DNA of 42,481 nucleotides. It comes from a virus. The stretch lies in the IMG/VR virus record IMGVR_UViG_3300020200_002993, positions 1 through 42,481 of that record. One strand, given 5' to 3'. The translations under genes were made by a program, and so were the position numbers. Below the pieces are notes generated by a model. It had not been told where the DNA came from, made no database searches, and saw only the letters and a program-made list of their open reading frames with translations. This document shows positions 1 through 42,481 of this stretch, one piece after another (within the stretch, counting starts at the first letter, position 1; each line of letters opens with the position of its first letter).

Positions 1-137
1 TTCTATATGTAAAAATGGAATCGAATACACAGGAACCGCATCATCCACTGAAACAATTTCTTCCATCGTTTCTTTGGGAAAAATCTCATCATCGTCAATT
101 TTCAAAATCCAGTCAGTAAAAGTATTTGCCCTCATCT
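1..137. repeat. Left copy of a diverged terminal direct repeat
   Basis: This segment aligns without gaps to 42345-42481, with 126 of 137 bases identical by eye. Only 4 mismatches fall in the first 123 bases; 7 cluster in the last 14. Both copies lie in the same frame of a GT2 gene. It is either an imperfect contig overlap from a circular or terminally redundant genome sampled as a strain mixture, or part of tandem paralogous genes. Confidence 0.85.
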
Positions 138-387
138 CATTTAACAATGAGGTAAGGGAAAAATCTTTAATGCTATTTGTCCATGTCTCTCCTTGGTGTT
201 GCACATCCTGTACTCGGTAGCGAAGCTTTGGAAACTCTGCGTGAAGTTTTTTTAGAATCTCAACCGTGCAATCAGTAGAACCAGTGTCAATCACATACAC
301 ATCTTCCGTATAAGGAAGCACGGCACGAAGCGCTTTTTCAATAAAATCGCTTCCATTCCATGTGAGCATGTTTACGCCAAGTTTCAT
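1..387 (-). CDS. Family 2 glycosyltransferase, N-terminal part (runs off the window)
   Basis: These 129 codons begin at an ATG (385-387) whose ATGA overlaps the stop of the upstream glycosyltransferase, so translation is probably coupled. The protein starts MKLGVNMLTWNGSDF. It has the GT-A nucleotide-binding signature IDTGSTDCT near residue 34 and a metal-binding DDDE in KIDDDEIF near residue 100. Known GT2 enzymes move a sugar from a nucleotide-sugar to an acceptor; donor and acceptor are not deducible. The reading frame is still open at base 1. Its last 45 codons closely match codons at the other window end, so the missing C-terminus may be the fragment at 42051-42481. Confidence 0.85.
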   Translation of the reverse strand, partial: MKLGVNMLTWNGSDFIEKALRAVLPYTEDVYVIDTGSTDCTVEILKKLHAEFPKLRYRVQDVQHQGETWTNSIKDFSLTSLLNEMRANTFTDWILKIDDDEIFPKETMEEIVSVDDAVPVYSIPFLHIE

Positions 388-1097
388 GAATTGATTCCTA
401 CGCGCGAGCCGTTGGTAAAAATCTTCTCAATGGGCACATCTTGTTTGTGATTATATCCTTGTTTGAAGCCAATGTCTTGTGCTAGTGGCGCGGTATCAGG
501 AGACGCCACTATATACCCTAAATCTTGAAAAGCATTGTTCCAATGAGAACCAGCAATCCGATGTCGCCTAAACCAACCGATTTCCTCAAAGTCCTTCCGA
601 CGTACCATAAACGAATTTGAGCCAGCACGCATGTTGAGAAACCAATTCTTACTCTTTGTCTCAATCTCTCCTTTCCAATACTGCGGCTGACGATGAATTC
701 TGTCTACTGATAATGGAGTCGCAAGATATTTTTTAAGCGGGTATTCAGTAAGTACTTCAAGACATGCTTCAACCCACCCTTGTTGGTACTCAATATCGTT
801 ATCAGAAATAACTAAGTTCTCTCCTGAAGAGAGAAGAATAGCTTGATTGCGCGCATGACCAAAGTGCATATTGCGCGCGTTGCGCAAATAAAACTCAATC
901 TTTTTGTCTTGCGCGAGCGAGAGCAAGTACATCGAATCGTCCCAATTCTCCCCATTGTCCACCACTAAAATCTCACAGGGAGCGCTTAAAGTCGTCGCAA
1001 TGAGCGACTGCATGCAACGCCGGAGCGTCTCACTTCGGAAGGCGTTTTGCGCCCAATGTGTGACAATTATCGAGATGCTTCCTTGAATGATTGGCAT
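384..1097 (-). CDS. Family 2 glycosyltransferase
   Basis: A 237-residue GT-A fold glycosyltransferase. The N-terminus ISIIVTHW is followed by CEILVVDNGEN (nucleotide-binding strand and loop) and by ISDNDIEY near residue 98, which takes the place of the metal-binding DXD. The region with AGSNSFMVRRKDF and GWFRRH fits the acceptor half of GT2 enzymes. The ATG at 1097 lies 31 bases inside the end of the AsnB-like gene, and its TGA overlaps the next start as ATGA, so it sits in a coupled glycan operon. The likely job is adding one sugar to a phage-borne glycan; the substrate is unknown. Confidence 0.85.
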   Translation of the reverse strand: MPIIQGSISIIVTHWAQNAFRSETLRRCMQSLIATTLSAPCEILVVDNGENWDDSMYLLSLAQDKKIEFYLRNARNMHFGHARNQAILLSSGENLVISDNDIEYQQGWVEACLEVLTEYPLKKYLATPLSVDRIHRQPQYWKGEIETKSKNWFLNMRAGSNSFMVRRKDFEEIGWFRRHRIAGSHWNNAFQDLGYIVASPDTAPLAQDIGFKQGYNHKQDVPIEKIFTNGSRVGINS

Positions 1098-2413
1098 ATT
1101 TTTTCTTGTGTTTCTACCCAGACCTTTTTGTCATACTTGTTCTCAACGCCGAGCCATTGATTAACCGAAGCGTAGAGACCGGCTTTCTCAAACTCTTGGT
1201 ACGCGGGAAACCGCTTCAGCAAAACCTTTCGCAAAATCTTCTTCGTGGTCAATCCGTCAATCTTTTCTTCAGGCGGAAGTGAAAACGCAAAATCAATAAT
1301 TCGCCCATCAAGAAACGGACATCGGTTCTCAATGCCCCACGCGCTCGCCATGCGATCTCCCATGCGCAAGAGTTCCTGCATGTTGCCGTAGAACTCTTTG
1401 ACACCCGCGTCATTCACATTTTGCGCCGGTTGGAACATTGTCTGATACGAAGGAAATCTCTTCTGCGCTTCTGCGTTGAAATGCGGTTGCACATAACGCA
1501 CATACCCACCGAACAACTCATCAGCGCCTTCTCCGGAAATCACTACCTTTACGGACTGGGATGCTTCGCGCGCCAAGCGCCATAGCGCATACGCCGAAAA
1601 ACTCTTCACGGGGTAATCAAGGTGCCAAACAATCTTGCGAAGATTTTTTTTGAAGTCCTCTTTATAAAGGGAAGAATCAACATACGAAAACAACTTACTA
1701 AAACGGTGAAAGGTAGCAAGCAAAGAAGAATCAATACCGCCAGAGTAATAGAGACCATACGGAACATCACTCCGCGTACGTAAACGAACCGAGTCTTCCA
1801 AAAGGAGTTCCAACTCTTGTTCGCGAGTAAGGTGCGAGCTAAATATGTAATTTCCAATTTTATGTTGCGCATGATTTTGAATTTCATTCTTTTTGAGATT
1901 AACAGTGAACGCAGAACCCGGTGGCATCTCTTCGCACTCCCAATTTAACGCCTTCGCTTCTGACGCAAAGTAAAACCCTTTTTTATCTTTTCGATAGTAG
2001 AGTGGCTTCTCTCCAGCAATGTCCCGCGCCAAAAAGAGTTTCTGCTCTTGTGGTTCGTACACACAGAAAGCATACATTCCGTTAAGATGTCGCAAACAGT
2101 ACTCTCGATGATGTTGCCACATCCGCAAGAGAACTTCCGTGTCAGAATTCGTCACAAAGACATACCCTATCTTCTTTAAGTTCTCGCGCAGTTCTATAAA
2201 GTTATAAATCTCTCCGTTGAAAGTGAGAATCGTCTTGTCATCCACTAATGGGAAAAGATTCTTAGAAGTAAGGTCAATCACGGCAAGGCGACCCATGCCG
2301 ATTGAATAACCGTCTCTCTCAACAACTTTCAAACCATCGGGACAGCGATGCCGCATGACCAGAAGCATACGTCTTACTTCCTCGCGGTTTGTTCCTCCGG
2401 CAATCGCGCACAT
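1067..2413 (-). CDS. AsnB-like glutamine-dependent amidotransferase (asparagine synthase family)
   Basis: A 448-residue two-domain enzyme. The ATG at 2413 was chosen because it places the catalytic cysteine at position 2 (MCAIAGG); an upstream TTG would bury it. The class II glutaminase domain shows FNGEIYNF at about 65-72 and SDTEVLL. The synthetase domain has the pyrophosphate loop YSGGIDSS and GEGADELFGGY. The family's usual RGPD reads RCPD here. It is about 100 residues shorter than typical asparagine synthetase B. Asparagine-synthase-like proteins in polysaccharide clusters are known to amidate sugar acids. Its place between glycosyltransferase and methyltransferase genes makes that role more likely than asparagine synthesis, but this is inference. 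Confidence 0.88.
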   Translation of the reverse strand: MCAIAGGTNREEVRRMLLVMRHRCPDGLKVVERDGYSIGMGRLAVIDLTSKNLFPLVDDKTILTFNGEIYNFIELRENLKKIGYVFVTNSDTEVLLRMWQHHREYCLRHLNGMYAFCVYEPQEQKLFLARDIAGEKPLYYRKDKKGFYFASEAKALNWECEEMPPGSAFTVNLKKNEIQNHAQHKIGNYIFSSHLTREQELELLLEDSVRLRTRSDVPYGLYYSGGIDSSLLATFHRFSKLFSYVDSSLYKEDFKKNLRKIVWHLDYPVKSFSAYALWRLAREASQSVKVVISGEGADELFGGYVRYVQPHFNAEAQKRFPSYQTMFQPAQNVNDAGVKEFYGNMQELLRMGDRMASAWGIENRCPFLDGRIIDFAFSLPPEEKIDGLTTKKILRKVLLKRFPAYQEFEKAGLYASVNQWLGVENKYDKKVWVETQEKICQSFKEASR

Positions 2414-2898
2414 TCTATTAGAAACCAATTACTGGTAAGATGTCTAAAAGATACAACAGATGTCTTAGACTTTGCAAGTCCCTCTGTCCACATATGTCCG
2501 TTAAATCCGTAAAGAAGCGTAGCCAAAATCCGTCCATTTTTTTTCAGAATACGTGATGCCTCCTTAATAAGGGGAAACCAGTCATCGTAATAATCAAGAA
2601 CTCCGAATAAGACAGCGGTATCAAATGTTTCTTTTGGAAGACCGGTACATGAAATATCAGCCACAATATATTTTCCGTTTGGGAAGTTTTTCTGTGCTTC
2701 TTTTATAGCTTGAGATGAAAAATCAATCCCCGTCAGGTCGATATTCTTGTCTTTATACAAGAGGCATGTTCCACAAGCAAGGTCTACCACTTTTCCTTTT
2801 ATAAAAGGTAAAACCGCCGACCACACATCAGCGTGGTGGCGGTTATACCGACCATAAGGTCTTGACCATACTCCGTTCCAATAAGCAGCCCCATACAT
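2374..2898 (-). CDS. SAM-dependent methyltransferase (type 11 class I fold)
   Basis: A 174-residue class I methyltransferase. Motif I is VVDLACGTCLL near residue 38; an acidic strand end lies in LTGIDFSSQAI, followed by DTAVLFGVLDYYDD and SRILKKNGRILATLLYG. The ATG is one base after the stop of the Ser/Thr-rich mini-gene, and the gene overlaps the AsnB start by 40 bases, so all three are probably co-translated. The location at the head of the glycan cluster suggests methylation of a sugar or glycan terminus. The substrate is unknown. Confidence 0.85.
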   Translation of the reverse strand: MYGAAYWNGVWSRPYGRYNRHHADVWSAVLPFIKGKVVDLACGTCLLYKDKNIDLTGIDFSSQAIKEAQKNFPNGKYIVADISCTGLPKETFDTAVLFGVLDYYDDWFPLIKEASRILKKNGRILATLLYGFNGHMWTEGLAKSKTSVVSFRHLTSNWFLIECARLPEEQTARK

Positions 2899-2899
2899 A

Positions 2900-3049
2900 C
2901 TATGGCATTGTTGTCGTTGAAGATGTGGAAGTTGAAGATGAAGTTGAAGTAGATGTTGAGGTGCTTGTGCTCGTTGTGGACGACGATGTGCTAGAAGAGG
3001 TCGTCGTCCACGTCAAACTGACATCAATAACTGTATCAAATTCAGCCAT
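2900..3049 (-). CDS. 49-residue Ser/Thr-repeat mini-protein
   Basis: The ORF starts at the ATG at 3049, 12 bases after the stop of the upstream virion gene, and ends one base before the methyltransferase ATG. The protein begins MAEFDTVIDVSLTWTTT; nearly everything after that is alternating Ser and Thr, ending in TTTMP. The tail closely resembles the end of the Ser/Thr tract in the 417-residue protein at 37325-38578, which ends in TTTAP. It may be a remnant or small relative of that protein and an O-glycosylation acceptor. Its tight fit between two genes is the main evidence that it is translated. Confidence 0.55.
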   Translation of the reverse strand: MAEFDTVIDVSLTWTTTSSSTSSSTTSTSTSTSTSTSSSTSTSSTTTMP

Positions 3050-3061
3050 GTTGTTGGACGA

Positions 3062-3430
3062 TTAGGCAAATTCAGTGACAACACATGCCACTGAACTGTC
3101 TGTTACGCCTGCTTTAGCTTGCATTCGACCAAAAATAGTCACATTGTCGCCCACAGGTTCCACCCATATCGCGCCTCCTGTGTAAACCGTTGCGTTTTTA
3201 AGGGAGTTCGCATTTGCCGTCGGTGTTGTAAAAGAGCCGTCGGTGTTGTCAGCGTTCGCGTATGAGACAGCAACTGCTTGCCCGCGCTTACCCTTGATTT
3301 GGATACGCACATGGCGTCGGCTCTCCATAGGAGAAGAACCGACTTGCAGGGCTGTCCATCTACCCGTCGTGACAATCACTCGCGCTTGTTCTACATGGCG
3401 CGCAATGGAGTCCGCATAGAATCCTGCCAT
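3062..3430 (-). CDS. Predicted virion structural protein, 122 residues
   Basis: A beta-rich protein beginning MAGFYADSIARHVEQARVIV, with stretches such as VRIQIKGKRGQAVAVSYAN and VYTGGAIWVEPVGDNVTIFG. I do not recognise a named family. It lies between the capsid-region genes and the glycan cluster, downstream of a large hairpin at 3459-3535, so a minor capsid, spike or fibre-base role is likely. No clear Shine-Dalgarno sequence precedes the ATG. Confidence 0.7.
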   Translation of the reverse strand: MAGFYADSIARHVEQARVIVTTGRWTALQVGSSPMESRRHVRIQIKGKRGQAVAVSYANADNTDGSFTTPTANANSLKNATVYTGGAIWVEPVGDNVTIFGRMQAKAGVTDSSVACVVTEFA

Positions 3431-3458
3431 TTGAGGTGGGCGCCGTAGCGCAATTACA

Positions 3459-3535
3459 GGTTATGCCGAGCGGCGGGGGCGCCAACTTCGGAGGAAGGAA
3501 ACTCCACGCTGGCGCACCCAACGCCGGGCATAACC
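3459..3535 (-). other. 77-base imperfect inverted repeat (large intergenic hairpin)
   Basis: The 28-base arms 3459-3486 and 3508-3535 are inverted repeats matching at 22 of 28 positions, including a perfect 9-base outer stem (GGTTATGCC/GGCATAACC) and an inner GCGCCA/TGGCGC. The 21-base loop holds GGAG and CTCC, which can pair. A competing short hairpin, GCCGGG-CATAA-CCCGGC at 3523-3539, uses the same bases as the outer stem, so the structures exclude each other. It lies in the 114-base gap between two virion genes. It could be an RNA processing or attenuation site, or a small mobile hairpin. Confidence 0.7.
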
Positions 3536-3544
3536 CGGCTTTCC

Positions 3545-3964
3545 TTACTTTTCCACAGGAGAAGACCCCGCCTTTTGCTTTTTCGCAACGTACTCGTCAT
3601 ATTCGCTGATATTGCCTATAAATCCCTTGAAGGGATATGCGTTTATGACTTGTTCAACATGCGTTTTATCGCCGAGAATGTCATAAAGCACTATACGCCT
3701 TCGCGGGTTGTCATAGACTATCATCTGCGCAACTTTCGGGTCGAACGGCATGCGTTCGCCCTTCGCGCTGTCGCGTTTCTTTTTGTAAGCAACTATCTCT
3801 TCTCCAAGAATCTTGTCGGAGAGATGTTTTGCCATATGAATCGCTAAGTGCTGGGCAAATTCTTTGGACGCACCCGCCGAAAGCTGATACGGTTCGCCGT
3901 TGTAACGCACAAGGAAGTTTTCTTCCGTTGGATTAGTAACAGAAATGTTATCAAGCTCTGCCAT
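3545..3964 (-). CDS. Predicted virion-associated protein, 139 residues
   Basis: The protein begins MAELDNISVTNPTEENFLV and contains a small beta segment (RYNGEPYQLSAG), then a charged helical region (EFAQHLAIHMAKHLSDKIL) and a Lys-rich C-terminus. It lies directly after the predicted capsid accessory gene in the capsid module. I cannot place it in a named family. A role in head completion or in capsid accessory assembly is suggested only by position. Confidence 0.72.
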   Translation of the reverse strand: MAELDNISVTNPTEENFLVRYNGEPYQLSAGASKEFAQHLAIHMAKHLSDKILGEEIVAYKKKRDSAKGERMPFDPKVAQMIVYDNPRRRIVLYDILGDKTHVEQVINAYPFKGFIGNISEYDEYVAKKQKAGSSPVEK

Positions 3965-4025
3965 GGTAATAGAAAGCCAAGAGTATCGCTCCGGGCTTGA
4001 TTAAGCTGTTAAAACTTTCAAAGAA

Positions 4026-4054
4026 CTAGGAAATCCTAGTCGTAGGAATTCCTA
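4026..4054. other. Two tandem short palindromes
   Basis: CTAGGA-AA-TCCTAG (4026-4039) is followed after three bases by the perfect 12-base palindrome TAGGAATTCCTA (4043-4054). The second overlaps the stop codon of the 244-residue gene. Transcribed leftwards these give two adjacent short hairpins with no U-run, so they may be an mRNA 3'-end stabiliser or processing signal, not a classical terminator. Dyad protein-binding sites are the alternative. Confidence 0.55.
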
Positions 4055-4786
4055 AGAGAGACATAGGAAGACGCTGCCGTATTCCGTTGTTGCAACGCCA
4101 GTGATGGCAAAGCCAACCGGAATCTGCGCTTCTGTTGAAGCGTTAGCTGCGTTTTCAACCGCGCCGGCAGTGCCGTTTGAAGCAACCACAAGGTTGCCTA
4201 CGGTCAAAGCGCCCTGCGCCAAGACCGTCGAGGAACCGCCAACTTGAATCCATCCGTATTGAGTCGCCGTGATTGCAGTTATCGCAACACCAACAGTCGT
4301 ACCCGTCGGAGTTGTCGGATTTTGAATCACGCTGTCAAACGGATTTCGTACCAAGTCCACGCGCGACGTACCCGTGTTCGTCGCAACGCGAATACTCTCT
4401 TCGAGAGTAAGCGTCAAGGTCGCCGAAGCGCTTGCCGCCGGGTGGCTCTTGATTTCATAACGATACCCCACGCCTGCGCCGGTGGTAATCGTCACATAGC
4501 CGCCCGCATACTGGTTCGCTGTTGCTGCCGTCGCTCCCAGTGTTACGCCGATAGAGGTATCACCCACTATCGTTGCCGCCGTCGGCGTAAGATTCTGGTG
4601 GTTCGTCACTTCAGCCGGTGATTGTATAAGCTCACCAATCCCTAGAGCTGAAGCTCCCGCACGCACATAACGGAAACGCCGACCGTCGGGAGTAATCGCA
4701 AGCTCACCCAACGCATGAGATGGGTTCGCCTCATCTGCCGTAAATGCGGAAGCAAATCCGGCAGGAGAAGAAGTGAATTTAGCCAT
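4052..4786 (-). CDS. Predicted capsid decoration or accessory protein, 244 residues
   Basis: This Ala/Thr/Gly-rich, beta-predicted protein has almost no long charged helices (for example ITTGAGVGYRYEIKSH and VGNLVVASNGTAGAV). It is encoded immediately after the capsid gene, where decoration or cement proteins commonly sit in tailed phages. The ATG at 4786 has a good upstream AAAGGAT. No specific family is recognised, so decoration is an inference from position and composition. High abundance in the virion would be expected if the call is right. Confidence 0.7.
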   Translation of the reverse strand: MAKFTSSPAGFASAFTADEANPSHALGELAITPDGRRFRYVRAGASALGIGELIQSPAEVTNHQNLTPTAATIVGDTSIGVTLGATAATANQYAGGYVTITTGAGVGYRYEIKSHPAASASATLTLTLEESIRVATNTGTSRVDLVRNPFDSVIQNPTTPTGTTVGVAITAITATQYGWIQVGGSSTVLAQGALTVGNLVVASNGTAGAVENAANASTEAQIPVGFAITGVATTEYGSVFLCLS

Positions 4787-4803
4787 ACAAATTATCCTTT
4801 AGG

Positions 4804-5817
4804 TTAGCTGGTAATTCCCGTTCGGCGGGAGTGTTTGCGCGGCTGTGTTCCGACCAACTGCCCGTACCACAGGAGTTGTGACACAATCACATCCTGATTG
4901 GTGGGTTGTTTCCAGCCGTTCCACGAGAATCCTTCCCGTTTTGACTTCACAAAGAAGTCGGACGGTTCCATCTCGAAGAGGTTCAAATAATTCTCATTGA
5001 GCATGTACAGGTTGTTCGCAGTGCACTTGTCATCCGTGATAATCGGCATGCCACGGAACATCAAACCTGTAAAGCCCGCATTAGCATTGACGCCGGCATT
5101 TTCAATGCCTGCTGCCGTCAAAGTAAAGCGCTGTGAATTCTGCACAATAGTGTAGCGGGAATTCGCCACCAACAGCCCTTCATAAATCGTGAATACCGCT
5201 GGTGTGGTGAGACCGAGCGTCGGCTGGTCGCTGCCAACCTGCGCCGCGTCAAAGTCGGCGGCAAGGTCATCGAGACCGAGCGCGCCCGATTGAGCGGTTA
5301 GCGTTGAGCGAAGCCGAGTATATGTGTTGCGGGAAAGTCCTTGATAAGTAACCACGTTTGTTGCATCGTCCACATGGGCGACCAAGCCCGTGATTGCCTT
5401 GTTTGAATTTCCCGTCCCATCTCCGTACAAGTCCGTGCCCATTGTATCCGCAAGGGCGCGAGACACCGATTCGAATTCGGCAGACATGAGATTGACTATG
5501 CCTTCTTCGCCGCGGTTTGCCGCTGCTTGAATACCGGTGATGGTGAGGTTCGCGTAGTACTGCGCCGGACTGATGACAAAGTTCTGCCGTACATCTTCCT
5601 GCGTGGTGCCGAACGTATCCGCTCCGCTGTATGAGCCGAGCTGGGTGCGTCCTGCAACTTCAGTAGGGATGTTCAGCCGATATCCTGTACTCCAGACCTT
5701 GCGCTTCCCGCGAAGACGCATAAAAAGAGCGTTGCCCGTGTAGAAGTTTTCTACTACTTGGGGAAGCATCTTTTCCTGCGTAATTGAGGTAACTATGTTA
5801 CCCAAAGGAATCGCCAT
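4804..5817 (-). CDS. Major capsid protein
   Basis: A 337-residue protein placed portal - small protein - scaffold - this gene, the usual order for a major capsid protein. It begins MAIPLGNIVTSITQEKMLPQ and has ATQ/ALADTMGTDLYGDG-type helix-loop segments and a late VVSQLLW-like strand near the C-terminus (DVIVSQLLWYGQL), as in HK97-fold capsids that lack a protease domain. The ATG is preceded by AGAAGGA. It should be the most abundant virion protein and assemble with the scaffold encoded just upstream. The fold assignment is by context and overall pattern. Confidence 0.85.
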   Translation of the reverse strand: MAIPLGNIVTSITQEKMLPQVVENFYTGNALFMRLRGKRKVWSTGYRLNIPTEVAGRTQLGSYSGADTFGTTQEDVRQNFVISPAQYYANLTITGIQAAANRGEEGIVNLMSAEFESVSRALADTMGTDLYGDGTGNSNKAITGLVAHVDDATNVVTYQGLSRNTYTRLRSTLTAQSGALGLDDLAADFDAAQVGSDQPTLGLTTPAVFTIYEGLLVANSRYTIVQNSQRFTLTAAGIENAGVNANAGFTGLMFRGMPIITDDKCTANNLYMLNENYLNLFEMEPSDFFVKSKREGFSWNGWKQPTNQDVIVSQLLWYGQLVGTQPRKHSRRTGITS

Positions 5818-5843
5818 TTAATAATCCTTCTGCTAAATAACTA

Positions 5844-6536
5844 TTAAGACCGCTTTGACTTACGGAGCATTTCCAGAGATTCTCTGGCAACGTCCGTCCA
5901 CGTTTTCGGCTTTTTATTCTTTTCGTCTTTTTCCTCTGTTTCAACCGTTTCGCCGCCCCGTTTTGGTTGCGGAAGTCGTGGCTTTGACTTACCGCCCTTC
6001 TGCGTATCCTTAAAAATCTTATACGCGGTTCCGGGTTCCACCTCGTATTTTTCGCAGATTTTGAGGAGTTCTTCTTCAGAAACATCGTCGTGCTCTTCTA
6101 ACACGAAAGCAAGTGAATCTTCGAATTCGTCAGTAGCTTTCTCCAGTTTCGCTTCTTCCGTCGCTTTTACTTCCGCCATTGCTTCTCTCGCAAGTTGCTT
6201 CACGAGGTCGCGCGCCGATTTCTCTTTCCGTGCTTCGGGAGAATCTTCTCCCTTATCGGATTGTTTAAGAGCTGTCGTCGCATCGTCGAGCTTTTTCAAA
6301 GCATCCTTTAATTTTCCCTCCAGTTTGGATGCTTTTTCGCGCCAATGTTTCTTCTGATTGAGGAGCGTCGTTTTTTCCTTGTCCGCCGACTCCTCGTATT
6401 CCTCTTTTTCGTCCCCTTCTGGGAACATTTTATCTTCCTTAAATAGCGGGTCGTCCGCTTCTTCGTTTTCAGCGATGTCGCTCGCTTCGGTTTCGTCGCC
6501 CGTCTTTTCAACGGGAGCGTTTTTTTCTTCTGCCAT
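5844..6536 (-). CDS. Capsid scaffolding protein
   Basis: A 230-residue, highly charged, helical protein. It has an acidic N-terminus (MAEEKNAPVEKTGDE), a central coiled-coil region (HWREKASKLEGKLKDALKKL) and a basic C-terminus (SLEMLRKSKRS). That charge pattern, and its position between portal and capsid genes, is typical of phage scaffolding proteins, whose basic tail contacts the capsid. The ATG at 6536 was preferred to an upstream in-frame ATG because the extension is Asn/Lys-rich and unlike a start of this family. It is expected inside proheads and absent from mature virions. Confidence 0.85.
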   Translation of the reverse strand: MAEEKNAPVEKTGDETEASDIAENEEADDPLFKEDKMFPEGDEKEEYEESADKEKTTLLNQKKHWREKASKLEGKLKDALKKLDDATTALKQSDKGEDSPEARKEKSARDLVKQLAREAMAEVKATEEAKLEKATDEFEDSLAFVLEEHDDVSEEELLKICEKYEVEPGTAYKIFKDTQKGGKSKPRLPQPKRGGETVETEEKDEKNKKPKTWTDVARESLEMLRKSKRS

Positions 6537-6604
6537 AAAATTTCTTTTTAACGTCTTTAGTGACAAGTTATTATTATAATAACACAACTTCTATTATTCA
6601 CCAA

Positions 6605-6853
6605 CTACTTACCGCGTCGCGCTTTAGAGAGTGCAATAGCTATCTTCTGCTTGCGAGCGCGCACAGCGCCAAACTTTTGCCGCGTCTTGCTGACAATGGA
6701 TGGTTCGTTCTCCGACACTTCATGGAAAGCGCGTTCTGTCGCTTCCTTAGGCGGCATGCCTTTTGGCGACATATTCTTGCCCGTTTTTCCCATCATCTTG
6801 CGAGCCATCTTCTTCATGCGCTCGCGCGAGGTATATCCTACGAATTCAGGCAT
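6605..6853 (-). CDS. Small basic protein (DUF6496-like)
   Basis: An 82-residue, strongly basic protein whose ATG overlaps the portal stop as TAATG. The C-terminal stretch KQKIAIALSKARRG resembles the KQAIAIALSEA motif of the small DUF6496-type proteins often seen near structural genes of phages and in bacteria. Function is unknown. The positive charge suggests nucleic-acid or acidic-protein contact during head assembly. Confidence 0.7.
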   Translation of the reverse strand: MPEFVGYTSRERMKKMARKMMGKTGKNMSPKGMPPKEATERAFHEVSENEPSIVSKTRQKFGAVRARKQKIAIALSKARRGK

Positions 6854-8637
6854 TACATTTTGGGCGGATTCGGCAGCGGCGCCGCTGTACCGGCGGTCGC
6901 CGCCTTTGCCCGCTCCATTGAATTATTAGGGGTTTCTAAAGCTCGACCTTTTTCCGTTTCCGCGCTGGGTTTTCCCGGCGCCGTTGTTTCCTTTCCCATC
7001 ATACCACCACCAAGTCCAGCCTGCGCCAACGCAGCTTGTTCGGAGGCGCGTACTTGCGCCTCAAGAAGAAGTTGCCCTTGTCGCCACGCAGCTAGTTTCT
7101 GCGCTGATTCTCGCGGATTTGGGAAGTCAAGTAATTGATAGAGCGTCTCTGGGTCAATAGCTTGCAGTTGCCAGAGTTGAATGGCTTGGGTCTCACGTTG
7201 AGTTGGGTCGATAGTTGGTCGGCGTCCCGACTTCACGTTAATCGCCATACCGGGGTCGATGTCTGTGCGGATGATACGCACCAATTCCACTGCGCCGTCT
7301 TTACCAAGAATCTTTACAACATGTTCGACATCATAAAAGAGGCGCATGAGTTGCACTAGACCATCAGCAAGTCGCGCATAACCACGATTAACTACGCGAG
7401 TTAGAAGTTCAATGCGTCCCAGATTCTGCTCGCGGTTGAGCATCTGTCCGCCGAGCGTGCGCTCATTCGATTGACCGCGAATGGAAGCATGCGTACCGAA
7501 CACATTGTCAAAAGCAATGAGAGAATCCGCCAAGTTGGAAAAGTGTCCTGCGGGAAGCGGCACACCCGGTTCGCGCTTCACCTTGTTTTCGGAAGCGGCG
7601 CCTTTACCGACAATTTGAATGCCCGGCGCGTTGGTAATCTGGTCAAGTTGCTCCTTGTCCATCACATCGGAGTCGATAACCCATTGCCCGTTGCCGAGCT
7701 TTACAAGGTTATCAATAATCTTGCGTTTCTGGGTATTGATTGCGTCTTGCAAGGGTTTCGCTGCCTCGAACAGGGATATGTCACCCACCGGGGACTCGCC
7801 TACCTGAAAGGCGGTGAAGAATACATAGGGGTCTCGCGCTGAATCAAGAAAGTTAAAAAAGCGCAGTTCTTTCGTGTCTTCATCTTGTTCCCCTTCAAAG
7901 TCGAAATACGGATTCACTTTGCGGTCAATTATTTTTCCACCGTGTTTCCAACAGACATATTCTTTCGTCCACACTTCGAGCACTTGGTAGATTTTCTCGT
8001 TTGGCGCAGACACATTCAGGTCAGTCGGATTCACCGTTCGCCCCGCTTTCAAGTCCTCGTCTTTGAGAGAGGGGAAAGCATCCTTGATTTCACTCTTGGT
8101 GTATTCTTGAATCTCAATTTTGTATGGCAAGTCATGCGGGTCAAGACGCAATTTTGGAATGAGAATAAAACGCGGATCGATTGACTTGACATCAATGTCG
8201 TCCGTATCTGTATTCCAAAACCACTTCATCACGCCGAAACGCTTCAAGATAACGTCGCGCACCACTCCCTCGGTCTTACCCTGAATCTCAAGGTCTTCAA
8301 ATTTTTGCTGAAGAACTTTGCCGACGAGATGCGCTTTCTTCAAAGATACTTCCGAGTTCTCCGCAGGAAGCGCAACGAAAGTATGTGCCGTGCCAGTCAC
8401 AATCGGTACCACTGTCTCCGTAGCTTCAAATACGCGGTTGTATACCAAATCGGAGGAGAACGGCTTAATACTTTCCTTATCGGTTTGATTGCCTTTGTAA
8501 TACTCAATGGCTTGACGCTGCTTTACCAACAGTTCTTCATGAAAGGGAGTTGATTCTTTCACCCACGAATCAACTAACCGGACGATTGTATCGTCGGTAG
8601 TTTTTTCCGTAATGAGATAGGTATCTGATTCTGGCAT
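6853..8637 (-). CDS. Portal protein
   Basis: A 594-residue protein directly downstream of terL, of the length and style of short-tailed phage portals. Recognisable stretches include an N-terminal helix (LLVKQRQAIEYYKGNQ), VRDVILKRFGVMKWFWNTDTDD, the PRFILIPKL strand, an internal KPLQDAINTQKRKIIDNLVKL helix and a late SGRRPTIDPTQRETQA. The C-terminus is Gly/Met/Ala-rich. Portals form the dodecameric DNA channel at one capsid vertex and dock the terminase. The ATG follows GAAGGACA. The ATG of the next small gene overlaps the stop. Confidence 0.88.
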   Translation of the reverse strand: MPESDTYLITEKTTDDTIVRLVDSWVKESTPFHEELLVKQRQAIEYYKGNQTDKESIKPFSSDLVYNRVFEATETVVPIVTGTAHTFVALPAENSEVSLKKAHLVGKVLQQKFEDLEIQGKTEGVVRDVILKRFGVMKWFWNTDTDDIDVKSIDPRFILIPKLRLDPHDLPYKIEIQEYTKSEIKDAFPSLKDEDLKAGRTVNPTDLNVSAPNEKIYQVLEVWTKEYVCWKHGGKIIDRKVNPYFDFEGEQDEDTKELRFFNFLDSARDPYVFFTAFQVGESPVGDISLFEAAKPLQDAINTQKRKIIDNLVKLGNGQWVIDSDVMDKEQLDQITNAPGIQIVGKGAASENKVKREPGVPLPAGHFSNLADSLIAFDNVFGTHASIRGQSNERTLGGQMLNREQNLGRIELLTRVVNRGYARLADGLVQLMRLFYDVEHVVKILGKDGAVELVRIIRTDIDPGMAINVKSGRRPTIDPTQRETQAIQLWQLQAIDPETLYQLLDFPNPRESAQKLAAWRQGQLLLEAQVRASEQAALAQAGLGGGMMGKETTAPGKPSAETEKGRALETPNNSMERAKAATAGTAAPLPNPPKM

Positions 8638-8660
8638 GAGAATGTCCTTCGCACATTATT

Positions 8661-10160
8661 TTATAAAGTTGTCCATTTTGGCGCAAGTTCTTCGCGGAAA
8701 AATTTCGACGGCAAATACTTTCCGTCAATAATTTCGAGAGTCGGAGTCAATGATTCGCTTACAGGCAAAGTAGCGCGTTCAGGAGCGTTTGTAAAGCCAG
8801 TGTGTTCATCATTGCCTTCAGTAAAGAAGGCGAGAAGAGTCGCCATTACGCGGTCGTCATGGAAGCCCTGCTTAGCGCCGGCACCGCTCTCGTTCGATTT
8901 ATTGCTCCAAATGAAAGAACGAAACTCTGCGGCGGTTTCTTTTGAATATATGCGGGGTTCCGAAAGGCGGAGCCGTTCCTCGAAACGGGAGATGAGGAGA
9001 CGCTTACTAGAACGAGTGGAACGAAAACCGAATTTTTTTACTTTCTTGCGTATGATTTTATCAAATTCCAACCGTTCGTAAATACGCGGGTAGCGCGCAT
9101 TTTCCAGCGCGTTTACAAGCGACGTGCCAACGCTGTTCATCTCGGGAACAATGAGCGGGTTGCCGTATTCAGCCGCCAACTTCATTGCGCGTTCCGCTAG
9201 TTCACCCGGCGTCACGACACCGGAATAACAAGCAACTTCTTCATTGGTGGTGAGGTCTACAACAACTGCTACGCCAGAGTCTTTGCGTTGTTTGCGAAGC
9301 GCGGCTTCTTCGGTAAATTCAGTGCCTTCCGCAGAGTCAATACCGATTTGATATCGATGCGTCTTGTCAAAGAAACGGTAATAGGAAACGCCATCGCGAA
9401 CAAGGCGCGGCTGTTCATTATATTTGGAAATTTTATCTAGGTATTCGGGAACGAATACAGCATCTGCGGACATAAGCGACTCGTCCCAGACACCTAGAAC
9501 GAATTGCTTATAGAGAGACGGTGGATAGGTCTTAAGGTCGGCAACATATTCAGGCGGCAGGTTCACTTCATTCTCGAGCGTGGAGGACTCAATCAAGATA
9601 TATCCGGGTTCGGGATTCTTCTTGAAAGAAAAGTAGAGCCACGAGAGCGACGGGTTTGCCGTAAGATATCCGCGATGGTTGAACCCCGAACGGCGCAGAC
9701 GTCCTTTCAAAGCGTTAAAGAGTTGTTCGGGAATATCTTCAGCTTGGTCGATGGCAAATCCGCCAAGATTCAAACCTTTAATTTCTCCTTCCGAGAGCCG
9801 GTCAAGGTTGCGGAAAATAATTGTCGATTGTCCGCCGTCAAAGGTATGGAGGGTTACTTCAGGGTGCGGAGTGGTTCGAGATTTTATAATCCAACTCGGA
9901 TGGCAGATTTCCATGAACTCTTTCCAAAGCACGTCGTAGATTTCCGCATAGGTCTTTCGTCCGATGAGAATGAGATTTCCTTTCTGGCACATTGCATCGT
10001 AAATCACTCGTAAAATGAGAACCATCGTCTTACCGGCTCCGTATCCGCCGGAGTAAAGAACATACTTGCCGGTTGATTTCCAAAATCGTTCCTGACCGGG
10101 AATGAGCGTGCGCTCAAAAACATTCTCACCGGTCTGCATATGTTGGAAAGAGATTTTCAC
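8661..10160 (-). CDS. terL: Terminase large subunit
   Basis: A 499-residue packaging ATPase-nuclease. Walker A is GGYGAGKT at residues 38-45 and Walker B is FAIDQAED at about 135-142. The nuclease domain starts with IGIDSAEGTEF near 272, with a late acidic pair in GFHDDRVMA. It should cut concatemeric DNA and drive it through the portal, encoded next. The start is a GTG directly preceded by an in-frame TGA; the AGGTGA upstream is unusually close, so the in-frame ATG at 10139 is an alternative. A hairpin and a promoter lie upstream, so it may be transcribed independently of terS. Confidence 0.95.
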   Translation of the reverse strand: MKISFQHMQTGENVFERTLIPGQERFWKSTGKYVLYSGGYGAGKTMVLILRVIYDAMCQKGNLILIGRKTYAEIYDVLWKEFMEICHPSWIIKSRTTPHPEVTLHTFDGGQSTIIFRNLDRLSEGEIKGLNLGGFAIDQAEDIPEQLFNALKGRLRRSGFNHRGYLTANPSLSWLYFSFKKNPEPGYILIESSTLENEVNLPPEYVADLKTYPPSLYKQFVLGVWDESLMSADAVFVPEYLDKISKYNEQPRLVRDGVSYYRFFDKTHRYQIGIDSAEGTEFTEEAALRKQRKDSGVAVVVDLTTNEEVACYSGVVTPGELAERAMKLAAEYGNPLIVPEMNSVGTSLVNALENARYPRIYERLEFDKIIRKKVKKFGFRSTRSSKRLLISRFEERLRLSEPRIYSKETAAEFRSFIWSNKSNESGAGAKQGFHDDRVMATLLAFFTEGNDEHTGFTNAPERATLPVSESLTPTLEIIDGKYLPSKFFREELAPKWTTL

Positions 10161-10177
10161 TCACCTATTAAAGCACA

Positions 10178-10200
10178 AGAACGCCCTTTTGGGGCGTTCT
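10178..10200 (-). other. Stable hairpin in the terL leader
   Basis: AGAACGCCC and GGGCGTTCT form a perfect 9-base stem around a five-base loop, ending 18 bases before the terL start. Read leftwards it is followed by TTGTGCTTT, a weak U-tract, so it might attenuate terL transcription. Read rightwards there is no U-tract. It could also insulate terL from convergent or antisense transcripts. Confidence 0.65.
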
Positions 10201-10258
10201 GGCGCTTAGTACCGGGTTTTGTACCAAAACAGCAGTGAGGAAGCATTGCTGTACAAGA

Positions 10259-10287
10259 AATATATCACATACAATGGTATAATGCAA
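10259..10287 (-). promoter_or_regulatory. Predicted leftward promoter for terL and the late genes
   Basis: On the minus strand a TTGCAT (-35, 10282-10287) is followed after exactly 17 bases by TATATT (-10, 10259-10264). Transcription would start near 10252, leaving a leader of about 90 bases with the 10178-10200 hairpin before the terL GTG. It overlaps a rightward promoter, so the two may compete. Confidence 0.55.
10275..10283 (+). promoter_or_regulatory. Extended -10 promoter for the HNH gene
   Basis: TGGTATAAT matches the extended -10 consensus TGnTATAAT exactly. The expected start point near 10290 is one or two bases before the HNH ATG at 10292, so the message would be leaderless or nearly so. 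No good -35 lies at the proper distance, as is common for extended -10 promoters. Confidence 0.6.
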
Positions 10288-10291
10288 GCAA

Positions 10292-10753
10292 ATGAGGAAG
10301 TATGACTGGGACATAATTAAAGCAGGCAAGATTCTCTCAAAGAAAGCGCGGCGAGCGTGGCGTCATGCCCCAAAATTAAAGAAGAAAAAAAACCGGAAGA
10401 AGAAAAGAAAACTCACTTACTTTGAATACATCAATAGTTCAATATGGGGAAAAAGACGATATCTTTATTTCCAAACACATGAGCGCAAATGTCGAGGATG
10501 CAATAAAACGGGTTTTGTACATTTACATCATTTGTTATACGAAAACTTCGGACATGAAAAAGACAGAGACCTTATTCCTCTTTGTAAGAAATGTCATAAG
10601 GAATTTCACCGGAAATTTGAGATGCGAAAGGACTTAAGAATACCAACGGATATTTTCATCGCAGAAAAACAAAAATCACTTGCAGTCAATCTTGACGATA
10701 TTTCTTCTTCGCGTATGCTGGAGAAAGCAAACGACAGGCAAATCGAAAGTTAA
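10292..10753 (+). CDS. HNH endonuclease
   Basis: A 153-residue protein. A very basic N-terminal half (KKKKNRKKKRK) suits DNA binding. It is followed by a zinc-bound HNH core: CRGC and CKKC pairs flank VHLHHLLY and DLIPLCKKCHKEFH (about residues 68-110). HNH nucleases near terminases are required for cos cleavage and packaging in several phages; free-standing homing nucleases are the other possibility. It lies between terS and terL but on the opposite strand, which is unusual for a packaging partner. It has its own extended -10 promoter. Confidence 0.88.
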   Translation: MRKYDWDIIKAGKILSKKARRAWRHAPKLKKKKNRKKKRKLTYFEYINSSIWGKRRYLYFQTHERKCRGCNKTGFVHLHHLLYENFGHEKDRDLIPLCKKCHKEFHRKFEMRKDLRIPTDIFIAEKQKSLAVNLDDISSSRMLEKANDRQIES

Positions 10754-11229
10754 GCGTCATCGATGAATAAGTCCTGTCCGTCATACTTTGACAGCGGATA
10801 AGGAAGCATTGCGTTAATCTTCCTGCGTATGAGCTCCCGCCATTGCCGAAAGCTTTGGAGAGACCTCTAATGGGTTCGGGTTCCCATTCAAAAGAGTTTC
10901 GCGTCGGTTTCTCTGAACCGGTCTGCCCAGAGAAACAAAAGAGAGAGCGAGACAATACCGCAGAAATCAAAAGACAGGAAGAAAATTCTTATCCGCCTCC
11001 TTCCTCCCTTCCGGGAGGTACCCCCTCGTGAATGAAAAGGAGTTTTTAAGCGCTAAAAAGGGTTATTAACTACAAAAATGGTTACTAACTGAAAATTCTG
11101 CGGTCAAGAGTAGGATAACTCTGGTAGCACCCTGACCCCTTCCAAGAACAAGAACAGAACGAGTAAAAAACGGGAACGGGAACGGAGAACAATAAAGGAT
11201 GAAAACCTGTATATGCGCGAAAATATAAC
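10754..11229. other. Long noncoding stretch between HNH gene and terS
   Basis: About 480 bases without a convincing gene. It contains hairpins GTTTCTCTG/CAGAGAAAC (10907-10936) and CCTCCC/GGGAGG (near 11005-11020). It also has two copies of GGTTAYTAACT (11061-11071 and 11080-11090), each a near-perfect dyad, 19 bases apart, and a short ACGGGA tandem near 11175. Being next to both terminase genes and the HNH gene, it is a reasonable place for the packaging start (cos or pac) or a repressor-type operator. Neither role is proven. Confidence 0.4.
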
Positions 11230-11251
11230 ACAACGAAATAGCATTGTGTCA
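11230..11251 (-). terminator. Possible terminator downstream of terS
   Basis: On the minus strand ACACAA pairs with TTGTGT around a ten-base loop and is followed by TTATATTTT. The stem is short and AT-rich, so efficiency is doubtful. If active it would separate terS transcripts from terL, in keeping with a separate terL promoter at 10259-10287. Confidence 0.45.
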
Positions 11252-11273
11252 ACCGAACAGAAACCGAACTAAA

Positions 11274-11666
11274 CTACTCCGAGATGTTGAACTTAACCTG
11301 CACTTTTGCGCTTCTCTGTTCCAAACCTGCTAGCCGATAATAATCCCGAACTGCTGTTTGACTTGCGGAGATATTATCGGTCTGTGAGAGATTGCGATAA
11401 TGAATATCCATAACATTGTCAAGCGTCATACCTCTATTAGAAAACGCATTTATAATTTCCTGCCGAACGCTAGGAACTTGTAAAAGACCCGCTGATGTTA
11501 TACTAGCCACTTTTCCGAGCGGAGTTTTACCTCCGCGTCTGCGGGTGAGATAACCCGCTGACAAAACGGCTTGCGTTCCGTTGCCGCCATTTTTAACGAA
11601 CTCGTGAACGAAGCGAGAGCGGCGGATTTCCGCTTGCGGAGTTTTTGCTAGTTTTAATTCATTCAT
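11274..11666 (-). CDS. terS: Terminase small subunit
   Basis: A 130-residue protein with an N-terminal HTH-type DNA-binding segment: FVHEFVKNGGNGTQAVLSAGY, then LLQVPSVRQEIINAF. That pattern is typical of small terminases (EYLxDGNATQAAIRAGY ... NPKVRxAI). The C-terminal half (DYYRLAGLEQRSAKVQV) suits oligomerisation and TerL contact. The ATG at 11666 was chosen because it overlaps the stop of the preceding membrane-protein gene (ATGAATGA). A longer form from 11699 is possible. It should recognise the packaging site and recruit the large subunit. Confidence 0.82.
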   Translation of the reverse strand: MNELKLAKTPQAEIRRSRFVHEFVKNGGNGTQAVLSAGYLTRRRGGKTPLGKVASITSAGLLQVPSVRQEIINAFSNRGMTLDNVMDIHYRNLSQTDNISASQTAVRDYYRLAGLEQRSAKVQVKFNISE

Positions 11667-11844
11667 ATAAAACGCTTTTTTGTTCGGGATTATTGACAAA
11701 CCCGCGACCTTGTGTTATCTCGTCAATTTTAACACCTATGTGAGTATTCTTTTTAACTTCGCGCGGAAGCATAAAGAAACAAGCAGAAAAGCCGAGAATA
11801 AAAGAAAACAATATAGCAAACTTGTCAATAAGAGTTATCCACAT
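11659..11844 (-). CDS. 61-residue single-pass membrane protein
   Basis: The protein begins MWITLIDKFAILFSFILGF and continues hydrophobic to residue 25, giving one transmembrane helix. A polar, basic tail (PREVKKNTHIGVKIDEIT) follows and is probably cytoplasmic. The stop overlaps the terS start, supporting real translation. The first codons coincide with the TTATCCACA box at 11835-11843. Function is unknown; a membrane gene directly before terS is unusual. Confidence 0.6.
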   Translation of the reverse strand: MWITLIDKFAILFSFILGFSACFFMLPREVKKNTHIGVKIDEITQGRGFVNNPEQKSVLYE

Positions 11845-11863
11845 ATTTACTAGAAGTTATAAT
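11835..11863 (+). promoter_or_regulatory. Rightward promoter with TTATCCACA box
   Basis: TTATCCACA (11835-11843), identical to the bacterial DnaA-box consensus, covers the -35 position. TATAAT (11858-11863) lies 17 bases after TTATCC. A second TATAAT sits at 11874-11879. This would drive the small membrane gene at 11908 and probably the amidoligase genes. The same box accompanies promoters at 15189, 24625, 24962 and 26687. Confidence 0.55.
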
Positions 11864-11907
11864 ATAAATGCAATATAATTAACGCATTATCAGATAATAT
11901 CATTTAT

Positions 11908-12057
11908 ATGATGACGAACCTCATCGCAGAAGTCAAGCGAGAGAAACGCGCGAGAAAATGGCGACCATACCGCGAAGCCATAGCAGAGATATGCGGACTG
12001 CTTGCGCTCGGAGTGTTTTTCTACGCATTCCTTGTTATTTTACAAGTTTTTAACTAA
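11908..12057 (+). CDS. 49-residue tail-anchored membrane protein
   Basis: The ORF opens with two ATG codons at 11908. The first half is charged (AEVKREKRARKWRPYREA); the second is a hydrophobic helix (LLALGVFFYAFLVILQVF) that ends one residue before the stop. The architecture is cytoplasmic N-terminus with a C-terminal membrane anchor. It is the first gene after the 11858 promoter. No Shine-Dalgarno sequence is visible. Such small membrane proteins in phages can be host-takeover or exclusion factors, but no function is assigned here. Confidence 0.55.
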   Translation: MMTNLIAEVKREKRARKWRPYREAIAEICGLLALGVFFYAFLVILQVFN

Positions 12058-12061
12058 AAAT

Positions 12062-12277
12062 ATGAAATGGGATTATCATGTATGCGAAAGATGTAAGGTT
12101 GCATTTGCGAAAAATGTAATGTTGTATCCAGAAATCTCCATTGCCATCTGGGGGAAAAATGTAGTGTTGAAATCTAAAAAAATGAAAGAGAAAACACAAA
12201 GGAAAGGCGTTAGCGCGTCCGCGTCCGCGCTAGAACATATACGCGAAAGCGTAATGTCTAGGAGTTCTTACGACTAG
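12062..12277 (+). CDS. Small hypothetical protein with one CxxC
   Basis: A 71-residue ORF starting four bases after the preceding stop, MKWDYHVCERCKVAFAKNV. One CERC pair lies near the N-terminus and a Lys-rich segment (KSKKMKEKTQRKG) lies mid-protein. The C-terminal part is Ser/Ala-rich and looks less constrained. Half of a zinc ribbon is present, so it may be a truncated zinc-ribbon gene or may dimerise around zinc. Confidence 0.45.
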   Translation: MKWDYHVCERCKVAFAKNVMLYPEISIAIWGKNVVLKSKKMKEKTQRKGVSASASALEHIRESVMSRSSYD

Positions 12278-12403
12278 CGCGGGAACGGGTGCATTTAACC
12301 TAACCCGCACCCATACAAGAGAAGCGGGGACTGCAAACCCGCGCGGCTATGAGCGCGACAGCGCGCAATATGCCGCATAGCGGCTGTTCCTTGACAATAA
12401 AAT
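12278..12403 (+). other. Structured noncoding leader of the amidoligase gene
   Basis: This 126-base gap is dense in potential stems: GGGTGC/GCACCC, GCGGG/CCCGC, GCTATG/CATAGC enclosing GCGC/GCGC. It ends in TTGACA (12391-12396), eight bases before the ATG. No Shine-Dalgarno sequence is seen. It may be a regulatory 5' leader. Confidence 0.4.
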
Positions 12404-13723
12404 ATGCCCGAAAATACTAATGCGGCGCGTCCAGAAGGCGCGCCGACATCAACACAAAACTATTTCATCCAACACAACATACATTGCGACATATGCAACG
12501 AACCAGCAAACGACACCGACCACATTCCAAGCAGGACGCACAATGAGCATTTTGTGTGCAAAATATGCGATAACGAAACATTTTACTATTGCGAAAATAG
12601 CGAATGCGGACAATTTTTTCGCGCAGATAACTCAATCAACGAGGACTGGGGGATATTCTGCTCAAACGACTGCGCGAGAGAATGCGAACCCGAACCCGAC
12701 AGAGACAATGACAGCGCGGAACTAGGGAGAAGGAACGCAACACACACTATTTACGGCGACTATGCTCAACCGAGCGGCGACATAATGAAAAGCCCGCGAG
12801 TGTTCGGCGTAGAACTTGAAACAATTTACCGCGACAACGAAAAAGCAGACGAAGCCGCACGAGCACTAAAAATCCCGCTATGGGGAATACACGAGGACGC
12901 CAGCATTGACCGAGACGACAGCGAAGGAACGGCAGAATGGGTATCACCGCCCTTGTTCGGAAAGATGGGCGAGAATGAAATCAAAAAAGCATGTTCCGTG
13001 TTGCGTTCGCATTCTTTCGCTGTGAACGATAGTTGCGGCTTTCACTTGCACCTATCCGCCCCCGAATACCGCGCAAATCCTCACGAGGATATAAAGACGC
13101 CAACGCTTGACCACTTACCGCGAGTATCACGAAACCGAACCCCGCACAGCCCCCGAAATGAAAACGAAATGACGAGACGCAACTATGGAAAAGCGGCGCA
13201 AAACTTGAAAACGCTTTTTGTCGCTTATATTGCGCTGGAACGCTTGTTTTTGTCGCTAGTGTGCAAAAAGAGACGCCGAAATCGTTATTGTATGCCGCTC
13301 TCCGCAAGTTACCCGCTCAAAAAAATACTTTTGCTGGATGACTACTACGCGCTAGAGCGGCTATGGTATGAAGAAAGCGAACCCGCTAATGTAGAACGGC
13401 GAAAATCAAACGGAAAAATGGACGATACGCGCTACAAAAACGCAAACTTTCACTCATTATTCCGCTACGGAGCGGCGGGAACATTTGAAATCCGCTCGCA
13501 TAGCGGCACGCTGAACGCAATAAAAATACTGCACTGGACGAACCTACACGCCAGCATACTGGACGCAATCGCAAGCGGAAAACTCACGATTGAAGCGTTG
13601 CTCCCGCTGACGGACGGACTGAAAACACCCGTGCAACTCGTGGACTTCATAAAACCTTACATCGGAGAAGCAACCGCCACTTATTGCGCCGCCCGCATTA
13701 CCCGCTTATCAAAAGAAAACTAA
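12404..13723 (+). CDS. Zinc-finger-containing amidoligase (Amidoligase_2-type)
   Basis: A 439-residue protein in two parts. Residues 28-94 hold nine cysteines (CDIC, CKIC, CENSEC, CSNDC, ARECE) and probably bind two or more zinc ions. From about 130 comes a carboxylate-amine ligase of the glutamine-synthetase-like fold, with GVELE (135-139), HEDAS, CGFHLHL (211-217) and FEIRSHSGT (361-369), the family's metal and nucleotide-binding signatures. Related ligases form amide bonds using ATP. The next gene, two bases downstream, is a class II glutamine amidotransferase that could supply ammonia. This pairing has been described by comparative genomics, with peptide or protein modification proposed. 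The target here is unknown. Confidence 0.85.
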   Translation: MPENTNAARPEGAPTSTQNYFIQHNIHCDICNEPANDTDHIPSRTHNEHFVCKICDNETFYYCENSECGQFFRADNSINEDWGIFCSNDCARECEPEPDRDNDSAELGRRNATHTIYGDYAQPSGDIMKSPRVFGVELETIYRDNEKADEAARALKIPLWGIHEDASIDRDDSEGTAEWVSPPLFGKMGENEIKKACSVLRSHSFAVNDSCGFHLHLSAPEYRANPHEDIKTPTLDHLPRVSRNRTPHSPRNENEMTRRNYGKAAQNLKTLFVAYIALERLFLSLVCKKRRRNRYCMPLSASYPLKKILLLDDYYALERLWYEESEPANVERRKSNGKMDDTRYKNANFHSLFRYGAAGTFEIRSHSGTLNAIKILHWTNLHASILDAIASGKLTIEALLPLTDGLKTPVQLVDFIKPYIGEATATYCAARITRLSKEN

Positions 13724-13724
13724 A

Positions 13725-14777
13725 ATGTGCGGCATAATAGCGCACTGGCGCAAAGACAACGCACCCGCCTCAAAACAAATCATAAAACGCTACCACAAAC
13801 AAAAAGAGCGCGGAATGCAAGGGTTCGGTTATGTTGCATTTGAACCGCAAAGCGGCGCGATTGCAACAATCCGAAGGCGCACAAAAGAAGCCGACATACT
13901 GACAGAATTGAAAAAAGAAACCGCGCCCGCTTTCATATTCCATCACCGCTTGCCGACCAGCACGCCAAACTTGAAAGAAGCGGCGCACCCTATCACGACA
14001 AAAACAAAACGGCGCACCTACTACACGATACACAATGGGATTATATCCAACGCTACCGAGCGCAAAACCGCGCACACGGCGGCGGGATATTCCTACACAA
14101 CCGAAATCATACAGCGAACGCAATATATCGCCGCCGAACGGACATATTGGAGCATGGAACAAAAACACTTCAATGACAGCGAAGCCCTAGCGATTGACCT
14201 TGCCCGCTACCTAGACGGCGAGACCGAAAGCATAGAAAGCATAGGAAGCGTTGCCGCCATCGTGCTTGAAACTGAAAACAGGAAAGCCCGCGCGTTGCAC
14301 TGGATACGGAACAACGGAAATCCGCTCAAAGTAGAAAACACAAAACAACTACTCACAATCCGCTCGGAAGGAGACGGCGAGGAAGCCCCCCCGCACATTC
14401 TGCACACGCTAGACCTGCAAAGCGGCGCGATTGCTACGCGCCCGCTTGAAATAAAAAGCACGACATCCTCATTCGGCGGATACGGCTTAAATCCATATCA
14501 CTACAATTCCAGAGGATTTGAAGATGACGCAGAAAACGAGGAGTTGCTAGTATTTACGCCGCGCGAACTACTTGATAGCGGCTACGATAGAGAAGAACTC
14601 CAAGAGGACTATGAGGACGAGATAGCATACAGAGTTGAAGCATTGCGAGTAGGTGGACTAACGGCGAGCGAACGAGCGTGCGCCGTTGCGGAACTGGACG
14701 AATTGCGCGGAAAATTACGCGCACTTAACACGATTGTATATGAAACCGACATCCCGCGAGCCAATTTATTCGGCTAA
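13725..14777 (+). CDS. Class II glutamine amidotransferase partnered with the amidoligase
   Basis: A 350-residue Ntn-hydrolase. The catalytic cysteine is residue 2 (MCGIIAHW), and FIFHHRLPTSTPN and YTIHNGIIS supply the glutamine-binding arginine and the oxyanion-side HNG. The domain ends near residue 215. The C-terminal portion is acidic and unfamiliar (ELLVFTPRELLDSGYDREELQ). There is no synthetase domain, so the released ammonia must be used by another protein, most simply the adjacent amidoligase. The start is fixed by the required N-terminal Cys and lies two bases after the upstream stop. Confidence 0.88.
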   Translation: MCGIIAHWRKDNAPASKQIIKRYHKQKERGMQGFGYVAFEPQSGAIATIRRRTKEADILTELKKETAPAFIFHHRLPTSTPNLKEAAHPITTKTKRRTYYTIHNGIISNATERKTAHTAAGYSYTTEIIQRTQYIAAERTYWSMEQKHFNDSEALAIDLARYLDGETESIESIGSVAAIVLETENRKARALHWIRNNGNPLKVENTKQLLTIRSEGDGEEAPPHILHTLDLQSGAIATRPLEIKSTTSSFGGYGLNPYHYNSRGFEDDAENEELLVFTPRELLDSGYDREELQEDYEDEIAYRVEALRVGGLTASERACAVAELDELRGKLRALNTIVYETDIPRANLFG

Positions 14778-14784
14778 CGAACTT

Positions 14785-14880
14785 ATGCGCCTACTCCGCC
14801 TATTACTAGCAAAAACTCGCGACCACATCATCCGCCGCCACGCTAAAGGACTACTCTCTCGCCTGCTAGGACTATCCTAG
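14785..14880 (+). CDS. Possible 31-residue cationic amphipathic peptide
   Basis: A short ORF starting MRLLRLLLAKTRDHIIRRHAKG and ending LLSRLLGLS, eight bases after the amidotransferase stop. Leu and Arg alternate with helical spacing, as in membrane-active peptides. An in-frame ATG at 14740, inside the upstream gene, would give 46 residues. The only support is position and composition, so it may be chance. Confidence 0.25.
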   Translation: MRLLRLLLAKTRDHIIRRHAKGLLSRLLGLS

Positions 14881-14938
14881 CCACTCTCTCTCTCACTTGC
14901 GCCGCGCGGCTCACACCGCCCCGCGCATCATCAAAGAG

Positions 14939-14967
14939 ACACACGACCAGCCGCCGTGTGTTTTTTT
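14939..14967 (+). terminator. Rho-independent terminator after the amidoligase operon
   Basis: ACACACG (14939-14945) and CGTGTGT (14955-14961) form a 7-base stem with a 9-base loop, directly followed by a run of T. It closes the transcript containing the amidoligase and amidotransferase. Confidence 0.75.
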
Positions 14968-15065
14968 GTTGCCCGCATTGCACATATACGCCCCGCCATC
15001 GCATAAAACTCAACAAGGAATACACACGGCGCAGAAACACCGCTCCGCGCCCTTTATTGCGTTTT

Positions 15066-15134
15066 TTGACAATCAGAAAATGCGTGGTCTGCTTAACATT
15101 TCGGGAGAGGAAAAAAAGATGCGCCCACTGCGGT
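15066..15134 (+). repeat. Copy A of a 69-base intergenic element
   Basis: The segment runs from TTGACAA to CCCACTGCGGT and aligns without gaps to 16390-16458 (45 of 69 identical). Identity sits in blocks: TTGACAA, TGCTTAACAT, a seven-A run and CCCACTGCGGT. In one frame this copy reads through KCVVC and CAHC, like a zinc finger, but copy B has a stop there. Function is unknown: duplicated regulatory site, small RNA, or remnant of a gene. Confidence 0.55.
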
Positions 15135-15188
15135 ATTTTTATATTTACATTTTGGAAATGTTATTTTGTAATTCAATTTTCTCCCCAG

Positions 15189-15217
15189 TTATCCACATTT
15201 TCTATTATTTTTATACT
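15189..15217 (+). promoter_or_regulatory. Rightward promoter with TTATCCACA box
   Basis: TTATCCACA (15189-15197) overlaps the -35 position and TATACT (15212-15217) follows TTATCC by 17 bases, the same geometry as at 11835-11863. The start would fall near 15224, giving a leader of about 80 bases with two hairpins before the gene at 15303. Confidence 0.6.
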
Positions 15218-15241
15218 ACACTTATGCTATATTTTATGTAG

Positions 15242-15289
15242 CCCCGCGTCTTAGACGGGGAAACCGCTCCGCTAGTGTTGGGGGAGTGG
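15242..15289 (+). other. Tandem hairpin leader upstream of the three-gene operon
   Basis: Hairpin 1 pairs CCCC and GTC with GAC and GGGG around TTA (15242-15260). Hairpin 2 pairs CCGCTCC (15264-15270) with GGAGTGG (15283-15289), including one G-U. TTGACA (15296-15301) follows, one base before the ATG. No Shine-Dalgarno sequence is visible, so the structures may govern translation. Confidence 0.5.
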
Positions 15290-15302
15290 AGCACATTGAC
15301 AA

Positions 15303-15662
15303 ATGAAAAAACAAACAAAAAAGACCAATGCTTTTAACTTGCTTTCAAAAATACTGGAAAAGAAATTAAGAAGCGCGCGCATAAGTCCAGAACAATGGTT
15401 TTGCGAAGACAGAGATGTTGACAAAATAGAAGACATAATGGATGACTTGGGAATGAAACTTTCTGTTAGAAGTGAGTATTCAGGCGGGGACTATTACACT
15501 CTCGTCCTTTTTTGGAGTAATAAACTAAAAAAGAACATTGAACTTTGCGCTGATGACTTTATACCGCGAGCAAAAAATCTTTACCGAGAACTTGCTGAAT
15601 ATTTCGTAGAGCTTGAGTTTGAAGGTCGTAATTTAGAAAAACGAATAACTATTCCTGTATGA
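15303..15662 (+). CDS. Hypothetical protein, 119 residues
   Basis: The protein has a Lys-rich start, then an alpha/beta region (EQWFCEDRDVDKIEDIMDDLG, YYTLVLFWSNKLKKNIELC). I do not recognise the family. It is the first gene of an operon whose three members overlap by ATGA, behind a promoter and a double-hairpin leader. Coupled small genes of this kind are typical phage early or host-interaction genes. Confidence 0.7.
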   Translation: MKKQTKKTNAFNLLSKILEKKLRSARISPEQWFCEDRDVDKIEDIMDDLGMKLSVRSEYSGGDYYTLVLFWSNKLKKNIELCADDFIPRAKNLYRELAEYFVELEFEGRNLEKRITIPV

Positions 15663-15901
15663 AAATACTAAAAGCAGTCCCTACTCGCATTCTCAAATGG
15701 ATGGACTATGAGATAGAACTACCCAGCAAAAAGGTTGCATTCGTGAATGTGAGTTGGACAATGGATGAATGGGGCGGAGATGAAGGAATGAACTACGACA
15801 TTACTAACCTCAAAGAACTCAAATTAACTGATGAGGAACAGGATGAATTAGCGGACTTTATTCACGAATTAACTGGCGAGGAAACTTGCGAAATCCAATG
15901 A
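15659..15901 (+). CDS. Hypothetical acidic protein, 80 residues
   Basis: Its ATG overlaps the previous stop (ATGA at 15659-15662) and its own stop overlaps the next ATG. It has the look of a small, folded acidic protein: MKILKAVPTRILKWMDYEIEL, then WTMDEWGGDEGMNYDITNLKEL and a C-terminal acidic helix. No family is recognised. Acidic mini-proteins are common among phage inhibitors, but nothing specific supports that here. Confidence 0.68.
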   Translation: MKILKAVPTRILKWMDYEIELPSKKVAFVNVSWTMDEWGGDEGMNYDITNLKELKLTDEEQDELADFIHELTGEETCEIQ

Positions 15902-16320
15902 AACTTTACGCTAAACTTCATTCCGACAGAGCCAGCAAGGGACAGGGCGGAAACCGCTTCATAAACATTGAACTGATAATGGAAAATAAGAAATCGTTTG
16001 CGTGGTTTGAGTTTTTTGTGGACAAAAATCAGGACTATGTATTGCGAGATGAGGACGGAAACGAATTGAGGAGAATTGCAAAAGACGGCACTTATAATCC
16101 ATTACGAAAAGTAGAGCCATCAGCAACTTATAAATGCTCCGAATGCGACTTTGAGACCGAGTGGACAATGTCCGATATAGCAAAAAAGGGCGAGCCAGTA
16201 TGTCCGAAATGCAACTGCGATATGAAACAGGTTGAAAGCAAGTGCGAGGGGGAAAACTGCGATGGAAACTGCGAGTTTGCTTGTTTCACTAAAAAAGCCA
16301 AAAAACAAAAGACCTCATAA
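15898..16320 (+). CDS. Zinc-ribbon protein, 140 residues
   Basis: The ATG at 15898 overlaps the previous stop, which decides the start over a TTG four codons upstream. The N-terminal half is beta-rich (SFAWFEFFVDKNQDYVLRDEDG). The second half carries a zinc ribbon, YKCSEC then CPKCNC with about 22 residues between the pairs, and then a Cys-rich tail (CEGENCDGNCEFAC). The single-protein partner or nucleic acid it binds is unknown. It ends the operon, just before a terminator. Confidence 0.7.
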   Translation: MKLYAKLHSDRASKGQGGNRFINIELIMENKKSFAWFEFFVDKNQDYVLRDEDGNELRRIAKDGTYNPLRKVEPSATYKCSECDFETEWTMSDIAKKGEPVCPKCNCDMKQVESKCEGENCDGNCEFACFTKKAKKQKTS

Positions 16321-16336
16321 GAGGTGAAAAGTAAAA

Positions 16337-16370
16337 AGGCGACTAGACCCCAACCTAGCCGCTTTTTTGT
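16337..16370 (+). terminator. Rho-independent terminator of the three-gene operon
   Basis: AGGCGACTAG (16337-16346) pairs with CTAGCCGCTT (16355-16364) with one mismatch and one wobble, around an eight-base loop. A T-run follows in the plus direction. Confidence 0.75.
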
Positions 16371-16389
16371 TTGTTCAATTTTCTGAACC

Positions 16390-16458
16390 TTGACAACTGA
16401 ATAGGGTGTTTCGTGCTTAACATCTCTAGGAGAGAAAAAAACGAACACCCACTGCGGT
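16390..16458 (+). repeat. Copy B of the 69-base intergenic element
   Basis: This copy sits between a terminator and the small gene at 16483. Here GGGTGTT (16404-16410) can pair with AACACCC (16444-16450), a stem that copy A does not preserve well. It shares the conserved blocks TTGACAA, TGCTTAACAT, poly-A and CCCACTGCGGT with copy A (15066-15134). Confidence 0.55.
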
Positions 16459-16482
16459 CTTTTATCAAATAATTTTAGAAAT

Positions 16483-16644
16483 ATGAAGGAAGAAACAAAA
16501 ATTATAGAAGAAAAAAAGCAACAAAATCCAATCCGCACGATTGAGATTTTGACGACAGAACTTTTGGATATGATTCAATCGCCTTACCCGTTGTATGTGA
16601 GCGAGTCCGGCGAATTATTCAAAATCCAAAAGCGACTTACATAA
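16483..16644 (+). CDS. Hypothetical protein, 53 residues
   Basis: The protein starts MKEETKIIEEKKQQNPIRTIEI, a charged N-terminal helix, and ends with SPYPLYVSESGELFKIQKRLT. It lies 24 bases after element B and converges on the intein-bearing glycosyltransferase 24 bases later. Codon use looks coding, but there is no homologue I can name and no strong Shine-Dalgarno sequence. Confidence 0.5.
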   Translation: MKEETKIIEEKKQQNPIRTIEILTTELLDMIQSPYPLYVSESGELFKIQKRLT

Positions 16645-16668
16645 CCTACTTCGTAGTCGGAAGACCTC

Positions 16669-18672
16669 CTAATCCGTGGCGCGTCCTTTATACACAAAGG
16701 CGCGCCACTCGTCGTTTATATGTTTGCTCAAATCTTTTTGCAAGGGAGAAGTATCAAAGATTTCTTTTGCATCTGAACTTAACGTATCAGTCCAAGTGTT
16801 GTCGTAAATAAGCATACCGCTGTTATGTTTACCGTGAAGCTTATCGTTGAGAGTGTCCCAAGGACGCGCTGTCAGCAACTCGTATAACGAGTATTTCAAT
16901 TCACCCAAGTTTTCTTTCTTTGCCTCTTCTAATGCTTCTTCGTTGAGACGACTCACTGTATCTTCTCGCGCCCCTTTCTTTGACAGATAACGGAGATACA
17001 CTCGCTCGGCTAATGCCGGCGCGCCCAATGCTGCACCGAGCAAAATCATATTGTGAATGAGGTCATCCATGTTGTAAGAATAACCTCGCCCTGCCGACAG
17101 GTGATACACCACTGCGTCCGGCACGCAGACAACATTGCTTCCTTTCATCCACCATTTCAAATCAAGATACAACTCACCCCCGCCATAACAACGAAAGAAC
17201 GGATTGTAGCCGCCAAACTCTATAAACTGCTTGCGCAACATACCCAAACAGCAATGCCCGGAAACCGGTATGTAGTATGGCTTTGTGCCGTCTCCGACTA
17301 CTAGCCGATTCCATGTCTGCCCCGTAACTGAAACAACGCCAGCTCGTCTGATAAAGATAGTTCCATTACCGACTGTCGGACACCATACTTTTCCTTTGTA
17401 TTCAATAATTCCAAGTCGCGGGGAGAAAGAACTTTTTTCTCTACGATTAACTGTAAAAAGCGGTCTTTCGCTAAATCGCCCATACATTTTTGCGCCGGTG
17501 TAATTCTTTACACTTTTTCGAGAAGTAAAACCAATAAGTGCTAAAAGCATTTGAACCATATCGACGGTCTTCTCGTTTGCTTGACTAAACAAATTTCCTT
17601 GACCGTCTCCACTCATTAGTCCTTCATACAAAGCAACTCGTTCTTCATGTGTACAATGCAGAACACTAGGTAATAGTTCTTTGCCGGATATATTCAAGAT
17701 TGTCTTGCTTGCCTCAACAGTCAAACGATATCGAGCACATCCATTTCCTTTTTCAGAAGTAGAAAAAGTCATACCCGCTTTCTTCAAGTCATTCTCCAAT
17801 TCCACCCGTTTTGTTTTTTGAATGATAGAAACTCTTTGACTTTTTCCATGCCATTCAACGCAACCTTCAGAAATGAACCAACCAACTACGCGATATAGTT
17901 CAGGTTTTCCTTTTTCATGACTCACTTCACCATTCCAGCGCAAGGGAATTACAGAAGCATGTGTCAGTTCTTTTGCTAATTGAATTGTCATTTTATCTCC
18001 ATTTAAGACAACACATCTATGGTCAGGGGTAACCCATTGTTCTGCGAGTTTTTCCACTCCAATCAAGTGTCCGTCATAATCCCATTCTGTCATCTCCAGC
18101 ACAGGTTGAATCTCGACTGATTTGGTAGCTAGATTCAAAGTAGGGATAAGTTGCCCTTTCATAACTTCAGTTCGCTTTTTCCATCCATCCATAGTAAGAA
18201 CTTCTGTTTTTTCATCAACACAACCCCACAATTTTTCTCCAATCTTGAGTGAATACTGGTACGAAGGAATAGAAGGAAGCCATCCCCCCATCCATTGCAC
18301 CGCAGGATGAACAATTCCTCCGAAGTCGTCTATTGCTTGAATGAGCTTCTTAAACGTTCCGGGAGGATAACTCATATGCGCATCAGAAAAGAAAATATAC
18401 TTTCCCGTTGCTAACGCAACACCTTTATTGCGCGCGCTCACATTGCCAAAAATTGGGTCAAATACAATTCGCACCGTGCCGTGCGAATACAACCCGCGTG
18501 CGGCAATGAACTCCCATGTCCGCCGGTCTACTGAACCATTATCAACGAGGATGATTTCTATTTCTTCGGGCTTGAGAAAGCTCCCAAGGTCGTTGAGAAT
18601 AGAATGAACCGTGTGGACGATGTTGCTGAATTCGTCCCGTGCGGAGATTATGACCGAGATTTTCTTTTCCAT
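16669..18672 (-). CDS. GT2/GT27-like glycosyltransferase interrupted by an intein
   Basis: A 667-residue precursor. The flanking parts (1-150 and 453-667) make a 365-residue GT-A glycosyltransferase: KISVIISARDE, IILVDNGSVD, RNKGVALATGKYIFFSDAHM (D-x-H metal motif at 97-99) and CYGGGELYLDLKWW near 495-508. The D-x-H and the GGGE...W motif, then VPDAVVYHL, resemble polypeptide GalNAc-transferases (DxH, WGGEN), which glycosylate Ser/Thr. The similarity is by eye and needs testing. The insert from Cys151 to Gln452 is a splicing element (see 17317-18222). The gene ends the early leftward block, after GT4, epimerase and methyltransferase genes. Confidence 0.85.
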   Translation of the reverse strand: MEKKISVIISARDEFSNIVHTVHSILNDLGSFLKPEEIEIILVDNGSVDRRTWEFIAARGLYSHGTVRIVFDPIFGNVSARNKGVALATGKYIFFSDAHMSYPPGTFKKLIQAIDDFGGIVHPAVQWMGGWLPSIPSYQYSLKIGEKLWGCVDEKTEVLTMDGWKKRTEVMKGQLIPTLNLATKSVEIQPVLEMTEWDYDGHLIGVEKLAEQWVTPDHRCVVLNGDKMTIQLAKELTHASVIPLRWNGEVSHEKGKPELYRVVGWFISEGCVEWHGKSQRVSIIQKTKRVELENDLKKAGMTFSTSEKGNGCARYRLTVEASKTILNISGKELLPSVLHCTHEERVALYEGLMSGDGQGNLFSQANEKTVDMVQMLLALIGFTSRKSVKNYTGAKMYGRFSERPLFTVNRREKSSFSPRLGIIEYKGKVWCPTVGNGTIFIRRAGVVSVTGQTWNRLVVGDGTKPYYIPVSGHCCLGMLRKQFIEFGGYNPFFRCYGGGELYLDLKWWMKGSNVVCVPDAVVYHLSAGRGYSYNMDDLIHNMILLGAALGAPALAERVYLRYLSKKGAREDTVSRLNEEALEEAKKENLGELKYSLYELLTARPWDTLNDKLHGKHNSGMLIYDNTWTDTLSSDAKEIFDTSPLQKDLSKHINDEWRAFVYKGRATD
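17317..18222 (-). other. Intein with LAGLIDADG-type homing endonuclease
   Basis: 302 residues within the glycosyltransferase. Block A starts at Cys1 (CVDEKTEVLTMDGWK). Block B has TPDHRC with the splicing His at precursor residue 218. The endonuclease motifs are YRVVGWFISEG (260-270) and LYEGLMSGDG (348-357). The C-terminal blocks read GNGTIFIRR and VSVTGQ followed by Thr as the +1 nucleophile. Terminal Gln instead of Asn, with Gly before it instead of His, is a known minority variant and may slow splicing. The insertion point is just before a TW in the acceptor-binding half. The frame is intact throughout. Confidence 0.88.
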
Positions 18673-18780
18673 TTTGTTTAGGTAACCACGAACTGCTTAA
18701 CCAACGCTTGTAACCAAACTGCTTTACATTGCGCTTCATTTTTGTTCGACCGCCACCCCGCTTATTCCCTCTTGGGCTCT

Positions 18781-19536
18781 TCATAAAGGCATTTCAAGTT
18801 TATACACCAAGGGAGAGTCCTCTGTGTTCAACTCTCGCAATTCGAAGTCCTTGTTCAATACGGTAACCGCCTTAAAATGCCTCGTAAAGAGCGTATATGC
18901 CTCGCTAGGGGTCATTTCGTAGCAGTGATGAGGGTTAATAGGGGTGTCCTTTCCTAACCGTGGATTTAAGCGATTCGGGGTAGATAGATAAACAACGGTG
19001 CGGTCTTCTCCGCTCTCCCAGTTGCCTCGTTTATCTTTTTTTACAAACCGCCGGAGTGCGCGCAGTAAATCGTCTGCTTTTTCACGAGGCAAGTGTTCAA
19101 TGACTTCAATGCACGCCACGAAGTCAAACTGCATAAATTCCCGCGAATCAGAAAGAATGTCTATCGTGTCAAAAGTCACTTGCGACGTGTAGTAGATGTT
19201 TTGTTGCACGGGACGCTCAAACATCTGCCGCGCGTAGCATATGCTCTCGTCGTTGTTGTCTATTCCCCACGCGAATTGCGCTTCACGGGAAAGAAGATTT
19301 GTGCCGATACCGCACCCACATCCCACATCCACAATAGTGGACTTGTTTATGTGCTTCGGAAAGCCGTACTTTTTTGCCGTGCTTTGCGCGAGGACTTTCA
19401 CCAAATTCAAGTAAATATCTCTCTGTGCTGAAGGCATAACTTCACCAGCACCCTTAAAACGTCCGTGAATCCGGCTAAGAAGGTCTAGTTCCGATGCCGG
19501 TTCTCTGTCCGTGTATCCGTCAGGTTTTTGAATCAT
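18781..19536 (-). CDS. SAM-dependent methyltransferase, 251 residues
   Basis: A class I methyltransferase with motif I IVDVGCGCGIGTN near residue 69, an acidic strand end in AWGIDNNDES, and FDFVACIEVIEHLPREKADDLL as motif IV and its following helix. STPNRLNPR suits post-motif strands. The ATG at 19536 follows the stop of a 37-residue membrane-protein gene by one base (TAATATG). It lies between an epimerase and a glycosyltransferase gene, so sugar or glycan methylation is likely. An upstream extension to 19575 would overlap that mini-gene and was not preferred. Confidence 0.85.
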   Translation of the reverse strand: MIQKPDGYTDREPASELDLLSRIHGRFKGAGEVMPSAQRDIYLNLVKVLAQSTAKKYGFPKHINKSTIVDVGCGCGIGTNLLSREAQFAWGIDNNDESICYARQMFERPVQQNIYYTSQVTFDTIDILSDSREFMQFDFVACIEVIEHLPREKADDLLRALRRFVKKDKRGNWESGEDRTVVYLSTPNRLNPRLGKDTPINPHHCYEMTPSEAYTLFTRHFKAVTVLNKDFELRELNTEDSPLVYKLEMPL

Positions 19537-19537
19537 A

Positions 19538-19651
19538 TTACCAATGAATATTCCAACCGAATAAATAACCAACAAGTTTTAAGACAAAGAATATTGTGAG
19601 CCCGTATAGAGCAAATAAACCGAGTAACAAGATTGCTTCTTCTGCTGTCAT
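19538..19651 (-). CDS. 37-residue membrane protein between epimerase and methyltransferase
   Basis: MTAEEAILLLGLFALYGLTI followed by FFVLKLVGYLFGW: a continuous hydrophobic helix after a short acidic start. The ORF fills the gap between the epimerase and methyltransferase genes, and its stop lies one base before the latter's ATG. The bases before its ATG (GAATACGAAGT) also precede the epimerase ATG at 20566, a shared leader that supports translation. It might anchor glycan enzymes or carrier-lipid steps at the membrane. Confidence 0.55.
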   Translation of the reverse strand: MTAEEAILLLGLFALYGLTIFFVLKLVGYLFGWNIHW

Positions 19652-19675
19652 ACTTCGTATTCGTAAGAACTCATA

Positions 19676-20566
19676 TTAGTAAGTTTCCAATCCGCTGAAC
19701 CACTTCCATGTCTTGTTTAGCCCATCTTCCCATGTTGTATTTGCTTCCCAACCAAGCTTTTCTTTTGCGTGTGTGCATAGGAATTCTTCCTTGAATGTTT
19801 GATTTGGTCTTTGTTCTCCAAGAACTATTTCTGAAGTGCTTTCCGAAAGTTCTTTTATGTCTCTCGCCATTTGCAAAGCAGAAATCGAATAAGTAGAGGA
19901 AAGCAAGAATGTCTCATGATGCGCTTCATTTTCATGAGAAAGAACCTCGACCAATCCGTCTGCAATATCTCCAACATAAGTAAGTGCGCGTGTTTGCAAA
20001 CCGTCTCCATGAACCGGAATGTCCGTTTTGCGTATAGCACTCTGCATAAAGATATACATTCCCATCGCCTTGCGCATTCCTTCCCCGTACATAGTCGGAA
20101 TTCGAAAAATTGTATAAGACATATGCGGAAAGTTCGCACCGTATCCTTTGACCACCAATTCTCCCGCCAACTTCGTGTAAGCATAAAGTTCGGGTGGGTT
20201 TGGAGTTGAATCCTCTGTGGTTGGATGTTCTTTTTGATTTCCGTACACACACACTGTTGAGATATAAATTAGCCACTTCTTATGCTTTGCACATACAAAA
20301 GCAACATTATTCGTCCCTTGCATATTAAGCGTCGCGCCATTGTATGAACCGCTTGCTTCAGTCATTTTCGTCAAATCTGCTTGAGCGGCAAGATGGTACA
20401 CGACATCCACCTGTTTCACCACATTTTCCAAATCTGCCAAGTTGAGGATGCTCTGCCGGTCAGCAATATCATAGGTAATGACCTGATACCCTTTACTTCG
20501 TAGTTTTTCTACGAGATGTGCGCCCAAGAAACCGCGTCCACCCGTTACTAGAATTTTTTTATTCAT
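19676..20566 (-). CDS. NAD-dependent sugar epimerase/dehydratase (SDR family)
   Basis: A 296-residue extended short-chain dehydrogenase. It has the Rossmann start KILVTGGRGFLGAHLVEKL, VVYHLAAQAD, the catalytic Ser in YISTVCVYG and the YxxxK pair in YAYTKLAGE, then FRIPTMYGEG. These enzymes epimerise, reduce or dehydrate nucleotide sugars (UDP-glucose 4-epimerase, dTDP-glucose dehydratase and relatives). The ATG at 20566 puts the Rossmann motif at the usual distance; the ATG at 20590 would overlap the GT4 stop. It probably makes the donor sugar for the neighbouring glycosyltransferases. Confidence 0.88.
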   Translation of the reverse strand: MNKKILVTGGRGFLGAHLVEKLRSKGYQVITYDIADRQSILNLADLENVVKQVDVVYHLAAQADLTKMTEASGSYNGATLNMQGTNNVAFVCAKHKKWLIYISTVCVYGNQKEHPTTEDSTPNPPELYAYTKLAGELVVKGYGANFPHMSYTIFRIPTMYGEGMRKAMGMYIFMQSAIRKTDIPVHGDGLQTRALTYVGDIADGLVEVLSHENEAHHETFLLSSTYSISALQMARDIKELSESTSEIVLGEQRPNQTFKEEFLCTHAKEKLGWEANTTWEDGLNKTWKWFSGLETY

Positions 20567-20579
20567 ACTTCGTATTCCA

Positions 20580-21857
20580 CTATTGTTCATAAAATAGATT
20601 TTCTAAGTTTCTAAGTAATATGTCAAGATTTTTCGTTTTCATTGTCTCGCGTTTTGCCTGCAATGCGGGGTTCGCTTCAAATCGAGCTACAACGATTTTC
20701 GCCATATCACGATAATACGCAAGCGTTTCTAACGCATCTTCCTTGTTTCGTTTCCCCATATCCAAATTGCCCATCTTGAAGTAGAGCGCGTTCTTTCCTC
20801 CAAACTCTTGCAAACCAGAGCAGTCCTTATTCAGTACGAGCAGATTTCCCGACAACATCGCTTCTAGTAGAATCAACGAACAATTCTCCGATATACTCGG
20901 AAAGATAAACACATTCGCCAATCGGAACAAGTCAGAAACCGCCTCGCGCGGTATGCCCATTTCCCATTCTTTTCCTTCCAGAGAAGTGAAAATGATATTG
21001 TCTTTGTGCAAACCTTCTGACTCTGCCAACTCAACACACTTCTGTATGACCATTTTCTCACCCTCTGCGTTAGCGTGAGCGTTGGGGATAATGAGCCGTG
21101 TTTCGTAACCTAGTTTCTTCAGTTCAGCATGTAACCGAATCAACACAAGCACTTGTTTTCCATCTACCATTCGCGGTGTAGATACCGGATAGACCGAGAT
21201 GATATCTGCTTTCAAGAGTGAGTACTTATCTATCAAACCAGCAACGAATGGGTGAAGTAACCAGAAAGTGCGCGGGTCTATCGAATTGTGCACCACATGT
21301 ACATTGGTCGGATATGTTCCGAACATTTCCGCCACAGGAACTATCTTGTCGTGGTTGAGGTACACAATCTTCGTATGTGGCGGTAACGTGTAGCGACTCG
21401 CATGGGGATTATTTTCTAAGACAGGTCTCGGTGAAGGAGCTGAATGAATCCAACTAAACACGCGCGCTTTAATCTTCTCTCCCCCAATAAGTTCCCGAAG
21501 CGCCCAATTATACGGGAGGTAGGTATCAATGAAAAAGATGTCGTGACAAATCAGAAAGTCGATATCCTCAATTTGACCAGCCAGCATTGTCTTTATCGCC
21601 CCAATGTCTTCACGCCACTTCTCCGGATATCCCAGACCTTTGTACGGCTCAAGAAGAATCTGTTTCACCACTTTGCGCACTTCAATTCCTTTTGGCAATT
21701 TTTTAATTGCTTCGTCATTGAATGAATCAAGAACAAAGAGCACCGGTGTATAACCTCCCCTCACCAATGCCGTGAGCTGGTCATGCACCACCGATATCAG
21801 TGAGTATTCTCTGTTCCAGTCAGCGAATGTCGTGAAAATCCCAACAATTTTTTTCAT
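20580..21857 (-). CDS. GT-B fold glycosyltransferase (GT4-like)
   Basis: 425 residues. The N-terminal Rossmann half starts MKKIVGIFTTFADWNREYS with HDQLTALVRGGYTPVLFVL. The C-terminal half carries the retaining GT4 signature VFIFPSISENCSLILLEAMLSG (E-x7-E region), which binds the nucleotide-sugar, followed by VLNKDCSGLQEFGG. It is clearly distinct from the GT2 enzymes elsewhere in the window. Start at the ATG at 21857, which overlaps the end of a zinc-ribbon ORF. It is the first gene of the second glycan cluster. Confidence 0.87.
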   Translation of the reverse strand: MKKIVGIFTTFADWNREYSLISVVHDQLTALVRGGYTPVLFVLDSFNDEAIKKLPKGIEVRKVVKQILLEPYKGLGYPEKWREDIGAIKTMLAGQIEDIDFLICHDIFFIDTYLPYNWALRELIGGEKIKARVFSWIHSAPSPRPVLENNPHASRYTLPPHTKIVYLNHDKIVPVAEMFGTYPTNVHVVHNSIDPRTFWLLHPFVAGLIDKYSLLKADIISVYPVSTPRMVDGKQVLVLIRLHAELKKLGYETRLIIPNAHANAEGEKMVIQKCVELAESEGLHKDNIIFTSLEGKEWEMGIPREAVSDLFRLANVFIFPSISENCSLILLEAMLSGNLLVLNKDCSGLQEFGGKNALYFKMGNLDMGKRNKEDALETLAYYRDMAKIVVARFEANPALQAKRETMKTKNLDILLRNLENLFYEQ

Positions 21858-21972
21858 AATTGAATTTTGCTAAAAATGATATGTTACACTTTCCGCACGC
21901 GAGGCGTTGTATATCTTTTGCTTTTACGCCTTCGCGGCAGTGCGGGCACGTGAGGTTGTTCATCGTCTTCAT
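21820..21972 (-). CDS. Possible 50-residue zinc-ribbon protein (overlapping frame)
   Basis: The ORF reads MKTMNNLTCPHCREGVKAKD, then LACGKCNISF and FNYEKNCWDFHDI: a four-cysteine zinc ribbon (CPHC-x13-CGKC) of convincing spacing. It overlaps the 52-residue ORF at 21884-22042 in another frame for 89 bases, and the GT4 start for 38 bases. It can start further upstream at 22032. Both frames look protein-like, so this may be a true overlap. Confidence 0.5.
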   Translation of the reverse strand: MKTMNNLTCPHCREGVKAKDIQRLACGKCNISFLAKFNYEKNCWDFHDIR

Positions 21973-22042
21973 CCCATTCCCGTCGCTCCGATTCTCGAAC
22001 AGCTCTGGCATTTTCTCTGATGACTTCATCATACGGATTCAT
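21884..22042 (-). CDS. Possible 52-residue charged protein
   Basis: It starts MNPYDEVIRENARAVRESER and ends with a basic tail (PRRRKSKRYTTPRVRKV). The ATG lies one base after the stop of a 35-residue ORF (TAATATG, the same spacing as at 19538), which supports coupled translation. It shares 89 bases with the zinc-ribbon ORF in another frame. Possibly DNA- or RNA-binding, given its basic C-terminus. Confidence 0.5.
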   Translation of the reverse strand: MNPYDEVIRENARAVRESERREWDEDDEQPHVPALPRRRKSKRYTTPRVRKV

Positions 22043-22043
22043 A

Positions 22044-22151
22044 TTAAACAAATTTCTCTTTAATTAGAATTTTAATTGCCTCATCAATAGGACTCATAAA
22101 CCGTTCCAGAATTTTTCTGAAAAATACTTTTCGTTTAAGTACTGTTGCCAT
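22044..22151 (-). CDS. Possible 35-residue basic peptide
   Basis: MATVLKRKVFFRKILERFMS then PIDEAIKILIKEKFV: amphipathic and Lys-rich. The ATG overlaps the end of the 106-residue gene by 17 bases, with AGAAAG upstream. The stop is one base before the next ATG. Evidence is mainly the tight tiling of the operon. Confidence 0.45.
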   Translation of the reverse strand: MATVLKRKVFFRKILERFMSPIDEAIKILIKEKFV

Positions 22152-22455
22152 GTTTTTTTCTTTCTTCTGTTTCTAACTTCTCTTCGCGTTCACGTTTGTA
22201 CTGCGGATAGTATTTGTCAAATTCTGGGTCTCCGGGTTGCAGGATATCTTTCCAGTATTTTTTTCTTTGTCTTTTTACTTTTTCTGATTGCACCCAGAAC
22301 GGGTCTCGAAGCACCCACTCTCGCTCTCCTCGGTGGCGACGCACTTCGCGCCGACACTTTGGACACCACGCCACAAACCAACTTTGGGTCTGATGACACT
22401 CTAATGTCCAATCCTTTCGACATTCATTGCACCAAAAGTCATTTATTGCGCGCAT
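22135..22455 (-). CDS. Zinc-ribbon protein, 106 residues
   Basis: The N-terminus carries two cysteine pairs (WCNEC and WCPKC, about 20 residues apart) forming a zinc ribbon. A basic, helical tail follows (SEKVKRQRKKYWKDIL, YYPQYKREREEK). It overlaps the preceding ribbon-helix-helix gene by 17 bases. Small zinc-ribbon proteins like this are common in phage recombination and regulation regions. A DNA- or RNA-binding role is plausible but unproven. Confidence 0.7.
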   Translation of the reverse strand: MRAINDFWCNECRKDWTLECHQTQSWFVAWCPKCRREVRRHRGEREWVLRDPFWVQSEKVKRQRKKYWKDILQPGDPEFDKYYPQYKREREEKLETEERKKHGNST

Positions 22456-22615
22456 AGTGCAAATAACTTCGATTACTGAAGAATGACTCCAACGCCAGTT
22501 CTACCTGCGCCGATTTTCCTAATTTTTCCGTGTCGCGCACGACGGAAAAGAGTTTCTCAAACCGCTCTTTCGGTAGGTAAAATGTCACTGGCATTTTCTT
22601 TTCACGTGTTTTCAC
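22439..22615 (-). CDS. Ribbon-helix-helix-like small DNA-binding protein
   Basis: 58 residues from a GTG that overlaps the RusA stop (GTGA). After a short basic start the sequence MPVTFYLPKERFEKLFSVV and KLGKSAQVELALESFF fits the ribbon-helix-helix pattern: a short beta strand of alternating residues, helix A, a turn with Gly-Lys-Ser, and helix B. Proteins of this fold dimerise and repress promoters. It is a candidate regulator for the phage promoters. An internal ATG (MPVTFYLP) at 22594 would give a minimal domain. Confidence 0.6.
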   Translation of the reverse strand: MKTREKKMPVTFYLPKERFEKLFSVVRDTEKLGKSAQVELALESFFSNRSYLHYARNK

Positions 22616-22986
22616 AATTCTTTTTCAAATAACTGATAAATGGTTATTTCAATGCGCGGATTAGATTTGTCCTGTTTACGACTTGTTGTAAGTTTTATAA
22701 TCTGTGAATCGTCTTTCCAGACCACTCCCGACAACGCGTCAAACAGAATCTTATGATAATTGTCTATGTCGTGCTTACGTTCATTTTTGAAAAAGAGTTT
22801 TATTTCGACCTCCAACTCTCCTTCAAGAATTTTCTTCCGATACTGACTCTTTGCTTCATACCAATATGCTTCCTTTAACGACCTCCCTTTCTCCGTCATA
22901 TACATCCTAGGAAAACCACGTGTACAGGTGAAGCGGTATAAAGAGTTCGTACTCACCGGCTCACCTTGCAGTTTTATAATCTTCAT
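22612..22986 (-). CDS. rusA: RusA-type Holliday junction resolvase
   Basis: 124 residues with the family's signature HDIDNYHKILFDALSGVVWKDD followed by SQIIKL, which supplies the catalytic aspartates and the metal site. RusA enzymes resolve Holliday junctions formed during phage recombination and trim branched DNA before packaging. It acts with the ERF annealing protein encoded upstream. Start at the ATG at 22986, inside the end of the previous gene. The length is normal for RusA. Confidence 0.88.
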   Translation of the reverse strand: MKIIKLQGEPVSTNSLYRFTCTRGFPRMYMTEKGRSLKEAYWYEAKSQYRKKILEGELEVEIKLFFKNERKHDIDNYHKILFDALSGVVWKDDSQIIKLTTSRKQDKSNPRIEITIYQLFEKEL

Positions 22987-23230
22987 CGCGTTGAGAATCA
23001 AAGAACTTCTTCATTTGCGCACGCAAATTTTTCATTTCTTGCGCATACCACTTTGCGTTTACAGTCAATGACGATTGATTGTACTGACCGACCACTTCTT
23101 CTATTTTAGGGCTATCCTCAAACAAGAAGTCAGCAATGTGTGGTCTGTGAACACTCGGTTCGATTCCAACAAACTTCACTCCATTCACTCGCAGTGCCGT
23201 CGCCAATCCCAAATCGGATGTTTTGTACAT
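22961..23230 (-). CDS. DUF5659-like protein, 89 residues
   Basis: It begins MYKTSDLGLATALRVNGVKF, the pattern of the small DUF5659-type domain (a YKTxDLxLAxxLxxxGxxL start) found in phage and CPR-type genomes. The C-terminal half is a charged helix ending at a basic tail (KKFFDSQRDEDYKTAR). Function is unknown. It overlaps the RusA start by 26 bases. Confidence 0.65.
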   Translation of the reverse strand: MYKTSDLGLATALRVNGVKFVGIEPSVHRPHIADFLFEDSPKIEEVVGQYNQSSLTVNAKWYAQEMKNLRAQMKKFFDSQRDEDYKTAR

Positions 23231-23239
23231 AATAGTAAA

Positions 23240-23506
23240 TCAATCCTCAATAACTTCCGTTTCTGGGAACTCCGGCTCCGGTTCGTTCGGGTCAGGAGGC
23301 GTAGAAACTTTACGGCGCACCTCTCCATAAGTTCCTTTAATTGTGTAGCCTTCGCTTGTTTGCCCGGAATAACCTTCGCCATTTTTCGCTTTCCAAAAAG
23401 CAGCAACTGTTTCCCAGTCCTCACTACCCTCATTTATAATTTTCAGCCAGAAATACGGTTGTTTCGGTTTATCCTTATTCGGGTTTTTTGCAAGATATAA
23501 TCTCAT
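23240..23506 (-). CDS. Hypothetical protein in the recombination operon, 88 residues
   Basis: MRLYLAKNPNKDKPKQPYFW, a small beta-rich core (GYSGQTSEGYTIKGTYGEV), then an acidic, Pro-rich tail (PPDPNEPEPEFPETEVIED). An acidic disordered tail of this type is seen on single-stranded-DNA-binding proteins, where it recruits partners. The core is not clearly an OB fold, so that is only a suggestion. It lies directly after the ERF gene. Confidence 0.62.
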   Translation of the reverse strand: MRLYLAKNPNKDKPKQPYFWLKIINEGSEDWETVAAFWKAKNGEGYSGQTSEGYTIKGTYGEVRRKVSTPPDPNEPEPEFPETEVIED

Positions 23507-23530
23507 ATTAAATAATTTAGAATTAAAGAC

Positions 23531-24040
23531 TCAATCTTCACTTCCCTCGCCAAACGGCGGTTTAGAAGTATCGACCACTACACCAACATCTTTGCGCGGG
23601 TCTTTCCGTGCATACCCCCGCTTATACGGCAACCGAGGTGAACCTTCATTCTCTGGGTCATCTTGCGTGGGGATATTGAAGGTCTTAATGTAGATATACT
23701 TAATCGCTCCTGTAATCGCTTTATACACTCCCTTATCACCACTATCTTGACCTTGACCCGGAACTTCTCCCCCAAGAACTTCTCCGCTTTCCACATCGTA
23801 GAAGTTATATTTCACCGAAATTTCCGTAATACGCTGACGTTCTCCTTCTGAAACAAGATGACCAAGAATTACAGCACCATAGGTAAAAAGAACTCCGTGC
23901 TTCTCAAAAAGCGGTTTCAACGCAAGAGCTAATTGCTCATCCGATAAGTAATTGTACTTGTGGAACTCATTACGCCCGGCTTTCGCCATCGGTTTAATGT
24001 CTTTCCGAATCGCCGCTAACTTCTTTAGGATGTTTTTCAT
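23531..24040 (-). CDS. erf: ERF family single-strand annealing protein
   Basis: 169 residues with the ERF superfamily core: YNYLSDEQLALALKPLFEKHG, a beta region, and the conserved GQGQDSGDKGVYKAITGAIK and YIKTFNIPTQDDPE. ERF proteins bind single-stranded DNA and anneal complementary strands in phage recombination, often with a RusA or exonuclease partner; RusA is encoded downstream. The ATG at 24040 was taken over a TTG three codons upstream. The C-terminus is basic then acidic. Confidence 0.88.
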   Translation of the reverse strand: MKNILKKLAAIRKDIKPMAKAGRNEFHKYNYLSDEQLALALKPLFEKHGVLFTYGAVILGHLVSEGERQRITEISVKYNFYDVESGEVLGGEVPGQGQDSGDKGVYKAITGAIKYIYIKTFNIPTQDDPENEGSPRLPYKRGYARKDPRKDVGVVVDTSKPPFGEGSED

Positions 24041-24257
24041 ACTCTTCAAAGATTACTTTTTGTTCTACAAGACCTTTCAAGATTTTGTCCACGTAAAGCA
24101 CTTGAATTGATTCGCGCCGGACTTCAAGATTTTCCCATAACCGCAATACACGTTCCTTCGCCTGTTCTTCGGTCATCGGCTCTGTAAGGTAATGTACAGA
24201 TATATCACTCTTTGGACGATACGCTATGAGACATTTTTCTTCTTTCAAGTTCTTCAT
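23994..24257 (-). CDS. Hypothetical protein, 87 residues
   Basis: MKNLKEEKCLIAYRPKSDIS then VHYLTEPMTEEQAKERVLRLWENL and a long helical, acidic C-terminus. The ATG at 24257 gives a natural N-terminus; upstream codons in frame overlap another gene. It overlaps ERF by 47 bases. No family is recognised. Confidence 0.55.
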   Translation of the reverse strand: MKNLKEEKCLIAYRPKSDISVHYLTEPMTEEQAKERVLRLWENLEVRRESIQVLYVDKILKGLVEQKVIFEEYEKHPKEVSGDSERH

Positions 24258-24447
24258 CAATGAGCAAACAACTTTCGCAACCATCTTCCGCAGACGCTTT
24301 GCAATCGTGAATACTCTGTAATTCTCGAACATCATCTGTCGAAAGACCCCGCAGAAAAGTTTTATCACTCATAGTATTTTGGAACACAGAAAGCGGAAGA
24401 TGAGGAAAAACTTTTAACGCGTATAAATCCTCACACGGAGAGAGCAT
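24205..24447 (-). CDS. Hypothetical protein, up to 80 residues
   Basis: From the first ATG it reads MLSPCEDLYALKVFPHLPLS. An internal ATG at 24372 (MSDKTFLRGLSTDDVRELQS) gives 55 residues that look the more constrained, with a CKASAEDGCESC segment. AAGGAGAG lies 18 bases before the upstream ATG, too far for an ideal site. Unknown function; part of the early operon. Confidence 0.5.
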   Translation of the reverse strand: MLSPCEDLYALKVFPHLPLSVFQNTMSDKTFLRGLSTDDVRELQSIHDCKASAEDGCESCLLIDEELERRKMSHSVSSKE

Positions 24448-24462
24448 CTAATTTGTAATTCT

Positions 24463-24561
24463 TTACTCTCCTTGCACGGCTTTCACCCCTTCGGATGTCC
24501 ACCGCCGCTTTAACGCCAATGCTAAGCATTTATTCAGCCACTCCCGCTTTCTGTGTTCCAC
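24463..24561 (-). CDS. Possible 32-residue leader peptide
   Basis: A GTG-started ORF just after the predicted -10, reading MEHRKREWLNKCLALALKRR and ending WTSEGVKAVQGE. It is the first possible reading frame of the early transcript and has a plausible amino-acid composition. AAGGAGAG near its end may serve the next gene. It could be a leader peptide or chance. Confidence 0.35.
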   Translation of the reverse strand: MEHRKREWLNKCLALALKRRWTSEGVKAVQGE

Positions 24562-24588
24562 TTAATAATATACGACCTTTATACTACA

Positions 24589-24633
24589 AGTATAGTCAAA
24601 ACTAAATAAAAGTCAAGCTAGAGATGTGGATAA
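24589..24633 (-). promoter_or_regulatory. Leftward early promoter with TTATCCACA box
   Basis: On the minus strand: TTATCCACA (24625-24633), eight bases, TTGACT (-35, 24611-24616), 16 bases, TATACT (-10, 24589-24594). Transcription would start near 24582 and run into the ERF-RusA genes. The near-consensus elements make this one of the strongest promoters in the window. Confidence 0.72.
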
Positions 24634-24714
24634 CTAAGAGAACCGTGGAGGTTATTAAAATACTTCTAAATATCTCCATAGCCACTTGCGGAACGATACT
24701 ATTGCCGAGTGCTT

Positions 24715-24918
24715 TTAATCTTTCAACTCTGTTGATTTTCTGATTGATGACATATATTCAACAGAAACATTTTCATTAACAACTCTAACTATGAATCCCA
24801 TGGAGAAACAGCAATGAATTAAAAAATGGAAACCATCATCTAATTTTGTAATTATTACACCCATTTTATCCCCACACTTTTGACAAATTCCTATATTAAA
24901 TGAGAAATCTCTTTTCAT
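24715..24918 (-). CDS. Hypothetical protein with CxxC, 67 residues
   Basis: MKRDFSFNIGICQKCGDKMG with HFLIHCCFSMGF further on: a CQKC pair and a later HCC, possibly a small zinc-binding fold. Its ATG lies where transcription from the promoter at 24926-24970 would start, so the message may be leaderless. It stands alone, upstream of the 24589-24633 promoter. Confidence 0.55.
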   Translation of the reverse strand: MKRDFSFNIGICQKCGDKMGVIITKLDDGFHFLIHCCFSMGFIVRVVNENVSVEYMSSIRKSTELKD

Positions 24919-24925
24919 GTCACAA

Positions 24926-24970
24926 ACATAACATAAACAAAATATAAAAGCAACTGCCTCCTGTGGATAT
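24926..24970 (-). promoter_or_regulatory. Leftward promoter with a variant TTATCCACA box
   Basis: ATATCCACA (24962-24970, one mismatch), then eight bases to TTGCTT (-35, 24948-24953), then 16 bases to TTATGT (-10, 24926-24931). The box-to--35 spacing equals that of the 24589-24633 promoter. The -10 is weak. The predicted start is at the ATG of the 24715-24918 gene. Confidence 0.45.
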
Positions 24971-25087
24971 AACTTCTGTCCTTCGTAAAATCGCTCTCCT
25001 AGAGAGAAAAATACCCCAGATGATAGAGATGTATATCTATGCTATTTCCGTTCGCCTAATGAGCGTATACAAACAAATACGGGCACA
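24971..25087. other. Noncoding gap downstream of the holin-like gene
   Basis: No gene is seen. It contains CTCTC-CTA-GAGAG followed by a short A-run (about 24992-25009), loosely like the middle of the 69-base elements at 15066 and 16390, but not clearly homologous. Confidence 0.35.
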
Positions 25088-25142
25088 GTAAAAGCGGCAG
25101 TGACTCGCCAAAAATGACCGAAGGCGAATATGCCGCTTTTAC
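25088..25142 (-). terminator. Long hairpin, probable bidirectional terminator
   Basis: GTAAAAGCGGCA (25088-25099) and TGCCGCTTTTAC (25131-25142) form a perfect 12-base stem. An inner CGCC/GGCG pair sits in the loop. The A/T end of the stem gives a U-run only within the arm. It follows the holin-like gene and separates it from the next promoter. Confidence 0.65.
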
Positions 25143-25160
25143 AACCTAACCCGCGTGGGG

Positions 25161-25415
25161 TTATTTTACATTAAGAGCCGTGCGCCGCGCAACATCGTAA
25201 AAGCCGGATGCCGCGAGACCGAGCACGATACCGCTGAACACGCCATCCCAACCGAAGCCGAGTTGCCAGCCGGCAAGCAATATACCAAGCACGATGGAGA
25301 CGAGAGGCAGGAACCGATAAAACCGTTCTGCGATTCCGGTTCTAATCACCCACATGACCGCTGTGAGCACCGGAATAACTACCGTATTCCAAAAATCATT
25401 TGTAAAAATCTCCAT
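25161..25415 (-). CDS. Holin-like membrane protein
   Basis: 84 residues with two or three hydrophobic helices: TVVIPVLTAVMWVIRTG, FLPLVSIVLGILLAGW and GVFSGIVLGLAASGFYDV, then a basic tail (ARRTALNVK). The short acidic N-terminus and basic C-terminus fit phage holins, which form membrane pores that release the endolysin. It is not next to the M23 peptidase gene, so timing may differ. The ATG has CGAAGGAA upstream. Confidence 0.72.
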   Translation of the reverse strand: MEIFTNDFWNTVVIPVLTAVMWVIRTGIAERFYRFLPLVSIVLGILLAGWQLGFGWDGVFSGIVLGLAASGFYDVARRTALNVK

Positions 25416-25460
25416 AAAATTTCCTTCGTTAGTAAATAAACTGCGACCATAGATATTCTA

Positions 25461-25817
25461 TCACTTAAGTAATTTTCTGTCGTCAATTTTGCTCAAAGGA
25501 AGATTAATAAATTTTTCATTTCCCAGTTGAGCAACTTCTTTTGCTTCACAAAGTAAATCACGAAGTTTCTTTTCAATTCCATTTCGCCGTATTTCATTCC
25601 AATCGTCATCGCCGAGTTGATAAGACGGATTCCATCCCATCGTGCCGTTGTAATCCGGCTCGATGCCACGAATGTCAGAACCGAGCAAAGCCAACCCAGT
25701 AGAAAATACTCCGCGTTTTTCCGGATGAAGGAAAAGGTAATACGCTTTGTGCGCTTCGTCTGCGTCTACGCTGTGCGCTTGTTCTTTACGAAAACCGATG
25801 ATGATTTTTATTTTCAT
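25461..25817 (-). CDS. Hypothetical protein, 118 residues
   Basis: A mixed alpha/beta protein, MKIKIIIGFRKEQAHSVDAD, with MGWNPSYQLGDDDWNEIRR as its most distinctive stretch and a helical C-terminus. It overlaps the replication-initiator stop by four bases (ATGA-type), so it is in that operon. No family is assigned. It may assist replication. Confidence 0.65.
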   Translation of the reverse strand: MKIKIIIGFRKEQAHSVDADEAHKAYYLFLHPEKRGVFSTGLALLGSDIRGIEPDYNGTMGWNPSYQLGDDDWNEIRRNGIEKKLRDLLCEAKEVAQLGNEKFINLPLSKIDDRKLLK

Positions 25818-26545
25818 ACAAAGGCAATGTTATTTTTATTGTTAATACTTTGCGACTTGAGTCCGAGAGCATACTTCACCAATGCTCCCCATTTTTCCTC
25901 CAACTGGAGAGGAGTGTAAATCTGGGGACAAAATCTATCCTCACGCTGGAACTCGAGAAACTGAACAACCCTTTTTAGTTTCTCATACCCTTCTCTCTCC
26001 CATAACCGCTGTCCGGCTTCGTGCTGATTCCTACGAAGAAAGAGTCGCTTGTATGATGGATTTAATTCTTTGAACAAATCGATGACAAGACGACCGTCCC
26101 CCATGGGGGGACTATAGGGGGGTATTCTTTCATTCTTATCATTCTTATCATTCTTGGTAGATGTTGTTTGTCTGTTGTTTGTCTGTTGTTTGTCTGTTAG
26201 GTTGCCTGTTGATGTGCCTGTTGGTTGGAAACCCTCTTTTTGATAAAAGTCATATTTTGTAATAGTAATCAGACGAAATCTGTTTGTTGATTTGTTTGTT
26301 ATTTCGCCTGTTGAAATTAGACGAATGATTGAAGTGCGTACGGATTGTGCCGAAAGTCCTGTATTTTCAACAATACTTGGAATACCGGTTATCAGTTGTC
26401 CCCTCTTAACTTCAATCCCTTTCCAATTCTTATTTTCGTGATTTGCGGAAAGCAAGAAATATAAAAATAACTTGAGAGTTTTTTCCTCTTTGAACCATTC
26501 CCACTCAAGCATCTTGCGATGTAATTTTATCCATCCATTTTCCAT
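25814..26545 (-). CDS. Replication initiation / DnaD-like protein
   Basis: 243 residues. The start MENGWIKLHRKMLEWEWFKE and a winged-helix segment (GQLITGIPSIVENTGLSAQSVRTSI, then LISTGEITNKSTNRFRLITI) match the N-terminal domain of phage replisome-organiser proteins. A Gln/Asn/Thr-rich linker follows (TDKQQTNNRQTTSTKNDKND), then a helical C-terminal domain. Such proteins bind the origin, often within their own gene, and load the host helicase. The repeated TTGTTTGTCTG in the linker DNA near 26165-26200 is a candidate origin iteron. The ATG at 26545 was chosen by family pattern. Confidence 0.75.
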   Translation of the reverse strand: MENGWIKLHRKMLEWEWFKEEKTLKLFLYFLLSANHENKNWKGIEVKRGQLITGIPSIVENTGLSAQSVRTSIIRLISTGEITNKSTNRFRLITITKYDFYQKEGFQPTGTSTGNLTDKQQTNNRQTTSTKNDKNDKNERIPPYSPPMGDGRLVIDLFKELNPSYKRLFLRRNQHEAGQRLWEREGYEKLKRVVQFLEFQREDRFCPQIYTPLQLEEKWGALVKYALGLKSQSINNKNNIAFV

Positions 26546-26557
26546 ATTTGCAATGCA

Positions 26558-26613
26558 AAAGGAGCGAACGGCTGGGATTGGCTCTTGGGGAACCAATGAC
26601 CGTGCGCTCCTTT
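26558..26613 (-). other. Highly structured leader of the replication-initiator gene
   Basis: Three stacked stems: AAAGGAGCG/CGCTCCTTT (26558-26566 with 26605-26613), ACGG/CCGT (26568-26571 with 26600-26603) and ATTGG/CCAAT (26577-26581 with 26593-26597). In the message this large hairpin ends 12 bases before the ATG at 26545. It may control translation or be part of the origin. Confidence 0.65.
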
Positions 26614-26658
26614 CGCACAACAAATTAAGTTGTATCCCAAGATTTTTCCCATGCCAAA

Positions 26659-26695
26659 AGTATGAACATTAAATAAAAAAAGTCAATGTGGATAA
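26659..26695 (-). promoter_or_regulatory. Leftward promoter of the replication operon with TTATCCACA box
   Basis: On the minus strand TTATCCACA (26687-26695) abuts TTGACT (-35, 26681-26686). CATACT (-10, 26659-26664) follows after 16 bases. The start near 26652 gives a leader of about 105 bases containing the stacked hairpin. Confidence 0.68.
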
Positions 26696-26713
26696 CCTGT
26701 GGACTAAATGTGA

Positions 26714-26740
26714 AAACCCCACTGACTGACAGTGGGGTTT
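26714..26740 (-). terminator. Strong terminator at the end of the late block
   Basis: AAACCCCACTG (26714-26724) and CAGTGGGGTTT (26730-26740) form a perfect 11-base stem with a five-base loop. In the leftward direction TTTTCA follows. It closes the lysis genes and insulates the replication promoter at 26659-26695. Confidence 0.85.
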
Positions 26741-26759
26741 CGTTCCCGAACGTCTCCTT

Positions 26760-26906
26760 TTAGTCATGATGATGCGCAATTTCAGTGTTCAGCCGGATGG
26801 CTTTAATTGAAATGCGCCTCAAAACTCCTGTTTTGAAGCGAATAGGAACACGACGGCTAAAGATACGCTTGAGCGCTTGTTTCTTTATGACCCTTAGCGT
26901 CGAGAT
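26760..26906 (-). CDS. Possible 48-residue basic protein lacking a standard start codon
   Basis: An open frame reading STLRVIKKQALKRIFSRRVP, IRFKTGVLRRISIKAIRLN and TEIAHHHD, strongly basic and protein-like. It lies between the 91-residue gene and the terminator. No ATG, GTG or TTG is present. A perfect AAGGAGGTGA ends seven bases before an in-frame ATC at 26904-26906. It may start at ATC or be reached by a -1 frameshift from the upstream gene. Confidence 0.35.
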   Translation of the reverse strand: MSTLRVIKKQALKRIFSRRVPIRFKTGVLRRISIKAIRLNTEIAHHHD

Positions 26907-27169
26907 AGGAAATCACCTCCTTTCTGAAACAATTCCAGTTGTTCTTGCCACGCTTCGTGCGGAAACGGAGGACTGTCATGCGCGACTTGCCGTGGATGAA
27001 GTAGTTCGTTTCCATGCGTATGTGTCACAAGAAAGATTTTCTGACAGCGAATGCCGCAGAAGTAACCGTTCTCGTCTTTAATAGCTCCTTTCCCAACCCA
27101 AGAAAGTGGGAATGAAGCTCCGCATTCAGCGCACTTAACATGCCCGTGTTCGTATTGGTCTTCTCTCAC
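26894..27169 (-). CDS. Zinc-binding protein in the lysis operon, 91 residues
   Basis: Starts at a GTG overlapping the M23 peptidase stop (GTGA). CAEC (near residue 13) and FCGIRCQK (near 38) form a four-cysteine zinc site. The C-terminal half has many His and Pro residues (THTHGNELLHPRQ) and ends KGGDFLSRR. I do not know the function. Its place after an endolysin-like gene is no proof of a lysis role. Confidence 0.62.
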   Translation of the reverse strand: MREDQYEHGHVKCAECGASFPLSWVGKGAIKDENGYFCGIRCQKIFLVTHTHGNELLHPRQVAHDSPPFPHEAWQEQLELFQKGGDFLSRR

Positions 27170-27753
27170 AATATACCTTTTTGTTTTAGGATTTCCCTTC
27201 CAAAGAACCGATTGATGAATCTAGCTACATCTTCCCACTTGAAGCGCGGAGAAGTCAAGTATTCATAGTCATCTGCAAAATATCCATTATAGTATTTTGA
27301 GAAATCAAAGGTATTATTTGTTGCTGGGTCTGTGTCAAGACGTGTGTTTCCGTCAGGAGAAAGCCGGTATGCAGAAATATGTGTGTGCGCTCCTGTTGAG
27401 AATCCGGTGTTGTCCGCAACCATAAGCGGAGTCCCTACTTTCACAATGTCATTCTTCTTTACAAGCAACTGTTTCCCATGCATATAGAAAAACTGTACAA
27501 AACAATCAGTTCCCTCTGCGTTCACAAGGTCAAGTGTTCGGTATTTTACATAGATGCCAGCTCCATCATTTATACCGATATCGGTTACTATTCCGTCACA
27601 CATTGCAACTACAACACAGTCTTTATCTACAGCAAAATCAATGCCGTTATGTTTCTCAAATCCAAATTGCCGATAGGCGAGGTTAAAAATGCCCCACGCT
27701 TGTGTAACTACATAGGGCTTAGCCGGATACCACAATTCGAGTTTTCGTGCCAT
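27166..27753 (-). CDS. M23 family metallopeptidase (endolysin or virion peptidoglycan hydrolase)
   Basis: 195 residues with the LytM/M23 zinc site: KHNGIDFAV (H-x3-D) near residue 35 and GAHTHISAY (HxH) near 122, with the usual beta-rich core (VVAMCDGIVTDIG, VKVGTPLMVAD). M23 enzymes cut peptide cross-bridges of peptidoglycan. No signal peptide is seen, so release would depend on a holin or on being carried in the virion. The downstream gene overlaps by GTGA. It lies after a coiled-coil membrane gene. Confidence 0.85.
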   Translation of the reverse strand: MARKLELWYPAKPYVVTQAWGIFNLAYRQFGFEKHNGIDFAVDKDCVVVAMCDGIVTDIGINDGAGIYVKYRTLDLVNAEGTDCFVQFFYMHGKQLLVKKNDIVKVGTPLMVADNTGFSTGAHTHISAYRLSPDGNTRLDTDPATNNTFDFSKYYNGYFADDYEYLTSPRFKWEDVARFINRFFGREILKQKGIL

Positions 27754-27805
27754 ATAAGCGATTTTAGTGTGTTTAAGAGTGTGTTTCTTCTAAGAATAAA
27801 CCATT

Positions 27806-28135
27806 TCATTTACCAAAGATTATATCACGAAGACCAGTCCAAACTGCTATCAGTGCGCCCGTGACTAGCAGACCCCACATAAAAAGTTTTTTCACGACAC
27901 TCATATCTCGATACCACTCACGCATTGGAGCAGAAGCTTCAGCTACTTTTTGGATTTCTTTAAGAATTGCGTCATAGCGTCTTTCAGAACTTTCCAAAAG
28001 TTCCTGAAATCTGCCAGAAAGATTAGCAAGCATATTCTCGGTTTTTGATACATGTAACTCTATTTGCACTTTCACGTAATCTTCAATTTTATCCTCAATT
28101 ATTTTTTTAATGTTTCCTGGTAATTGATTTTTCAT
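27806..28135 (-). CDS. Coiled-coil protein with C-terminal membrane anchor (lysis-associated)
   Basis: 109 residues. Residues 1-75 are helical and charged (KIIEDKIEDYVKVQIELHV, RFQELLESSERRYDAILKEI). A hydrophobic segment (LFMWGLLVTGALIAVWTGL) precedes a short tail. The layout is like XhlA/hemolysin-type lysis accessory proteins and some spanin or holin partners. It overlaps the end of the ejection-protein gene by four bases and precedes the M23 peptidase. Confidence 0.68.
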   Translation of the reverse strand: MKNQLPGNIKKIIEDKIEDYVKVQIELHVSKTENMLANLSGRFQELLESSERRYDAILKEIQKVAEASAPMREWYRDMSVVKKLFMWGLLVTGALIAVWTGLRDIIFGK

Positions 28136-31100
28136 AGTGATATTGAAGGAATATTTATAGATGGAATTGAAATACTTGGAATGGAAATCTTTGGTATTGA
28201 AATACCGCCTCCGGTTCTTTCTCGTTTTTCTTGTTCCTTAGTCGCGCCTCTTCCGTATTGCCAGTAATAAAATTTTCCAAGAAGCGGAATGTTTTGCGGG
28301 GTTTCAAATCCTTTTTCCGTTTCTCCAGTAAAGAACCGGTTGGCGTCACGAACCAAGTTATCCACAATGTTTGTGGGTGGAAACAGTAAATCCTGCATTG
28401 CCGCCCCCACTCCTTCTTGTCGCGCCTTATTTGTAAGATATCTATTGATTCCAGCAAGACGTAGAGTGTTATCAACCACTAAGTCTCCGGGGTCTATGTC
28501 GCGTCCAAGGATGGTATCGATTATGACATCTGCGGAAGCATTGGCGACCATGAGAAATGCCGCCAACTCAAGCACGCGGAAAATTGCTTCTTTCGGCTCG
28601 TGTTTTGCAATATCTTTAATTTCATCTACATAAAAATTTAGTTGTTTGATTTGCCACGATTTAAGCATGTAGAAAATCCGTCCGTTACCGGCAGTAAGAT
28701 ACGCTTCCGGCATTTCAGAGAGAGCAATAGGTTGCACATCGGCAAGTTCATTGAAGGCAAGTGCGCGCACATTCTCGGTTATTTTTCCAGAACGCAGGTC
28801 AGCAAGAACAGCTTCAGTATTGTCCCCAAAAAACTCTTCAAGGCGGCGTTGCATACGGGGCGTAAGTTTCCCTTGTTGAGCCATCCGCTGGTAACGCGCA
28901 ACAACTCCATTCATCAATGCTTCTTTACCGATTGCATCTATCTTTTCGAAACCAGTGACTTTGAGCATTTTTGAAAGCCACCGAGCAAGACGACTCTGGT
29001 CACCAAATTCAGCAGAGATGCGTTCTATTTGTTGTGGAATGACATCCCCAACTTTTATATCTGACTTACCAAGGACTGCTTTAAGCCATGCAGAAAGATA
29101 ATCACTCTTTGCGTCGTACATACCAGTCCCAAAATCACCAATTTGCCGCAGTGCAGAAAACGGATTTCCGATGGTAGCCATATATGTAAGATTTTTGAAA
29201 CCGGATACTATACCGCGTGTCCCAGTTTCCTTCATACGCGCTTGAAAAATTCGCATAAGCGCAAGATGGTCTTCATGAGAAAATGTCCCCGCCTTTTCTA
29301 GTTTTAGGATTCGCGCCCCAAGAGAACCCATCACATCGGACAATTCTCCATCTTTTCCTTTAAGGTTAAAGAGACGCGAGTATTGGATTTTTTCCGCCAT
29401 GTTACGCAGATAGAAAGCAAGAGCATCTGGTGCACCCGTATAAAACTTTGCCATTTCTGGTGTGACGACATCAACTGTACGATGAGGAATAATGCCAATT
29501 TCACGAACAGAAATTCCATTTACACGCCGACCCATCATAAGACGGTTGATGACATCTGCCTGTTCCACAGTATTCAATGCGCGCCCGATTCTTGTTGCTT
29601 CCCGTTTCAACGCTTCGTTAAAGAATTTCCAGTTGTCTGCCGCCCCGAAAGTGTCTCGAATGTAATTCATCAGCCCCCGTGGGTCTGCCACATGACGCGG
29701 AAAGAAATCTTCAAGGAAAGATACTTCAACTCCAGCCGCTTTTGCTTCATCAAAGATTTTAGTGAGTGTTTTGAACGACTCTGAAAATGTTCGACGCAGA
29801 CCATATTTGTCAGCAACATCTAAAAGACGCGCTCGGTCTCGGCGCAGAAGTGCAAAGTTGAGGTCTATGTAATCATCTGCTGACGCGCGGGAGATTTTTT
29901 TCAACCCATCAAAGAGACCCGTAAATTCATCATTCCGTTTTATCATCCAGTTATTCATTCCAATTTCCAATTCACGCGCTACACGTTTTAGTTCAGGATG
30001 TATCTGCTTCAAGCGAGACGAAATAGAACGCCCATAACGACCAATTAAACCGTCTTCACTCTTTAGTTTAGAAAGTTCTTTGAAAATGAACGATGTCTTC
30101 TTTTCTGTCTTCAAAAATTCTCTTGTTTTATTGATGAATCGTTTACCAAAACCGCTTTCAGAACGAATAATGTCTCGATACTGTTGATATTCTGCCGGAG
30201 CAGGAGAGACTCGCGAAACGGGCGCGCGCATCGGTTCTCCCTTTTCTAGTCGGCGTTCTTCAAAACGCGCTTCTTTCATTTCTTTTCCAAGACGGCGTTC
30301 TTCTGCAAATACCTGTTTAGTGAGATTTTTTTCGCGGTCTAGTAGTTCAAAATAATTCGCTATATCCGCGCGCGCTGTTTCTGAATCTGGGTAACCAAGT
30401 TCAGTCACAATATCATCACCCCGTTGCTTAAATTCACCGCGTCCACGGACTCCAAGAACTTCTGGCAACTCTCGTGTTTTTTTATTTACATACTTTATCA
30501 AGTTCCGTGCCGGATGACTTCTTATAGTTTCTCGCAAATTTGTAAGTTCCGTGCGCTGGTACGATACTGCTCCCTGCTCTTCAAAGATTTGAGAAATACT
30601 CCGAGCAGTCGGTTCTTCTTCAGCACCAAAACGCAATAGTCCTGTTTCAGTTCCAGTTGCTTCTTCCATAGCGCGCGCTTCAGGAAATTCCATAAGTTGC
30701 TGTTCGTGAAGTGTCGGTGTAACTTCCGCTCCAGCGCGTTGTGCTTCTAACTTTGCTATTCGTGTTGCTTCTTGCTCGGCAAGAATCTGTTTCTGAACTT
30801 TCGGATGTAATTTTTCAAATTCAATTTTTGGTTTTGTTGCATTCGCTTTATTCCAGATGTCGGTGAGTTGGGATATATTTTTTGAATCCAATAAATCTTG
30901 TTCATTATTATATGAATCAAGAAAAATGTTTTTTTCTCCCTTCTTAATTTTCTGCAGAGCGAATTCTTCTGCTTTTTTAATGGAAGTAAAAACCTCTACA
31001 TCTCTATCTATTCCTTGTTTTCCAAACATTACTTCATAAGTATTTCCTTTCTTAATTGAACGTGTCCTCACAAACTCCTCCGCGCTCTTATACTTTCTCG

Positions 31101-31809
31101 CTTCTTGTGCGAGAGGTTCAATTTTTGGTTTTTCCATAATAGGCGGTGGTATTTCTTTCGGCGTTTCTATTTCTTTTCTTATTGATGGCTTCAATGCACC
31201 AGTTTCAATGAGACGAATCTCATTGTTAAGTTTATTCGCCACTTTCTGCGGATTGGTTTCCCGCATCAGATTTTTTGACACATTAACAACGCGTTCTTCA
31301 GAAATGTTCGGAACTTCTTTCTTTACTATGTCATAAATGGTTTCAAATCTCCGCGTTTGTGCGATTGTCTTCACGACATCTTCGGCAGCATTAAATGCGC
31401 GTCGACGCAGACCGCCTCCGGGATAAACATCAAGCACTCCACCAGCCAATACTGCAAATGGAGAAATAGCTCCAGCTGTTACTGGTGAAATACCGATGTC
31501 TTCAAGAAATGAAGAAACAGATTTCTCTTGTTCACCCAAACTCTTTACTGGACGTTCACCAAAAAGAAATTTTTCTGAAGGAGTCACGGGAATCAATTCT
31601 TTTTCACCACGAGCCGTTAAAGTCGCCGCGGCGGCAGCTCTGCCCGGTGCGCGCAAGATTTCTTTCCCCACTTCAAGTGCTTGACCCGGTATTTCTCGGA
31701 GAATATCTCGCACGCGCACTTTATCAGGAACAGGTTCAAAGAAGCCCCGCTTCTCTTTTTTCGGGGCTTCAATGTTTATTGACGGAATCTTTATTTCAGA
31801 TACTGCCAT
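28132..31809 (-). CDS. Very large internal virion (DNA-ejection) protein
   Basis: 1,225 residues, largely helical, with no recognisable catalytic domain. The N-terminal region is Ala-rich (GRAAAAATLTARG); charged, coiled regions follow (EERRLGKEMKEARFEERRLEKG). A C-terminal third has hydrophobic helices (AIFRVLELAAFLMVANASADVI). Size, composition and place next to the tail and lysis genes match the large inner-core/ejection proteins of short-tailed phages. The repeat IP-S-I-[NS] occurs at both ends: KIPSINIEAP near residue 8 and SIPSISIPSINIPSISL at the C-terminus. The gene begins two bases after the neighbour's stop. Confidence 0.78.
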   Translation of the reverse strand: MAVSEIKIPSINIEAPKKEKRGFFEPVPDKVRVRDILREIPGQALEVGKEILRAPGRAAAAATLTARGEKELIPVTPSEKFLFGERPVKSLGEQEKSVSSFLEDIGISPVTAGAISPFAVLAGGVLDVYPGGGLRRRAFNAAEDVVKTIAQTRRFETIYDIVKKEVPNISEERVVNVSKNLMRETNPQKVANKLNNEIRLIETGALKPSIRKEIETPKEIPPPIMEKPKIEPLAQEARKYKSAEEFVRTRSIKKGNTYEVMFGKQGIDRDVEVFTSIKKAEEFALQKIKKGEKNIFLDSYNNEQDLLDSKNISQLTDIWNKANATKPKIEFEKLHPKVQKQILAEQEATRIAKLEAQRAGAEVTPTLHEQQLMEFPEARAMEEATGTETGLLRFGAEEEPTARSISQIFEEQGAVSYQRTELTNLRETIRSHPARNLIKYVNKKTRELPEVLGVRGRGEFKQRGDDIVTELGYPDSETARADIANYFELLDREKNLTKQVFAEERRLGKEMKEARFEERRLEKGEPMRAPVSRVSPAPAEYQQYRDIIRSESGFGKRFINKTREFLKTEKKTSFIFKELSKLKSEDGLIGRYGRSISSRLKQIHPELKRVARELEIGMNNWMIKRNDEFTGLFDGLKKISRASADDYIDLNFALLRRDRARLLDVADKYGLRRTFSESFKTLTKIFDEAKAAGVEVSFLEDFFPRHVADPRGLMNYIRDTFGAADNWKFFNEALKREATRIGRALNTVEQADVINRLMMGRRVNGISVREIGIIPHRTVDVVTPEMAKFYTGAPDALAFYLRNMAEKIQYSRLFNLKGKDGELSDVMGSLGARILKLEKAGTFSHEDHLALMRIFQARMKETGTRGIVSGFKNLTYMATIGNPFSALRQIGDFGTGMYDAKSDYLSAWLKAVLGKSDIKVGDVIPQQIERISAEFGDQSRLARWLSKMLKVTGFEKIDAIGKEALMNGVVARYQRMAQQGKLTPRMQRRLEEFFGDNTEAVLADLRSGKITENVRALAFNELADVQPIALSEMPEAYLTAGNGRIFYMLKSWQIKQLNFYVDEIKDIAKHEPKEAIFRVLELAAFLMVANASADVIIDTILGRDIDPGDLVVDNTLRLAGINRYLTNKARQEGVGAAMQDLLFPPTNIVDNLVRDANRFFTGETEKGFETPQNIPLLGKFYYWQYGRGATKEQEKRERTGGGISIPKISIPSISIPSINIPSISL

Positions 31810-31810
31810 C

Positions 31811-33532
31811 TTATTTCCCTCCCGGAAGAGTTTTTGCTACAAGGGAACGACCTTTAGGGTATTTTTCCTCAATAATTTTGAGAATAGCTTCTCGTTGCCT
31901 CTTTGAGAGAGTAACGTTTTTTCCATTGATGATAGCCACCCCCACATCACGTATATATTCTACCGCTCTAGTTTTTTCAGTTTCTGCCCCCGCGAAAATC
32001 GAAGCATTTGCTTTCAAAAAGCCCTTCGCGATAGCTTGTAAATTATCTTCACTTAATGGTGTTTCTTTCACAATTCCTTGAGAGGTCAGAAGCGCATCTA
32101 CATCAGTTACGGACAATCCTTCAAGACGCAACAAAGCGGAACGTAGTTGTTCAAAGGAAGCATCAGGATTGGCGTCGATGATTGATTGCGCATTATCGTA
32201 AGCACGATTTTGTCCACCAGCTTTATCAATGGCAAGTTGCAACCGTTGTTGTGCAATCTCTAATTGCGTCGCTGTCTTCGCTTGCGAAAGTTCCAATTTT
32301 GCCTGATTAAGAACAGTAGTGATATCTGCTGTTTCCTGCAAACGAGTCTCACGGATTGATTCAACGGTAGGCACAAGTTTATTTCCTACTACAGCAAGAC
32401 CAACTTTGTTAAGTTGTTCAATCGCGTCTTTTCTTCCATCTTGCGCTTTTTTCACGATTTCTGCGACTCCTTTCAAAATGCCTTCACGCAAGTCGAGATT
32501 GATGTCCAAAAGTTTTGATGCAAGTGTCCGGTCTACACCCAGCTCTTGGACAGCAAGCCGGTCAGCGAGGGCTTTTACCTGTGTCGAGCGAATACCAGAC
32601 ATGAATAAACCTCGCTTCCCCAGTTGGTCTTCAAGTTGTGCACGCTCCGACTCGTAACGCGCCTCCAACTCATCTTTTGCTTGTTGTGCTTGTGCGTCAG
32701 CACTCAACCCCTGTAAATCGTATCTTGCTTTCAAATTCGCAAAATCAGAAGAGTTGAGAAAGTCGTTAAAGAGTTCCATCTCATCTGGTGATTTTGGAAT
32801 GATGTCAGACGCAGAAAAACCCAAACTACTCTTAGTTGATTCGTCCTTCGCTTCTGACGCTGTTTTTAACGCGCCCGTTTCATCTTTTACAATTTTTTCT
32901 CCAGCAGCGTCAGCAACAGGGACAGGAGCCGCTTTTACTTCGCGCAAGATATTTCCTTTTGCGTCGATTTCTACTTGCGCGCCTGTGGGCAAAGTAACGG
33001 TGCGCGTTTGTCCTAATGTTTCCACTGCCTCTTTAGTAGGCGCTTGTGCTTCTGCTTTAGTGACACCAAGAGCAGTCGTAGCTTCTGCTGCGGTTGGTTT
33101 AGGTGTCTGTTCCTGAACAAAAGGAGAAATTGCAGGAAGCGGTTCTGGCGCAGGTAATCCTGTTTGTGGCAACTTTGTCTGTATTGCGCCGGGTTGAGTG
33201 ACGGGCGCGGTTGATTTGAGACCAGATAGTAATGGAGAAAATGCACCAGTTAATCCTGTAAAAAAATTGGATAAAGAAGGCGCCTGCTGTTGCGGTAACG
33301 ATGTAAATTGAAGCGCCGTAGAAGCAGGAAGTTTTCCTGCTGCTGCCTGTTCGCCTTGCACAGTTTTTAGTAGTGCTTGGTTTTGGGAAGGCGTGCCGAC
33401 AAACGCGCCAAGACGCTTATCAAGACCTAAGTCGGTAAAACGCTTTGAGCGCGCGCGGAGTGAAGTGTCTTCGCCTAGCGCGCCAAGCGCATTGATGGTT
33501 GCATCGACTGATGGAAGGTATGGAGTAGCCAT
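31811..33532 (-). CDS. Internal virion protein, coiled-coil rich, 573 residues
   Basis: The ATG at 33532 has GAAGGAGAA at good spacing and was chosen over an upstream start. The first 200 residues are Pro/Ala/Gln-rich and low-complexity (PLPAISPFVQEQTPKPTAAEA). The rest is strongly helical (ARYESERAQLEDQLGKRGLFMSG). GLFMSG then RSTQVKALADRLA is a pattern seen in virion proteins of several short-tailed phages. It probably travels with the large neighbour protein and is ejected with the DNA. Confidence 0.7.
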   Translation of the reverse strand: MATPYLPSVDATINALGALGEDTSLRARSKRFTDLGLDKRLGAFVGTPSQNQALLKTVQGEQAAAGKLPASTALQFTSLPQQQAPSLSNFFTGLTGAFSPLLSGLKSTAPVTQPGAIQTKLPQTGLPAPEPLPAISPFVQEQTPKPTAAEATTALGVTKAEAQAPTKEAVETLGQTRTVTLPTGAQVEIDAKGNILREVKAAPVPVADAAGEKIVKDETGALKTASEAKDESTKSSLGFSASDIIPKSPDEMELFNDFLNSSDFANLKARYDLQGLSADAQAQQAKDELEARYESERAQLEDQLGKRGLFMSGIRSTQVKALADRLAVQELGVDRTLASKLLDINLDLREGILKGVAEIVKKAQDGRKDAIEQLNKVGLAVVGNKLVPTVESIRETRLQETADITTVLNQAKLELSQAKTATQLEIAQQRLQLAIDKAGGQNRAYDNAQSIIDANPDASFEQLRSALLRLEGLSVTDVDALLTSQGIVKETPLSEDNLQAIAKGFLKANASIFAGAETEKTRAVEYIRDVGVAIINGKNVTLSKRQREAILKIIEEKYPKGRSLVAKTLPGGK

Positions 33533-33549
33533 TGGTTCTCCTTCAATAT

Positions 33550-34173
33550 CTAATATACACGCTCTACAATAAATTGGCGAATGGATATAGTGTTGCCCGC
33601 CAAGGCATTCGACCATTGAGCAGTTACTGCAAAGATTCTAGTCAGTGTGGTGTTGATAGTTGCCGTTGCGGTATTTGGGTCATCTTTTGACACATTGTTC
33701 ATCGAAGCGGTCATATGCGATTCAATCGTTCCCGATGAGCCAAGAGATGCTATCGTACCGCACCAAATCAGATGCCATGGCGCATTGGTTACGGAAGCCG
33801 CTGTGGAAGTCATTGAATTAAGTTCAGTGGTTGCTGCATTGCCGATGCCGACGCGCACAGTTACAGTGTCCACCCCGTTTGCTGTTGAGTACACTCCAAA
33901 GGCAGTAATCTTGAAAGTCCCATTTGGTTTGAGTCCGAACTCATTCGAAGGAATAACTATGGTGGCGAGATTTGTTTCGGTGGCAGTGGTGTTTACAGTT
34001 GTCACAGTCGGACTTGCGATTAGTGTCTTTTGGAGCGTCACAGAACTGCGAGTTGAAAGACTGGGAAAGAAGCGTCGGTCATACACAGGCGTTTCATCAA
34101 ACGACGCAAAAGGAACTTCTGGTTTTACAAAATCCTCGCGCTCCTTCAAAATTTTAATTTCGTCGTTGCTCAT
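33550..34173 (-). CDS. Predicted tail or virion surface protein, 207 residues
   Basis: Thr/Ser/Ala-rich and almost all beta (VTTVNTTATETNLATIVIP, GTFKITAFGVYSTANG). Its ATG overlaps the preceding stop (ATGA). The charged N-terminus MSNDEIKILKEREDFVKPEV may attach it to the virion. The fold resembles jelly-roll head or tail fibre modules by composition, but no family is recognised. Confidence 0.68.
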   Translation of the reverse strand: MSNDEIKILKEREDFVKPEVPFASFDETPVYDRRFFPSLSTRSSVTLQKTLIASPTVTTVNTTATETNLATIVIPSNEFGLKPNGTFKITAFGVYSTANGVDTVTVRVGIGNAATTELNSMTSTAASVTNAPWHLIWCGTIASLGSSGTIESHMTASMNNVSKDDPNTATATINTTLTRIFAVTAQWSNALAGNTISIRQFIVERVY

Positions 34174-35912
34174 GCGGGTATCACTTCTGTGTTGTTAAGA
34201 ATAAACCCATTGAAAACAGAAGCATTGTTTTCTCCGTAAGCAGCAATCCGAAAACCGATTCTCCACCCCTGTGCTTCTGCAGGAAATGACAGTTTTGTAT
34301 AAGGATATTTTATTGTGCCAAGAGGACGATACTCACTCACACCGCGCGTATTCATTACTCGATACGAAACATGCCATGTTCCACTTTCCACATAGGCAAG
34401 AAACTCATTAAATTTTTTGTAAAGTTCGGGGCGTGTTAAGTCATAAAGAGGAGTTTCAATGTATGCAGAAACCGGTACCCCCGCATTGTCGGCTATTAAA
34501 TCAGAGAATACATCACTGCCGCGTAAAGCCGTATTTGTGTCGTAATTTCGGTTCTCAAAAAGACGATACATCTGACCAGAGAATGCTCCAAAAAATGCGG
34601 CGTGTATATTCTGTGATTCTGCGTCGCTGTCGCGCCATCTGTTGAATGAAATAAGATGCCCTATGCTGGTAGAAAATCCAGTCCACACTTCCCAATGTTT
34701 TGTTTGCGTATCATACGCAAGGATTATGTTTTGAAGAGAGGTTAATTGACCCACATCTCCTTCTCGGAGATAGAGACAATACTTTTTCCCGATTCTTGCG
34801 GCAGAGAAGAGTGTTTCGACCCGCCGGTTGGTGTCAAAAGTCGGACGCGCGTTTTCCCAGAATTGGCGCACCGGCTCACCAATGTTTTTTGCCTCTACGC
34901 CGTTAGTTGCGAAAATCCCTTCGGGACAGAATGTGTAAATCAGCCCATCAATTTCCACAGGAACTTTGTTATTCCATGCCCCCACATGAGAAATACGTTG
35001 TTTCAGTTCCACTTCGTCGAAGGTAAAAGTTGAATTATATTTGAAAATAAGCAATCGGTCATTTAAGACGCGAAATCCCGTTACTGGTTCGCCACGCTGG
35101 TCTTCCACGGAGAAATAATCTGCCGCTGTCCATGAAGTGCCATCAGCGCGCGCAGAAAACGACACATTGTATGGCAATCCTGTTGTTGAAGCGCCGCTAC
35201 CCGCGCCTGCTCCATAGAGGCGGTCTCTATAATTTGTCATAAACAACACTGCGGGAGGAGACCCTAAATCAGTCAATGTTTCTGCATCGTTGTTGTTGAT
35301 ATATTTTGTCGCATCAAGTGCATTGATGAAACAGATATTGTTCAGTGTTGAAAAAGTGACTCCTGCCGTTCCTGTTATGTTAGTTGCCGGTTGCGTAAGC
35401 GGAACCCATTGATGCACGGCAGCACTACCGGGAGATGAAGTGCTATGGGCAACTCTAATGCCAGAACATCCAGTAAAAGTTGTCCCACCACCACCCAACC
35501 CTGTATAGGTGATTAAATCGCCGTCTATTTCTATGGTGCCGCTTGCATCAAAACCGGTAGTGCTTGAAACAGTTATGGTTACATCAGTCGTTGCGACACT
35601 TGTTGTCAAACGAGTTGTTCTTAAAACTTCAATAGCAGCCGTATTTGCTCCAGCATTTGTTGCTCTAAGAAACGAAGTAGTACGCGTATTAGAAGCGGTT
35701 GATGAGCGAGTAAAAACATAAGACGCTATTATTGCGTCACTTCCCGTATCAGTGCCAAAAAGTTGTGAACCACGCCGGACGGTAACCCGTCCTTTTTTAT
35801 CCAACTCAACATTCCGAGCTTCAAACAGCTCGTTCTTGTCAAGTTCAAGTGGGGATTTGTCCTTACGGACGCCACCACTGAAGTTAAAGATTGGATAGGC
35901 ACCGATTTTCAT
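34170..35912 (-). CDS. Tail hub / DNA-stabilisation-type virion protein, 580 residues
   Basis: It starts MKIGAYPIFNFSGGVRKDKS, then LDKNELFEARNVELDKKGRV and TVRRG, the recurrent N-terminus of tail-knob and stabilisation proteins (gp10/tubular-B-like) of short-tailed phages. Within about residues 90-165 is an inserted beta module (TDVTITVSSTTGFDASGTIE ... TFTGCSGIRVAH). The body is beta-rich with repeated aromatic strands. It should plug the portal or form the tail nozzle. The gene lies two bases upstream of the next tail gene's end. Confidence 0.75.
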   Translation of the reverse strand: MKIGAYPIFNFSGGVRKDKSPLELDKNELFEARNVELDKKGRVTVRRGSQLFGTDTGSDAIIASYVFTRSSTASNTRTTSFLRATNAGANTAAIEVLRTTRLTTSVATTDVTITVSSTTGFDASGTIEIDGDLITYTGLGGGGTTFTGCSGIRVAHSTSSPGSAAVHQWVPLTQPATNITGTAGVTFSTLNNICFINALDATKYINNNDAETLTDLGSPPAVLFMTNYRDRLYGAGAGSGASTTGLPYNVSFSARADGTSWTAADYFSVEDQRGEPVTGFRVLNDRLLIFKYNSTFTFDEVELKQRISHVGAWNNKVPVEIDGLIYTFCPEGIFATNGVEAKNIGEPVRQFWENARPTFDTNRRVETLFSAARIGKKYCLYLREGDVGQLTSLQNIILAYDTQTKHWEVWTGFSTSIGHLISFNRWRDSDAESQNIHAAFFGAFSGQMYRLFENRNYDTNTALRGSDVFSDLIADNAGVPVSAYIETPLYDLTRPELYKKFNEFLAYVESGTWHVSYRVMNTRGVSEYRPLGTIKYPYTKLSFPAEAQGWRIGFRIAAYGENNASVFNGFILNNTEVIPA

Positions 35913-35913
35913 T

Positions 35914-37302
35914 TTAAGAAGCGCTTACATTAGTAGGTGTATCATTTGGATTACGGAAACGAAGCGTGGGCGAGACGACCTCATACTCATCCTTTACTTC
36001 GTTAAAAGCACCGGTGATTTTTAGTTCATAGCGGTCTTTCAAGCGCTTGAGCGCGCGCTCATAACGCGCCTGCAAGCGGTCGTGCAATGTTTCCTTTTCA
36101 AGCGTAATTGCAAGGTCAGATGACACACCCAAGCAAAGCACAAGCGGTTCAGGAATCGCTGTCTCATCATTACGCGCTGAAAGGTCAGTCGGTTCTACCT
36201 GCGCTGTGTATACAATGTCTCGCTCGGTAACTGTTGCGTCGTCAGCGTGCGTAGATGCAGTTGTTCCTTCACGCGCTCGAACGCACCCAGTGAATGTAGT
36301 TGAAGTTGATGCTGTCGCATAAATAACCTCTGAATCAATAATGAAACGGAAGTAATCACCGCGTTTGAAGCTACTCGTCGAATCAACTGTTATCGTTGTC
36401 GATGCCGCTGTAAGCGCTCCATTAAGCGCCGTTGTTCCCGCTGCCGTTGAAGGACGCGGATATACTTTGAGTTGGTTATTCCACACCATTGCGTGTGACG
36501 GGTCAGCTGTAGAAGTATCCGTATCCCAGTGATATATGTCCCATCGCGCATGGTCAATAATAGCAAGCGGTTGTGTCTCAAAACGCACTGTATGGAGCGC
36601 CTTTATTACCGCAGTGTCTAGGTCATACGCGAACTGGTTTGCCACCGCAGAAAACGAGCGTTCTATCTCGTAGAAACTCCACAAACGTTCGTGTGCAATG
36701 TCGCGCTGCCAATCATTGATAGCATCGATAATTTCTTCATCAGACAACTTGAAAGTATCTGGCTCCTTGACGAAGGTACGAATTTTCTGAATGAGTTTTG
36801 TAAGAGAACGTGCCGTCTGTCCGGCATACGGCATTGCGTCCGAGTAAGGGGAGTTTGCGCCAGAAGCAGAATTATTCCACCGCGCAAATCCAAAGCCGGT
36901 GGTGTTTGTTGTGTCGTCGTAGCGCGTTTCTTTGTCATCTGGCTGGATTTCATTGGTCGCCAGAACGGTCTTTGCGCCAGTTTCAGTTGCGGCGCGAGAA
37001 AATTCTACGCGATTATAGTCAATGCGATATACCGGTTCATCTATGGAGTGGGCATAGCGAGCACCACCGCTTCCTGCGTTGTCAATCGTCAAAGAAGTGC
37101 CATCAGAAACCACTCCGTTGATTTGGAGAACTTCCGCATTTTTTGTGCCGATTTCACCAACGATAATCCAATCATTGTCAGCCCACGCATTCGTATCAAC
37201 CGCTTGCACAGTTAGCGTTGTTGCAGCGGCAGACACTGCCGCGGTGAGATAGGTCTTTTCCCGGTTGTAGGTTAAGTCCTCATTACGAACAAGTAGAAGC
37301 AT
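35914..37302 (-). CDS. Tail adaptor protein with inserted beta modules, 462 residues
   Basis: It contains helical head-to-tail connector-like segments (LTKLIQKIRTFVKEPDTFKLSDEE, RLQARYERALKRLKDRYEL). Two copies of a beta module surround them: near residues 25-95 (TTLTVQAVDTNAWADNDWI) and 290-355 (TTITVDSTSSFKRGDYFRF, then TFTGCVRAREGT). The ATG at 37302 is preceded by GAAGGACA. The SDEEIIDAINDWQRDIA segment suits tubular-A type adaptors that bind the portal. Confidence 0.72.
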   Translation of the reverse strand: MLLLVRNEDLTYNREKTYLTAAVSAAATTLTVQAVDTNAWADNDWIIVGEIGTKNAEVLQINGVVSDGTSLTIDNAGSGGARYAHSIDEPVYRIDYNRVEFSRAATETGAKTVLATNEIQPDDKETRYDDTTNTTGFGFARWNNSASGANSPYSDAMPYAGQTARSLTKLIQKIRTFVKEPDTFKLSDEEIIDAINDWQRDIAHERLWSFYEIERSFSAVANQFAYDLDTAVIKALHTVRFETQPLAIIDHARWDIYHWDTDTSTADPSHAMVWNNQLKVYPRPSTAAGTTALNGALTAASTTITVDSTSSFKRGDYFRFIIDSEVIYATASTSTTFTGCVRAREGTTASTHADDATVTERDIVYTAQVEPTDLSARNDETAIPEPLVLCLGVSSDLAITLEKETLHDRLQARYERALKRLKDRYELKITGAFNEVKDEYEVVSPTLRFRNPNDTPTNVSAS

Positions 37303-37324
37303 TGAAAATGTCCTTCGCTAGTTA

Positions 37325-38578
37325 TTATGTCCTAATTCTCACAATTGGGTCAAATTGCCGTAAGCGCAATATCGGGATTTGGCTAGAGTGCGGAGCTGTT
37401 GTTGTGGAGCTGGTACTGGTAGAACTGCTCGTCGAAGTGCTCGTTGAGGTAGAAGTTGAGGTGGTGGAACTGCTGCTCGATGTCGAACTTGATGTGCTGG
37501 AACTGGAAGAAGTGCTTGATGATGTACTCGTCGAAGACGAAGTGCTCGTTGAGGTAGAAGTAGATGAGCTGGTGCTTGTGCTTGAACTTGTGCTTGACGA
37601 GGTGCTTGTGGAAGATGATGTTGAGGAAGTCGAGGACGATGTAGAAGTTGAAGAAGAGGTGGACGAACTCGTGCTCGTGCTGGAACTTGTGCTCGTGCTT
37701 GTGCTCGTAGAGCTTGAAGTAGTTGATTCGGTATTTGAAGTTGTGGTGCTTGACGATGTTGAAGACGAAGTTCCTGAAGTTGTGCTCGATGAAGTTGAGG
37801 TGGATGTTGAGGAAGAAGAACTCGTACTTGTTGAAGTAGAGGTGCTACTTGATGTTGAGGTGCTGGTTGAAGTTGAAGAAGAGGTGGACGAACTCGTGCT
37901 TGTTGAAGTTGAAGTAGATGTTGAAGTAGATGTTGAAGTAGAGGTGGAAGAGGTACTCTCAGGAGGAATTGATAATATATATGACCGAATATCATCTGAT
38001 GAAGAAGCCGTGAAAGACAAAGTATCAGACCCTGCGGGGGAGACAACTCCATCAGAATCTATAACACCAGCACCACCACCATTGACAACTTGGGCATCAC
38101 CTGAACCTGCTGTCCATGTTCGTTGTCTATCCCCTATTAGCCAGACAATCCAACAATTATCAGCAATAGTAGTCAATGATTTAGACAATTCCGTAAGACC
38201 ATTTTGTTCTGAAGTATCATTGGCATCAGGCACTCCAGCAGTATTAACACCAGAATATGAAGCTCCTGCAACAACAAAATCAGCTAATGAATTAGACCTA
38301 GAAGCAATCAAATCATAAGTTCCAATATCAGGAGTAGTCAATTGGTAATGTTTGATGGATGCAAAATCTCCGCCACCAAAATCTATATAATTAGCATAAA
38401 CTTCGGTCATTGCGTCTCCGTTCCAAGTGCAACCTGTAATGACATTCGCAGATGACGGCGCACGAGCATAAACAGTTGCAAAGACAATGACATTTGAGCC
38501 AGACACAGTAAAATTAGCCGTCACTGTAGATGATGACGAACTAGAACCTGAACCTGAACCTGCGCGTGTGATTGCCAT
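37325..38578 (-). CDS. Virion surface protein with a mucin-like Ser/Thr tract, 417 residues
   Basis: Residues 1-205 form a compact, beta-rich, lectin-like domain after a Gly/Ser start (GSGSGSSSSSSTVTANFTVS), with VIVFATVYARAP and WIVWLIGDRQRTW among its strands. Residues about 207-395 are almost purely Ser and Thr in alternation. A short tail (SSQIPILRLRQFDP) ends the protein. The ATG follows GAAGGAATCC at good spacing. A tract of this kind is the classic substrate for dense O-glycosylation, and glycosyltransferase genes lie on the same transcript. The start of the neighbouring glycan cluster is 350 bases upstream. Confidence 0.82.
   Translation of the reverse strand: MAITRAGSGSGSSSSSSTVTANFTVSGSNVIVFATVYARAPSSANVITGCTWNGDAMTEVYANYIDFGGGDFASIKHYQLTTPDIGTYDLIASRSNSLADFVVAGASYSGVNTAGVPDANDTSEQNGLTELSKSLTTIADNCWIVWLIGDRQRTWTAGSGDAQVVNGGGAGVIDSDGVVSPAGSDTLSFTASSSDDIRSYILSIPPESTSSTSTSTSTSTSTSTSTSTSSSTSSSTSTSTSTSSSTSTSTSTSSSSSTSTSTSSSTTSGTSSSTSSSTTTSNTESTTSSSTSTSTSTSSSTSTSSSTSSSTSTSSSTSSTSSSTSTSSSTSSSTSTSSSTSTSTSTSSSTSTSSSTSSSSSTSSSTSSSSSTTSTSTSTSTSTSSSTSTSSTTTAPHSSQIPILRLRQFDPIVRIRT
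37394..37960 (-). repeat. Low-complexity Ser/Thr-coding tract
   Basis: About 190 codons of Ser and Thr. Synonymous codons (AGC, TCT, TCA, TCG; ACA, ACT, ACG, ACC) are mixed, so the protein sequence, not a DNA repeat, is what is conserved. The antisense strand reads as a long open frame of Val/Glu/Leu, a by-product. Confidence 0.85.
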
Positions 38579-38914
38579 TTATCGGATTCCTTCTTCATCC
38601 ACAATGACCCCATTTTGTATATTTGAGAGACCTGTAGTGTAAACCCTTGCATCGCCGATTCTCCTAAGTAAATATCCCTGTCCTATCTGAGCGTATTGAC
38701 CCTCTTCAATGTCTCCACTCACAGTGTCAAAACATGCACGAGCTTCCCCACGCACAAAGACACCACCCGGATTTGTCGGAACAGCCGGATTCTTTTTTGC
38801 GAGAGCTTCATAGTCACTCTTGCTTACTTCCGTGATTATTTCAGAGCCGTCAGGAATACGAAAATACAATACATATTTCGTCCCGACAACATTTACTTTA
38901 GTGAGAGATGACAA
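38579..38914 (-). CDS. Predicted small virion protein, 111 residues
   Basis: Starts at TTG 38914, with AGAAGGA at ideal distance (the same ribosome-binding motif as the other virion genes), giving MSSLTKVNVVGTKYVLYFRI. A beta-rich core follows (GGVFVRGEARACFDTVSGDI, YLLRRIGDARVYTTGL). It overlaps nothing and ends directly before the mucin-like gene's ATG. A minor tail or fibre-base role is likely. Confidence 0.68.
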   Translation of the reverse strand: MSSLTKVNVVGTKYVLYFRIPDGSEIITEVSKSDYEALAKKNPAVPTNPGGVFVRGEARACFDTVSGDIEEGQYAQIGQGYLLRRIGDARVYTTGLSNIQNGVIVDEEGIR

Positions 38915-38931
38915 GAAAGTATCCTTCTTTT

Positions 38932-39597
38932 TTAGTATATCACTCCGGGGAAGGGTTCGGGAAGCATCGCCGGCTCTCCCTTATAAAAGGCATATCCTCG
39001 CGCCCATGGTTCATTCCGAAACGAATACTTCTTCAAATAAGAAAGATGATAGAACCGATGCGGTAATGTTTTCACAAGCGGGTGCTTTTTCCAGTAAAGC
39101 TTTCTTCCCTCTTTGTCAGTCGGCATGTCTTCCGGGTATGCCCCTTTATAACACAAATCTTTGTTGCGTAAAAATTTTGAAAATGACTTGTTCTTCCACG
39201 AGACATCATAATGTTCCGCATCTAAGAGCTGCCACGGAGTGACTGAATAAGCGAAATATTTGTCGCCATCTTTTTTGATTTCTTCAAGGCATTTTTTAAG
39301 CGTATCTGTTTCCCACCAATCATCATCATCTAAAAATAATATCCAGTCCTCTTTTGAGCGTTGCACTTGGATATTTCGCACTTCAGTTAAAAGAGCGGAT
39401 CGCGCCGTTCCTTCCCACGAAAAGTAAATCTTTTTTGGGAACTCTTCCATTACTTTCAAAATTTCTTTGTAAGTATCATCTCTTGAAAAGAGAGAGAGAG
39501 CTATATCCATTCTGTCCACGAGGGGTGCAACTTGGCGCAGAACATCCCCGATATAGGGCATCCCGTTCTTGACGATTGTATTACTTGCGATAGTCAT
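38932..39597 (-). CDS. Family 2 glycosyltransferase-like protein, 221 residues
   Basis: MTIASNTIVKNGMPYIGDVL and IQVQRSKEDWILFLDDDDWW (DDDD near residue 91) place it in the GT-A group. The C-terminal half is Trp/Tyr/Lys-rich (SYLKKYSFRNEPWARGYAF), which suits acceptor binding. The ATG overlaps the previous stop (ATGA). It ends the glycan cluster, 17 bases before the next virion gene's start. Confidence 0.8.
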   Translation of the reverse strand: MTIASNTIVKNGMPYIGDVLRQVAPLVDRMDIALSLFSRDDTYKEILKVMEEFPKKIYFSWEGTARSALLTEVRNIQVQRSKEDWILFLDDDDWWETDTLKKCLEEIKKDGDKYFAYSVTPWQLLDAEHYDVSWKNKSFSKFLRNKDLCYKGAYPEDMPTDKEGRKLYWKKHPLVKTLPHRFYHLSYLKKYSFRNEPWARGYAFYKGEPAMLPEPFPGVIY

Positions 39598-40238
39598 GTG
39601 TTTTTTGCAAGTCCAATGAGATGATTGCCAATAACTTTCATTTCAGCGTTACCAAACACTTTCAAAAGTAATTCATATAGCATTTTCTCATCATACATCC
39701 GCACATGCTCTTCTGTTTCTTCCGGAGACGAGCAGTTATTCGGCACAGCGGCAAAGAAGATACCGCCGGGATTGAGCTTACTCTTACACTTACGCACAAA
39801 TTCCTCATCGCACCAAAGATGTTCCAAGAGATGATTCGCCACAATAAAATCAAAATTCTTCTCAAGTTTATCCACTTCATAAGCGTTCATGACAGCGCCG
39901 TCAATGCCATATTCTTTCTTCATTCGGTCAATCGCCACTTGCGAGATATCTATGCCAAAAAGTTCCGCGTCGGGTTTTATCTGCTTCACTCCAAAGAGAA
40001 GTCGTCCGTTACCACATGCTACATCCAACACAGAACGCGCCTTATACTCACCAACCTTCCACCACGCATATTGCATAGAATACTTTTCTACGCGGCGACT
40101 TGGGCGTGTCCACACGCTGTCCCAGTATTCTTTTGTATTTGCTCTGTCTGCCATTGCTTTTAAGTAAGTTATTTTGTCATCATGCCGCCAACGCCGCCAT
40201 ACTTCGTCCCAGTAGGCGGGGTTGTTACAATCAACCAT
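39594..40238 (-). CDS. SAM-dependent methyltransferase, 214 residues
   Basis: A class I fold with SVLDVACGNGRLLFG (motif I), ELFGIDISQVAI and FDFIVANHLLEHLWCDEEF. A Trp-rich N-terminus (YWDEVWRRWRHDDKI and EYWDSVWTRPSRR) looks like a duplicated short motif. The ATG at 40238 has GGAGGAG at good spacing. The gene overlaps both neighbours. A glycan-cluster methyltransferase; substrate unknown. Confidence 0.85.
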   Translation of the reverse strand: MVDCNNPAYWDEVWRRWRHDDKITYLKAMADRANTKEYWDSVWTRPSRRVEKYSMQYAWWKVGEYKARSVLDVACGNGRLLFGVKQIKPDAELFGIDISQVAIDRMKKEYGIDGAVMNAYEVDKLEKNFDFIVANHLLEHLWCDEEFVRKCKSKLNPGGIFFAAVPNNCSSPEETEEHVRMYDEKMLYELLLKVFGNAEMKVIGNHLIGLAKNT

Positions 40239-40779
40239 TTTTTCTCCTCCAAATTTCCCATTTAGTACTCGACACCAAATCATGAGTTTGTAGCAGATAA
40301 GTTTCAAGACGGCGTTGGTTTGACGTTTTATGAAATTGAATCACAAACTGCTTCACACGCACGAACCAACCATGCTCGTACAAGTCTTCAAGAATGTCAT
40401 ACTCCGCACCTTCGCAGTTAATCTTCAAAACATCCACATCAAAACCCGGCATAAAATTACTCAACTTTGCGGTCTTCACTCTCAACAAACGGTCGCTCTT
40501 TGCCCATTCTTTGAAAAGAGAGCTGCTCGCGTCTTTAAGATACAGCACATCTTTTCCCTCATGACCAGATAGAGCTACCTCATAAAAACAACCGACCTTA
40601 ATCCGTTCTTTTGCAATTTTAAGAGCTTCCGGATTCGGCTCAAAGAGCGTAAATACCGCTTCCGGTTTCTTCATCCAAACCTCAATAGAGAAATCACCTT
40701 TATACGCACCGCAATCAAACACTACCGGTTTCTCCGGCAATTCAAGTTTATCTACAAGATTAGAAAGCCTTTCTGTCAT
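40231..40779 (-). CDS. FkbM family methyltransferase
   Basis: 182 residues with VVFDCGAYKGDFSIEVW, FTLFEPNPEALKIA, DVLKINCEGAEYDILEDL and FVIQFHK, the successive FkbM signatures (FDxGAxxGxxS, EPxP, KxDxEGxE). FkbM proteins O-methylate sugars and secondary metabolites. Overlaps ATGA-style with the upstream gene. It is the second of three consecutive methyltransferases. Confidence 0.88.
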   Translation of the reverse strand: MTERLSNLVDKLELPEKPVVFDCGAYKGDFSIEVWMKKPEAVFTLFEPNPEALKIAKERIKVGCFYEVALSGHEGKDVLYLKDASSSLFKEWAKSDRLLRVKTAKLSNFMPGFDVDVLKINCEGAEYDILEDLYEHGWFVRVKQFVIQFHKTSNQRRLETYLLQTHDLVSSTKWEIWRRKNG

Positions 40780-41300
40780 ATTTTTTCTGCTATAACTAAA
40801 ATGTTTGGGAGACGATGACGCGTCCTACTTTCACCGTAACGAATATAACTGTGCTTGCGCTTTATTAAAATAATACGAAATCCCAATTCAGGCAACAATT
40901 TGTCAAACTTTTCCCGATACCAACCATCGCGATGAAATGCCCAATCTGCCTCTTGGCTCCCATACGCATGCTGTACCAGATGTGCTTTATCCGCATAATA
41001 CGTCTTGTCAAAGAAATGCTCGCATATACCCTCAAAGTCAGGCGTTTCCACCAGAATAGTGCCACCCAGCTTTAACCATGAATGCCAAAGTTTAAGCACT
41101 CTGATTCCTTCCTCACGGCTAAAATGTTCCAAGAGATGGTACGCAATAATTTCTTCAAGATTCTCAAAGTGAAGTGTGCGAAAATCAGCGATAATGTCCG
41201 CGCCGGAAGATGGTTCAATATCTATAGTGGTAAAGCCCGGATGCGGCATTTTACCGGAGCCGATTTCAATGCGCGTTGCAATTTTTGTAGAAGCAATCAT
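40776..41300 (-). CDS. SAM-dependent methyltransferase (type 11), 174 residues
   Basis: IEIGSGKMPHPGFTTIDIEP at residues 11-30 is motif I with its acidic strand. ADIIADFRTLHFENLEEIIAY, HLLEHFSREEGIRVL and WLKLGGTILVETPDFEG complete the fold. Length is minimal for the family. Starts by ATGA overlap with the upstream glycosyltransferase. Confidence 0.85.
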   Translation of the reverse strand: MIASTKIATRIEIGSGKMPHPGFTTIDIEPSSGADIIADFRTLHFENLEEIIAYHLLEHFSREEGIRVLKLWHSWLKLGGTILVETPDFEGICEHFFDKTYYADKAHLVQHAYGSQEADWAFHRDGWYREKFDKLLPELGFRIILIKRKHSYIRYGESRTRHRLPNILVIAEKI

Positions 41301-42064
41301 TTTACTTGTTCAGTTATGTTCTTAAAAAAGAGATGGCTGCTGTCTTCTTTCTTAAAATAAGTGTTCCGCAATGCGCGATACGCAAATATGCCATGCTTGT
41401 CCACAAACTTTTTCTTTGATTTCTCTGATTCAATATTCCATCTCCTGTAATGCAAGCTACGCGTATTTCCAACCACATGAGCAACGGTAATCTTCTGTTG
41501 CGTGACCGATTCGATGCCATTCAAGTGAAAACGCCATGCAAGGTCTAGGTCGTCGCAACCCCATTCGAACTGCTCGTCGAGATGTCCTATGCGAAAAACC
41601 GATTCAAGTCGGAACAAAGCGCATGCACCTTGCATAAGTGGAACAACCCCATCAAGATTTTTTGTCAATTCATACGCCCTGTTAAGGAAAAGCGAATTAC
41701 CAGATTCAATATATCCCGGAGATACGCACCAATGGTCTCTTAATCCGCGTTTCACTTCCGAGTACCAATTTGGCAAAAACAGAAGGTCGTCATTGAAAAT
41801 ACCGAAATATCCATAACATGATTGATTGCTTTTCATCCCTTTTTCTTTCAAGATGCTCTCAAGAATCGGTTTACTTGTTTGATTTCCAAGCATGTTGGTC
41901 TTGTATTCAATAATCTTCTTTCCGTCAGCGCGCACATACACATTACCCCGATATTGCACATGAAGCCGTATCTCATCCCACCCTTCGGTTTTTGAAATTG
42001 AACGGATAAAAGAATCCCAGATTCTTTGATTTGTCGTGATAACAACAATGTCAGTTGTAAACAT
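41297..42064 (-). CDS. Family 2 glycosyltransferase, 255 residues
   Basis: MFTTDIVVITTNQRIWDSFI, a GT-A beta-strand start, with FGIFNDDLLFLPNWYSEV (metal motif NDD), QGACALFRLESVFRIGHLDE and the GCDDLDLAWRF acceptor-side motif typical of rhamnosyl- and related GT2 enzymes. The ATG at 42064 is inside the end of the preceding gene by 14 bases; a GTG 11 codons upstream is less likely. Stop overlaps the methyltransferase start. Confidence 0.86.
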   Translation of the reverse strand: MFTTDIVVITTNQRIWDSFIRSISKTEGWDEIRLHVQYRGNVYVRADGKKIIEYKTNMLGNQTSKPILESILKEKGMKSNQSCYGYFGIFNDDLLFLPNWYSEVKRGLRDHWCVSPGYIESGNSLFLNRAYELTKNLDGVVPLMQGACALFRLESVFRIGHLDEQFEWGCDDLDLAWRFHLNGIESVTQQKITVAHVVGNTRSLHYRRWNIESEKSKKKFVDKHGIFAYRALRNTYFKKEDSSHLFFKNITEQVK

Positions 42065-42481
42065 AATGTCGTAAATGTTCGGGAATAGGAATTCCACAAT
42101 GACCTTTTTTATGGAATCTGTAATCGTGGCGCCGACTTTTGCGCCGCCAATCCCCTAAATGAATAAAATAATTTTGTAATCGACGACACAACACCGGTTG
42201 GTTAGCCCGTGATGAAACTTTCTTTCCGCAATATGCCAACACCTCTCTTCCATACGGGTTTACCCATTGGATATCGTGGGTGTTGCGAAAAAGTCGCGCA
42301 ACTTGCAAATCAGTATGCAGAGCAGGGTCAAGAATTTTGTCATCTTCTATATGTAAAAACGGAATCGAATACACAGAAACCGCACCGTCCACTGAAACAA
42401 TTTCTTCCATCGTTTCTTTGGGAAAAATCTCATCATCGTCAATTTTCAAAATCCAGTCAGTAAAAGTGTTGCGACGCATAT
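42051..42481 (-). CDS. Family 2 glycosyltransferase, C-terminal part (runs off the window)
   Basis: Open at the window edge. It continues after NTFTDWILKIDDDEIFPKE, the metal-binding section, with VARLFRNTHDIQWVNPYGRE and a C-terminal His-rich segment (GDWRRKSRRHDYRFHKKGH). The first 45 codons match the last 45 of the fragment at 1-387. Joined through that overlap, the two halves give a complete enzyme of about 226 residues, in line with small GT2 enzymes. Confidence 0.82.
   Translation of the reverse strand, partial: MRRNTFTDWILKIDDDEIFPKETMEEIVSVDGAVSVYSIPFLHIEDDKILDPALHTDLQVARLFRNTHDIQWVNPYGREVLAYCGKKVSSRANQPVLCRRLQNYFIHLGDWRRKSRRHDYRFHKKGHCGIPIPEHLRHYVYN
42345..42481. repeat. Right copy of the diverged terminal direct repeat
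   Basis: Direct repeat of 1-137 with 126 of 137 identities, in the same gene frame. Substitutions include amino-acid changes (Asp/Gly, Pro/Ser, Ala/Arg), so this is not an exact assembly overlap. Confidence 0.85.

Follow-up and report, generated by a model that had tools for sequence, protein, structure and literature searches.

Organization of the interrupted glycosyltransferase gene

The window, by which we mean the whole viral DNA stretch of 42,481 nucleotides analysed here, carries on its minus strand a glycosyltransferase (GT) gene that is interrupted by an in-frame intein. The features of the locus, with the evidence for each in brackets, are as follows.

16669..18672 (including stop), minus strand: precursor gene, intein-interrupted glycosyltransferase, 667 aa (single open frame)
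18223..18672, minus strand: N-extein, residues 1-150, GT-A donor-binding half with SDAHM (DxH), ending ...GEKLWG (homologue alignment)
17317..18222, minus strand: intein, 302 aa, CVDEKTEVL...SVTGQ (phage intein matches, alignments, AlphaFold2, Foldseek)
18184..18222, minus strand: intein block A, nucleophile Cys1 (Cys1 in 33/33 aligned inteins)
18001..18048, minus strand: intein block B, WVTPDHRCVV, catalytic Thr65 and His68 (alignment of 33 inteins)
17413..17907, minus strand: LAGLIDADG homing endonuclease domain, residues 106-270, limits approximate (model, partial LAGLIDADG_3 match)
17863..17892, minus strand: first LAGLIDADG motif, RVVGWFISEG, acid Glu119 (Glu/Asp in 33/33)
17602..17631, minus strand: second LAGLIDADG motif, LYEGLMSGDG, acid Asp206 (Asp in 33/33)
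17353..17400, minus strand: intein block F, YKGKVWCPTVGNGTIF, Cys281 (Cys281 in 33/33)
17317..17337, minus strand: intein block G, VSVTGQ end, penultimate Gly301 and terminal Gln302 (GQ/T common to the TerL sister clade)
16669..17316, minus strand: C-extein, residues 453-667, starting at Thr+1 (TWNRLV...), motifs GHCCLG and RCYGGGE (homologue alignment)
18781..19575, minus strand: neighbouring methyltransferase (Pfam Methyltransf_25)

The insert corresponds to precursor residues 151-452 and contains no internal stops, and its flanks, when joined, give a predicted spliced glycosyltransferase of 365 residues. Ten distinct intein-free homologues from IMG/VR align unbroken over the junction and read G/TWN or G/TWS (a slash marks the splice junction here and below). 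Since these homologues read Gly-Thr-Trp through the junction, the boundaries of the insert are exact, and the comparison with intein-free relatives that a preliminary description of this DNA had proposed as a check came out in favour of an insertion, the ten relatives being continuous at G/TW.

Elsewhere in the window, an amidoligase-like gene (12404-13723, plus strand) adjoins a glutamine amidotransferase-like gene (13725-14777, plus strand), and an asparagine synthase gene lies at 1067-2428 (minus strand). The two window ends, 1-137 and 42345-42481, both fall inside a GT2 gene and overlap imperfectly, being about 92-96% identical over 126-137 bp. It suggests that the genome is circular, or circularly permuted, and was put together from variants differing slightly, or else that the ends form a near-repeat.

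Identification of the insert as a class 1 intein with a LAGLIDADG endonuclease

When we searched phage records with the insert using tblastn, 192 records were matched, 182 of them across 80% or more of the insert's length; the best 40 of the 192 matches run from Cys1 to residue 301/302 (E values down to 9e-19). The hosts of these matches are large terminase (TerL), portal protein, DNA polymerase, DNA methylase, nucleotidyltransferase and a phosphatase; several of the matched inserts carry an intein annotation or appear as inteins in the literature (PMC5050341). As judged from these alignments, the likeness of the insert to phage inteins is far beyond chance. Single-sequence searches of Pfam, NCBIfam and PDB sequences were too weak to identify an intein (LAGLIDADG_3 gave a partial match with an E value of 2.8e-4, slightly below the cut-off), so that the identification rests on relatives, profile and fold. 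The profile, built from eight sequences (the insert and seven of the matched phage inteins), matched the solved inteins PI-PkoII, AceL NrdHF and V-ATPase inteins; the profile search proposed in the preliminary description therefore succeeded with the family profile, although the single sequence just missed the LAGLIDADG_3 cut-off. The first eight-sequence alignment of distant phage inteins was too diverse for scanning the collection.

An AlphaFold2 model of the insert, computed with an alignment of 33 inteins as input, reached a pLDDT of 94.1, and Foldseek matched it to PI-PfuI (7e-13) and PhoVMA (6e-11), and also to TliVMA, PI-SceI and I-DmoI, indicating a HINT fold at the level of the model. 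In the modelled endonuclease domain, helices alternate with strands in an arrangement like that of I-DmoI and PI-PfuI, and both LAGLIDADG helices carry a catalytic acid. In an alignment of 33 inteins, Cys1, His68, Asp206 and Cys281 show no variation. Position 119 holds an acid throughout, either Glu or Asp; position 65 holds Thr in 31 sequences and Ser in the other two, and 25 inteins terminate in Asn against eight in Gln. The in-frame insertion, Cys1, the T..H of block B, Gln302 and Thr+1 together correspond to a class 1 intein, for which Gln is an accepted C-terminal residue (PMC4031507). Class 3 inteins are characterized by a WCT triplet (Trp B12, Cys F4, Thr G5) and have neither Cys1 nor Ser1 (PMC7664689, PMC5050341). 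Cys281 and Thr300 are both present in the window intein, but the presence of Cys1, and a Cys at B12 where class 3 has Trp, led us to reject a class 3 mechanism.

The preliminary description had placed an intein with a homing-endonuclease motif at 17317-18222 within a phage glycosyltransferase, with which relatives, profile and fold agree; its Cys1, TPDH block B, LAGLIDADG-like motifs (VVGWFISEG and YEGLMSGDG) and intact frame were all found as described. Based on these observations, the insert is very probably a full-length class 1-type intein with a monomeric two-motif LAGLIDADG endonuclease, for which splicing, homing and an ectopic move between TerL and the glycosyltransferase are predicted.

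The host glycosyltransferase and its neighbourhood

A GT2 domain (PF00535, E value of 6.2e-20) was detected at precursor residues 6-117, together with the conserved SDAHM donor-site acidic motif of a GT2 (GT-A) enzyme, and the spliced 365-residue protein aligns over the junction to GalNAc-T10, with GalNAc-T structures matched at an E value of 2e-8. The host enzyme is thus predicted to be a GT2/GalNAc-transferase-like glycosyltransferase. The ten distinct intein-free relatives in IMG/VR are 40-63% identical to the 365-residue product, and no family member departs from Gly150, Thr151 and Trp152 (numbering of the spliced protein); a search of a phage database with the glycosyltransferase gave one weak relative (28%).

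The gene order GT1 - methyltransferase - GT2 recurs in L002-L004 and in L099, in intein-free and intein-bearing relatives alike, and in L001 the methyltransferase adjoins the glycosyltransferase. Small HNH/NUMOD-like endonuclease frames lie between methyltransferase and glycosyltransferase in two relatives (L099:1524-1997 and L003:2525-2962, both plus strand), and they make the interval an apparent hot spot of homing elements. The window also encodes, at 37325-38578 (minus strand), a 417-aa protein with pure Ser/Thr repeat stretches, and Ser/Thr-rich genes occur near the same glycosyltransferase cluster in relatives (L002:626-919, plus strand; L176:4376-4969, minus strand). The combination of a Ser/Thr-repeat protein with a GalNAc-transferase-like enzyme suggests a putative virion protein with mucin-like O-glycosylation.

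Two intein lineages at the same glycosyltransferase site

IMG/VR, scanned with a block-F DNA pattern, yielded inteins in numerous phage genes, and those that matched the window intein best were five distinct TerL inteins (L056, L064, L068, L072 and L081/L091), which are 34-37% identical to it by BLAST and 37-41% when aligned (E values down to 3e-51) and whose host proteins were assigned by phrog_675 and GpA_ATPase. When 85,000 bacterial and archaeal genomes were scanned, one distant intein (26%) came up, and thus no cellular source was identified. Several TerL genes contain more than one intein-like insert: L032, with a frame of 2261 aa, apparently has four or five, and L081 and L064 apparently have two each (the TerL frames of L081/L091 and L064 are 1181 and 1155 aa). 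It should also be mentioned that phrog_85 ("thymidylate synthase") and phrog_12229 ("ribonucleotide reductase") match intein sequence here and not the enzymes, so that they can mislabel intein-bearing phage genes.

Further intein-bearing glycosyltransferases came from a profile search and a glycosyltransferase-motif scan of IMG/VR. The inteins of L099 (GEEIKG/C...MVSFN/TWNN) and L178 (GEEFKG/C...VMLTGN/TWTN) are inserted at the same codon boundary as that of the window, so that three of the 13 distinct family members carry an intein and ten do not. In the extein tree, the three intein-bearing glycosyltransferases each group with intein-free members, and a single clade of them was rejected (p-AU 2.6e-12). 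The intein tree joins the window intein to the five TerL inteins as their sister (100/99) and places L099 and L178 together (100/98), apart from it; in a 70-row tree this pair adjoins a different TerL intein (98/92), a join that the 32-row tree does not resolve. For the three inteins at the glycosyltransferase site, a single clade was rejected (p-AU 0.003). When the domains were analysed separately, the window intein was placed with the TerL inteins by both the splicing domain (100/95) and the endonuclease domain (100/99), with marginal one-clade tests (p 0.044 and 0.060, respectively). Because both domains give the same placement, we rejected the idea that the insert is a chimera of the two. 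The window intein lies on a long branch of about 1.0 change per column.

As a rule, inteins that share a site are one another's nearest relatives (PMC1635734, PMC9957025), and the window intein and the L099/L178 inteins run contrary to this pattern. Since the inteins at this site belong to different lineages and one origin was rejected, we suggest that the site was occupied at least twice, by two intein lineages, and that an intein probably moved ectopically between the terminase and glycosyltransferase genes. It is unlikely that one ancestral intein at the glycosyltransferase site diverged and gave rise to the TerL copies, without a second invasion of the glycosyltransferase. The unrooted tree gives no direction of ectopic transfer, and the deep nodes linking the two groups lack resolution, both of which leave room for such an ancestor, but the rejection of a single clade of the three inteins speaks against it, as does the scatter of intein-bearing glycosyltransferases among intein-free ones, and it needs at least one exit from the glycosyltransferase to TerL together with many losses.

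Resemblance between the terminase and glycosyltransferase target DNA

We compared the 18 bp around the window site with the insertion sites of the five TerL inteins. At the Trp-type TerL sites, 12-13 positions are identical, and the window site ranks first among about 360 in-frame glycosyltransferase positions for three of the five TerL sites, while the two Phe-type TerL sites match poorly (8/18 and 10/18). Among 1953 site pairs from non-homologous exteins, 0.36% reach 13/18 and 0.92% reach 12/18; for pairs with Thr+1 the values are 2.0% and 3.9%, respectively, all percentages being uncorrected for picking the best of five TerL sites. The likeness is partly forced by the shared Gly-Thr-Trp codons, and the L099 and L178 sites match TerL sites equally well, but the inteins they hold do not form a sister group to these TerL inteins.

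On the DNA level, the resemblance suggests that the homing endonuclease may have cut a look-alike site, that of TerL versus that of the glycosyltransferase; the intein would move ectopically between the terminase gene and the glycosyltransferase site via similar target DNA, in either direction. We tentatively propose, as a possible course of events, that the Gly/Thr-Trp site served as a shared landing site, into which a lineage with its home in TerL (...G/ACNTGG) jumped and which a second lineage invaded independently. Ectopic intein movement is considered very rare (PMC1635734, PMC4071816), and one earlier study reported non-allelic sister inteins without flanking-DNA similarity to explain them (PMC1635734). 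By contrast, the intein described here is sister to terminase inteins with resembling target DNA. This kinship with terminase inteins, and the presence of a second lineage at the same site, are the points likely to surprise a specialist.

The Gly-Gln end and the proposed splicing and homing

The window intein ends in Gly-Gln before Thr, as the preliminary description had pointed out, yet this end is not peculiar to the window copy. All five sister TerL inteins show the junctions RG/C...SVTGQ/T followed by Trp or Phe and then Thr, and another TerL intein group ends GQ/S. In a group of 79 phage inteins, 68 end in Gly-Asn and nine in Gly-Gln, so that by alignment a penultimate Gly is the norm of the group, and Gly-Gln/Thr appears as a trait of the lineage, the rule in the sister TerL clade. 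Inteins with a terminal Gln splice, the CIV RNR intein even better with Gln than with Asn (PMC4031507), and a phage intein with a penultimate Gly showed complete splicing while its His mutant was poor (PMC5050341). Given the Gln-terminal sister clade and these published results, the Gly-Gln end, although uncommon, occurs elsewhere too and does not point to a loss of activity. The conserved Gln-terminal phage clade could serve the study of splicing without Asn.

After translation, Cys1 would form the N-terminal thioester, aided by Thr65 and His68, the N-extein would be transferred to Thr+1, Gln302 would cyclise, and the exteins would be joined, from which we infer a 365-residue glycosyltransferase and an excised intein as the products. 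The insert separates the SDAHM donor-site half from the acceptor-side motifs GHCCLG and RCYGGGE, and the unspliced precursor is therefore probably inactive until spliced. Structure prediction of the full precursor was poor (pLDDT 68) and was left unused, so that no claim about disturbance of the glycosyltransferase fold is based on it. The endonuclease would cut intein-free gene copies at the G/TW codon boundary, with the intein copied in by repair, presumably during co-infection; the patchy distribution of inteins among the relatives is consistent with homing.

A defective or dying intein, leaving the glycosyltransferase inactive or cleaved, is improbable. Terminal Gln is slow in some inteins, such as Pab and Mma PolII (PMC4031507), but the frame is intact with every catalytic residue kept, the Gln is conserved in the divergent sister clade, the invariant glycosyltransferase motifs are intact in both exteins, and both the CIV RNR intein and the phage RDF intein, the latter with its penultimate Gly, splice as described above.

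It had also been supposed that splicing could make glycosylation conditional. We found no regulatory sign, and the scattered occurrence of inteins amid intein-free relatives is in keeping with a selfish element. Conditional splicing exists elsewhere (PMC5790916, PMC6195587), the insertion site lies between the invariant G150 and T151-W152 of the glycosyltransferase fold, so that the unspliced enzyme is probably inactive, and three glycosyltransferases carry inteins at this site. We nevertheless regard a switch that turns glycosylation on at some stage or under stress, and whose benefit keeps inteins at the site, as highly improbable, since ten of the 13 distinct family members, including the nearest relative (63%), have no intein, the endonuclease acids are retained as a selfish element predicts, and the recurrence is explained by the conserved target. 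Finally, a lineage-specific domain insertion or assembly chimera in place of an intein, to which the weak single-sequence family scores might point, is practically excluded by the fold, the profile, the boundaries, the end-to-end intein homology and the inteins at the same site on two independent contigs.

Comparison with known systems

The window intein is a further case of a mobile element of known type, found here in a host gene that is unusual for it, and it extends phage inteins to a carbohydrate enzyme. The Gln-terminal TerL inteins share with it the LAGLIDADG endonuclease, the class 1 signature and identity over the whole length, and form its sister clade in the whole-intein, splicing-domain and endonuclease-domain trees; they differ in their host, a packaging ATPase. 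The L099 and L178 inteins share the glycosyltransferase family and the codon boundary (G/TWN or G/TWT), with neighbouring genes alike in L099, but their identity to the window intein is only 32-34%, their last two residues are Phe-Asn and Gly-Asn, respectively, and they belong to the other lineage. The phage LAGLIDADG inteins of GordTnk2, Woes, GX15bay, RedBird and HyRo and those of mycobacteriophages (PMC5050341) reside in genes for TerL, portal protein, DNA polymerase, methylase and nucleotidyltransferase. They resemble the intein of the window in block layout, Cys1, the block-F Cys and usually the penultimate Gly, whereas they are about 25% identical, end in Asn and have mostly nucleic-acid or packaging hosts. 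The native C-terminal Gln of the Chilo iridescent virus RNR and Pyrococcus PolII inteins is compatible with splicing (PMC4031507). These inteins are likened to that of the window by their terminal residue, and their hosts differ.

Fungal chitin synthase is a GT2-family glycosyltransferase. Inteins are known in its gene (CHS) (PMC5784728, PMC1635734), and the preliminary view of a glycosyltransferase as a host outside the usual intein genes has to be qualified by this GT2 precedent. The literature searched, mostly other than subscription journals, yielded no phage glycosyltransferase intein. The CHS inteins are likened to the window intein by host family: both interrupt a GT2 enzyme, the one in a nuclear fungal gene and the other in a phage.

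Follow-up and report, generated by a model that had tools for sequence, protein, structure and literature searches.

Gene order in related phages suggests that a linear metagenomic phage contig closes inside a glycosyltransferase gene of its late glycan cassette

The complete circular phage genomes recognized by CheckV and IMG/VR as DTR contigs carry a direct overlap of their two ends, of the type left by the assembly of a circular or circularly permuted template, and their gene order closes upon joining. The CheckV rule given in PMC8116208 is that both contig ends have to carry a repeat of 20 bp or more, and we read this repeat as having to be exact. A second related situation is found in the mycobacteriophages, where glycosyltransferases are encoded by the phage and its own virion proteins carry the glycans, which are reported at the C-termini of the capsid and tail tube subunits (Freeman et al. 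2023, cited in PMC12619734). The DNA analysed here, referred to as the window, is the complete IMG/VR record IMGVR_UViG_3300020200_002993 (42,481 nucleotides), which is classed as linear and in which the Caudoviricetes markers terminase, portal and major capsid are present (phrog_2, phrog_156 and phrog_9953, respectively). Like the DTR contigs, the window has a direct repeat common to both ends and a gene order that closes; unlike them, its overlap is imperfect, as 11 of 137 bases differ. Counted from base 1, identity extends over 15 bases and base 16 already differs, leaving the very start and end short of 20 exactly repeated bases, and the linear label probably results from two ends that overlap without an exact match. 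Like the mycobacteriophages, the phage encodes its own glycosyltransferases, whereas its candidate acceptors are long tracts composed only of Ser and Thr in separate fibre-like proteins.

The overlap relates bases 1-137 to bases 42345-42481, and its ungapped alignment gives exactly the 92% identity that the initial annotation had claimed over 137 bases (126/137 identities), with both copies read, as was also claimed, in the same codon frame on the minus strand. Two regimes can be distinguished. The first 126 bp (1-126 against 42345-42470) are 96.0% identical with 5 mismatches (blastn E 3e-53) and represent the strongest self-match within the window, while the last 11 bases (42471-42481) form a diverged, almost unrelated tip in which 5 of 11 positions are identical. 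Indeed, mismatches occupy 7 of the final 14 positions as compared with 4 of the first 123 (binomial P ~1e-7), so that the contig end is a diverging tip and not a random error scattered over the overlap. Upon translation, the copies read MRANTFTDWILKIDDDEIFPKETMEEIVSVDDAVPVYSIPFLHIE and MRRNTFTDW...VDGAVSVYS..., with seven codons changed between them. Since four of these seven are synonymous, including AGG to CGT, which both encode Arg, the codon pattern fits a real, selected allele rather than random error. A direct repeat of plausible length at both ends could also stem from physical terminal repeats of a linear, T7-like virion genome, yet copies of that kind are expected to be identical and not to differ at 11 of 137 bases, and the gene containing the repeat is continuous in relatives and belongs to the interior of a cluster of overlapping genes; the probability of this explanation is extremely low.

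Joining the ends completes a glycosyltransferase, as the initial annotation had proposed. The open reading frame that runs from 387 to 1 continues in frame from 42344 to 42051, giving 226 aa plus a stop in a single reading frame. The part that is open at the contig start (1-387, minus strand; allele A) encodes the N-terminal 129 codons of a GT2 glycosyltransferase, and the part that is open at the contig end (42051-42481, minus strand; allele B) encodes codons 85-226 and its C-terminus. The joined protein scores 37.6 bits against the GT2 profile PF00535, above the curated cut-off of 23.3, and it aligns end to end with a glycosyltransferase of the relative G001 (L003, 9992-10669) that is also 226 aa long, 49% identical and spans both halves. 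No match to the joined protein was found among GenBank phages. Its nearest solved structure is 7msp (PDB), SunS, the peptide glycosyltransferase of the SPbeta prophage, and this similarity covers the GT2 part (residues 7-126). The match is weak (E 8e-5), and SunS modifies a bacteriocin peptide.

The split gene lies within a glycan cassette on the minus strand that extends from 2898 to 38932 through the join and comprises GT2 enzymes, SAM and FkbM methyltransferases and an asparagine-synthase-like amidotransferase. Its first gene encodes a SAM methyltransferase (2374-2898, PF08241), followed by the amidotransferase (1067-2413, PF00733 and PF13537), which starts at the ATG at 2413 and reads MCAIAGG, and by a GT2 glycosyltransferase (384-1097, PF00535, 52.6 bits) directly upstream of the split gene. 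The latter starts with an ATG at 387 that overlaps the stop of 384-1097 (ATGA). Downstream of the split gene are two genes with no Pfam match, 41297-42097 (ATG at 42064) and 40776-41300, which overlaps its neighbours by 4 bases; next come an FkbM-type methyltransferase (40231-40779, PF05050), a SAM methyltransferase (39594-40307, PF13847) and a second cassette GT2 glycosyltransferase (38932-39597, PF00535), about 25% identical to the split one. Apart from the cassette, a second group of glycan genes is found on the minus strand at 16669-21857 and encodes a GT2 protein of 667 aa, a methyltransferase, an epimerase-like protein and a GT1. In G001 and G009 both glycan groups are united in one cluster.

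The overlap by itself could not decide whether the ends join, while the relatives can. Three independent cassettes (G001, G009 and G007) each contain one full-length homologue of the split glycosyltransferase, located between homologues of both genes that flank the ends. In G001, the homologue of 384-1097 is upstream of the glycosyltransferase and that of 41297-42097 is downstream. The G009 cassette (L034), 72% identical to L003 at the DNA level, has one such gene only, with the same neighbours as in G001, and so does the G007 cassette (L036, which equals L035 at 99.99%). In particular, the upstream homologue directly precedes the glycosyltransferase in L003, L034, L035 and G007, and the downstream one directly follows it in the cassette relatives. 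In the three cassettes, homologues of the genes at 40776, 40231, 39594 and 38932 come next, the first two in either order, and the gene order across the join is thus the uninterrupted order of G007, G001, G009 and L035.

The same comparison bears on the mismatches, for which the initial annotation had offered either strain variation or tandem paralogues. If two similar glycosyltransferase genes were adjacent and the rest of both copies were missing between the contig ends, 11 differences in 137 bases and an abrupt drop of identity at the end could be expected, and glycan cassettes do carry several GT2 genes, one of which (38932-39597) is nearby. The three independent relatives, however, have no more than a single copy, flanked by the same two genes, and the only other GT2 gene there, about 25% identical, is far from 96%. 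Moreover, joining without any missing piece already yields the exact protein length of a relative, while a tandem pair at 96% would be unique to this phage and would need such a piece. Tandem paralogy is quite unlikely on these grounds, and strain variation is the favoured reading of the two.

The larger gene order leads to the same point. G007 (IMGVR_UViG_3300002460_000071, 41,356 bp, uncultured) carries on one strand (6926-31208) the portal and capsid genes, homologues of the genes at 4052 and 3545, the cassette with this glycosyltransferase and then tail genes, that is the homologues of 35914, 34170, 33550 and 31811. It resembles the window in the order of head, cassette, split-glycosyltransferase homologue, Ser/Thr protein and tail on a single strand, and it differs from it in the identity of most proteins, which is only about 32-64%, and in an interruption of about 0.9 kb within the capsid gene. 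In G005 (39,826 bp), the terminase, portal and capsid genes, the homologues of 4052, 3545 and 3062, a glycosyltransferase homologous to 384-1097 and then the homologues from 35914 to 28132 follow one another on one strand, from the terminase at 39519 down to the 28132 homologue at 17705. The G005 cassette is devoid of the split glycosyltransferase, which is a point against the join. In G010 and L030 the head genes are likewise followed by the tail genes on a single strand, a cassette being absent from that position, and G014 is opened in the same interval, ending in the capsid gene and beginning in a Ser/Thr protein that is followed by tail genes. As markers of this order, the window has the major capsid gene for the head module (4804-5817, minus strand, phrog_9953 8e-51) and the tail gene 35914-37302 (minus strand, phrog_11439). 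In G005 and G007 the cassette separates the homologue of this tail gene from the head genes, and in G010 and L030 the homologue is found downstream of them.

The joined map without the overlap is about 42.34 kb long, and a closed map of 42,344 bp is in keeping with the lengths of the relatives: the larger ones of the same capsid family measure 39.8-42.7 kb, and two circular GenBank records with a distant capsid, MW202566 and the TM7 phage DolZOral124_53_65, measure 38,956 and 38,840 bp. As the relatives, themselves metagenome contigs, hold one glycosyltransferase between the same two neighbours together with the head-to-tail order, these sequence comparisons make it highly probable that the window ends belong together and unlikely that the contig is a fragment, a confidence that covers the join only and excludes the function of the cassette. 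No close strain of this phage was found, the best relatives being about 50-75% identical in single proteins, and therefore both alleles are seen in no other genome. Different alleles at the two ends could also be produced by a chimera of two phages with a common cassette, the ends then not deriving from one genome; such cassettes are indeed common to lineages with different head genes, as G001 and G009 have no capsid match despite the same glycan block. Against this, the window contains a single set of terminase, portal, capsid, tail, replication and lysis genes, the joined order equals that of G007, G005 and G010, and G+C near the join is alike on the two sides (43.7% and 42.3%), which leaves the chimera very improbable.

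With the ends belonging together, the window would be an almost complete, circularly mapping tailed-phage genome derived from short metagenomic reads, with the break of the contig falling within one glycosyltransferase gene of the late glycan cassette. Two or more alleles of this gene would be present in the phage population, with 96% identity in the overlap and an abrupt divergence at about codon 88, at a mosaic boundary, and the assembler would have followed a different allele out of this fork at each of the two ends. The mismatches thus most likely represent two co-existing alleles with an abrupt mosaic boundary, and the break in the contig probably arose at the allele fork where the assembler failed. 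Two relatives, which are also linear in the record, have similarly imperfect overlaps at their ends: that of G001 is 149 bp long with 1 mismatch, and that of G007 is 144 bp long with 3 mismatches and pairs 182-325 with the last 144 bases, thus beginning 181 bases off the start.

Protein scans with the capsid protein alone, as well as with the protein of 34170-35912, gave no relatives, and a three-member capsid alignment did find them; at the DNA level, nothing was found for 28132-35912 among GenBank phages. The capsid relatives include a Woesebacteria MAG contig (LBWB01000016, L040; 40%) and a TM7 phage (MG269973; 27%), in addition to a contig from a Campylobacteraceae MAG (30%) and phages of Myxococcus (about 27%). 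The first two hint at a Patescibacteria host, as one candidate among others in view of the Campylobacteraceae and Myxococcus phage matches. The capsid gene of G013 is split by a group I intron (L030 5504-5760; Rfam RF00028, 84.8 bits), and interruptions of about 0.8-0.9 kb are present in the capsid gene of G007 (9843-10760) and in the terminase genes of L028 (4799-5572) and L030 (413-1240), the last three with no Rfam match. Divergent from the terminase, the window carries on the plus strand (12404-14777) an amidoligase_2 gene (PF12224) and then a class-II glutamine amidotransferase-like gene. The region 446-2000 of G005 may be a distant counterpart of this pair, as its first gene matches at E 6e-4 and the second gives no match. 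A reciprocal closure of G005 through the pair beside the terminase was left as suggestive in view of these two results.

After joining, a run of minus-strand genes with short gaps extends from 10160 to 26894. This late module begins with the terminase large subunit (8661-10160, minus strand, phrog_2 2e-31) and proceeds through portal, capsid, a Ser/Thr protein, the glycan cassette, a Ser/Thr fibre-like protein and tail genes to lysis. The late minus-strand genes had been described as uninterrupted, and they do lie on one strand, with no opposing gene of known homology found by homology searches in the joined run. For the coupled operon that had been proposed to unite 38932-42481 with 1-2898, the run coordinates are right and joining yields one tightly overlapping cluster; translational coupling in it is plausible because overlaps of 4 to 77 bases are common among the cassette genes. 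A single late transcript is only partly supported, in that gene order and translational overlaps would fit it. The minus-strand promoter placed at 10287 is not supported, as a scan finds no consensus there and the TATAAT at 10278 belongs to the plus strand, just before the open reading frame 10292-10753. Between that position and the terminase start, there is a strong hairpin on the minus strand (10178-10200), which is terminator-like in the scan and reaches -26 kcal/mol with flanking pairs (z -5.2); it would sit in the leader of a transcript begun at 10287. At the end of the run, the terminator proposed at 26714 corresponds to a real hairpin, an inverted repeat at 26713-26742 (minus strand) with a stem of about 12 bp (-19.7 kcal/mol, z -4.3), and a second inverted repeat is present at 26815-26840. 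Beyond the hairpin at 26714 are a DnaD-like gene (25814-26623) and an Erf-like gene (23531-24049), so an early module probably begins there. The window contained no tRNA and no Rfam match.

The join sets the glycosyltransferase and methyltransferase cassette between two Ser/Thr-tract proteins, and this arrangement recurs in relatives. The first is a short protein (2900-3049, minus strand) that consists of MAEFDTVIDVSLTW followed by 33 consecutive Ser/Thr residues and MP. The second is a virion-like protein of 417 aa (37325-38578, minus strand), with an N-terminal part of about 207 aa, a Ser/Thr tract and a short C-terminal tail. Its tract includes 183 residues in runs of 8 or more, the longest being 110, and is not a DNA microsatellite since all ten Ser/Thr codons are used. 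Ser/Thr-tract proteins were present in 9 of the 9 relatives examined, with loci in G007 (23704-26148), G005 (26483-31460), G001 (19078-25541), G009 (44599-46317) and G010 (23964-27443), as well as in G014, L028, L029 and L030. They are located at the head/tail boundary or flank the cassette, contain up to 357 Ser/Thr residues in a row (G007), and tails similar to PELEIKxITPILEIKR are found at the end of many of the long ones. Homologues of the glycan cassette are present in 8 of these 9 relatives, the exception being the 16-kb piece L030, and no cassette homologues were found in the pieces searched of 6 capsid relatives that are more distant and have no long tracts (L026, L031, L040, L041, MW202566 and the TM7 phage). 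A lectin-like domain (PF13385) was found in one relative only, G010. In a scan of the collection for Ser/Thr-coding DNA, the matches listed were mostly poly-Ser or poly-Thr repeats, many of them probably the antisense of acidic repeats. Mixed runs more than 50 long with at least 7 codons and balanced Ser and Thr occurred at three loci among the matches listed (L134, L089 and L126), and two of these three pieces also carry a homologue of the window glycan genes, numbers too small to count as a test.

On the basis of gene position, the Ser/Thr proteins would belong to the virion, and the gene neighbourhood indicates that the cassette most likely builds and caps glycans on the phage's own Ser/Thr-rich virion proteins. 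Self-glycosylation, of the kind reported for the mycobacteriophages, is suggested by the cassette neighbourhood, the tracts in relatives and the likeness to SunS taken together. We tentatively propose, with slightly less than even confidence, that the late module is a self-glycosylation system in which the cassette coats the Ser/Thr-only tracts with capped glycans, forming mucin-like bristles on the particle. As the block is also found in phages with no detectable capsid relation (G001 and G009), it would then represent a transferable surface-coat module.

The join itself is an ordinary assembly-closure result, and its value lies in the closed map and in the module that it reveals. Indeed, what was recorded as a linear fragment becomes a closed map in which one late module is restored. 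Since G001 and G007 show the same imperfect end overlap, strain variation at the break can hide closed phage genomes from rules based on exact repeats, and such genomes can be recovered through the gene order of relatives. In parallel, the position of the cassette between two Ser/Thr-tract proteins makes virion self-glycosylation directly testable, and, if self-glycosylation is true, the allele fork that broke the contig would reflect fast glycan variation.
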